Assembly: GCF_004745575.1 (NCBI RefSeq)
Contig: NZ_RPEM01000017.1
Location: 1 to 38,310 of the forward strand
Direction: 5' to 3'
DNA length: 38,310 bases
Origin: Pseudotabrizicola sediminis
Lineage (GTDB): Bacteria; Pseudomonadota; Alphaproteobacteria; Rhodobacterales; Rhodobacteraceae
In this document: positions 1-38,310 of the stretch, piece by piece
How positions within the stretch are numbered: the stretch's first letter is position 1
How the letters are laid out: each line of letters opens with the position of its first letter
The notes under the pieces: model-generated
What the model was told of the DNA's origin: nothing
Database searches by the model: none
Seen by the model: the letters and a program-made list of their open reading frames with translations, nothing else
Made by a program: the position numbers and the translations under genes

Positions 1-117
1 TCGCGCCCCTTGTTGCCGAGTTTTCACACAGTCTCCGCCCTTCGGGCTGCTTGACCGAGTGACGACCGTTGTCGAAGCAAACCCAGTAAGCTGCGCATTC
101 CGAGTTCAAATTACAGT
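1..117. other. Left-edge intergenic sequence, no gene seen
   Basis: No coding frame is supported here. A short GCCC-TTC-GGGC hairpin around 38-48 sits beyond the 3' end of the minus-strand UdgX gene. It could help end that transcript, but there is no clear T-run on the minus strand, so I do not call it a terminator. Confidence 0.4.
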
Positions 118-1560
118 CTACGATGATCGTGACTTTCCTTCCTTCATCATTTCCACGACTTTCAGCAAATCCTTGCGAAACCTGTTCCGTTCCTCCTCCT
201 GCTGATGGGGATCAGGTTGGCGAAGAATCCACAACGGATGCAAGGTGATGAACAGCGGCGTGCCATCCGTCAACTCCTCAACGGTACCGCGCCGGGTCAA
301 AAGTCCCTTGCCTGTTCCGGTCAGGCTGGCCACTGCCGTCGCCCCCATCGCCAGGATCAGCCGTGGCCGGATCGCAGCGCGTTCAAGGTCGAGCCACCAG
401 CGGCACGCAGTGACTTCGCCAGCATCGGGGCGCTGGTGGATGCGATGCTTGCCGCGCGGCTGGTATTTGAAATGCTTGACGGCATTGGTCACGTAAGCGG
501 CAGCGCGGTCCAGCCCCGCCGCCTGCGCCTCGGCCTCGAACAACTGGCCCGCCGGTCCGGTGAAGGGGATGCCGGTCAGATCCTCGGTATCTCCGGGCTG
601 TTCGCCGACGATCATCAGCGGCGCATCTTGCGGACCCGTGCCGAACACCACCTGCGTCGCGGGGCCGTGTAGCGGGCAGCGGGTGCAATGCCCCGCCTCT
701 GCGCGCAGTGCCGCGAGTCCCCCGGTTGGTGCGGCCGGCAGAGACCGCTGCACCATCGCCTTGGCCTGAATCAGCAGGCGCGGGCTGGCCTTGGTCGGCT
801 CTGCCGTCTGCATCGCTACCGTCCGCGCGCCGGCAGTGCGGATCAGGCCGGGGATCAGGTCGGCCTCGGGCAGGTTCTTCCAGTATTTGCGCGGCATTTC
901 CGAGGTCATCGCATCGACCATCAGACGCGCGGGGTTGAAGATGTTGGCATAGTAGGTGCGCCATAGCCCTTCGGTAGCATCGTCAGGTAGGACAGTGCCG
1001 GGTGCCGTTGGGTCATGCCGCAACACGCCGTTCACGAAGCTGGCGGTGATCTGCGGCGTCAATATGGCCCAGTCCATATCGCCGAACCGGCGGGCGAAGA
1101 ACGGTGTCGCGGCCTCGACCACCGGGTGATCAGGCTCGAACCACGCCATGAAGGCGCGGCGGCCTTCGCCTTCGACTTCGCGGAACCGGACGAAGGCGTG
1201 CATCTTGTGGATGGCGCGGCGCACCGTCTTGGCCTGCTCAAGGAGCCTCAGCATCGCTGGGTCCGCGCGGTCGCCCCAGCGTACCTGCCCGGAGGTCAGC
1301 CGTTGTAGCAGGGCAAAGGCGCGGGCAAAGCGTTCCGGATCGGCATGGCAGAGCGCGGTCTCGATCTCGTCGATCGCGTCCTTTGGCAGGGTCAGCGCAG
1401 GGGACTTCGTCAAGGTCGGCACGGGGATGGTCGCAAAGAGGTCGGGCGTGGTATCGCCGACCTGCCAGACCACGTCGGCCACACCCGCTCCCAAAAGTTC
1501 CCGCGCGGCCTTGCGCCACGCCGCCACGGTTCCGATCACCGGCAGGGTCATATGGTACAT
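118..1560 (-). CDS. DUF4130-UdgX fusion, uracil-DNA glycosylase superfamily protein
   Basis: 480 aa. Residues 1 to about 275 form the DUF4130 region usual for this fusion; about 285-475 are a UdgX-type uracil-DNA glycosylase domain. Visible motifs are GEQPGD (319-324), NAVKHFK (359-365), KHRIHQ (371-376) and HPLWILR (441-447). A CxxC (292, 295) and C386 fit iron-sulfur ligands of family 4/UdgX enzymes. In known UdgX proteins the His of the KRRIH loop forms a covalent adduct with the abasic site after uracil release; the equivalent His is present here. Its ATG overlaps the TGA of the upstream radical SAM gene (TGATG), so the two are probably translationally coupled. The pairing of this UDG form with that radical SAM family is a known association. 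A second Met four codons in is an alternative start. The covalent activity is inferred from the motif only. Confidence 0.93.
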   Translation of the reverse strand: MYHMTLPVIGTVAAWRKAARELLGAGVADVVWQVGDTTPDLFATIPVPTLTKSPALTLPKDAIDEIETALCHADPERFARAFALLQRLTSGQVRWGDRADPAMLRLLEQAKTVRRAIHKMHAFVRFREVEGEGRRAFMAWFEPDHPVVEAATPFFARRFGDMDWAILTPQITASFVNGVLRHDPTAPGTVLPDDATEGLWRTYYANIFNPARLMVDAMTSEMPRKYWKNLPEADLIPGLIRTAGARTVAMQTAEPTKASPRLLIQAKAMVQRSLPAAPTGGLAALRAEAGHCTRCPLHGPATQVVFGTGPQDAPLMIVGEQPGDTEDLTGIPFTGPAGQLFEAEAQAAGLDRAAAYVTNAVKHFKYQPRGKHRIHQRPDAGEVTACRWWLDLERAAIRPRLILAMGATAVASLTGTGKGLLTRRGTVEELTDGTPLFITLHPLWILRQPDPHQQEEERNRFRKDLLKVVEMMKEGKSRSS

Positions 1561-2789
1561 CAGAACAGCGACAGTTGAACCGGAGCGGGGGCAAACCGGG
1601 CGCGCAAGGTCGCCGCATCGGTCATCCCGCGCGGGGACCAGCCGGGGGCGCTGATGAAGGCCTTGGCGGTTTTCAGTACCGCGCCCATCGCCTTCAGATG
1701 ATCATAGCGCACCGCCCCATGCTGCCTTGCATCCAGAATGCGGCCCACCGTCTTGGTGCCGAACCCCGGCACCCGTAGCAGCATCTCGCGTGGGGCGCGA
1801 TTCACGTCCACCGGAAAGGCCGCGCGATGCGCCAGCGCCCAAGCGAGTTTGGGGTCGATCTCGAGATCGAGCATGCCGGATGCGCCCGCAATTTCGTCCA
1901 CCTCGAAGCCATAGAACCGAAGAAGCCAGTCGGCCTGATAAAGGCGGTGTTCGCGCAGCAGCGGCGGGCTTTTCAGGGGCAGCAGCGCCGAAGAATCCGG
2001 GATCGGCGAGAACGCCGAATAGTAGACCCGCGACAGGCCATATCCTGCGTAAAGCTGCGCCGCCTGCGTCAGGATAGTTCCGTCGTTCGCCGCATCGGCA
2101 CCAACGATCATCTGTGTCGATTGTCCGGCCGGGGCAAAGAGGGCCTTGCGCTTACCGGTATGGGTCGTCTCGCGCGAGGCTTCCCGCCGCTGGCGCAACG
2201 ATGCCATGGTTTTGCGGATACCGGTCGCAGATTTCTCGGGCGCGAGCCGCGCCAGCCCTTCGACAGTCGGAAGTTCCACGTTGATCGACAGCCGGTCGGC
2301 CCAACGACCGGCCTCGTCGAGCAGCTCCGGGCTGGCGTCGGGGATCGTCTTGAGGTGGATGTAGCCGCGAAAATTCTCGACCTCGCGAAGGGTGCGGGCG
2401 ATGCGGACCATGTCGGCCATCGTCTCGTCAGGGGACCGGATAATGCCCGACGACAGAAACAATCCCTCAATGTAATTACGGCGGTAGAATTCGATGGTTA
2501 GACGGACCACCTCATCGACCGTGAAGCGCGCGCGCTCAATCTGGCTCGAGACCCGGTTGACGCAATAGACACAGTCGTAGATGCAGAAGTTCGTCATCAG
2601 GATTTTCAGCAAACTGATGCAACGACCATCGGGCGCATAGGCGTGACAAATTCCGCTGCCACCTGACGAACCAAGCCCCGATCCATCGCGGGAACTCCGC
2701 CGTTCTCCGCCCGATGAGGCACAAGAGGCGTCGTATTTGGCCGCATCAGAGAGGATCGCCAGCTTTTGGTCTAGGCTGAGTTTTGACAT
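1560..2789 (-). CDS. Putative DNA modification/repair radical SAM protein (UDG-linked)
   Basis: 409 aa. The radical SAM cluster motif CxxxCxxC is at C69, C73 and C76, preceded by a Ser/Gly-rich stretch (about 25-48) also seen in this family. The C-terminal part (about 320-380) looks like a helix-hairpin-helix DNA-binding region (VPGFGTKTVGRIL). The family is the UDG-linked radical SAM group (TIGR03916 type), thought to act in DNA repair or base modification; its reaction is not known to me. It is the first gene of an operon with the UdgX gene, with overlapping stop and start. A LexA-type box lies 2-3 bases upstream of the ATG. The start has no good ribosome-binding site at normal distance, so translation may be leaderless or the mRNA leader very short. 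Confidence 0.92.
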   Translation of the reverse strand: MSKLSLDQKLAILSDAAKYDASCASSGGERRSSRDGSGLGSSGGSGICHAYAPDGRCISLLKILMTNFCIYDCVYCVNRVSSQIERARFTVDEVVRLTIEFYRRNYIEGLFLSSGIIRSPDETMADMVRIARTLREVENFRGYIHLKTIPDASPELLDEAGRWADRLSINVELPTVEGLARLAPEKSATGIRKTMASLRQRREASRETTHTGKRKALFAPAGQSTQMIVGADAANDGTILTQAAQLYAGYGLSRVYYSAFSPIPDSSALLPLKSPPLLREHRLYQADWLLRFYGFEVDEIAGASGMLDLEIDPKLAWALAHRAAFPVDVNRAPREMLLRVPGFGTKTVGRILDARQHGAVRYDHLKAMGAVLKTAKAFISAPGWSPRGMTDAATLRARFAPAPVQLSLF

Positions 2790-2791
2790 AT

Positions 2792-2806
2792 GTTCTACAT
2801 ATGTTC
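2792..2806 (-). promoter_or_regulatory. LexA (SOS) box, GTTC-N7-GTTC
   Basis: The plus strand reads GTTC TACATAT GTTC, which on the minus strand is GAAC-N7-GAAC. This matches exactly the direct-repeat operator of alphaproteobacterial LexA. It lies just upstream of the radical SAM start (ATG ends at 2789), where a bound repressor would block transcription of the radical SAM-UdgX pair. The inference is DNA-damage induction of the operon. Confidence 0.8.
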
Positions 2807-2899
2807 CTCTGGCTTGGCCTGCAACCCCTACGACCTCTGCGCAGCGGAAACTGACAGAGAGGCTCCGGCTGACGCATTACGTCGTGAACACAAAAATTG

Positions 2900-3298
2900 G
2901 TGGAGTTGGCGTGAAGCGCTGTTCCAGGAAAGCATTGGACTTTTTCAGTGCTGACGTGATCTTCGCAATGCTGTGTCCTGACGAAATCGGAGAAGTTGTG
3001 CGGGGGCAATCCGACGGATGACGAGGTGGCCGAAACGCTGCAGGAAACCGAGGGTGATCTGAGCCGTGACGAAATCACTCAGGAGATCGAAAGCATGAAC
3101 GACGAACAGAAGGATGCGCTGGTCGCATTGTTCTGGATCGGGCGCGGCGATGCGGAACCTGCGGAATGGGAGGCGACAAAGGCACTCGCCCGGCAGCAGC
3201 ATGACGGGCTGGTCAGCCGCTATCTGCTTGGTCAGCCCGAGGTGGGCGAGTTTCTGACCGAAGGTCTGGAAAGGATGCTGGAGTTTGGCGTGGACTGA
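2900..3298 (+). pseudogene. DUF3775-family protein, apparently frameshifted
   Basis: The clear part is 2996-3298 from a TTG, a 100-residue frame ending in a DUF3775-like region (NPTDDEVAETL, then DEQKDALVALFWIGRGD, then AAYLLG-type SRYLLGQPEVGEFLTEGL). Family members usually carry about 25 more residues before this. Those are found in the +1-related frame just upstream, where about 2935-2998 reads FFSADVIFAMLCPDEIGEVV. The two pieces would join if one base were dropped near the GGGGG run at 3001-3006. I infer a frameshift, real or a sequence error. The start of the intact gene is uncertain (about 2900 in the upstream frame). Function of DUF3775 is unknown. The 3' end overlaps the antisense ABC permease tail by 86 bases. 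Confidence 0.6.
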
Positions 3299-4475
3299 CA
3301 CTCTGCGCGCCTCGGGTTGCCGGTGTGCCTGTGGCCTGCGGATCGCCTGGTCCGGCTGAGGGTCTGGCTCGGAAGGTTTCGACAAGCACGGCAACAAGGC
3401 CGAACCCCGCCGTCAGGGCCCAGAGGTGCCATAAGTTCATCGCGACATCCGGTAGCCGAGCGCCCATCTGGCTGACGCGGACCAATCCGTCGATCGCGGG
3501 CGTCGAAGGCACTATCTGCGCCAAGGCGTTCAGCACGGGGGGAATGGCTTCGACCGGCCAGGCAAAGCCTGACAGAAAGAAGAACGGCAACCCCAGCGCA
3601 AGCAGGACGATCTGAACCACCGCGTCTGATCTGAACACCGCGGCCACACATTGGGCCAGCAAACCGGCCGCCAGAACAAAGGGCAACCCGATGGCAAGGA
3701 CATCGCCCACGTGGCCTAGGTTGGGCAGGCCATAGACGGCGGGCAGCACGATCAGATAGATCGGCAGCAGTACCGCATAGATCGCGACCCATGCGGCCAT
3801 GCGGCCCAGAACCAGCCACACCGGATGATCCATGCCGTGCCTGCGGCGCGTGGTGGTCAGGGCCAGCCCCATCAGGATGGTCTGTTGCAGGATCAGAACG
3901 AAAGCCGCAGGCAAGACATAGGTGGCATATCCCGCAGCGGGATTGAACAGGGGCACCTCGACCTGCGTGGCCGGGGTGACCTGCGCCCGCGCCACCCCAA
4001 GCGCCGCGCCAGAGGCCATCAGCCGCCCCGCCTCGACTTCGGCGCCCATCTGGCGGATCGGCACGGCAGCGCCTTGCATGACACGCTGATACATCAGGAA
4101 ATAGCTGGCATCGGCATAAATCGCCACAGGGCTTTGGCGACCGCGCAGCAGGTCTCGTTCAAAGCCCGCGGGGATCAGCAGCACGCCATAGGCGGCGCGG
4201 TCCTGCACGAGGCGGGTCGCCTGCGCCATGTCTGGCGCATCCCCGCTGATCGCGATCGCCTCGGACGCATCGACACGGCGGGCCAGGTCGGCCGACGTGG
4301 GCGTGCGGTCAAGGTCCACCAGCACCACCGGAACATCCCGCAGCACCTCCGCCCGGTAGGGCAGTGGATAGATCAGGGCATAAATCACCAGTGACACCAG
4401 CAGGATCGACCTCACCTGGCTGTCCCCTAACAAGGCCCGCAGTTCCTCCCGCGCGGCGCGCCAGATCGACTTCAT
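3213..4475 (-). CDS. ABC-2 type transporter permease (second of pair)
   Basis: 420 aa from the ATG at 4475, which overlaps the stop of the upstream permease gene (ATGA, 4472-4475). A much longer upstream open frame exists but runs antisense to no homology and inside the other permease gene, so I reject it. The protein has one N-terminal membrane segment (after RSILLVSLVIYALIYPLPYR), a large periplasmic loop, then about five membrane helices in the C-terminal half, the layout of ABC-2/YhhJ-like permeases. The last 50 or so residues are Pro/Arg/Ala-rich, unlike the family, and overlap the convergent DUF3775 gene by 86 bases; an ancestral stop may have been lost. No ATP-binding subunit is encoded in this operon. 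Confidence 0.85.
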   Translation of the reverse strand: MKSIWRAAREELRALLGDSQVRSILLVSLVIYALIYPLPYRAEVLRDVPVVLVDLDRTPTSADLARRVDASEAIAISGDAPDMAQATRLVQDRAAYGVLLIPAGFERDLLRGRQSPVAIYADASYFLMYQRVMQGAAVPIRQMGAEVEAGRLMASGAALGVARAQVTPATQVEVPLFNPAAGYATYVLPAAFVLILQQTILMGLALTTTRRRHGMDHPVWLVLGRMAAWVAIYAVLLPIYLIVLPAVYGLPNLGHVGDVLAIGLPFVLAAGLLAQCVAAVFRSDAVVQIVLLALGLPFFFLSGFAWPVEAIPPVLNALAQIVPSTPAIDGLVRVSQMGARLPDVAMNLWHLWALTAGFGLVAVLVETFRARPSAGPGDPQATGTPATRGAQSVSPRQTPASFPDLRSETRPPRADQADSG

Positions 4476-5626
4476 GGCGCGACCTCTTTCGTGCGGTGCA
4501 ACCGAGCCAGTTGCGTCAGCACCAGAACTGCGAGCCCAAGCGTGATCAGGGCCAGCCACAACACTGGCCATATCGAAATCTCGACTGGCGTCGCGCGCAA
4601 GGATTGGTCGATACGCAGTTGCACATACCATGTGCCGGGGATCAACGCGCCCCAGGCTTGGGCCACCGGCGACATCGCCTCGCGCGGAAAGCCAAGACCC
4701 ATATAGCCGAAAGCCGGGGCGGTGATCACGGCGATGATGCTTGCTGCCGTGCCGATGTTGCGGGTGGTCACAAAAGCCAGCGTGCCGATCAGTTGCGCGG
4801 CCAGCACGAACAGCACCGCCCCCGCCGCCATCAACGGCAGCGATCCGCGCAACGGCACATCCAGCCATCCATAAAGCGCCACATCCGACAATCCGAGGAT
4901 CAGCAGGAAAAGTACCGAATAGGGCAGGATCTTGCCCAACATCGCTGGCAGCAATCCGCCGGCCAGCCGTACCAGTTGGCGCGGATCACGACCGGGGCCA
5001 AAATCCAGCGAAATGGCGTAGGCCGTCCCCGACGCCGCCAATATCTGCAAGACCGTCGGCACCAGCGCCGCAAGAAGGAAATGCACATAGTCAAAAGCCG
5101 GGTTGAAAAGGGCATGGGCCTGCAACGGTATCGGTTTCAGGGCCGACTGCGCCTGCGCGGGCGACTGGCCCTTGTCTTGCCGCACCGACAGGCGCAGACC
5201 GGCCAGAGCCGTATCAATTGCCCCCCGCGCCCCCCGCGCGACCATAGACCCCGCGCTCATGTGCTGGTTGTCGTAAAAGGTCACGATCTCGGGCTGATTG
5301 CCGCGCATTGCGTCACGCTCCAGCCCCTGAGGCAGCCAGACTGCCCCGCGCACCGCGCCCGACACGATCAGCGCGCGCGCCTCGGACAGGCTCAGCGCCT
5401 GATGCGTAACCTGCACTTCGGGCGCTGCATCCAGCATCCGGGTGATGCCGCGCGACAGGTCGGACCGGTCCAGATCAACCACGGCCACCGCCATGCCGCT
5501 GGGAATACCGGCACGAAAGATACCGGTCAGCAGCGCAATCATCAGCACCGGCAACAGCACCACCAGCCCCAGCAGGACAGGGTTCCGCAGCAGCAGGGCA
5601 AATTCGCGCGCCATGAGCCGGCCCAT
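4472..5626 (-). CDS. ABC-2 type transporter permease (first of pair)
   Basis: 384 aa. It has an N-terminal membrane helix (about 13-35, NPVLLGLVVLLPVLMIALLTGI), an extracytoplasmic domain, and a C-terminal cluster of about five helices ending in WLALITLGLAVLVLTQLARL. This is the architecture of YhhJ/YbhS-type ABC-2 permeases that work with an HlyD-type adaptor. The gene starts 6 bases after the end of the HlyD gene and overlaps the next permease by four bases, so the three are one operon. The substrate cannot be told from sequence; related systems export drugs or other hydrophobic compounds. The missing ATPase must come from elsewhere, or the system is incomplete. Confidence 0.88.
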   Translation of the reverse strand: MGRLMAREFALLLRNPVLLGLVVLLPVLMIALLTGIFRAGIPSGMAVAVVDLDRSDLSRGITRMLDAAPEVQVTHQALSLSEARALIVSGAVRGAVWLPQGLERDAMRGNQPEIVTFYDNQHMSAGSMVARGARGAIDTALAGLRLSVRQDKGQSPAQAQSALKPIPLQAHALFNPAFDYVHFLLAALVPTVLQILAASGTAYAISLDFGPGRDPRQLVRLAGGLLPAMLGKILPYSVLFLLILGLSDVALYGWLDVPLRGSLPLMAAGAVLFVLAAQLIGTLAFVTTRNIGTAASIIAVITAPAFGYMGLGFPREAMSPVAQAWGALIPGTWYVQLRIDQSLRATPVEISIWPVLWLALITLGLAVLVLTQLARLHRTKEVAP

Positions 5627-5632
5627 CCCTGC

Positions 5633-6625
5633 CTACTCCCCCAGTGTGATCAGCGCTGACATGCCAGGGCGCAGGCCGGGCAAAGGGGCGGTGCTGCGGG
5701 CGCGCACCTCGAAACTGCGCAGGTCGAAATCGCCAGTGGCACGGGTGGCCCGCCAGCTGGCAAACTGGCCCTGCACATTGATCAGGGTGATCTGCGCCTC
5801 GACTTCCACCTCAAGTGCGGGCACCCGCACCGACAGAAGGCCGCCAACCTTCAGGCCTGCAAGCAGATCCTCGCGCAGGTTGAAAGTGAACCACGCGCTG
5901 TCCAGATCAACGATCGTGAACAGCGGCGTGCCGGGGCCGATGTTCTCGCCGGGTTCAATCAACCGAGCGGAAATTTCGCCAGCCATCGGGGCGGTGACGG
6001 TCAATTCATCCAGATCTGCTTGCCGTTGCGCCAGCGTCGCCCCGGCCTGCGCAACCTGGGCTGCGGCCACTGCCCGGTCTTCAGGGGACGCACCGGCGCG
6101 GGCCAGATCAAGCTGTGCCTGTGCCGCCTCGACGCGGCGGGTGGCGGTTTCAACGTTGCGCAACGACTGGTCGAGCAGGGCTTGTGGGCGCAGACCCTGT
6201 TCCGACAGTTCGGTGTCACGGGCGATCTGCTCTTGCGACAGCCTCAAGTCGGCATGCGCCAAGGCCAGGTCCGCCTCGCGCACCCGGATCAATTCCGGTC
6301 GGGTCGCGCCTGCCGCCGCCTCGGACGCGCGCGCTACCTCCAGCCCCGATGCTGCGGCGGCATGCGCGGTGACAAGCTGCGGATTGGACAGGGTGACCAG
6401 AACCAATCCCGCCTCGACCGTGTCGCCCAGATCGGCCGTCACGTCGGCGATCCTGCCGGAAGTGCGGGCCGACACATCGACGCGCGGAGCCGCCACCTCA
6501 CCCTGGATCAGCAGCGGTCCGGGGCGTGTTACCCACCAAACTGCGCCCGCAACCGCCAATGCCAATACGGCAAGCAGCACAAAGGGCACTACAGCCTTCG
6601 GCGCGGGAGACTCTGGCTCGGTCAC
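5633..6625 (-). CDS. HlyD-family periplasmic adaptor (membrane fusion protein)
   Basis: 330 aa from a GTG at 6625 that has GGAGG seven bases upstream; the frame remains open to 6670 but that longer start lacks a ribosome site. An N-terminal membrane anchor (about 10-32, VVPFVLLAVLALAVAGAVWW) is followed by a biotinyl-lipoyl-like half (GEVAAPRVDVSARTSGRIADV), a long Ala/Glu-rich coiled-coil hairpin (about 85-205), then the second lipoyl half (MAGEISARLIEPGENIGPGTPLFTIVDL) and a beta-barrel part. It bridges inner-membrane permeases to an outer-membrane channel. It heads an operon with two ABC-2 permeases. Upstream lies only an IS256 scrap, so any original regulator or ATPase gene there may have been lost. 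Confidence 0.9.
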   Translation of the reverse strand: MTEPESPAPKAVVPFVLLAVLALAVAGAVWWVTRPGPLLIQGEVAAPRVDVSARTSGRIADVTADLGDTVEAGLVLVTLSNPQLVTAHAAAASGLEVARASEAAAGATRPELIRVREADLALAHADLRLSQEQIARDTELSEQGLRPQALLDQSLRNVETATRRVEAAQAQLDLARAGASPEDRAVAAAQVAQAGATLAQRQADLDELTVTAPMAGEISARLIEPGENIGPGTPLFTIVDLDSAWFTFNLREDLLAGLKVGGLLSVRVPALEVEVEAQITLINVQGQFASWRATRATGDFDLRSFEVRARSTAPLPGLRPGMSALITLGE

Positions 6626-6637
6626 AACATCACCTCC
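6626..6637 (-). promoter_or_regulatory. Shine-Dalgarno site deciding the HlyD start
   Basis: On the minus strand this reads GGAGGTGATGTT directly before the GTG at 6625. GGAGG at seven-base spacing favours this GTG over the longer upstream frame. Confidence 0.7.
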
Positions 6638-6698
6638 ATTCCTTTTGCATGATGCAAATGCCCGCAGCAACGCCTATAGGAGAACCCCTTGCGCAACA

Positions 6699-6839
6699 AC
6701 CTTGGGCGTCACGCGGGACGGCGTGCGGGAGGTGCTGGGCCTGTGGATTGTAGAGAATGAAGGCGCCAAGTTCTGGCTGTCGGTGCTGAGTGAGCTGAAC
6801 GACGAACTGATCGACCTTTTTGACAAATCACGTCGTTGA
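6699..6839 (+). pseudogene. IS256/mutator-family transposase fragment
   Basis: The frame 6699-6800 encodes TLGVTRDGVREVLGLWIVEN followed by EGAKFWLSVLSELN. This is the signature stretch of IS256-type (mutator) transposases, where the G-x-x-x-DG-x-x-EVLG-x-W and EGAKFW pieces are conserved. Only about 34 residues remain; then the homology stops and 13 unrelated residues lead to a stop at 6837-6839. It has no start, catalytic triad or inverted repeats. It marks an old insertion or deletion between the HlyD operon and the thiol-redox genes. Confidence 0.75.
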
Positions 6840-6858
6840 GCGGCACACGGAGATGCCC

Positions 6859-7647
6859 ATGACCAGCATGACGACCAACCACGCAGACGTCCACACCAGC
6901 ACCACCAGCCGCGCCGTGATCTACCGCATGCTGATGACCGAGCATATCTGCCCCTCTGGACAGAAGGCGCTCGATCTATTGAAGCGCCGGGGGTTCGAGG
7001 TGGAAGACCATCTTCTGCGTTCGTGCGAAGAAACCGACGCCTTCAAGGCCAAGCATGCGGTTCAGACCACGCCGCAAGTTTGGATCGGGGGCGAGCGGGT
7101 CGGCGGCCACGATGCCCCGCGTCGGCATCTCAGTCTTGCGGTCCATGACCGGCAGGCGCTGACCTACAAGCCGGTGATCGCGATCCCGGCGATGGCCGCA
7201 ACTCTGGCATTGGTCGTCGCCTGGAGCATGATGGGCGGGGCGAGGGCGCTCTTGTCCATCCACACGCTCCAGCTCTTCCTCGGCTTTGCCACGGCGCTCC
7301 TCGCGCTGCAAAAGCTGCGGGATGTCGAAACCTTCAGCAGCGGCTTTCTTGGCTATGACCTGCTTGCGCAGAAATGGCCGCGCTACGCCTATGTCTATCC
7401 CTGGGCAGAGGCGTTGGTTGGCCTGCTGATGATCGCGGGCACCCTGATCTGGTTGATGGTCCCGATCGCCCTGTTCATCGGCAGTATCGGCGCAGTTTCG
7501 GTGTTCAAGGCCGTCTACATTGATGAGCGCGAACTCAAGTGTGCCTGCGTCGGCGGCAACTCGAACGTGCCCCTTGGGTTTGTGTCGCTGACCGAAAATC
7601 TGGTGATGATCGGCATGGCCGTCTGGATGCTTCTCTGGGCAATGTAA
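6859..7647 (+). CDS. Glutaredoxin-MauE/DoxX-like membrane fusion protein
   Basis: 262 aa from the ATG at 6859, which has GGAG six bases upstream; earlier in-frame ATGs (6820, 6853) have poorer sites. Residues about 18-95 are a glutaredoxin-like domain with CPSG (C31-G34) and the TTPQVWIGGERVGG substrate-loop motif. From about 105 on there are four membrane helices of the MauE family, ending with a KCACVGG cysteine pair that resembles the redox-active Cys pair of MauE. MauE proteins pass electrons across the membrane or help disulfide formation. The fusion suggests electrons flow between cytosolic glutathione or thioredoxin and periplasmic thiols. It precedes the thioredoxin and DsbA genes. 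Function inferred from domains. Confidence 0.85.
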   Translation: MTSMTTNHADVHTSTTSRAVIYRMLMTEHICPSGQKALDLLKRRGFEVEDHLLRSCEETDAFKAKHAVQTTPQVWIGGERVGGHDAPRRHLSLAVHDRQALTYKPVIAIPAMAATLALVVAWSMMGGARALLSIHTLQLFLGFATALLALQKLRDVETFSSGFLGYDLLAQKWPRYAYVYPWAEALVGLLMIAGTLIWLMVPIALFIGSIGAVSVFKAVYIDERELKCACVGGNSNVPLGFVSLTENLVMIGMAVWMLLWAM

Positions 7648-7656
7648 CGCCGGAGG

Positions 7657-7908
7657 ATCGACATCGATCACACCCATCAAGGTGTTCTCCCGGGGGCACC
7701 ATTTTTTCTTGCGCTGCACCTTACGGCAACGGACTGCGCCTTCGAGTCTGCGACCCTCGACCTTGCCCGTTCGTGGTTGGATGCGAGAGCCGATCCACCC
7801 GAACTTCCTGCAATCGCGCATAAGTTGTGGAATGGTGCCCGCTCGAATTGGACCAGTGCAGGCCGCAAAGCTGTCGTCTGCCGCCTTGTAATCCTAAGGT
7901 TCGCTTAA
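7657..7908 (+). pseudogene. Start-less open frame after mauE-like gene
   Basis: This frame follows the TAA of the glutaredoxin-MauE gene in phase and stays open for 84 codons to a TAA at 7906-7908. It reads like protein (for example TLDLARSWLDARADPPELPA) but has no ATG, GTG or TTG near the front. A GGAGG (7652-7656) stands six bases before an ATC at 7663, exactly where a start should be. The stop codon lies inside the second half of the CTTAAG box. I recognise no family. It may be a gene that lost its start codon, or a chance frame. Confidence 0.3.
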
Positions 7909-7909
7909 G
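7893..7909 (+). promoter_or_regulatory. CTTAAG-N5-CTTAAG box A (response-regulator site)
   Basis: CCTAAG (7893-7898), spacer GTTCG, CTTAAG (7904-7909). Apart from one mismatch this is the same direct repeat as boxes B and C and closely matches known PmrA/QseB boxes. It ends 22 bases before an ATG at 7932 and 75 bases before the thioredoxin-fusion start at 7985. Confidence 0.7.
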
Positions 7910-7931
7910 GAGACTGGACCAAAGGGGCACC

Positions 7932-7988
7932 ATGAGCCTGATGATACGTCCTTCTTATCCCCGTTGTGGCGCGATGGTGTCGCCATGA
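7932..7988 (+). CDS. Short upstream ORF (18 aa) overlapping the thioredoxin gene
   Basis: Encodes MSLMIRPSYPRCGAMVSP. Its TGA (7986-7988) overlaps the ATG of the next gene (7985), giving an ATGA junction. The AGGGG eight bases before the ATG is a possible ribosome site. The gap between box A and this ATG is 22 bases, the same as between box C and the dsbD ATG, which suggests 7932 is a real start or the transcript start. It could couple translation of the thioredoxin fusion. It could also be a chance frame. Confidence 0.35.
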   Translation: MSLMIRPSYPRCGAMVSP

Positions 7989-8791
7989 TCGGAGTCAATC
8001 TCGGGCCCTTTGTCTTTGGAGCCGACCGCGTTGTTGCCATCGCGGCCGCCTTTGCCTTTCTGGCCTGCCTTGGCTTCTGGGGCTGGTGGACGCGGCGCAA
8101 CGACAACCCATTCGACGTGCCGGGTTATGCGGTCTTGGTCGGGTGGATGCTGGCGGCTCGGGTCGGTTTCGTGCTGATGCACCGCGATATCTTCGCTGAC
8201 CATCCGTTGGATATCCTTGCGGTCTGGCAGGGCGGCTTTTCCCCTGTTGCCGGGCTGGTGGGTGCGGCGGGTGTGATCTGCTGGGTGGGCCTGCGCGCCC
8301 TGCGGACCATCCTGCCGCTGGCCACCGCTGCCGCGTTTTCCGCCGCGACTGCGACTCTGGTGCCCGCGCTGCTCCCGCCGCCCGGTGCCGACAGCCTGCC
8401 GAATATGACATTTCAAATGGCCGACGGGACGCCCGTATCGCTGGCCGATGGCGACCCCCGTCCGCTGGTCGTGAACCTTTGGGCCACATGGTGCCCGCCT
8501 TGTCGGCGCGAGCTGCCGATGATGATGCACGTTGCGGCGGCCAATCCGGATGCCCGGATCATATTTGCCAATCAGGGTGAGGCACTTTCAGACGTGCGGC
8601 ACTTCTTGGATCTTGTCGGGCTGCCGCAGACCGGCATCCTGATGGATCACGGCAGCGACCTGATGCGCCATTTCGAGGCACCAGGCCTGCCGACCACTCT
8701 GTTTTTTGATGCCAAGGGCAATTTGACCGACGCCGTCACCGGCGAAGTGTCGCGTGCCGCTCTTGTCGCCGGCATCGCCAACGCCCGCTGA
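7985..8791 (+). CDS. Lgt-like membrane domain fused to thioredoxin-fold (TlpA-like) protein
   Basis: 268 aa. Residues 1 to about 125 hold several membrane helices resembling part of prolipoprotein diacylglyceryl transferase (GWMLAARVGFVLMHR, then HPLDILAVWQGGFSP). The catalytic H-G-G-L of Lgt is replaced by S-P-V-A-G-L, so transferase activity is unlikely. Residues about 135-268 are a TlpA/ResA-type thioredoxin fold with the active site WCPPC (C170, C173) and a cis-Pro loop GLPTTLF. The membrane part probably anchors a periplasmic reductase. The gene follows box A and precedes the DsbA-like gene by 25 bases. The ATG at 7985 is preferred over a TTG at 7964 because of the ATGA overlap and the position of the first helix. 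Confidence 0.85.
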   Translation: MIGVNLGPFVFGADRVVAIAAAFAFLACLGFWGWWTRRNDNPFDVPGYAVLVGWMLAARVGFVLMHRDIFADHPLDILAVWQGGFSPVAGLVGAAGVICWVGLRALRTILPLATAAAFSAATATLVPALLPPPGADSLPNMTFQMADGTPVSLADGDPRPLVVNLWATWCPPCRRELPMMMHVAAANPDARIIFANQGEALSDVRHFLDLVGLPQTGILMDHGSDLMRHFEAPGLPTTLFFDAKGNLTDAVTGEVSRAALVAGIANAR

Positions 8792-8816
8792 TATCCAACC
8801 TGACAAAGGAACCCCC

Positions 8817-9422
8817 ATGCCATTGACCAGACGCACCATGATCGCTTTCGGGACCGCAAGTCTCTTGCTCCCACACATCGCCAAAGCCCAAGACCGGCAA
8901 CTGACACCGGACGCGGTATTCTACGACCCCGATGCACCCGTGTTGGGCAATCTGGAAGGCGATGTGAGCATTGCCGAATACTTCGACTACCAATGCCCCT
9001 ACTGCAAGGCGGGACACCCGGACCTCATGGACGTGGTCACAACCGACGGCAATGTGCGTCTGGTGTTGAAAGACTGGCCGATCCTCAGCGCCGCTTCGAT
9101 CTATGCCAGCCAACTTGGACTGGGCGCGGTTGATCTTGGAGTTTACGACGCGGTCAATCACGCCCTCATGCAGACCACCGGGCGGCTTAGCGAGGACGTG
9201 GTTGATACCGCTGTCGCAACCGTCGTCGAGCCGGAAGCTGCACTGCAGGCATATCGAGACAACCGATCGACCTGGGATGCACTGCTGAAACGCAATCAAC
9301 AGCAGGCCGCAGCCTTCGGGTTCGGGGGCACACCCGCCTTTGTGATCGGCACGACGATCTATGCGGGCGGACTTGACCGCCAAGCGTTGGAAAATGCGAT
9401 CGCCGCCGCACGCAAAGCCTGA
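8817..9422 (+). CDS. DsbA-family thiol-disulfide oxidoreductase
   Basis: 201 aa from the ATG at 8817 with AAAGGA upstream; the frame is open to 8754 but that overlaps the previous gene. An N-terminal export signal (LTRRTMIAFGTASLLLPHIAKAQ, cleaved near 24) contains a twin-arginine-like RR. The thioredoxin fold has CPYC (C60-C63) after IAEYFDYQ and the cis-Pro loop GGTPAFVIG. The helical insert is the size usual for BdbD/DsbA-like proteins such as those of Com1 type. It would oxidise or isomerise periplasmic thiols. It lies in one unit with the Lgt-like/thioredoxin fusion. Confidence 0.92.
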   Translation: MPLTRRTMIAFGTASLLLPHIAKAQDRQLTPDAVFYDPDAPVLGNLEGDVSIAEYFDYQCPYCKAGHPDLMDVVTTDGNVRLVLKDWPILSAASIYASQLGLGAVDLGVYDAVNHALMQTTGRLSEDVVDTAVATVVEPEAALQAYRDNRSTWDALLKRNQQQAAAFGFGGTPAFVIGTTIYAGGLDRQALENAIAAARKA

Positions 9423-9853
9423 AGTCTTCGGAATTAACGTTCATGGCTGCTGGAAACGAAAGGACTTACGAAGTATCGAGGGCAGGCAATGTATCTTCGT
9501 GCTGCCAGTCCCTTATCCAACTGTCCTTTCACACTTCATCGGGGGATACGTGTCGACGACGAAAAGCGCTGCGACGAACGGGGTGCCCGACTGCGGCATC
9601 CTCTGACATCATTCTGTGACCGCTGGGCGGGCAGGCGGGGAGTCAGGCCAAGACAAACCTCTCCGATTTTCGTGTTGCCGACCAACGGCCGACAGTCCCG
9701 AGCATGGCCCGGTAGATGACACCCAGACGTGCAGGAAGCAGCCTGCGTTCCGGGGGGCTGAGGTTTTACTAGGGTCATCCGTCATCCAGCAACGCCCGCT
9801 CGGGACCGGCGCCACCATAACCTGCCTTAAGAATCACTCTGACGACGGCGTGC
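9423..9853. other. 431-base gap without a recognisable gene
   Basis: Between the DsbA-like gene and the end of the nucleotidase gene. Several overlapping frames up to about 100 codons exist but none has a credible ribosome site or a recognised motif. A single CTTAAG half-site is at 9826-9831, preceded by CCTGC, the same five bases as the spacer of box B; no second half is seen. The sequence may be decayed insertion-element DNA, but I cannot name one. Confidence 0.4.
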
Positions 9854-11326
9854 CTAGACGATGCGCACCCGGCCAAGACCGGGTTGCACCGCATTTGCAG
9901 GATCGGAGAACCACGCCTGCAAGGCCGCAATGGCGCTGATCTCCAGATCGCGTCGCTGGCTGCCCATGCTGGCAGGAATGCCCTGCGCGGTTATGAAGGC
10001 CACGGGATAGATCGCTGCGGGGTCGATGCGCCCGTTCCGGGTAAAGACCTGCTCGATCCGGTTTCCCTTGGGGTTTTCCAGCTTCGCATTCACCGTCAAG
10101 CCGCGAAACCGCTTCACGAACCCGCCTCGCTGACCGAACGGATCGGCGCTGAAGGTGCTTTCCAGATTGGCCTCCAGCATGGAGATGATTTCGGCCCCCA
10201 TCAGATCGACAGTCGAAACCGGCGGATTTGTTGGGACGATGTTCCAAAGGTCATTCAAGGTGACGGGACCGGCCGGAATGGGCGCGCCGTAGCGCCACCC
10301 GTTCGAAAAGGCGATTTCCGTGCCTGCTGCGAGCGCGGTGGCTGCCAGCAGGGCGTCATCCATGGGCGCGTCAAGCGACGTGGCCCGATGCAACGCAACT
10401 TCAGTCCGGCCCACGATCTGTGCCTGAAGCGGGCGCGTGCTGGCCATCGCGGCCTCGACCAGTTCTTGCATCGTGGGATCGGGGGCGATGCTGTCGTCTA
10501 CGGGGATCAGACGGTGGCGAAAACCGGCAACCCTGCCGCCCTCAACCTGCAGATCAAGCCGGCCGACATATGACCCGTGGCACCCAGACTGAATCAGCAA
10601 TGCCCCGTTCACCTGCGCCGGAACCTCGACCCGATTGTGGGTATGCCCGCTAAGGATGACGTCAATGCCGTCAACCATGCCTGCAAGGGCAACATCCTGC
10701 GGGTAGCCAAGGTGCGACAGCACCACCACCAGATCCGCCCCATCGGCCCGCAGACGCGCCGCCTCTGCGCGGGTTTCTTCGATGCCATCGGTAAATCGCA
10801 TGCCCTCTGCGAAGCTTGGCGGCATCGTCTTGTCGAGGATGGTTGCGGCGATGCCGATCACCCCGACTTTCAGGCCACCGGCCATGCACATCAGGGTGGC
10901 CGGGAAGGGTCGGCTGCCATCGGAAATAGCTGTGCAGTTCGCAGCCAGAAACGGATGGTGCAGCGCGGCCGCCAGATCCTGCACATGCGCGGGTCCCCAT
11001 GCGAAATCCCAGTGTCCGGTCATGGCCGCCAACCCAAGCCCGTTTATTGTTGGCAACAGCCCCTCTCCCTCGGTCGTTACTGCGGCGTAAGTCCCGTGAA
11101 AGGTGTCGCCGTTGTCGAAGGCCAGAACGGCCCCGCCTTCCGCCCGCACCGTATCGAACAGGGTCTTTATCCGGGCAAATCCGCCCAACAGCGGAAACTC
11201 CGGCCCATCCTGCGACCAGACCAGTTCGGGATGCGGTTCCAGATAGCCGTGGGTATCATTGATCTGTAGCAGAGTCAGGCGGTGGTCGTCCTTCGACCCG
11301 GCGGTGGACTTTGGATCAGTCTGCAT
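9854..11326 (-). CDS. SoxB-like bifunctional metallophosphatase/5'-nucleotidase
   Basis: 490 aa from the ATG at 11326, whose AAGG lies about ten bases upstream; the open frame extends to 11458 but the extra residues look non-native. The calcineurin-like half shows INDTHG (22-27), DNGDTFHG (71-78), GHWDFAWG (104-111) and, further on, LSHLGYP and SGHTHNR, all metal-site motifs. The GHW[DE]F form in place of GNHE, and the C-terminal SADPFGQRGGFVKRFRGL stretch, are closer to SoxB thiosulfohydrolases than to UshA. No signal peptide is visible, although SoxB and UshA are normally exported. It may cleave nucleotides or a sulfur-linked substrate; the sequence does not decide. Confidence 0.85.
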   Translation of the reverse strand: MQTDPKSTAGSKDDHRLTLLQINDTHGYLEPHPELVWSQDGPEFPLLGGFARIKTLFDTVRAEGGAVLAFDNGDTFHGTYAAVTTEGEGLLPTINGLGLAAMTGHWDFAWGPAHVQDLAAALHHPFLAANCTAISDGSRPFPATLMCMAGGLKVGVIGIAATILDKTMPPSFAEGMRFTDGIEETRAEAARLRADGADLVVVLSHLGYPQDVALAGMVDGIDVILSGHTHNRVEVPAQVNGALLIQSGCHGSYVGRLDLQVEGGRVAGFRHRLIPVDDSIAPDPTMQELVEAAMASTRPLQAQIVGRTEVALHRATSLDAPMDDALLAATALAAGTEIAFSNGWRYGAPIPAGPVTLNDLWNIVPTNPPVSTVDLMGAEIISMLEANLESTFSADPFGQRGGFVKRFRGLTVNAKLENPKGNRIEQVFTRNGRIDPAAIYPVAFITAQGIPASMGSQRRDLEISAIAALQAWFSDPANAVQPGLGRVRIV

Positions 11327-11469
11327 TTGGACAAGACCTTGCTGGCCCGGGATTATTTGACGCCGCACGGAAACAACCACGTTCAGGGCTCCGAACCACT
11401 CAGGGAACGCGGTCCGGGCTATCAGAGTTCCCCGTGGTATTGCGAACGGTGGGAACAAACCGCTGCGAC

Positions 11470-11486
11470 CTTAAGCCTGCCTTAAG
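11470..11486. promoter_or_regulatory. CTTAAG-N5-CTTAAG box B (response-regulator site)
   Basis: Perfect direct repeat CTTAAG-CCTGC-CTTAAG. Because CTTAAG is its own reverse complement, the box can serve either strand. It lies between the divergent nucleotidase gene (start 11326) and the copper-ATPase remnant (from about 11560), 143 bases from the former. Confidence 0.75.
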
Positions 11487-11557
11487 CCGTTCAGCGGAAC
11501 CAACGCACCAAATGCCGTGTTGCACGCTGGCAAGGGCAACCGCGATTCAACCTCTGA

Positions 11558-12286
11558 TTGGAAAACTCCTTAATGCCCGTCACGCTTGGTCTTCTATTGA
11601 CGCTCAGGGTCAGCGTGGGCACCGCATGTGTGTCGGTCGGTGACATGACATGGCTTGATGTGCATCGCGATGACCAACTGGTCGGTCGCATCGCACTGCA
11701 GGACGTTCCGAAACCGGGGGCGAAAGAGACGATAAGGGCTTGGCGTCGCCTTGGCGTGGCCACCGTGATGGCGACCGGCGACAGCAGCGAGCCTGCCATA
11801 GCCTTTGGCAAGATGCTCGGCTTCGATCCCGACACCATCCACTCCGGTCTGACCCCTCAGGACAAGGTTCGTCTAGTCGAAGCCAGTCCCCGCCCCGTCA
11901 TGTTCGTCGGCGACGGTGTGAACGACGGACCCGCGCTGGCCGCCTCGGACTGCGGGGTATCGGTGGCCGAGGCGCACGCGGCCGCAGCGCAGACGGCCGA
12001 TCTGGTAGTCGTGTGGGGGGGACTAGAGATGCTTCTCGCCGCCCGGACATTGGCACGGCGGACCATCGCCATAGGCCAGCAGAACATCGCGCTCGCGCTT
12101 GTATACAACGCCCTTGCGGTTCCGGCGGCGCTCTTGGGTGTTCTGACACCGACAGGTGCCACGATCGCCATGCTGCTGAGTTCGATGTCAGTCAGTGCCA
12201 ATACGCTGCGGTTAAGATCTTCCGACACAATCTCATCAGCAGAATTTCAGCGAATAGAACCTGGGACAGGGCTTCATCGGAATTGA
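11558..12286 (+). pseudogene. C-terminal remnant of a Cu(+) P1B-type ATPase
   Basis: 242 codons, of which about 30 onward align with the end of a heavy-metal P-type ATPase: the hinge (VMATGDSSEPA), GDGVNDGPALAASD, and two last helices with YN (in ALVYNALAVP) and MxxSS (in AMLLSSMSV). The YN and MxxSS pairs are Cu(+) ligands in CopA-type P1B-1 pumps, which identifies the metal. The metal-binding domains, first six helices, TGE domain, DKTGT phosphorylation site and nucleotide-binding N domain are all missing, so it cannot pump. TGDN is changed to TGDS. The TTG start and the first 25 or so residues look fortuitous. Deletion of the 5' part probably happened near 11500-11640. Confidence 0.85.
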
Positions 12287-12629
12287 TCTCGCCGCAGCAG
12301 AACACGGTTACTTTCGGATCAACCGCGCGAGTCCTGGCCTGACGTGCATTCATTGGTCACCGATTCACGCAAGCTGGGCGCAGGACCCATTGATTGGGTT
12401 GAGGCCGTCTGTTCTCCGTCATCGTTCATGCGCACCAGGCCCCAAGCTGACGGCCAAACGGAAATCTGGCGTCTTGTTGTTTTTTTCGCGCAGAACCAAC
12501 CCGGGCAAACGTTCAGTTTACCCTGCGATTTGAGCCCTGTGACCCTTCCCTCCCGCGAAACCTGATGTCTTCAGACTGGGTTAAGGTTTGCGGCGGAAGA
12601 AAGTGCAGAACAACTGAAAGAAGCTATCC
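12287..12629. other. 343-base gap, no supported gene
   Basis: Holds one frame of 73 codons (12344-12565) with no recognised motif, which I do not support as a gene. The last 60 bases carry the degenerate CTTAAG-type box D and the leader of the L,D-transpeptidase gene. Confidence 0.4.
12569..12585 (+). promoter_or_regulatory. Degenerate CTTAAG-type box D
   Basis: CTTCAG-ACTGG-GTTAAG: each half has one mismatch to CTTAAG and the five-base spacing is kept. It lies 44 bases before the first L,D-transpeptidase ATG. Alone it would be weak evidence; the three better copies nearby make it worth listing. Confidence 0.4.
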
Positions 12630-13172
12630 ATGACCCACACATATCATCGTCGGACACTGCTTGTTGGCGGAGCCGCTGCTCTGACAGCGCTTGCTACACC
12701 GAGCCTGGCGCAGCAGGTCCGCAACATCGGCGCCTTTCGCACCCACGCCTGGCAAGACCATTTCGAGAGCTTGCGCGTCGGCGCCATCGTTGCCGATACA
12801 GAGTCAAGGGCGCTCCACTTCTGGAACGCCGATGTCAGCGATTACCGCGTCTACCCGACCTCTGTTCCAATAAGCGAAGAGTTGACCCGCCGCGGCTACA
12901 CCGAAATCGTGCGGAAGCGGGTTGGCCCGGACTGGACGCCAACCCAGTCGCAACGTGAGCGCTTTGGATGGGAATATATTCCGGCGGGTCCGGAAAGCCC
13001 GATGGGTACGCATGCCATGTATCTCACCTGGCCTGCCTATGCGGTCCACGGCACACACGACTCCCGCAAGATCGGCAGACCTTCGTCCGACGGCTGTATC
13101 GGACTCTATATTGAAAAGATCGCCGAACTTTTCGCGTTGTGCCCTGTCGGTGTCCAAGTGCGTATCATTTGA
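12630..13172 (+). CDS. L,D-transpeptidase (YkuD family), exported, first of tandem pair
   Basis: 180 aa. The N-terminus HRRTLLVGGAAALTALATPSLAQ is a Tat-like or Sec signal, cleaved near 28. The YkuD catalytic region has H140 (AVHGTHD) and C156 in SSDGCIGLY, matching HGT-x(n)-S-x-GC-[IV]. Such enzymes make 3-3 cross-links in peptidoglycan or attach outer-membrane proteins or lipoproteins to it. Start chosen for the signal peptide; AAGAAGC precedes it. A second homologous gene follows after 11 bases, forming an operon that box D may control. The catalytic Cys must be kept reduced in the periplasm, which links it to the DsbD and thioredoxin genes here. Confidence 0.92.
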   Translation: MTHTYHRRTLLVGGAAALTALATPSLAQQVRNIGAFRTHAWQDHFESLRVGAIVADTESRALHFWNADVSDYRVYPTSVPISEELTRRGYTEIVRKRVGPDWTPTQSQRERFGWEYIPAGPESPMGTHAMYLTWPAYAVHGTHDSRKIGRPSSDGCIGLYIEKIAELFALCPVGVQVRII

Positions 13173-13183
13173 AGGCAAACAGC

Positions 13184-13768
13184 ATGAACCGCAGAACATT
13201 CATCGCAGGCAGCGCCGCTGCGGGACTGGCCCATCCCTTGGCGGCGCAGATCCCTCAACCACCAATGGCCCCGCATACCGTCAATCTGACCAACGAATAC
13301 CCTGTCGGCCAGATCCACGTCGCTCCTGACAGTTTCCAGCTCTTTTGGACGCTGGGTGGCGGACAGGCACGGGTCTATCAGATCCGCATTGGCCGTGATG
13401 ACCTTTATGAGCAGGGCGAGTTCTATGTGGGGGCAAAGAAGGAATGGCCCGCGTGGACCCCGACCCCCGGTATGATCGAACGCGAGCCAGAGCGATATGC
13501 CCGGTATGCCGATGGTGGTATGGAAGGCGGGCCAGGCAATCCCATGGGTGCCCGAGCGCTATATCTGTTTCAGGAAGGCCGTGGCGACACCTTTCTGCGC
13601 ATCCATGGAACAGATGATCCCGCCAGCATCGGGCAGGCTGTTTCCAACGGTTGCGCAGGTCTGACAAATGAACACATCGTCGATCTCTATGAACTGGTGC
13701 CGCTCGGCACACCCGTGTTCCTGCACTCCAAGACACGGTCCGACGCGTTCCAGCCGGCCGCACGCTGA
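13184..13768 (+). CDS. L,D-transpeptidase (YkuD family), exported, second of tandem pair
   Basis: 194 aa from the ATG at 13184 (GAAGG upstream); the frame is open to 13139 but that would overlap the previous gene. It has a twin-arginine-like signal, NRRTFIAGSAAAGLAHPLAAQ, cleaved near 22. YkuD motif residues are H141 (RIHGTDD) and C157 (SNGCAGL). The mature part has the same order of blocks as the upstream paralogue (FWTLGGGQARVYQI, EWPAWTPTPGMIEREPERY, NPMGARALYLF), but identity is modest. This suggests an old duplication and perhaps different acyl donors. Short C-terminal tail of Arg/Ala. Confidence 0.92.
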   Translation: MNRRTFIAGSAAAGLAHPLAAQIPQPPMAPHTVNLTNEYPVGQIHVAPDSFQLFWTLGGGQARVYQIRIGRDDLYEQGEFYVGAKKEWPAWTPTPGMIEREPERYARYADGGMEGGPGNPMGARALYLFQEGRGDTFLRIHGTDDPASIGQAVSNGCAGLTNEHIVDLYELVPLGTPVFLHSKTRSDAFQPAAR

Positions 13769-13935
13769 TCTCGGGTTTTTGTCGGTCATCTCTTTACGCC
13801 CGATGCCGCACAATGCTCTGACTGACTGGACCCTTAAGGTCCTGAACTGCCATGAGGCCGAACTGAAGGACGGCACTGCCGACGCCGGCCAATCGGCTCT
13901 GATCGTTATGATATCGAGCCGCCCTGCCGGAGCCG

Positions 13936-15330
13936 TCAGATGGTCCGCAGGGCCGCATGCGGGAGTGTCACTGTCGCTGTCTCTCCGCCACCCGGACGCG
14001 GCGTGAGGGTCAGGACTCCACCGATGCGGTCCAGGGCAGTCTTGACAATGGAAAGGCCCAGCCCGCTGCCCTCCAAACCGCCGACTGCGCCCCGGTAAAA
14101 TCGGTCTGTAACCCGATTCCGGTCCACTGCGGCAATTCCCGGGCCCCGGTCGCTAACCGTGCAGCACCAGTCCACCCCTGTCTGGTGCCACGACACTTCA
14201 ACCTCGCCCCCGTCAGGGGATGCCTGAATTGCGTTCTCCATCAAATTGCGTAGCGCGGCCGCGACAAGGAACTGCGGAGCATGAATCCCCGGTGTGTCGT
14301 CCGGTCCGTCGAGAACGATGCTGACGTTCCGACCGCGCGCCAGTGCGGCCAGGTTATCGGCAACCTCTGCCAGGATGTCATGCAGAGCTGCCGTTTCAAC
14401 CTCGTCGTTAAGGTCTTGCGGAACGGAATCTACCGACGCCATGTCGAGAAGCTGCCGCACCATCCGGTCGGTGCGGTCTACCCCCCGTATCAGACGCGTC
14501 AAGGCGTCCTGACGCGTGGCCGCATCCGGGGCCATCGCGGCAATCTGTGCTTGCGTCTTCAGCCCCGCCAGCGGTGTCTTGAGTTCGTGCGCGGCAAAGG
14601 CCGTAAAATTGCGCTCATGCTCGCGCGCTTCCGACAGACGGCGGAACAGGTCGTTCAAGGCGATGGACACGGGCCGGATCTCGCGCGGCACCGGGGTCGC
14701 GGGCAGGGGCGACAGGTCCGTCGCCGGACGTCCGCCCAACGCCCGCGCCATTTGGTCCAGCGGCACCAGTCCACGCCCGACGCTGGCCCAGATCAGCCCT
14801 GCCAGCAGTGGCAAGATCACGGCAGCGGGAAGCAGAAGACCGGCGATCACACCGTTCACCAGCCGGTTGCGCACCTCCATGCTGTCGCCAACCATCACGC
14901 GCACGCCAAGGTCATGATTGACCACCGAATAGACCCGCCATTCCACACCGTCCACGATGTTCTGGCTGAACCCATCTGTCTCTTGCGCCAACGGGCGCGC
15001 GGGCGCGTGACCGGACTGCCCGACCAGCGTGCCATCAAGCGACCAAATCTGGCATGACAACTGGTGCGAATACCCGTCAGCCGTGTCAAAGGTCTCGGGT
15101 TGGGCCAACGCAGCCGCCTGCGCCACATCAACGCGCCGATCCGAAATCAACGACGACACCATGCGCGCCGCCTCGGACAGCCGCGCGTCCAGCACCCGTT
15201 CGACCTCGGCGCGGGTGGAGTGGTTGATCCAGACAACGGCCGACAGCAAGAGCGCGCTGGTTGCCGCCAACAGGATCAGGAACAGCCGCGTCCGGAGCGA
15301 GATCGGATTCTTGATCTGCGCGCGCCTCAT
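13936..15330 (-). CDS. Sensor histidine kinase, QseC/PmrB type
   Basis: 464 aa from the ATG at 15330, which overlaps the stop of the response-regulator gene (ATGA). The longer open frame to 15462 is antisense to no support and rejected. Helix 1 is about 15-37 (LFLILLAATSALLLSAVVWI), followed by a periplasmic sensor of about 115 residues resembling the 2CSK_N domain of QseC/PmrB, helix 2 (about 155-185), HAMP-like linker, HisKA with FAAHELKTPLAG, and HATPase_c with N box NLMENAIQASPDGG, DRGPGI and GSGLGLSIV. The sensor contains a Cys (LSCQIWS) of possible redox interest. It phosphorylates the adjacent regulator in response to an unknown envelope signal. Confidence 0.93.
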   Translation of the reverse strand: MRRAQIKNPISLRTRLFLILLAATSALLLSAVVWINHSTRAEVERVLDARLSEAARMVSSLISDRRVDVAQAAALAQPETFDTADGYSHQLSCQIWSLDGTLVGQSGHAPARPLAQETDGFSQNIVDGVEWRVYSVVNHDLGVRVMVGDSMEVRNRLVNGVIAGLLLPAAVILPLLAGLIWASVGRGLVPLDQMARALGGRPATDLSPLPATPVPREIRPVSIALNDLFRRLSEAREHERNFTAFAAHELKTPLAGLKTQAQIAAMAPDAATRQDALTRLIRGVDRTDRMVRQLLDMASVDSVPQDLNDEVETAALHDILAEVADNLAALARGRNVSIVLDGPDDTPGIHAPQFLVAAALRNLMENAIQASPDGGEVEVSWHQTGVDWCCTVSDRGPGIAAVDRNRVTDRFYRGAVGGLEGSGLGLSIVKTALDRIGGVLTLTPRPGGGETATVTLPHAALRTI

Positions 15331-16001
15331 GCGTCCGCCCCGGCTGGGCGCGCCAGGCGGTAGCCGGCCCCGCGCACGGTTTCGATGAAGGCTGCCCCCA
15401 GTTTGGTGCGCAGGTTGTGAACATGCACCTCGACCGTGTTGCTTTCGACATCCTCCTGCCATCCGTAAAGCCGCTCTTCCAGCGTGGACTTTCCGATGAT
15501 CGTGCCGGGCCGTTCCATAAGTGCGCGCAGGATGGTGAACTCGCGTCTTGAGAACCTCAGATTGCGTCCGTCGCGCGTGCCTTCCATGGCCGCAGGGTCC
15601 AGATCCAGACCGTTCCAGATCATGTGGCCTGCGGCCCGTCCCTCACTACGTCGCAGGATTGCCCGCAACCGCGCGGCCAGTTCGGGCAGATCGAAGGGTT
15701 TGCCGAGATAGTCGTCGGCCCCCGCATCCAACCCGGTCACCCGGTCATGGCTACGGTCGCGGGCCGTCAGCAGCAGCACTGGCAAGATCGATCCCGCAGC
15801 GCGCAGGCGCGCCAGCACGTCGAGGCCAGACCCGTCCGGCAACATCAGATCCAGAACCATGCCGTCAAAACCGCCGGTTTCCAACGCGGCATCCGCGTCC
15901 GCGCGGGTTGCCACGCTGTCACAGGTGAATCCTGCCAACCGCAGACCGACAGCCAACCCTTCGCGCAACATCTCGTCATCCTCGACTATCAAAAGCCGCA
16001 T
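15327..16001 (-). CDS. OmpR/QseB-family response regulator
   Basis: 224 aa. Receiver domain with acidic pocket EDD (7-9), phospho-acceptor D51 in MVLDLMLPDG, T/S at LLTARD and K in LGKPFDLPEL. C-terminal winged helix (about 125-220) with FSRREFTILRALMERPG and NTVEVHVHNLRTKLG, typical of the OmpR/PhoB fold. QseB and PmrA regulators of this subfamily bind CTTAA-type direct repeats; box C lies 44 bases upstream of this gene and shared with divergent dsbD, so autoregulation is likely. GGAG (6-9 bases before the ATG) is a good ribosome site. Confidence 0.95.
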   Translation of the reverse strand: MRLLIVEDDEMLREGLAVGLRLAGFTCDSVATRADADAALETGGFDGMVLDLMLPDGSGLDVLARLRAAGSILPVLLLTARDRSHDRVTGLDAGADDYLGKPFDLPELAARLRAILRRSEGRAAGHMIWNGLDLDPAAMEGTRDGRNLRFSRREFTILRALMERPGTIIGKSTLEERLYGWQEDVESNTVEVHVHNLRTKLGAAFIETVRGAGYRLARPAGADA

Positions 16002-16044
16002 TGTGAACTCCTATTGGCCGTTCGGGGCTGTTTGCTTTCTCTGC

Positions 16045-16061
16045 CTTAAGTCTGACTTAAG
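16045..16061. promoter_or_regulatory. CTTAAG-N5-CTTAAG box C (response-regulator site)
   Basis: Perfect repeat CTTAAG-TCTGA-CTTAAG in the intergenic region between the two-component genes (minus) and dsbD (plus). The gap to the dsbD ATG at 16084 is 22 bases, with AAGAAT in it as a possible -10 element. This would give an almost leaderless dsbD mRNA. Confidence 0.78.
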
Positions 16062-16083
16062 GATGCTGCAAGAATTGGCTCCC

Positions 16084-17940
16084 ATGACAAATCATTCAGC
16101 ACATTCACTCCGCACCCGGATGGGTCATTTGCTTCAACTGGCCCTGACGCTTTTCCTGGGTCTGACGCTAGCCGTGATCGCGATGCCGCTTCAGGCCCAG
16201 CCGCAAGGCTTCGCCGCTTTTGATACCCAGACCTCGGCGCGTTCCACTCCCTTGCCGCAGGAAAAGGCTTTCGTTCCCACCGTCCTGCGCAATGAGGACG
16301 GTGAGATGACCATAACCTGGCAGATCGCCCAAGGCTATTATCTGTATCGGGCTTACACGACAGCGGAGGCGGCAGATGGCACACCGGTTCCGCTGGACAT
16401 GCCGCAGGGTATCATCAAAGACGACCCGACTTTTGGCGCCTCCGAAGTGTATTATACTTGGCTCAGTGTCCGGGTTCCGCCCGGCACTGGACCATTCGAC
16501 CTGACCTGGCAAGGTTGCCAGGAAGACGGGTTGTGCTATCCACCGGTCACCCGTGCAATTTCTGGAGACGGGGACTTCATCGACGGTCCCCTGCTCGCTG
16601 ACACGGACACCGCGCCGCGCTCGAACGGGATGATCCTTGCAGATCAGGGGGACGGCATGGTGGCCGAAATGGCTACACGTGGCGGCCCGGCGCTGGTGCT
16701 GGTGAGCTTTCTCGGCCTTGGCCTTTTGCTGGCCTTCACGCCTTGTGTGTTTCCGATGTTCCCAATCCTTGCAGGGATGCTGGCCCGGCAGGGCGAATCC
16801 CTGACACCCGCACGCGGTGCGATGCTGTCGGGCACCTATGTTATCGCGATGGCCGCAGCCTTCGGTCTGCTGGGGATGGTTGCGGCATGGTCCGGACAGA
16901 ACCTGCAAATCGCGCTCCAATCGCCGCTGGCGCTGGGGATTGTGGCGGGCATCTTCGTGCTGCTGGCCCTGTCGATGTTCGGCCTGTTCAACATCCAACT
17001 GCCTGCTGCCATGACCGAACGCTTGTCGCGGATGGGCACCAGCCAGCGCGGATCGGTTGGCGGCGCGGCCTTGCTGGGCTTCAGCTCTGCCCTGATCGTC
17101 GGGCCATGCGTGACAGCGCCGCTGGCGGGTGGATTGCTTTATATCGCGCAGACCGGGGACGTGGCACTGGGGGCCGGTGCGCTGTTTGCCCTGGGCCTGG
17201 GTCAGGGGATACCCCTGTTTGTCGCAGGCACCTTCGGTGCGCGCGTGCTGCCACGCGCCGGGGCCTGGATGGACGGGGCAAAGCGCATCTTTGGCTTCGT
17301 CTTTCTGGGCATGGCGATCTGGCTCGGTGCCCGACTGGTTCCGGGACCGGTGGAACTGGTGCTGTGGGCGGTGCTGCTGATTGCTGTAGCGGTTTTTCTT
17401 GGTGCGACAGACCGCAGAACCCTCGTATCCCCAGCACAGGAGCGGATGGGAAAGGGGCTGGGCCGCACCCTTGGCCTGTCCGCCCTTCTCGGTGGTGTGG
17501 TCCTCGCTGTCGGTGCCGCTATGGGTAACGATGATCCTCTGCGGCCACTGGCCGGATTTCGGGCCGGTGAGGTCGCCATGACAGATCGCATAGTCACCGC
17601 AGAGGTGACCAGCACGACGCAACTTGCTGCAGTTCTGTCGCAGGTTACAGGATCGGCAGTGGTCTATGTGACTGCGGAGTGGTGTGTGACCTGTCGGACA
17701 ATTGACCGGCAGGTGCTGCCCGACACGGGCGTGCAGGCGGCGCTGGACGGGCTGACGCTGATCAAGGTCGATGTCACTGATACCGGACCAGAGAGCCAGG
17801 CTGTGCTTGCTGATCTGGGGGCGGTAGGGCCGCCAACAATGATCTTTCTGGACGCGTCACGGTCCGAGGTCGCCGAAACCCGCCTCATCGGAAAGGTGAC
17901 GGTCGAGACGCTTACGCAATCGGCGCGGGCCCTGCAATAA
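16084..17940 (+). CDS. dsbD: DsbD, thiol:disulfide interchange protein
   Basis: 618 aa from the ATG at 16084; an in-frame ATG at 16063 would touch box C and has no ribosome site. Signal peptide to about residue 39 (LFLGLTLAVIAMPLQAQ). The N-terminal immunoglobulin-like domain has its Cys pair C145 and C151 (GCQEDGLCYPP). The central eight-helix domain has TPCVFPM and GPCVTAP, the pair that carries electrons across the membrane. The C-terminal thioredoxin domain has WCVTC. This is the full three-domain DsbD that moves reducing power from cytosolic thioredoxin to periplasmic partners, here probably the thioredoxin fusion and the L,D-transpeptidases. Linked to the divergent two-component system through box C. 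Confidence 0.96.
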   Translation: MTNHSAHSLRTRMGHLLQLALTLFLGLTLAVIAMPLQAQPQGFAAFDTQTSARSTPLPQEKAFVPTVLRNEDGEMTITWQIAQGYYLYRAYTTAEAADGTPVPLDMPQGIIKDDPTFGASEVYYTWLSVRVPPGTGPFDLTWQGCQEDGLCYPPVTRAISGDGDFIDGPLLADTDTAPRSNGMILADQGDGMVAEMATRGGPALVLVSFLGLGLLLAFTPCVFPMFPILAGMLARQGESLTPARGAMLSGTYVIAMAAAFGLLGMVAAWSGQNLQIALQSPLALGIVAGIFVLLALSMFGLFNIQLPAAMTERLSRMGTSQRGSVGGAALLGFSSALIVGPCVTAPLAGGLLYIAQTGDVALGAGALFALGLGQGIPLFVAGTFGARVLPRAGAWMDGAKRIFGFVFLGMAIWLGARLVPGPVELVLWAVLLIAVAVFLGATDRRTLVSPAQERMGKGLGRTLGLSALLGGVVLAVGAAMGNDDPLRPLAGFRAGEVAMTDRIVTAEVTSTTQLAAVLSQVTGSAVVYVTAEWCVTCRTIDRQVLPDTGVQAALDGLTLIKVDVTDTGPESQAVLADLGAVGPPTMIFLDASRSEVAETRLIGKVTVETLTQSARALQ

Positions 17941-18206
17941 CTATGGGTGACCTACTCCCTGCCAATCGCGTGCAAATTCCACTGTTTTTGAACTGCCATT
18001 TATGGCCAAGTGTTTTCGTCCGAGAGGACTGGCCGCAAGTTCAGGCTCTAACAGTCTACTGTACGTGTGCAGAATTCTTCGCAGGTGTGGCATCATCGGC
18101 GTGAATGGCAGTAAGGAGCCCGTTTATTCCTTTCCTCGCGAGGCGGCTAATCCTCGATCTTGCCCGTTGCCTCGTGGATGAGCCGATTATTTTGAACGGA
18201 TGTGGG
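17941..18206. other. Intergenic sequence after dsbD
   Basis: About 266 bases between two convergent genes. No gene, tRNA or clear hairpin with T-run is seen. This marks the border between the redox region and the phage-like genes. Confidence 0.4.
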
Positions 18207-18830
18207 TCATGTAATCATACTCCCATTGATAGCGATACTGAGCGTCATCGCGGCCATGGCCAGACCGCTAAGGTCATTGCAAAACACTGCATCGTTGATT
18301 GCGCTTTCTGCGATCCTCGCGGCGTCCTCTAGTTCGGCGACTCGCGCCCGCAGATAAAGGATCTCCATATCGTCGGAAGGTTCAGCCATGGCCGCCCCCG
18401 CCTCGATGTTGCGCTGCCAGTCGAAGAACCTCAGTGCTCCCTTTGCGGGGAGGAACTCCACAGGTCGCGCGTTGCGCAGGACAAAGCCATAGCGGCCCAA
18501 GAACCACGGGCTTTCGCTGGCGTCTACGCAATCCACGATGTCGCACACGCCCACGATTCCTCCCCGACTCAAGGCCTTGCGTTCAGGGATGAAGTCGCCA
18601 GTCCAACGCCCTTTACTGACTATCCAACGGGACAGATCAACAAATTTGTCAAACTCGCCATTCGTCATGCGCTTGGCGGCATGGATGCAGACTGGCCCGC
18701 GAAACTTGGTCGACCAGTCGCGGTTCTCGATATCTTTGCCAGCATTGATGATGGCCCATGCCCATGGCTGTCTAATCGACAGCGCAATCCGCGGCAGATC
18801 TGCAGGTGGTTGGGTGAATAGGTCAGGCAT
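18207..18830 (-). CDS. ASCH-domain protein, phage-like
   Basis: 207 aa from the ATG at 18830 (GGGGA eight bases upstream); the frame reaches 18884 but the extra residues have no support. The ASCH fold is indicated by ALSIRQPWAWAIINAGKDIEN-type start (split here at about residues 14-34: SIRQPWA and KDIENR), CIHAAKRM, and GIVGVCDIVDC. ASCH domains bind RNA or modified nucleosides and are frequent in phage and island genes. A Glu/Ala-rich helical tail (about 150-207) looks like a coiled coil. Together with the next gene on the same strand it seems part of a prophage remnant. Exact role unknown. Confidence 0.8.
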   Translation of the reverse strand: MPDLFTQPPADLPRIALSIRQPWAWAIINAGKDIENRDWSTKFRGPVCIHAAKRMTNGEFDKFVDLSRWIVSKGRWTGDFIPERKALSRGGIVGVCDIVDCVDASESPWFLGRYGFVLRNARPVEFLPAKGALRFFDWQRNIEAGAAMAEPSDDMEILYLRARVAELEDAARIAESAINDAVFCNDLSGLAMAAMTLSIAINGSMIT

Positions 18831-18946
18831 GGCTTTTCCCCGGCAATCTTTCCCTTGTGCTGCCTTCCAGCAAACGGCCATCATCGACTACCGTGCAGCC
18901 GGTGGTGATGTTCCAGATGGCATCCGTCCATTCAATTTTGGATTTT

Positions 18947-19369
18947 TCAGCCACCACACACCTCGATTACTCGATCTACCGACACAGCACATAGGCTGGC
19001 GGTGCGTTTGATAAGGCCATCGCGGTCAGCTTTGGACAGTGTGCCAAGCGGCGTATGTTTGCGAGCGGCAGCTTCGAGCTGGGCCAGTGTGACGACAATG
19101 ATTTCGGCAGGCTGGGGTGCGCGCCGTGGTGTTGGCAGAGGCTTAAACATGGAATGAGGTCCTTCTCGCAAATTGGGGCCGGTAAAGGCGTCGGGCTTTA
19201 ATGCAGGTGCGTCGTGTGATTTCGGCTTCGGACAGTTCAAATAGCCTCTGCCGCTGCAGATATTACATGGAATTGGATCACGGATCACCGGGCTTGTGTC
19301 CTGCACCTCGTGTCGCTTTTCGCAGGCGGGGCAGGGATCGTACTTGCCGTGCAGATAGGGTGTGGTCAT
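18947..19369 (-). CDS. Phage-like protein with zinc-ribbon cysteines
   Basis: 140 aa from the ATG at 19369; the open frame extends to 19483, but the first 38 residues there lack a family-like pattern. Two CxxC pairs, DPCPACEKRH and IPCNICSGRGYLNCP, form a probable zinc ribbon of the DnaJ-like CxxCxGxG kind. The rest is Pro-rich, with a helical end (LAQLEAAARKHTPLGTLSKAD). I do not recognise a named family. Its strand and spacing fit one operon with the ASCH gene (117 bases downstream). Confidence 0.55.
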   Translation of the reverse strand: MTTPYLHGKYDPCPACEKRHEVQDTSPVIRDPIPCNICSGRGYLNCPKPKSHDAPALKPDAFTGPNLREGPHSMFKPLPTPRRAPQPAEIIVVTLAQLEAAARKHTPLGTLSKADRDGLIKRTASLCAVSVDRVIEVCGG

Positions 19370-19658
19370 TCCGGGTAATCCCCCGGGCGCTCGAGCCTCT
19401 TGCGGGGGGAGAGATTCGTTAGAACGTGGTCGCGTTGCCTTCCCGGCTTGGCTGTCAGACAATCCTGCAGTACGCAGTCGCAATGCTGTCCGTGGGGCTG
19501 AGCTTGCCAGTGTGCATCACGACGCGTTCCGAGAATTGTAGAACCATGGATGGCGGGGGCACGAAAAACAGGTTGGACGATCGCTCAACCAGAACAGCAT
19601 TTACTTTACATTGGTGTTTCATTGCTCCCGCCCGCGCCGGATGGCCGGGACAGATGGA

Positions 19659-22193
19659 CTATCTGGACCGGCGGGTTTTCAGCGGCACTTGCGCTGAATG
19701 AAAACCCTCCCATGCATCTGTGGACATCATCGCAAGGCGGTTCGGCAGATTGGTGAGCGTGAAATGGTCGGGGCCGATGTCCAGGCCCAGTTCTTCCCAG
19801 CGGATCGGGGCCGACACCGCCGCACCCGGCCTTGCGCGGGTGGAATAGGCGGCGACCGCTGTGGCGCCGCGCTGGTTGCGCAGATAGTCGATCAGGATCT
19901 TCCCCTTGCGCTTCGCCTTGGCGACGGTCGCCACATAGCGGTCCGGCGCATCGGCGGCCATTGCCATGGCCATTGCCTTTGTAAAGGCTTTGACCTCTGG
20001 CCACAGCGCATGGGGTTTCAGCGGTGCCACCACATGCAGCCCCTTGCCGCCGGAGGTCTTTACAAAAGCTGTCAGGCCAGCGTCGGTAAGCCGCTGCCGG
20101 ATCTCTTGCGCGGCGTCGATGATACGCGACCAGCTGACGCCTTCGCCCGGGTCCAGATCCATGACGATGGTGTCGGGTCGGTCCCAGTCGGCAAGGCTCG
20201 CGCCCCATGGGTGAATTTCCAGCGCGGATGACTGGACCAAAGCAATAAGACCATCCAGATCGCTGATGCTGATCAACGGCTCTGATGCCGATTTGGGGTC
20301 TTGCGCCAGCGTGATATTTGGATTGATCCCTTTCCATGCATGTTTCTGGAAAAAGGCTGGTCCGCTGATCCCTTCAGGACAGCGCAACAAGGCTAGGGGC
20401 CTGTTCACGATATATGGCGCAATTTCACGCCAGACATCCGAGTAGTAATCCGCCAGTCCCTCTTTGGTGACCCCTTCATTCGGCCAATAGATGCGGTCGG
20501 GATGGGTCAGCTTTACGGTCCGACGAGGCGCAGCCCCAGCTTTGCTGGCTGTGCCTTCACGGATGATCTGCGCCGCCGGTTTGTCCTCGCGCAGGCCCCG
20601 GAACGAGGCGTGGCGCAGATTTCCATCTGCCGTCCAGGCGCGAAACTCGACCTCTGCCACCCGTTCGGGATGCACATAGCGCACCTTACTGGCCTGTGTT
20701 GCGGTCAGCGGCGCATCAAACGGGCTGGCGGAAAGGCCAAGCGGTTCTAGCCGGGTGAAAAGGTCCTGCGCAACCTTTGCGGTGAACCCGGTTCCGACAC
20801 GACCAACATGCTGCAAGGCGACCCCCTCATAGACACCGAGCACCAGCGAGCCGATGGCCTGACGCGAAGTGGTGGAGACGGTATACCCCCCGATCACAAA
20901 CTCCTGCCGGGCCGAGCATTTCGACTTGATCCAGCTTTTGCCGCGCCCGGCCCGATAGGGGCTGTCGGCCAGTTTAGAGATAATCCCCTCCAGACTGAGA
21001 CGGCAGGCATGGCGCAGCACCAGCGCCCCGCCCGCGTCGAAATGCGTGCTGTACCGCAGCGCCTGACTCGCATCTTTCAGCAGCGTTTCCAGTAGGGTCT
21101 TGCGCGACCGCAAAGGCAGGGCGCGCAGATCGTAGCCATCCAAAAACATCAGGTCAAAAGCGTAGAACACAAACCGATCCGATCGCCCCTCGCTCAGATC
21201 GGCCTGAAGCGTCGGGAAATCCGACGCACCGGACTTCGTTTCGACCACCACCTCGCCGTCAATGATCGCCTGATCCAAGGGCAGACGGGAGATGGCCTCG
21301 GTGACCTGTTTGCCAAAGCGATCAGTCCAGTCCAGCCCGCTGCGGGTCAGCAAGCTGACCTTGCCGGAATCTATTCTGGCCTGCAGGCGGTAGCCGTCAA
21401 ATTTGATCTCATGCAGCCATCGCTCTCCCGCCGGAGCCGAGGGCGCCAGGGTGGCCAGCATCGGCGTAATGAAATCGGGTATCTCCGCCATCTTTGCCGC
21501 CTCGAATCGGGCCGGGCTCAGGTCGGGCCCATCGTCTTCGGGCCGAGAGTCCTGAGACTGAGATCCGGGGGAATGAGTTTCGGGCTGTTTCCGACGGCGC
21601 GCGGGGGCTACCTTTACCGGTGTAGCACCGGACGCGGCCACTTCGTCAATGCCGCGCCCGGTTTTCACCGAGTCTGGCCGCTCGATCAGAATGTCGGGCG
21701 CATCCCCGGCGCGGGCGGCGTCATCATCGGCCTTGATCAGCAGCCAGTTTTCCCGCTTTTCATCCGCCTTGCCCTGCATGCGCACCAGATGCCAGCGGCC
21801 ACCCAGTTTTTCGCCGGACAGTTCAAATTCCAGATGCCCCTTGGAATAGCCTCTTGCCGCGTCGCCGATGGCGGACCATGTTCCGCGATCCCAGACGATG
21901 ACCGTGCCTGCGCCATATTCCCCCTTGGGGATCGTTCCTTCGAAATCGCCATAGGACATCGGGTGGTCTTCGACATGCACTGCCAGCCGCTTTTCGCCGG
22001 TTACAAGGCTTGGCCCCCGTGTCACCGCCCAACTGCGCAACACGCCCTCCATCTCCAGCCGCAGATCATAGTGCAGGCGCCGGGCGGCGTGCTTCTGAAT
22101 GACAAAACTGCTGCCACCCTTTCGGGCGCGTCTGCCCTTGGGCTCAGGCGTGGCTTTAAAATTGCGCTTCTGATTATACTCCTCCAGCGGCAT
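19659..22193 (-). CDS. ligD: DNA ligase D (PE-LIG-POL)
   Basis: 844 aa, a multifunctional end-joining enzyme. Domain order is 3'-phosphoesterase (about 1-170; FVIQKHAARRLHYDLRLE and HPMSYGDFEGTIPKG), ATP-dependent ligase (about 240-530; adenylation Lys264 in EIKFDGYR, DGEVVV, EGIISK, SPYRAGRGKSWIKSK) and primase-polymerase (about 555-840; DLDP at 679-682, SGGKGLHVV at 714-722). This order is common in alphaproteobacteria and Pseudomonas and differs from the POL-first order of mycobacteria. A Pro/Arg/Ser-rich linker lies between PE and LIG. The gene starts two bases after the ku stop, so the two are co-transcribed. With Ku it repairs double-strand breaks without a template. Confidence 0.96.
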   Translation of the reverse strand: MPLEEYNQKRNFKATPEPKGRRARKGGSSFVIQKHAARRLHYDLRLEMEGVLRSWAVTRGPSLVTGEKRLAVHVEDHPMSYGDFEGTIPKGEYGAGTVIVWDRGTWSAIGDAARGYSKGHLEFELSGEKLGGRWHLVRMQGKADEKRENWLLIKADDDAARAGDAPDILIERPDSVKTGRGIDEVAASGATPVKVAPARRRKQPETHSPGSQSQDSRPEDDGPDLSPARFEAAKMAEIPDFITPMLATLAPSAPAGERWLHEIKFDGYRLQARIDSGKVSLLTRSGLDWTDRFGKQVTEAISRLPLDQAIIDGEVVVETKSGASDFPTLQADLSEGRSDRFVFYAFDLMFLDGYDLRALPLRSRKTLLETLLKDASQALRYSTHFDAGGALVLRHACRLSLEGIISKLADSPYRAGRGKSWIKSKCSARQEFVIGGYTVSTTSRQAIGSLVLGVYEGVALQHVGRVGTGFTAKVAQDLFTRLEPLGLSASPFDAPLTATQASKVRYVHPERVAEVEFRAWTADGNLRHASFRGLREDKPAAQIIREGTASKAGAAPRRTVKLTHPDRIYWPNEGVTKEGLADYYSDVWREIAPYIVNRPLALLRCPEGISGPAFFQKHAWKGINPNITLAQDPKSASEPLISISDLDGLIALVQSSALEIHPWGASLADWDRPDTIVMDLDPGEGVSWSRIIDAAQEIRQRLTDAGLTAFVKTSGGKGLHVVAPLKPHALWPEVKAFTKAMAMAMAADAPDRYVATVAKAKRKGKILIDYLRNQRGATAVAAYSTRARPGAAVSAPIRWEELGLDIGPDHFTLTNLPNRLAMMSTDAWEGFHSAQVPLKTRRSR

Positions 22194-22195
22194 CT

Positions 22196-23020
22196 CTAGC
22201 CCGCCTTGCGTCTGGGCCGGTCAGACTTTTTCGCCGCTTTGGCCTTGTCGGTCTTGGCGCTTTCGCGCAGCGCTTCCATAAGATCGACAACTTTTTCCCG
22301 CTTTGCCGCCGGGCGCGGGGCGATCTTGCGCCCTTCGGTCTTTGCCTTGACCAGATCGGCAAGGGCGGTTTCATAGCGGTCATCAAAGCTGGCAGGGTCG
22401 AATGACCCCATCTTCGTCTTGATGATATGGCGCGCCAGATCCAGCATTTCCGGATCGATCTTGGTTTCGGCGATGGACTTGAATGCATCCTCCGCCGCCC
22501 GCACCTCGTAATCAAAGTTCAGCGTTGTCGCGATCAGCCCGTTGCCATGGGCGCGGATCAGTACTGTCCGCATCCGGCGGAACAGGACCGTGCGGGCAAT
22601 CGCCGCCACTTTTGACCGGGCAAGGCCTTCGCGGATCAGGACAAAGGCCTCTTTGGCGGGGCCGTCTGACGGGGCAAGGTAGTAGGGCTTGTCGAAGTAG
22701 ACATCATCCACCTCGCCGCAGGGCAAAAAAGCCTCGACCGCCATCACCTTGTCACTGTCGGGGATCGCCGCTGCGACCTCTTCCGGCGTCAGCACAATAT
22801 GCTCACCTGGAGAGGTTTCATACCCTTTGACCTGATCTTCACGCGGGACCGGCTTTCCCGTTTCGCTGTCCACAAATTCCCGCTGAACCCGGTTTCCAGA
22901 GGCACGGTTGATAGTGTGAAAGGAAATCCGTTCCGAGGTGGAGGCCGCCGTGTAAAGCGCAACGGGGCATGATACCTCGGCAATTTTCAGGAATCCTTTC
23001 CAGTTTGCCCTTGGGGCCAT
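22196..23020 (-). CDS. ku: Ku protein (NHEJ), ligD-linked copy
   Basis: 274 aa. The start MAPRANWKGFLKIAEVSCPV is typical of bacterial Ku, followed by the beta-barrel core (ISFHTINRASGNRVQREFVD, VKGYE, LTPEE) and the bridge region ending near 200. The C-terminal tail is Lys/Arg-rich (KTDKAKAAKKSDRPRRKAG), the extension that in bacterial Ku binds DNA and recruits LigD. It forms a homodimer ring on DNA ends. It is the first gene of ku-ligD, two bases apart. A second, different Ku gene lies divergently at 23832; alphaproteobacteria with two Ku genes may form heterodimers. Confidence 0.96.
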   Translation of the reverse strand: MAPRANWKGFLKIAEVSCPVALYTAASTSERISFHTINRASGNRVQREFVDSETGKPVPREDQVKGYETSPGEHIVLTPEEVAAAIPDSDKVMAVEAFLPCGEVDDVYFDKPYYLAPSDGPAKEAFVLIREGLARSKVAAIARTVLFRRMRTVLIRAHGNGLIATTLNFDYEVRAAEDAFKSIAETKIDPEMLDLARHIIKTKMGSFDPASFDDRYETALADLVKAKTEGRKIAPRPAAKREKVVDLMEALRESAKTDKAKAAKKSDRPRRKAG

Positions 23021-23089
23021 GTCGATCTCCGTCCGGATTGCCGCAATTGGGGAGGGTGGGGAAGTATTCCGATGCGTTATAAAATGCCT

Positions 23090-23326
23090 TCACGGCAACA
23101 GGATTGAGGGAATGCCAAGACAGGCCCGCAAGGCCGCCGCCGTTCTTTGATTGGAACTGCGATCTGAAAGGGCGGTGCAGTCAACCGCTTCCCCTTCGGC
23201 GATGGCAAAGGCTGCATCCTTGTCGGCGGTCAGGCCGACAACCTTCGCATCGCACCGCTCCAGCGTTTCCGCGATCTGCAGGGCGATATGGAGGTCATTT
23301 TCGAGGATCAGAACTTTTTTGGTCAC
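23090..23326 (-). pseudogene. Degenerate CheY-like receiver domain
   Basis: From a GTG at 23326 the frame reads VTKKVLILENDLHIALQIAE and so on, the first half of a receiver domain (EN-D acidic pair, first helix, VGLTADKDAAFAIAE). The expected phospho-Asp strand (usually DVNLNG) appears as DCTALSDRSSNQ and the domain breaks off after 78 residues at GIPSILLP. It lacks the conserved Asp in context, the T/S strand and the Lys. Stand-alone receivers of this type are common in Rhizobiales and Rhodobacterales. I judge it a truncated, non-functional gene. The long upstream extension to 23581 is not supported. Confidence 0.6.
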
Positions 23327-23831
23327 GGCCTTTTCCCATCTGAACACATGAATCTGAACTCCCGCTGTCGCTACTGGTTCCAAACCACGGGTCACGACGC
23401 GCGGAACTCTCTCTGACTGTGCTCGTTGCATCGGACAGAACCCGGCGGCAGCGGCGCCTCGCAACCTTCCGGATGGGAGGGCAGGTAGTCGCCGGTCTGT
23501 CCCGCTTGGTAACGCAGTGGCAAGGAGGCCGGCCCTTGGCACAGATCGTGTATCATGTCTCACATGAACAGTTCGGACCACGCGAGCTGCTTAACTGCTG
23601 CAATTGGTATAGCTGGCCGAAGCTGCAGGGTTTGACGCCGCAAAATTCCGGAGCTTTGATGAATGCCGTCATGGCAGCGGGGCCAGGTTCCGAATACGCC
23701 GCACGCAAAGTTTCCTAAGGATCACTGCTTTCTGAATCCCGGTCCCAGCGGGAACAATCGGCGGGTCTTGCCGTTGGTGCATTGCGACCATCTGGGTCGG
23801 ACCTAAAAAGCAACGATGGTAAGGAACAGCC
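23327..23831. other. 505-base gap between the receiver remnant and the second ku
   Basis: One plus-strand frame of 99 codons (23419-23718) and antisense frames are open, but none shows a family motif or good ribosome site. The region probably carries the promoter of the plus-strand ku gene. I see no repeat or hairpin of note. Confidence 0.4.
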
Positions 23832-24629
23832 ATGGCCCCGCGCACGTTCTGGAAAGGCTATCTGAAACTGTCTCTGGTCACCTGTCCAGTAACGATGGCC
23901 CCGGCCACCACCGCCTCAGAGAAGGTCAGCTTTCACACTCTGAACGCAAAGACCGGCAACCGCGTCGTAAGCCGCTATCTTGATGCGGTCAACCAGAAGC
24001 CGGTGCGCGAAGAGGATGAGGCCAAGGGCTATCCCCGGGGCGAGGATGATTATGTTGTGCTGGAAGATGACGAGCTAGACAGCATCGCGTTGGAAAGCAC
24101 CCGCACCATCAATATCGAAACCTTCGTGCCCGCGGAATCCATCGGCTGGATCTGGTACGACCGCCCGCATTTCCTGTCCCCGTCTGGCAAGGTGGGGGAG
24201 GAAGCGTTTTCGGTCATCCGTGAGGCGATGGCGACCACCGGCACCGTGGGAATTGCCCGGCTGGTGCTCTATCGGCGCGAGCGCGCCGTGATGCTGGAGC
24301 CACGTGGCAAGGGCATCATCGTATGGACCCTGCGCTATGGTGACGAGGTGCGCGATGCCGCAGACTATTTTGATGACATCGGCGACAGCAAACCCGATCC
24401 GCGTCTGATGAAGCTGATCAAACGCCTGATCGGTGAGCGCAAACGCGATTGGGTGCCGGAAATGGCCTGTGATCCGGTGCAGGAACGGCTGCTCGACATT
24501 ATCGCCGCCAAGAAAAAGGGGCGGAAAAAGCCGGCGAAAGTCTCGGCAAAGCTAGAAGAGACTGGGAATGTGGTGAACATCATGGACGCGCTCAAGCGCA
24601 GTCTTGCATCGGAAAAAAGGGGCCACTGA
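23832..24629 (+). CDS. ku: Ku protein (NHEJ), second copy
   Basis: 265 aa, ATG at 23832 with AAGGA nine bases upstream. The start MAPRTFWKGYLKLSLVTCPV and core (VSFHTLNAKTGNRVVSRYLD, EAKGYPRG, VGIARLVLYRRERAVMLEPRG) are Ku. It differs clearly from the ligD-linked copy: shorter acidic loop, and a C-terminal tail with KKKGRKKPAKVSAKL and a last helix NVVNIMDALKRSLASE. The same VD/NIMDAL-type helix ends the other Ku, which supports a LigD-contact role. Two diverged Ku genes around one ligD suggest either a heterodimer or separate growth-phase use. Confidence 0.95.
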   Translation: MAPRTFWKGYLKLSLVTCPVTMAPATTASEKVSFHTLNAKTGNRVVSRYLDAVNQKPVREEDEAKGYPRGEDDYVVLEDDELDSIALESTRTINIETFVPAESIGWIWYDRPHFLSPSGKVGEEAFSVIREAMATTGTVGIARLVLYRRERAVMLEPRGKGIIVWTLRYGDEVRDAADYFDDIGDSKPDPRLMKLIKRLIGERKRDWVPEMACDPVQERLLDIIAAKKKGRKKPAKVSAKLEETGNVVNIMDALKRSLASEKRGH

Positions 24630-24814
24630 CCGGCACCCGGGCTTCGCTCTCAGGAACGAACGGCTGATCCGTCGGTTTTCTGTCAGGCAAGGGGGGCGGC
24701 AAGGCGATCCCGCATCCCCTCAGACAGGACCTGAACCGAAGGATAACAACGATGTTGAATACGGACCTTCTCCCGTCACGCCGCTTAGGCTGCATCCTTA
24801 GCGGGACGCATTAG

Positions 24815-25990
24815 ATGCGCGCGCTCTGCTGGCACGGCAAAGGTGATGTGCGCGTTGATACCGTTCCGGACCCGAAGATCGAGCACCCGCGCGATGCCAT
24901 CATCCGGATCACGGCCTGCGCGATCTGCGGCTCGGACCTGCACCTGTTCGACGGCTATCAGCCGACGATGGAAAGTGGCGACATTCTGGGCCACGAAAAC
25001 ATGGGGGTCGTGATCGAGCTTGGGTCCGAGGTCACGAACCTGAAGGTCGGTGACCGGGTTGTCGTGCCCTTCACCATCAGTTGCGGGCAGTGCTGGTTCT
25101 GTCAGAAGGGCCTCTTTTCGCTGTGCGACCGGACCAATCCGAATGCGGAAATGGCGATCAAGGCGATGGGGCATTCCCCGGCGGGCCTGTTTGGGTTCAG
25201 CCATATGCTGGGCGGCTACAGCGGCGGGCAGGCCGAGTATCTGCGGGTGCCGATGGCCGATGTGGGGCCGATCAAGGTGCCGGATAACCTGACCGATGAA
25301 CAGGCGCTGTTCCTGTCCGACATTTTTCCGACCGGCTATATGGCCGCCGAAAATGCGCAGATCAAGGATGGCGATACCGTCGCGGTCTGGGGCTGCGGCC
25401 CGGTGGGCCAGTTCGCTATCCGCGCCGCGCGGATGATGGGGGCTGGCCGCATGATTGCCATCGATGAGGTGCCGGAACGGCTGGCGATGGCCGAGGCGGG
25501 CGGAGCCGAGACCATCGATTTCTCGAAATGCGACGTCTATGACGAATTGATGGTCCGGACCAAGGGTCGCGGCCCGGACAGCTGCATTGATGCCGTCGGA
25601 TGCGAGGCGGCCGGGCATGGCGCGGTCGACGCCGTGATGGACAAGGCCAAAGCTGCGGTCGGGCTTGCGACAGATCGGGTGCATGTCCTGCGCGAGGCGA
25701 TCTTCAGTTGTCGCAAGGGCGGCACGATCTCGGTCCCCGGGGTTTATGTCGGCATGGGGGACAAGCTGCCGATCGGGGCCGCGATGAACAAGGGGCTGAC
25801 GTTCAAAATGGGCCAGACCCATGTGCAGGCCTACACCCAACCGCTGCTGAAGATAATCGAGGCCGGCAAGATCGACCCCAGCTTTGTGGTGACGCACACC
25901 ACCTCGCTGGAGGATGCGCCCGAAATGTACCAGAAGTTCCGCGACAAGGAGGACGGCGTGATCAAGGTTGTCCTGCGTCCGGGCGGATGA
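24815..25990 (+). CDS. Zinc-dependent alcohol dehydrogenase, formaldehyde-dehydrogenase-like
   Basis: 391 aa MDR-superfamily enzyme. Catalytic zinc ligands: C38 region [10 protein letters not shown] and GHENMG; the structural zinc site is the Cys-rich loop [15 protein letters not shown]. The NAD-binding Rossmann motif is [15 protein letters not shown], followed by acidic [10 protein letters not shown] loop with [12 protein letters not shown] and the long insert [20 protein letters not shown] are typical of the glutathione-independent formaldehyde dehydrogenase-like subgroup, often annotated from many soil bacteria near NHEJ or stress genes. The substrate is uncertain. The last codons overlap the DUF2243 gene by four bases (ATGA). 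Confidence 0.92.
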
Positions 25991-26508
25991 CCCGCGCAGT
26001 TGTACCGCGCCCGGCGCGTGCCCGTCCTGTCCCCCCGGCGCACAGCCGGAGGTCGGTCGCTCCGGGCATTCTGCTCGGTCTGGGGCTTGGCGGGTTCTTT
26101 GATGGGATCGTTCTGCACCAGATCCTGCAATGGCATCACATGCTGAGTTGCAGCTATCCGCCCATCACGCTTGTCAATCTGCAGCTCAACACGCTGGCGG
26201 ACGGGTTGTTTCACGCGGCAGCGTATGTCTTTGTTGCGGCAGGGGTTTTCCTGTTGTGGCGACAGGCGCGCAAACCGGGGTTTACCCTGTCGGGACGGGT
26301 TTTCACCGGCAGCCTGCTGATAGGGTTCGGGATATTCAACCTGGTCGAGGGCGTGATCAACCACCACCTTCTTGGCATTCACCATGTCAACGAAACGGTG
26401 CTGCCGCATCAATGGCTTTGGTGGGATCTTGGGTTCCTCGCTTGGGGAGCGGCGATGCTAACCGGCGGGCTTTACATGCTTAAACCCCGGCAGCGGCGGG
26501 AGACCTGA
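25987..26508 (+). CDS. DUF2243 membrane protein
   Basis: 173 aa from the ATG at 25987, overlapping the dehydrogenase stop. After a basic, Pro-rich N-terminus there are four to five membrane segments with conserved His: [17 protein letters not shown] near 42-58, [39 protein letters not shown] and a last helix before [10 protein letters not shown]. The His clusters at helix ends ([19 protein letters not shown]) look like metal or heme ligands, but no function is known to me. Overlap with the dehydrogenase suggests coupled expression. A strong terminator follows. Confidence 0.85.
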
Positions 26509-26521
26509 GCGGATAGAGCAG

Positions 26522-26555
26522 GAAGGCGCACTTGCATGCGCCTTCCCGTTTCTTC
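26522..26555 (+). terminator. Rho-independent terminator after the DUF2243 gene
   Basis: Perfect ten-base stem GGAAGGCGCA/TGCGCCTTCC with a six-base loop (CTTGCA), followed by CGTTTCTT. It starts 13 bases after the DUF2243 stop and also overlaps the 3' end of the convergent small gene, so it may serve both directions. Confidence 0.85.
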
Positions 26556-26894
26556 ACATGTCTTTGGTTGCGGCGCAGATTTCTTCCATCTGCTCCATGG
26601 TCACGTTCAGCGGTGCGGTCGCGTTTGCGGAGGTCGCGGCGGTGGCCGGTTCTGCGGTTCCCGTCGCAGCGGTCGTGTCGGTGGCGATGCTCGTCGTTGT
26701 GCTGCCGTCTGCCGTTGCGGTGGTGCCAGCGGTGGTGTATCTGGTTGCCTCGGCGGTCCCGGCCGCGCTGTCAGACTGCTCCTTGTAGGACATGCAATCA
26801 CGCTGGGCATGGCCTTGTCTTCTTCCGACAGCGTCGCCCATTGCGTCGTCAGTTCTGCGGACGGACGGACAGTGGTGCCCGCTTCGCCAAACAT
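26554..26894 (-). pseudogene. Small Ala/Thr-rich protein gene, frameshifted
   Basis: From the ATG at 26894, with a strong GGGAGG ribosome site, the frame reads MFGEAGTTVRPSAELTTQWA then TLSEEDKAM. It then runs into unrelated Pro/Arg-rich sequence. The adjacent frame continues the sense with QRDCMSYKEQSD and a low-complexity Ala/Thr/Ser tail to MEQMEEICAATKDM. The break is in the CCATGCCCAGC stretch near 26808-26818; removing two bases or adding one restores a single protein of about 112 residues. I know no function. Either a recent pseudogene or a sequence error. Confidence 0.55.
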
Positions 26895-26934
26895 TGCGGA
26901 GCCTCCCTAATCATCAAATTTAGTGACAAGGGAT

Positions 26935-27879
26935 CTATTTCCGAGTGAGCTTATTGTTTTCAACTGCAGCGACACGAAGTTTGTGTACAAAAACTTCGGC
27001 TACCTTCGTCAACATTGTGTCGCGACGTGTCAGAATGCCAAAACCGGGCACTGTCGTTTCCACTATCGCCGGAAGCCGCGCTATCAGGCCTGCCAAGAGA
27101 TGATCGCGCACGACTGACACTGGTAGAAGGCTGATCGCATCACTGGTTTGGATGAGATGGAGGATTGCAAACAGTGACACAGATTCAACGTGGTTTTTCG
27201 GCGTCGTAAGGCCGGCATCGGCAAATGTCTTGTCGAGGATCTGGCGGGTGGGTGTCGTCACAGGCTGCAAGATCCAGGGAAGGTCATGAAGGACATCAAG
27301 TAGGAGTGGTGTGACCGTTCCGGATAGTGGATGATCGCGCCGCACGACATAGGCGAGGGGCTCTTCACTCAGATGCTCAAAGTTGAAGAGGGCTTGCTGT
27401 CGGGTAGCGCTGAATCGCCCGACAGCGATATCGATTTCACCTGTTTCCAACATATCCAAGATGTTGTCGCTCGTTTCTCCCAGCATTCGGATAGTGAGCA
27501 AGGGTCTTTCCGCTTTCATTTCCGCGACGACTTTGGCAACGAGGTCCGGTGCTGCGCCCATGATTGCGCCGATAACCAGCATCCCATGACCACCCGCCAG
27601 CATCGTTTCGAATTCGGCTGAGAACCGCTCGATCCTGTTCAGGATTTCTTCGGCAAAACGCGCCACTTCCACGCCAATATCCGTGGGTGCCATCCCTCTT
27701 GTCTCTCGATGGAAAAGCTCTGCACCCATAATCGTCTCAATGTCTTTGAGAAGCTTGGAAGCGGTTGATTGCGTCATGTTGAGCACTGCAGCGGCACGGT
27801 GCATGTTTCGCTGTTCATTCAGCGCCCTGATTAGTGAGAAGTGCCGCAGTCGCAGTCGGGCCACCAGTGCGCGCGTCAT
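26935..27879 (-). CDS. LysR-family transcriptional regulator of the sugar-acid cluster
   Basis: 314 aa. The N-terminal winged helix-turn-helix (about 10-70) reads RHFSLIRALNEQRNMHRAAA then VLNMTQSTASKLLKDIE, and the effector domain follows (about 95-300) with GAIMGAAPDLV and the subdomain YVVRRDHPLSG. It lies divergent from the dehydratase and TRAP genes with a 166-base gap holding an inverted repeat, the usual arrangement for a LysR activator that senses a pathway intermediate. The closest kin are probably GbpR/CbbR-like sugar regulators. The ligand is not determined; a sugar acid or its breakdown product is likely. Confidence 0.93.
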   Translation of the reverse strand: MTRALVARLRLRHFSLIRALNEQRNMHRAAAVLNMTQSTASKLLKDIETIMGAELFHRETRGMAPTDIGVEVARFAEEILNRIERFSAEFETMLAGGHGMLVIGAIMGAAPDLVAKVVAEMKAERPLLTIRMLGETSDNILDMLETGEIDIAVGRFSATRQQALFNFEHLSEEPLAYVVRRDHPLSGTVTPLLLDVLHDLPWILQPVTTPTRQILDKTFADAGLTTPKNHVESVSLFAILHLIQTSDAISLLPVSVVRDHLLAGLIARLPAIVETTVPGFGILTRRDTMLTKVAEVFVHKLRVAAVENNKLTRK

Positions 27880-27898
27880 GAATGCCTCTCCCGATCGT

Positions 27899-27922
27899 AT
27901 TTTGCGATCAGATCAGCAAAAT
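27899..27922. promoter_or_regulatory. Inverted repeat, candidate LysR operator
   Basis: ATTTTGC-N10-GCAAAAT, a perfect seven-base inverted repeat, 20 bases upstream of the LysR ATG and about 125 bases from the dehydratase start. Size and location suit a LysR autoregulatory and activation site. Confidence 0.5.
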
Positions 27923-28045
27923 TCTTCATTAGTCAAGCATCACTCTTGTTCGTAATCTGCTCAGAGATCAGGCAGAGGAGGGCCGGATCGTTCGATGTGC
28001 ATGTGTTGGCGCATCGGGACGCCCGCTCTCCTTTAGAGAAGGAGA

Positions 28046-29230
28046 ATGTGTGTGGCAGTTCCAATCATTAAACATGTGCGCGCTTTTACGGTGCGGGGCG
28101 GCGGAGCCGATTATCATGATCAGGGGCGCGATCACTGGATTGACGACAATATCTCAACGCCCATGTCAAAATATCCGGCTTATCGTGAAAGCCGCCAGAG
28201 TTTTGGCATCAACGTGCTTGGCACCCTTGTGGTCGAGATCGAAACCGACACCGGGGTGACCGGCTTTGCTGTCACGACAGGTGGCGAGATTGGTGCCTTC
28301 ATCGTTGAAAAGCATCTTGCGCGGTTTTGCGAGGGGCGTCCGGTGACCGACATCGAAATCATGTGGGATCAGATGTTTAACGGTACGCTCTATTACGGAC
28401 GGCGCGGCATTGTTCTCAACGCGATCTCCGGCGTTGACCTTGCGCTCTGGGACCTGCTCGGACAGGTGCGGCAGGAACCCGTCTACGCGATGATCGGCGG
28501 TCCAGTGCGGGATGAGCTTCAGTTCTATGCGACCGGCGCTCGCCCTGACCTTGCAAAGGATATGGGCTTCATCGGAGGCAAGATGGCCGTTCAGCACGGC
28601 CCTGCACAAGGCAAAGACGGCATGGTGGCCGAACTCACCCGACTTGAGAAAATGCGAAACGCGGTGGGCGAAGACTTCTGGCTCATGTTTGATTGCTGGA
28701 TGAGCTTGGATGTGAACTATGCCACCAAGCTGGCGACAGCTGCACATGACTATGGCCTGAAGTGGATCGAAGAGGCTCTGCCGCCTGACGATTATTGGGG
28801 CTATGCTGAACTGCGCCGCAATGTGCCACGCGGGATGATGGTAACAACAGGCGAGCACGAGGCAACGCGCTGGGGCTTCCGTCTCCTTCTGGAGATGGAA
28901 TGTTGCGACATTCTGCAGCCTGATGTGGGGTGGTGCGGTGGCTTGACGGAATTGCTCAAGATATCGGCTCTGGCCGATGCGCATAACAAGATGGTCGTGC
29001 CGCATGGCTCGAGTGTTTACAGCTATCATTTCGTCATCACGCGCCACAACAGCCCGTTCAGCGAGTTCCTGATGATGGCACCGAAGGCCGACGAAGTCGT
29101 GCCGATGTTTTCGCCCATGCTGCTGGATGAGCCGATTCCGGTGAATGGCCGCATGAAGGTGCCTGATCGCCCCGGTTTTGGGGTCCGGCTCTCGCCCGAC
29201 CTTGATCTCAACCGACCATACGACCACTAA
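28046..29230 (+). CDS. rhmD: L-rhamnonate dehydratase-like enzyme (enolase superfamily)
   Basis: 394 aa, mandelate racemase/enolase superfamily. Very close to RhmD throughout: [72 protein letters not shown]-type [25 protein letters not shown]. Predicted magnesium ligands are D216, E242 and E270, and catalytic His is H320. It removes water from L-rhamnonate (or a stereochemically related 6-deoxy aldonate such as L-lyxonate or L-mannonate) to give the 2-keto-3-deoxy acid. ATG at 28046 is close to AAGGAG (28039-28044); GTG at 28052, seven bases away, is a better-spaced start. First gene of the catabolic operon. Confidence 0.9.
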
Positions 29231-29253
29231 AAAGTAATCCTAGGGAGGAAACC

Positions 29254-30261
29254 ATGGAACATTTTATCAATAATCCCCTGACCCGGCGCGGACTGGCCAT
29301 GCTGAGCGTTGCACTGCTAGGAAGCGCAGCGTTTATCAGTCCGGCAACTGCACAACAGACCATTCGACTGGCGCATCACTTGCCCACGGATAGTGAGCAG
29401 CACATTGCAGCGGAGCGTTTCGCCGAACTTGTGCAGGATCGCAGCGCAGGCGCCTTGAAGGTACAGATTTTGCCTGCAGGACAAATGGGCGGCCAACGTG
29501 AACTCATCGAATCTGTTCAGCTTGGCACATTGGAAATGGCTTATGGCGAGTCCGGACTTTATGCCAATTACGTGCCCGCTTTCGGCATCCTCACACTGCC
29601 TTACCTGTATCGGGATCCTGCCCATTGGGCGTCGGTGGTGACGGGCGAGATTGGAACGGGATTAGCGGAAGAGCTTGCTAACTCGGCGGATCTGCGGGTC
29701 CTGAACTGGATTCAGGCGGGATATCGGGACACCTACACAACCGAGGCACCCATACTGTCACCCGCCGATTTTCAGGGACTGCGGATCAGGGTGCCTGAAT
29801 CGCCCGTCTTTGTGGAAACTTTTGCCGCGCTCGGGGCTCAGCCGACACCTATCCCTGGACCCGAGATCTATACAGCTATGCAGGCTGGAGTAGTCGCCGC
29901 GATGGAGGGGACGCCAGAGTTTGCTTACGGCCAGCGGATCTACGAAGTTGCAGGCCACCTGTCGATGACGCGGCATATCTTCTTTGATGGCAGCTTTGTC
30001 ACGAGCGACACATTCCTCAACGGCCTCTCCGACGATTACCGCACGATAATCACCGAAGCTGCTGAAGAAGTGGCTGCCTTGCAGCGCGAAGAATGGGCAG
30101 ACCGTGAAAGCGGTTGGCTCGATCTGATGCGCGAAGGCGGGATCGAAGTTCACGAGGTCGATCAGGAGCCCTTCCGCGAAGCTCTGGCTCCGCTGCGAGA
30201 TCTATTCGCAGAGCGTGCGGGCGCAGCGGACACGCTTCAAGCCATCTACGAAGCGCAATAA
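29254..30261 (+). CDS. TRAP transporter substrate-binding protein (DctP family)
   Basis: 335 aa with a strong GGGAGG before the ATG. Signal peptide to about residue 34 (LAMLSVALLGSAAFISPATAQ). DctP fold motifs follow: IRLAHHLPTDSEQHIAAERF, VQILPAGQMGGQRELIESVQ, and the region WIQAGYRDTYT with R at the substrate carboxylate clamp (LRIRVPESPVF). TRAP binding proteins take carboxylic acids, in line with a sugar-acid substrate. Placed right after the dehydratase gene and before the two membrane subunits. Confidence 0.95.
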   Translation: MEHFINNPLTRRGLAMLSVALLGSAAFISPATAQQTIRLAHHLPTDSEQHIAAERFAELVQDRSAGALKVQILPAGQMGGQRELIESVQLGTLEMAYGESGLYANYVPAFGILTLPYLYRDPAHWASVVTGEIGTGLAEELANSADLRVLNWIQAGYRDTYTTEAPILSPADFQGLRIRVPESPVFVETFAALGAQPTPIPGPEIYTAMQAGVVAAMEGTPEFAYGQRIYEVAGHLSMTRHIFFDGSFVTSDTFLNGLSDDYRTIITEAAEEVAALQREEWADRESGWLDLMREGGIEVHEVDQEPFREALAPLRDLFAERAGAADTLQAIYEAQ

Positions 30262-30281
30262 AACCATAAGGGGGCGACGAC

Positions 30282-30779
30282 ATGCGTAAATTGGCCGATA
30301 TCGTGATGAGGGTGCTTGCCGCTGTTCTCGTGGTCATTTTCAGCGTCATGATGGTATTGGTATTCGCGCAGGTCGTCGTGCGCTTCATCCCTGGGTACAG
30401 TCTATTCTGGACTGAAGAAGTGGTGCGGACCCTTCTCGTCTGGAGCGTCATGATCGGCGTTCCGGTCGTCCTTTATAGGAGACAAGAGATTCTTGTAGAT
30501 CTCTTTGCCTATTCTCCACAGATATCCCCTTGGCGGTTTCAACTGGCCTCGGTCATGTCGGTAATCTTCTTAGCTGTGCTGTGGTGGTATGGCTGGAGTT
30601 TTACTAGCCGATCAGCCGGTTCCATGTCCCCGACACTCGGCATGTCCCGCGCCTGGATATATGCCGCCATTCCGATCGGGGCTTTCCTCGGATGTATAGC
30701 GTTGGTGGTCCGCCCCTCGGTTCACAAAAACATTGCAGCCGACGACGGCTCCATCGACTTACAAACCGGAAAAAAATGA
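30282..30779 (+). CDS. TRAP transporter small permease (DctQ family)
   Basis: 165 aa, four predicted membrane helices (about 12-35, 45-65, 88-108, 126-146). DctQ signature features are the R at the end of helix 1 and the W-x-E-E pair in FWTEEVVRTLLVWSVMIGVP. It pairs with the large permease DctM, whose ATG begins one base after this gene's TGA. GGGGGCGA provides the ribosome site. Confidence 0.93.
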   Translation: MRKLADIVMRVLAAVLVVIFSVMMVLVFAQVVVRFIPGYSLFWTEEVVRTLLVWSVMIGVPVVLYRRQEILVDLFAYSPQISPWRFQLASVMSVIFLAVLWWYGWSFTSRSAGSMSPTLGMSRAWIYAAIPIGAFLGCIALVVRPSVHKNIAADDGSIDLQTGKK

Positions 30780-30780
30780 T

Positions 30781-32067
30781 ATGACCATTGCCATACTTTT
30801 CGGCCTGTTTGCCATTTTGCTGCTGCTAGGTGTGCCGATTGCCTTCTCGATGGGGCTCAGCGCTGTGGTTGTTTTGGCGTGGGGGGGTGACGTGCCGCTT
30901 CTGATTCTGCCGCAAAGGTTTTTTTCATCGCTCGATAGTTTTCCCCTCATGGCGATCCCGCTGTTTATTCTCGCTGGCAACCTCATGAATGTGAGCGGCA
31001 TTACCGAAGCTATCGTGCGCTTTGCCAAGTCCCTGATTGGGCACGTGCGTGGCGGCTTGGGTCAGGTCAATATTCTGACGTCAGTTCTCTTTTCGGGAAT
31101 TTCAGGTTCTGCAGCGGCTGACGTGTCTGCTGTCGGCTCAATGATGCTTCCTGCGATGAAACGCGAAGGCTATAAGCCTGAATGGTCGGTCGTAATCACG
31201 GCCACTTCCGCGATCCTTGGACCTATTATTCCCCCGAGCCTGCTTATGGTGCTTTATGGTGCTATGACCGGACTGTCGATAGGCACTCTCTTCCTTGCCG
31301 GTATATTGCCAGGTCTCGTCATCGCGGCGCTTCTCATGGCTTATACCTGGTATCGTGCCGATGATATCGGCGCTGTCCGACATCCGCGCGCACCGCGTAG
31401 TGAGGTTTGGTCAAGCTTCAAAACGGCTGTTCCTGCGTTGATCATGCCATTACTGATCATCGGAGGTATTCAGTCCGGGTTTTTCACCGCAACCGAAGCT
31501 GGAATACTCGCGGTGGTCTACGGCCTGCTTTATGGAGCGGTTTCACGGCAGCTCCATGTCGGAAATACGATCGGTTTCATCCGCGACGCGGCCATATCGA
31601 CATCCTCTATCCTGATCATTCTTGGCGGTGCCGCTCTGTTCAGCTGGATCATCGCCCGCGAAGGTTTTCCTGCGCAGCTTGCTTCGGGTCTCGGAAATCT
31701 AACGGAAAACCGACATCTCGCGCTATTGCTGATCGTTGTGGCTCTCCTGTGTCTAGGCATGTTCATTGAGACCATTTCGGCCCTGATACTGGTGACCCCG
31801 ATACTGGCCCCAATAGGGATGGTTTACGGGATCGACCCAATCCATTTCGCGATGGTTACCGTGATCTCAGTTCTACTTGGTTCGATCACACCGCCTGTGG
31901 CCATTATAGTCTTGCTGGCCTGCAAGATCGGCGAGGTGGACTACGCCAAGGTTATGCGACCACTTTTCCCTTACTTCGCAATCATCCTGCTGGGCCTGCT
32001 GATCATCATGTTCGTGCCGTCTGTGACGCTATTCGTGCCGCGCATGTTCGGCGGTTACGGACAATAA
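30781..32067 (+). CDS. TRAP transporter large permease (DctM family)
   Basis: 428 aa from the ATG at 30781; the frame is open to 30733 but inside dctQ. About 12 membrane segments with conserved DctM stretches: AIPLFILAGNLMNVSGIT, SGISGSAAADVSAVGSMM, ILGPIIPPSLLMVLYG and GSITPPVAIIVLLACKIG. It uses the sodium gradient to bring in the acid delivered by DctP. The three TRAP genes sit between the dehydratase and the later pathway enzymes. Confidence 0.95.
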   Translation: MTIAILFGLFAILLLLGVPIAFSMGLSAVVVLAWGGDVPLLILPQRFFSSLDSFPLMAIPLFILAGNLMNVSGITEAIVRFAKSLIGHVRGGLGQVNILTSVLFSGISGSAAADVSAVGSMMLPAMKREGYKPEWSVVITATSAILGPIIPPSLLMVLYGAMTGLSIGTLFLAGILPGLVIAALLMAYTWYRADDIGAVRHPRAPRSEVWSSFKTAVPALIMPLLIIGGIQSGFFTATEAGILAVVYGLLYGAVSRQLHVGNTIGFIRDAAISTSSILIILGGAALFSWIIAREGFPAQLASGLGNLTENRHLALLLIVVALLCLGMFIETISALILVTPILAPIGMVYGIDPIHFAMVTVISVLLGSITPPVAIIVLLACKIGEVDYAKVMRPLFPYFAIILLGLLIIMFVPSVTLFVPRMFGGYGQ

Positions 32068-32093
32068 GACTTCATCAACATCGGAGCTTCATC

Positions 32094-32840
32094 ATGAATA
32101 CCATTGATCTTAACGGACGTACTGCAGTCGTTACCGGAGGCGCACAGGGGATTGGGCTTGCAGTCGCGCATCGGCTCATTGCCAGCGGTGCGCGAGTGTC
32201 GATCTGGGACCGAGACGAGGTCGAAGGGAACGTCGCACTCGGAGATCTGGGAGAAAATGCCGAATACCGTATGGTTGATCAGGTCGACGAAGAGGCAGTT
32301 GTCGCGACCTGTGCCGCGACAGAGGCAGAGTTCGGGCCTATCGACATCCTCGTTGCCAACGCCGGTATTGCCGGATCGAACGGACCGGTCGTAGACTACG
32401 ACCCAATAGAGTGGCGGCGCATCATTGATGTGAACTTGAATGGGGTCTTTTATCTCAACAAGGCAATCGCCAAAGGGATGATCGGACGCGGCTACGGGCG
32501 CATCGTGAATGTCGCCTCAATCGCGGGCAAAGAGGGCAATCCGAATGCCGCCGCCTACTCCGCCTCCAAGGCCGGAGTTATCGCTCTGACAAAGTCGCTC
32601 GGAAAGGAAACTGCCGGCGCCAATATTGCGGTCAATTGTGTGACACCAGCTGCGGCGCGGACCCGCATCTTTGACCAGATGGCACAGACGCATATCGACT
32701 ATATGCTGTCGAAAATCCCGCGGGGCCGTTTCCTCGAAGTCGATGAGGCCGCGAGCATGATCACATGGCTGGTCAGCGCTGAAAATTCATTCACCACCGG
32801 TTCGGTCTTCGACCTTTCGGGTGGGCGGGCAACTTACTGA
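32094..32840 (+). CDS. SDR-family dehydrogenase, likely 2-keto-3-deoxy-rhamnonate 4-dehydrogenase
   Basis: 248 aa classical short-chain dehydrogenase. Cofactor motif TGGAQGIG (14-21), D39 after the second strand (IWDRD) favouring NAD(+), NAG (89-91), and catalytic S142, Y155 and K159 in the YSASKAG site. In the diketo-hydrolase branch of L-rhamnose breakdown, an SDR of this type oxidises the C4 hydroxyl of L-2-keto-3-deoxyrhamnonate to the 2,4-diketo acid. Its place between the dehydratase and the FAH-type hydrolase supports that, but substrate is inferred from context only. Confidence 0.85.
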   Translation: MNTIDLNGRTAVVTGGAQGIGLAVAHRLIASGARVSIWDRDEVEGNVALGDLGENAEYRMVDQVDEEAVVATCAATEAEFGPIDILVANAGIAGSNGPVVDYDPIEWRRIIDVNLNGVFYLNKAIAKGMIGRGYGRIVNVASIAGKEGNPNAAAYSASKAGVIALTKSLGKETAGANIAVNCVTPAAARTRIFDQMAQTHIDYMLSKIPRGRFLEVDEAASMITWLVSAENSFTTGSVFDLSGGRATY

Positions 32841-32850
32841 AGGAAAAACC

Positions 32851-33705
32851 ATGAAACTCCTAAGAATTGGTGATGCGGGTGCGGAAAAGCCTGCGCTTTT
32901 GGAGGACGACGGCACGCTGCGCGATCTGAGTGGGCTGGTGGAAGACATTGCTGGTGATGTGCTGACACCGGAAGGGCTGTCGATCATTGCCAAAGCTGAC
33001 AAAGCGGCGCTGCCCGTGCTACCTGAAGGACGGATTGGCCCTTGTGTGGGTCGGGTCGGCAAGTTCATCTGTATTGGGCTCAATTATGCGGACCATGCAG
33101 CCGAATCTAATCTGCCTGTTCCCAAAGAACCAGTCATATTCCTCAAGGCGACAAGTTCGATCTGTGGACCGAATGACGACGTTCTCGTGCCGGTCGGCTC
33201 CGAAAAGACCGACTGGGAAGTTGAGCTTGGCGTCGTGATCGGAAGGCCAGGCAAAAACATCACCGAAGCCGATGCAATGGATCACATCGCAGGATATTGC
33301 GTCGTCAATGACGTTAGTGAACGCGGATTTCAGATCGAACGTGGTGGCCAGTGGACCAAGGGCAAGGGTTGCGACACGTTCGGACCGATTGGGCCATGGC
33401 TCGTTACTGCAGATGATGTGAATGATCCTCAGGATCTGTCGCTTTGGCTAGAGGTGGATGGCCGCCGCTATCAGGATGGCTCCACACGGACAATGGTGTT
33501 CGGTGTTGCGCATATTGTGCATTACGTCAGCCAATTTATGAGCCTGCAGCCAGGTGATGTCATCACGACAGGCACACCTCCCGGCGTAGGCATGGGGCAG
33601 AAACCGCCGCGGTATCTGCACGGCGGCGAGACTGTCAGACTCGGTGTCGAAGGCCTTGGCGAGCAGAAACAATATATACGTAACAGTGGTTCTGTTGATG
33701 GGTAA
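32851..33705 (+). CDS. FAH-family hydrolase, likely 2,4-diketo-3-deoxy-rhamnonate hydrolase
   Basis: 284 aa from the ATG at 32851 (GAAGGA upstream); the frame is open to 32821 inside the SDR gene. The fumarylacetoacetate hydrolase fold has GLNYADHAAE, the metal ligands E123 and E125 in DWEVELGVVIG and D154 in VNDVSERGFQ, then TGTPPGVGMG. In the diketo-hydrolase pathway the family member (LRA6 type) splits 2,4-diketo-3-deoxy-L-rhamnonate to pyruvate and L-lactate. As last gene of the cluster it would complete breakdown of the imported acid. Substrate inferred from context. Confidence 0.9.
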   Translation: MKLLRIGDAGAEKPALLEDDGTLRDLSGLVEDIAGDVLTPEGLSIIAKADKAALPVLPEGRIGPCVGRVGKFICIGLNYADHAAESNLPVPKEPVIFLKATSSICGPNDDVLVPVGSEKTDWEVELGVVIGRPGKNITEADAMDHIAGYCVVNDVSERGFQIERGGQWTKGKGCDTFGPIGPWLVTADDVNDPQDLSLWLEVDGRRYQDGSTRTMVFGVAHIVHYVSQFMSLQPGDVITTGTPPGVGMGQKPPRYLHGGETVRLGVEGLGEQKQYIRNSGSVDG

Positions 33706-33991
33706 GCGTTAAGGGTACCCCGTGGGTTAATGGCGTCTGGGAGATGGGATAGACCTTGGGCGTTGATCTGTGCCGAGGCTCTATGTCGATGACCAGTCCT
33801 ACGCATAGAGGCCAACGCAGACATCGGCGATCCTGCGCTCAGGTCAGGGGGAGAGACCAATCTGTGAGACAATGAGGAGAGTACCGCAATGTGTGGGGCA
33901 ATTATGCGTTACTCTCCTGCGCTGCCCTTTGGCCCACTTTTACTCTGCCGTTGACAGGTGGGGTCAAACCCCGCGCCGAAACGCTACGCCT
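33706..33991. other. 286-base gap after the sugar-acid operon
   Basis: No gene is recognised. It holds GGGTACCCC (33714-33722) and the 44-base inverted repeat listed separately. Start of the fragment-rich zone. Confidence 0.4.
33875..33918. repeat. Inverted repeat AGGAGAGTA ... TACTCTCCT
   Basis: Nine-base perfect arms (33875-33883 and 33910-33918) with a 26-base loop, in which CGCAAT and ATTATGCG extend the pairing imperfectly. No T-run follows, so it is not a typical terminator; it could be an insertion-element end or a protein site. Confidence 0.5.
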
Positions 33992-34189
33992 ATGAAATAC
34001 CGGATGCCATTCAGTGTCGGCGGCCTGATTGTCAAGGAAAGCCTGGCCATCGCACAAGCGTTCCGACCAGGTAAGACCTGGCGGGAAGCGCGCGAGCGGT
34101 TGGTGGCCGAGGGCATTTCGTCCTTTCCGAAATGGGCATCACAGACCTCTCTCTGCCGTGTTCCGGATCTTCCCTGTCAGAAACTGTAG
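33992..34189 (+). pseudogene. BrxA-like (BREX, DUF1819) N-terminal fragment
   Basis: From the ATG at 33992 the frame reads MKYRMPFSVGGLIVKESLAI then AQAF...TWREARERLVAEG. This resembles the N-terminus of BrxA/DUF1819, whose pattern is Y-x-x-F-x-x-GGL-x-x-x-ES-x-x-x-A, then W-x-x-x-R-x-R. The similarity ends about residue 45 and the frame stops after 65 codons, against about 200 for a whole BrxA. No other BREX gene (brxB, brxC, pglX, pglZ, brxL) is in the window. I read it as the leftover edge of a deleted phage-defence island. Confidence 0.5.
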
Positions 34190-34288
34190 GATGGCATGAC
34201 CACGCGGAAGCAGCTGATCGACAGGCGAAGGGGAACCACCGTGCCGCCTTTGGGCTTTACCCAGCAGACCATGCACAGGAGCAACCCG

Positions 34289-34540
34289 ATGGCACAGTTC
34301 CCGAAATCCCCGCCCGAGCCGGAAAATCACCCACTTAAGGACCAACTTCCAGTCTTTGATCAGGGCTCAGACGATCTGCCCTGGCCACAGGATGACACCT
34401 TGAACGCCGATGAAGAGGGCAATGTGCTGCCGGGCAATGACCCGTTGGATGAAGACCCGAACGACAACGGCCCGGACGAGCAGTTTGATCCAGAAGATAT
34501 CCGTCGCCGGAAAGGTCTGGAAAGACCATTGCTGGAGTAG
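34289..34540 (+). CDS. Small acidic hypothetical protein
   Basis: 83 aa from the ATG at 34289, with AGGAG eight bases upstream; an earlier in-frame ATG at 34196 has no ribosome site. Rich in Asp, Asn, Glu and Pro (QGSDDLPWPQDDTLNADEEG, then DPLDEDPNDNGPDEQFDPED) and ends with RRRKGLERPLLE. Probably unstructured in its middle. I recognise no family. The good ribosome site and the biased composition support a real gene. Confidence 0.5.
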   Translation: MAQFPKSPPEPENHPLKDQLPVFDQGSDDLPWPQDDTLNADEEGNVLPGNDPLDEDPNDNGPDEQFDPEDIRRRKGLERPLLE

Positions 34541-34559
34541 GCGCGATAACGCCTAGACC

Positions 34560-34752
34560 CGTAACTCGCGCCGAAAATGCAGGCGGCTATACTGCTCATC
34601 TGCGGCAATGCGTCCAAGATTTCGGTTTGCCGGCGGTGCCGCACCTTTCCAAGATCGAATTGCAACTGGCCAATGGTCGCTGCCTGCACTTCGACACGCT
34701 GCTGGATGCGGGCACGCTGACGCGGCGGATCCGTATTTTGGAAACCGCGTAA
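34560..34752 (+). pseudogene. IS66-family TnpA (orf1) C-terminal remnant
   Basis: An open frame ends with PHLSKIELQLANGRCLHFDT then LLDAGTLTRRIRILETA, the end of the small IS66 protein TnpA (typical pattern IEV-x-x-x-x-G-x-x-LRF, ending in a helix). The N-terminal helix-turn-helix part is missing. Its stop overlaps the start of the TnpB remnant, as in intact IS66 elements. Confidence 0.6.
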
Positions 34753-35016
34753 TCGAACCCGTCACCGGCGTTAGGGTCTATCTGGCCTGCGGCGTGACCA
34801 ATATGAGGAAGGGATCGAAGGCACGGCGGCCTTTGCGCAGAATACTATACGGCAGAAGCCGACGAGTGGTGCGGTCTTCGCCATTCGCGGGCGTCGCGGC
34901 GACAGGCTGAAGCTGCTTCTTTGGGACGGCCGAGGGTTGCCCCTACTACATGGTGATGGAGCAGAGTCACTCCGGCGCCGGCGCGGCTCGCCTGACCTCG
35001 GCGCAGCTCGCCATGC
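34749..35016 (+). pseudogene. IS66-family TnpB (orf2) remnant with two frameshifts
   Basis: Begins IEPVTGVRVYLACGVTNMRK, then shifts frame near 34811-34816 to GIEGTAAFAQN ... SGAVFAIRGRRGDRLKLLLW, then again near 34940 to end with ARLTSAQLAM. These are the TnpB landmarks GVRV-x-LA-x-G-x-TDMRKG, FRGRRGDR-x-KLLWWDG and LT-x-x-QL. The natural start codon is changed to GTA. The transposase TnpC is absent. A decayed element. Confidence 0.75.
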
Positions 35017-35116
35017 GGCTCTGTTGCAACAGAGCCATTTGCCCCCGTAAGACGGTGCGGCCAACAGGTTGTGATACCTATTACATCCGGCTGTCTGTCG
35101 GGCCACCGCGCCGCGT

Positions 35117-35914
35117 TTAGCGCGACCAGATCACAGGGAACCAATCGTCGCGAAGCTTCTGGCCGGGCAGCATGCCATGGCCGGGGAAAGGGGGGGAGGT
35201 TCGTCCAGGACGATCGACATAGCGGGCGTCGTCGCCCACCAAACGGAGCGAAAACGCGCGGCGTCGGTTTGCGGTCTGGTTGCCACGCGCACCGTGCAGC
35301 GTGCCGAAATGGAAGGCAACTGCATCGCCTGGCTCCATCTGCCATTCCCGGATCTCCATGCCTTCTGCATCGGGATCGGGCACGGGCATATAGGCGTCTG
35401 GATCGGGATAGAAGTTTTCCTCCGACAGCCACCGGGTCGGCAAGACAGGCTTGGCCCATCTGTGCGATCCGACCACGCAGCGCAGGCTTGCCTCGTTGAC
35501 CGGGTCGAGCGGCGACCAGAAGCTGATCGTCTGATGCCCTTCGACGAAGTAATAGGGGCCGTCCTGGTGCCATGGTGTCGGCTTTGAGGTGCCCGGTTCC
35601 TTGACCAGCACATGATCGTGAAACACCTGAACAGTGGAAGATCCCATGAGATCGGCACCGACTTCTGCAGCGGCTGAGGTGCGGATAACCAGCTCGAACT
35701 CGGGTATCCGCATCCAGTTGCAGTAGTCGTCGAAGAACCGCCCACCCTCACCGGGCTTCAAGTTTTCCGAGGCGTATTGGCCCGGCTCGGCCATGTTGCG
35801 GTCGACGCCCAAACGTAATGCTTCCACGTGTTCCTTAAAAAGTCCCCGGATCAGAACAACCCCGTCGCGTTGAAAAGTCTCGATGTCGTTCTGGCTGAGG
35901 CTGGGGTGAGGCAT
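35117..35914 (-). CDS. Phytanoyl-CoA dioxygenase (PhyH) family protein
   Basis: 265 aa from the ATG at 35914 with AAGGA eight bases upstream; the longer start at 35971 lies in the LysR control region. Fe(II)/2-oxoglutarate oxygenase: iron ligands H116 and D118 (PWHQDGPYY) and H207 (GTLHGARGNQ), with 2-oxoglutarate-binding R at about 218 (NRRRAFSLRLVG). The family hydroxylates diverse small molecules, from ectoine to phosphonates and fatty acyl groups. The substrate here is unknown; the divergent LysR gene probably controls it and is not enough to name it. Confidence 0.9.
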   Translation of the reverse strand: MPHPSLSQNDIETFQRDGVVLIRGLFKEHVEALRLGVDRNMAEPGQYASENLKPGEGGRFFDDYCNWMRIPEFELVIRTSAAAEVGADLMGSSTVQVFHDHVLVKEPGTSKPTPWHQDGPYYFVEGHQTISFWSPLDPVNEASLRCVVGSHRWAKPVLPTRWLSEENFYPDPDAYMPVPDPDAEGMEIREWQMEPGDAVAFHFGTLHGARGNQTANRRRAFSLRLVGDDARYVDRPGRTSPPFPGHGMLPGQKLRDDWFPVIWSR

Positions 35915-36001
35915 CTGGGAATTCCTTAATGTGGGCAACTGGACCCTGATGCGAAGTTGAGTTAGTTTCAAATAATGATTACCTAATGTAGTCTTAGTGC
36001 A

Positions 36002-36955
36002 GTGCTATACCTTACACTTCGCCAGCTGGAGTATGTGGTCGCCATAGCCCGGGAGGGCAGCTTGTCGGCTGCGGCTGCTGTGCTCAATGTTTCGCAGCCT
36101 TCTTTGTCGGTCGCGCTGACGCAGGTTGAAAACATTCTTGGGCAGACACTGTTTGTGCGCAGCAAGGGCACGCCGCTGCGCATCACAACATTTGCCAGGC
36201 GCTATGTCGTCGAGGCAGAGGCGCTTTTGGCAATGGCGCGGCGTCTGGAGGATCCCGAAGCGATCCGGCAGGGGGTGAACGGCTCCATCGCCATAGGTTG
36301 CTTTGATGATTTGGCACCATGTCACCTTGCGCCGATCCTTCGCCGGCTTCGTGAATTTCTGCCGGGCGTTGACGTCACCTGGCGAATTGCCGATTTCGAA
36401 ACACTCTCGCGCGATTTGCGGGAGGGCCGTATCGATCTTGCCCTGACCTATGATCTGGGGCTGGATTCGACGGTATCGCGCAGCGCCGTGGCGCAGGTGT
36501 CGCCTTTTGCTTTTTTTGCTTCCGGGCATTCACTGGCCCGACGCCCTGACATCACGCTCGCGGATATTGCTTTCGAACCTTTGATCCTGTTTGACGAACT
36601 GCTGTCCAATCGCCATGCCTTGCAGCTTTTTCGCGGCCTCGGCCTTTCGCCCTTGGTTGTGCATCGGGTGCGGTCACTTGAAATTATGCGCAGCCTTGCC
36701 GCCAACGGCGAGGGTGTGGGGATCAGCTATACCCGCCCTCCCGGTAGCTTGGCCTATGATGGGGCGAAGGTAGCCACGGTTGCGATCAGCGATCCTGCCG
36801 CGCGCGAACCTGTCATTCTCGCACGGTCGAGCGACGCGCCTGATGTGCCGGTTGTCTCCGCAGCATTTGCAATGATCGCCGCCATGTTTGCAGAGCCGGC
36901 CTATGGCAAAGGATCTTTTGCGCAAGGCACCGCGCGGGGAACTACTGATCCGTAG
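36002..36955 (+). CDS. LysR-family transcriptional regulator
   Basis: 317 aa from a GTG at 36002. The winged helix-turn-helix (about 1-62) is LRQLEYVVAIAREGSLSAAA then AVLNVSQPSLSVALTQVE; the effector domain follows (about 90-295) with GSIAIGCFDDLAPCHLAPIL. Divergent from the PhyH gene, 87 bases apart, so it probably regulates it. An imperfect ATTAC-N5-GTAGT element at about 35974-35988 in the gap may be its site. The reading frame continues past the TAG in phase with the IS21 scrap, so the C-terminus could have been changed by that insertion. Confidence 0.92.
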   Translation: MLYLTLRQLEYVVAIAREGSLSAAAAVLNVSQPSLSVALTQVENILGQTLFVRSKGTPLRITTFARRYVVEAEALLAMARRLEDPEAIRQGVNGSIAIGCFDDLAPCHLAPILRRLREFLPGVDVTWRIADFETLSRDLREGRIDLALTYDLGLDSTVSRSAVAQVSPFAFFASGHSLARRPDITLADIAFEPLILFDELLSNRHALQLFRGLGLSPLVVHRVRSLEIMRSLAANGEGVGISYTRPPGSLAYDGAKVATVAISDPAAREPVILARSSDAPDVPVVSAAFAMIAAMFAEPAYGKGSFAQGTARGTTDP

Positions 36956-36998
36956 CTCGTCTTTTCCGACAGACCGATCACCGGCACAGACTGCTCGG

Positions 36999-37216
36999 TT
37001 GCCTTTCGCGTCCTCGAAGGCGTGCCCGGTCGCGGCATCTACGACAATATGAAGACGGCCGTCGACAAGGTTAGAATTGGCAAACAGCGCGATGTGAATG
37101 CGCGGTTCACGGCGATGACCAGCTATTATGTTTTTGATCCCGAGTTCTGTAACCCGGCGGCGGGCTGGGAGATGATCTGTGCAGCTTTGAGACCAATCGC
37201 GACGGAATATTCCTGA
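36999..37216 (+). pseudogene. IS21-family IstA transposase fragment
   Basis: The frame reads VAFRVLEGVPGRGIYDNMKT then AVDKV...RDVNARFTAMTSYYVFDPEFCNPAAGWE, a core IstA stretch (G-x-P-x-RGIYDNMKTAVDK and EP-x-FCNP-x-x-GWEKG). Homology stops at about 37174 and the frame ends at 37216. Only about 58 residues of about 500 remain, with no IstB. Confidence 0.85.
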
Positions 37217-37229
37217 ACCTTATCGGTAA

Positions 37230-37787
37230 ATTCTGACACTGCGCGAAGACAGACAAGCGCCTCGCCTTCTTCTTCTCAGGGAAGTTGCTGACCAGACCGA
37301 GATCAGTGGAGATAAGGCCGAGGCTGGGCGTCATCTGGTCGCTGCGTTAAAAGAGACGAAGCGCCGCGGGCTAAATTTACAGTCGCCACGGCTTGATCAG
37401 GTCTCCGGCCTTCTGGCGAGCCTTGCCGAGACCCTGCCTAATCTCATCCACTGGGATATCCGGCCAGCGAGGACAGTTTCGATCCTCGCATCCCTTGCCC
37501 AATTTCTTTCTGGCCAAGTAGTGGACGATGGCGGGCGATCGATTTTCGGCGACCTAACCCTGCCTGCACTCGAAAAGCTTGCTGAGGCTTGGGCCCAGGA
37601 ACTCGATCCGTCGTGGATCGAAGCCAAGCAGGCCATCGGTGACAAGAGCGCCAAGGACAAAAGCATTCCGGACTACCTTGGCATCGCGTCAATCGAGGAG
37701 TTGTTCTACACCCAACCGCAAGGCAAGCTTGATGAAATCCGGGCTCGAGCCGAAACCGCTCCTCGACTTCAGCTGGACGGCCTCTGA
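37230..37787 (+). pseudogene. Headless 186-codon frame, unknown family
   Basis: An uninterrupted frame with good protein character (LVAALKETKRRGLNLQSPRL, GLLASLAETLPNLIHWDIRP, then SIFGDLTLPALEKLAEAWAQ) ending QLDGL at 37787. No ATG, GTG or TTG lies in the first 95 codons, so it looks like the C-terminal piece of a larger protein whose front was lost next to the IS21 fragment. I recognise no family. A GTG at 37518 could start an 89-residue product. Confidence 0.45.
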
Positions 37788-38035
37788 GGGGCAATCCACG
37801 GGTGTGCTGGATAGGGTCAGCGCGGTGTTCGTCGGTCGGGAACCATGATAGCGACTGCCTGAAACGAAATTTCGGGTCAACAATAGGTTAACCTGATAAC
37901 TTACTTGCTTTACCGTTTGGGCTACATCCACTTCCGTTGGCTGCGGTCGAGGGCCGCGAATTAATCATCTGACATCAATGGCTTGGTGCGTGAGTGGTCG
38001 AAATTTAAGGGACTTATGTTCTCCCTGTGGTCCGC
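37788..38035. other. 248-base gap, no gene seen
   Basis: No supported coding frame. A stretch at about 37988-38030 contains GAGTGGTCGAA, like a tRNA D-arm box, and an AGGGA/TCCCT hairpin, but the pieces do not fold into a standard tRNA with what follows. Confidence 0.35.
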
Positions 38036-38113
38036 CTCATAACCTTGGGGTCGTAGGTCAAACCGCGCATCGTAGTTCAGGTAGGCTACGGCGGTTGCCT
38101 GTCCCCGCAACCA
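38036..38113 (+). pseudogene. tRNA-fMet-like 3' fragment with inserted hairpin
   Basis: CTCATAACC (38036-38044) is the initiator anticodon loop with CAT; GGTCGTAGG matches the variable loop and T-stem; CCTGTCCCCGCAACCA (38098-38113) matches the 3' T-stem, acceptor strand and CCA of tRNA-fMet. Between the T-stem halves 35 extra bases (38063-38097) form a hairpin, CGTAG/CTACG extended by CCGC/GCGG. The 5' acceptor and D-arm (CGCGGGG) are absent upstream. Likely a partial gene copy left by an integrating element, hence a possible attachment site. Confidence 0.5.
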
Positions 38114-38141
38114 AATTATTACGTGTTATCAAATGCTTATG

Positions 38142-38170
38142 CGCCGCCCTCCGGGGCGGCGTTTGCGTTT
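38142..38170 (+). terminator. Rho-independent-type terminator
   Basis: Eight-base GC stem CGCCGCCC/GGGCGGCG with loop TCCG, followed by TTTGCGTTT. It stands 28 bases after the tRNA-like fragment, where a terminator for a tRNA transcript would be expected. Confidence 0.7.
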
Positions 38171-38310
38171 GCCAAACTCGTGGAAGCACTGTGGAAGCAA
38201 GAGGGAGCGAAATTGTTGGGGCGGATGCGCAGCCGAAAAAGGCGCACTCCCGCTAAAGCTCAAACAGTGTGGGGTAATCCCCCCATTTTTGACGGGGTGC
38301 ATTTGTAGAA

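Follow-up and report, generated by a model that had tools for sequence, protein, structure and literature searches.

Does a short direct repeat that recurs among the disulfide and cell-wall genes of Pseudotabrizicola sediminis mark a regulon of the two-component system encoded beside them, and to which known system would such a regulon be closest? We addressed this question in a window of 38,310 nt (the whole stretch of DNA analysed; contig NZ_RPEM01000017.1, assembly GCF_004745575.1), in the 4.04-Mb genome to which it belongs, and in related genomes.

Boxes and genes of the locus

A preliminary description had listed four copies of CTTAAG-N5-CTTAAG in the window (7893, 11470, 16045 and, degenerate, 12569), and all four were found at these positions. 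The features of the region are the following.

7893-7909, + strand: box 1, CCTAAG-N5-CTTAAG, CCTAAGGTTCGCTTAAG, one mismatch; precedes the leader ORF, the lgt/tlpA fusion and dsbA
7932-7988, + strand: leader ORF of 18 codons, its stop overlapping the next start (ATGA)
7985-8791, + strand: membrane (Lgt-like) and TlpA-type thioredoxin fusion; Pfam LGT, Redoxin, AhpC-TSA
8817-9422, + strand: DsbA-like protein; Pfam DSBA, Thioredoxin_4 (scan from 8754)
9854-11326, - strand: SoxB-like metallophosphoesterase; Pfam Metallophos, 5_nucleotid_C; start uncertain, open frame to 11458
11470-11486, unstranded: box 2, CTTAAGCCTGCCTTAAG, exact; SoxB-like gene on one side, ATPase remnant on the other
11558-12286, + strand: 3' remnant of a P1B-type ATPase; tblastn aligns residues 506-694 of 719 at 11648-12214
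12569-12585, + strand: box 3, degenerate, CTTCAGACTGGGTTAAG, two mismatches; precedes ykuD1
12630-13172, + strand: ykuD1, L,D-transpeptidase-like; Pfam YkuD; motif SDGCIGL
13184-13768, + strand: ykuD2, L,D-transpeptidase-like; Pfam YkuD (scan from 13139); motif SNGCAGL
13936-15330, - strand: histidine kinase; single Cys in the periplasmic part, codon 15052-15054; Pfam 2CSK_N, HisKA, HATPase_c
15327-16001, - strand: OmpR-class response regulator by Pfam; NCBIfam nearest PmrA, nearest solved chains BasR
16045-16061, unstranded: box 4, CTTAAGTCTGACTTAAG, exact; between the divergent response regulator gene and dsbD
16084-17940, + strand: dsbD; NCBIfam PRK00293, 457 bits (cut-off 330); ATG 22 nt past box 4

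Pfam and NCBIfam bore out the gene identities proposed earlier, except that the "nucleotidase" is nearest to SoxB, the ATPase is a 3' remnant, and the YkuD proteins carry Gly for Arg. The SoxB-like protein scored 291 bits against NCBIfam TIGR04486 (SoxB), under the cut-off of 550, and by this measure falls outside SoxB itself; the Lgt-like/TlpA fusion scored 64.8 against NCBIfam TlpA (cut-off 230). A leader ORF with the same ATGA overlap, 20 codons long and dissimilar in sequence, is present in L047. The intact relative of the ATPase in G026 has HMA and E1-E2 domains and a CPC motif, and a full-length relative lies near 4 of 28 family loci, no copper gene being constant; copper export by the P. 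sediminis remnant is unlikely.

An Arg two residues past the catalytic Cys is a defining feature of canonical L,D-transpeptidases. Both ykuD1 and ykuD2 encode a YkuD domain with the catalytic Cys, and both have Gly at the usual Arg position, which places them outside the canonical class; the Arg is present in 4lzh. A 1,3-transpeptidase identity of the LDTGo type was rejected because LDTGo retains it (Arg266 beside Cys264, in the available excerpt of PMC10864386). The Gly of GCxG is not peculiar to the regulon either, since it occurs in all 79 HGTHD-type motifs detected in the 80 named loci, the majority of which are unboxed. The 3-3 cross-linking assigned to the pair earlier is a hypothetical role. 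The AlphaFold model of ykuD1 (pLDDT 39) was useless.

In the whole genome the box occurs as two exact copies and one with a single mismatch, and all three lie inside 8.2 kb of the window. Of 16 two-mismatch copies, one is the site at 12569, while the other 15 (14 regions, from a position scan only) fall outside this cluster. The degenerate copy was upheld: it ends 44 nt 5' of ykuD1, has an A at position 12 past the box, and has counterparts before ykuD1 in relatives. With as many as 3 mismatches allowed, the window does not stand out (7 sites against a shuffle mean of 4.41, with at least 7 in 14 of 100 shuffles), so that the weight rests on the good copies. Raw counts are no proof, since a reversed-pattern control (GAATTC halves) outnumbers the box both in the P. 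sediminis genome (84 vs 19, at most 2 mismatches) and in 8 regulator-bearing genomes (52 vs 28, at most 1 mismatch); location and co-occurrence carry the proof. A spacer control in 8 regulator-bearing genomes, again at 1 mismatch or fewer, gave a single site with a 4-base spacer vs 28 with 5 bases. The repeats of the window are real and far from chance.

Boxes and the local regulator across genomes

Among 394 genomes of the family, an exact box was found in 18 of the 20 that carry the local response regulator vs 7 of the 374 that do not (Fisher P = 1.6e-23, kinship not corrected). By a hand count, 21 of 22 exact boxes in the 18 regulator genomes stand 5' of regulon genes, vs 0 of 8 in the 7 regulator-less genomes (Fisher P = 1.5e-6). 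In relatives, boxes precede the regulator, dsbD, tlpA-type, YkuD and orphan ccoN genes, the last being a new target, and thiol reductases are among the commonest box-linked targets. The + side of box 2 is where relatives carry the orphan ccoN, and the SoxB-like gene and ccoN diverge from one box in G386 (L179) and Paracoccus indicus (L074).

The 28 family loci compared consisted of the window, 19 other regulator loci and 8 of 11 named loci; L070, L114 and L126, whose contigs equal in length those of G234, G288 and G262, were left out, and G742 was not among the loci compared. Boxed loci having no regulator nearby (L046, L049, L056, L062, L071, L073, L112 and L168) stood outside the tallies. 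A box of at most 1 mismatch lies within 200 bp before the regulator in 22 of the 28; L057 and L187 have one only at 2 mismatches, and L043, L045, L048 and L050 have none of 2 mismatches or fewer before the regulator, the boxes of those genomes being elsewhere. Beyond the family, among the best 20 of 79 genomes with a match, such a box before the regulator was seen at 6 of 9 loci whose kinase has a Cys of the kind described below and at 0 of 11 whose kinase has Phe; similarly, dsbD, tlpA, dsbA or ykuD genes adjoin the Cys kinases in 9/9 cases and the Phe kinases in 0/11. Among the Phe-kinase controls, L238 carries two exact boxes, neither of them near its regulator.

Co-occurrence, conserved position and the promoter layout in relatives lend good support to the proposal that the neighbouring two-component system runs a single local regulon, which takes in the disulfide genes, the YkuD genes and possibly genes for copper or sulfur. 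It was to fall if the repeats proved equally frequent elsewhere in the genome and not conserved; the genome-wide scan and the relatives gave good copies that are local and boxes that are kept.

Promoter layout and the cysteine of the kinase

An A occupies position 12 past the box in 47 of 60 promoters, vs 17% at neighbouring positions; its frequency in control boxes is 7 of 16, which makes the contrast with 47/60 modest (Fisher P = 0.012). It is missing on the SoxB-like side (0/3 have A) and from 6 of 23 regulator promoters. In the window it is present at box 1, where the ATG of the leader ORF follows 22 nt downstream, on the + side only of box 2, and in both directions at box 4, which is kept in relatives. 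The dsbD ATG stands 22 or 23 nt past the box at all 13 family loci, and a 14th dsbD (L168, outside the tallies) has its ATG 23 nt past a one-mismatch box, again with A at position 12. The spacing is a trait of the family alone: elsewhere, 0 of 5 dsbD genes show it. SD-like GGAG, GAGG or AGGA motifs accompany 3 of 13 dsbD genes vs 19 of 23 regulator genes. In PhoB/PmrA-type activation the box spans -39 to -23 and the -10 follows some 10 bp further on. The A at position 12 and the placing of the dsbD ATG together suggest that the box is an activator site overlapping the -35 region and that dsbD mRNA may be leaderless.

The periplasmic stretch of the kinase has a sole Cys, invariant in 28 of 28 orthologues and found in 0 of 21 paralogues (the kinases beside the next-best regulators of the response-regulator search). 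In a good AlphaFold model (pLDDT 87) it lies on a strand at 92-98. Cys stands at one alignment column in 37 of the 69 kinases compared, all 37 of the present type, and dsb-linked kinases of other families carry the same Cys. On a quick tree of the 69 the Cys state changes once. Support for the branch that groups L236 and L246 with the remaining Cys kinases is only 26, and L246 is long-branched; neither of these two loci has such a box. In the stretch analysed of the dsbD-linked L246 kinase, the Cys is residue 82.

Known systems and alternative readings

The earlier name "QseBC/PmrAB-like" fits the component parts alone. The likeness lies in protein architecture and box type: the window boxes are two TTAA-type halves, head to tail, with a 5-bp spacer, and PmrA boxes, in the excerpt available, combine a CTTAAG and an NTTAAT half separated by 5 bp (PMC3973317). 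As an identity the name fails, with scores below the NCBIfam cut-offs for QseB (203 of 345), QseC (233 of 475), PmrA (227 of 330) and PmrB (161 of 314). The targets differ from those of QseBC/PreAB and PmrAB (BasRS), and the nearest QseC-type sensors, among the best 20 of 79 genomes outside the family, have Phe where the present kinase has Cys.

Because the Cys is invariant in the kinase and recurs in dsb-linked kinases of other families, the closest described system is probably DsbRS of P. aeruginosa and not QseBC or PmrAB. The window kinase has a candidate sensor Cys that may correspond to Cys82, the sensing residue of DsbS. In the available excerpts, P. aeruginosa DsbRS induces dsbDEG when copper binds DsbS (PMC10141476, PMC9233671, PMC11195947), and in P. 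fluorescens dsbR and dsbD are divergent (PMC13101516). As in these excerpts, a kinase-regulator pair is tied to a dsbD-tlpA/dsbE-dsbA/G unit in the window and its relatives; in contrast to DsbRS, tlpA and dsbA of the window lie 7-8 kb from dsbD and not in one operon, the system is alphaproteobacterial with a putative CTTAAG-N5-CTTAAG operator and a probably leaderless dsbD, and the regulon extends to YkuD enzymes, with orphan ccoN and SoxB-like genes joining it in some genomes. In enterobacteria, ScsABCD and Cpx/LdtD likewise tie copper stress to DsbD/DsbA-like proteins and L,D-transpeptidases, through other regulators and operators; a 2018 paper by Peters is entitled "Copper inhibits peptidoglycan LD-transpeptidases". 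That no description of the combination exists is thus only partly true. A literature search that reached few subscription journals and rarely asked for the family by name returned no alphaproteobacterial DsbRS or operator of it. The sensor type is known; the DNA box, the promoter layout and the wider target set look new.

We favour, at a probability of roughly 0.72, an alphaproteobacterial regulon of the DsbRS type. Copper, or thiol damage provoked by it, would most likely be sensed at the single periplasmic Cys of the kinase and alter phosphorylation of the OmpR-class regulator, which when phosphorylated would bind the box head to tail in an 11-bp register, cover -39 to -23 so as to overlap the -35 region, and recruit RNA polymerase to a weak -10 that includes the A at position 12. 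Activation would reach its own gene, the tlpA-fusion/dsbA unit, the YkuD enzymes and dsbD, the latter with a leaderless mRNA, and in some relatives also the orphan ccoN; the catalytic Cys of the YkuD enzymes would need the same protection.

The same regulator and boxes might instead serve another signal, namely periplasmic thiol redox, sulfane sulfur or another thiol-reactive agent, with the Cys forming a disulfide or persulfide that feedback by DsbD, TlpA and DsbA resets. The single invariant Cys, the prominence of thiol reductases, the inconstant copper ATPase and the SoxB-like and ccoN targets, which suit sulfur or respiratory chemistry, all speak for such a signal; we regard it as rather unlikely, in that the described relative DsbS, in the excerpts available, binds copper. 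Repression from the boxes is improbable: a weak -10 and a fixed distance to the ATG would equally suit an operator overlapping the promoter, but the -39 to -23 placing matches PhoB/PmrA-type activation, and DsbR, as excerpted, activates.

That the boxes belong to another PmrA/QseB-like regulator, the local pair being a mere neighbour, is very improbable. The genome does encode other regulators of the OmpR class (5 matches at 1e-30, the next best at 44% identity) and PmrA itself, from its excerpt, uses such boxes, yet the boxes track the local regulator across the 394 genomes and precede its own gene at the 22 loci counted above. For chance, which the ordinary window count at 3 mismatches and the commoner reversed pattern might recommend, there is next to no room, given the clustering of all three good copies within 8.2 kb, the near absence of sites with a 4-base spacer, and the conservation of position and flanks.

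With the DsbRS-type reading, a sensor of this kind gains a readable DNA signature, consisting of the box, the A at position 12 and, in the family, an ATG at 22-23 nt; combined with the one-residue marker in the kinase, it makes the regulon predictable from sequence. More tentatively, this may be an accessory envelope-repair regulon of Alphaproteobacteria, in which one Cys-based kinase would couple disulfide reductases, Cys-dependent cell-wall enzymes of the unusual GCxG type and an extra cbb3-type oxidase subunit, and a box-bound activator would start a leaderless mRNA from which dsbD could be translated without a leader under stress. The DsbRS-type reading itself would connect copper or thiol stress with an orphan oxidase subunit and with cell-wall enzymes that depend on Cys.

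Box copies in the genome and their tie to the response regulator

All four copies of CTTAAG-N5-CTTAAG (the box) claimed in the preliminary description were found in place; the boxes and neighbouring genes are:

7893-7909: box 1, upstream of a leader ORF, the lgt/tlpA fusion and dsbA
11470-11486: box 2, between a SoxB-like gene and the 3' remnant of a P1B ATPase gene
12569-12585: box 3, upstream of ykuD1 and ykuD2
13936-15330 (-): histidine kinase
15327-16001 (-): OmpR-class response regulator
16045-16061: box 4
16084-17940 (+): dsbD

No excess of the box at up to 3 mismatches was seen within the window taken alone. A genome-wide scan, as the preliminary description had proposed, located two exact copies and one with a single mismatch in the 4.04-Mb genome, all three clustering inside 8.2 kb. 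The 5-base spacer length matters, with 28 sites in 8 genomes (≤1 mismatch) versus 1 for a 4-base spacer. Read in reverse, the pattern outnumbers the box, both in these 8 genomes (52 versus 28; ≤1 mismatch) and in the window's genome (84 versus 19; ≤2 mismatches), so that our case is built on location and co-occurrence rather than raw counts.

Close relatives of the response regulator (60-87% identity) were detected in 19 further Rhodobacteraceae genomes, making, with the window's own, 20 of 394 genomes (20 genera of 393). The exact box is present in 25 of the 394, and 18 genomes have both (Fisher p 1.6e-23, kinship uncorrected); the comparison of related genomes suggested earlier thus finds it in 18 of the 20 regulator genomes. 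The remaining two show one-mismatch boxes preceding the regulator and a YkuD gene (G205) and a two-mismatch box preceding the regulator (G272). As the sole same-genus genome sampled, G135, has neither regulator nor exact box, the system looks accessory. The regulator (at least 60% identity) lies nearby in 11 of 80 named ykuD1-type loci, 10 of them with an exact box (the exception being L057); a box with ≤1 mismatch occurs in 5 of the other 69 (L056, L062, L071, L073 and L112). At locus L185 (10009-10036), two exact boxes overlap as three halves in 11-bp register. The preliminary finding itself is genuine.

Target genes and promoter layout

Targets were tallied in 28 family loci, both genes being counted at a shared divergent box and starts being estimated by alignment.

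Genes with a box (≤1 mismatch) upstream, by number of family loci
Regulator gene: 22/28
dsbD: 13/28
ykuD1: 8/28
YkuD lipoprotein-type gene: 5/28
Orphan ccoN: 4/28
SoxB-like gene: 3/28
dsbA: 2/28
lgt/tlpA fusion: 2/28

Three boxes in these loci have no listed target gene within 260 bp. The orphan ccoN was identified via Pfam COX1 and NCBIfam ccoN (254 of 583 bits), and only two homologues (36% and 32%) exist in the window's genome. In the nearest relative, G386, a box lies between a divergent SoxB-like gene and ccoN, with a full P1B ATPase gene further on; a deletion most likely removed ccoN and the ATPase gene's 5' part from the window. Both window YkuD proteins (12630-13768) carry GCxG instead of the usual GCxR, as do 79/79 motifs found in HGTHD-type YkuD proteins across the 80 named loci, which suggests that their chemistry may differ from that of known L,D-transpeptidases.

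For dsbD, 13/13 family loci have an in-frame ATG 22 or 23 nt downstream of the box, versus 0/5 outside the family. SD-like motifs (GGAG, GAGG or AGGA, ≤16 nt before the ATG) precede dsbD in 3/13 cases versus 19/23 for the regulator gene. An A at position 12 after the box, in gene direction, occurs in 47/60 family promoters (dsbD 13/13, regulator 17/23, others 17/24) versus 17% at the positions around it (binomial p 4e-25, kinship uncorrected), and in 10/16 promoters outside the family. Since 7/16 control boxes (genomes without the regulator, both directions) also have it, the contrast to controls is modest (Fisher p 0.012). In the window it follows boxes 1 and 3, box 4 in both directions and box 2 on the + side only. 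If this A is the -11 base of a -10 element, the start would fall at the A of the ATG or one base earlier and the box would span -39 to -23, a probable leaderless layout. The ATG 22 nt downstream of box 1 starts an ORF of 18 codons, its stop overlapping the following start; L047 shows the same arrangement with 20 codons and a distance of 23 nt. Upstream of dsbD in L246 (4800-4900), a GGTTAATC-N3-GGTTAATC repeat with the 11-bp period of the box was spotted by eye, possibly an operator of another type.

The sensor kinase and a probable DsbRS-type regulon

In the alignment, 28/28 orthologous kinases have a Cys in one column (C-Q-[IV]-W), the sole Cys of the periplasmic stretch in all 28, while it occurs in 0/21 paralogous kinases of the family. 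The 20 kinases fetched beyond the family divide into 9 with Cys and 11 with Phe, and dsbD, tlpA, dsbA or ykuD neighbours accompany 9/9 of the former versus 0/11 of the latter. A quick tree of 69 kinases gives one change of the Cys state, the branch to the two most distant members being weak (support 26). Cys82 is presumably the sensing residue of DsbS.

A box-less glutaredoxin-MauE fusion (6820-7647) has a 55% relative adjoining the same system in L230, from another family. LigD and two Ku genes (19659-24629) adjoin the cluster; the kinase likewise has LigD and Ku as neighbours at L114 and L184, loci that represent one region of a single genome twice.

According to the published passages available, DsbRS of P. 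aeruginosa responds to copper and induces dsb genes (PMC10141476, PMC9233671, PMC11195947), and dsbR and dsbD are divergent in P. fluorescens (PMC13101516). Rather than the QseBC/PmrAB-like system of the preliminary description, the system is most aptly described as a DsbRS-type regulon of Alphaproteobacteria. We infer copper sensing by the kinase, activation by the regulator, a leaderless start and the purpose of the YkuD genes. Compared with DsbRS as described in those passages, this system adds the operator, the probably leaderless layout and a wider set of target genes.
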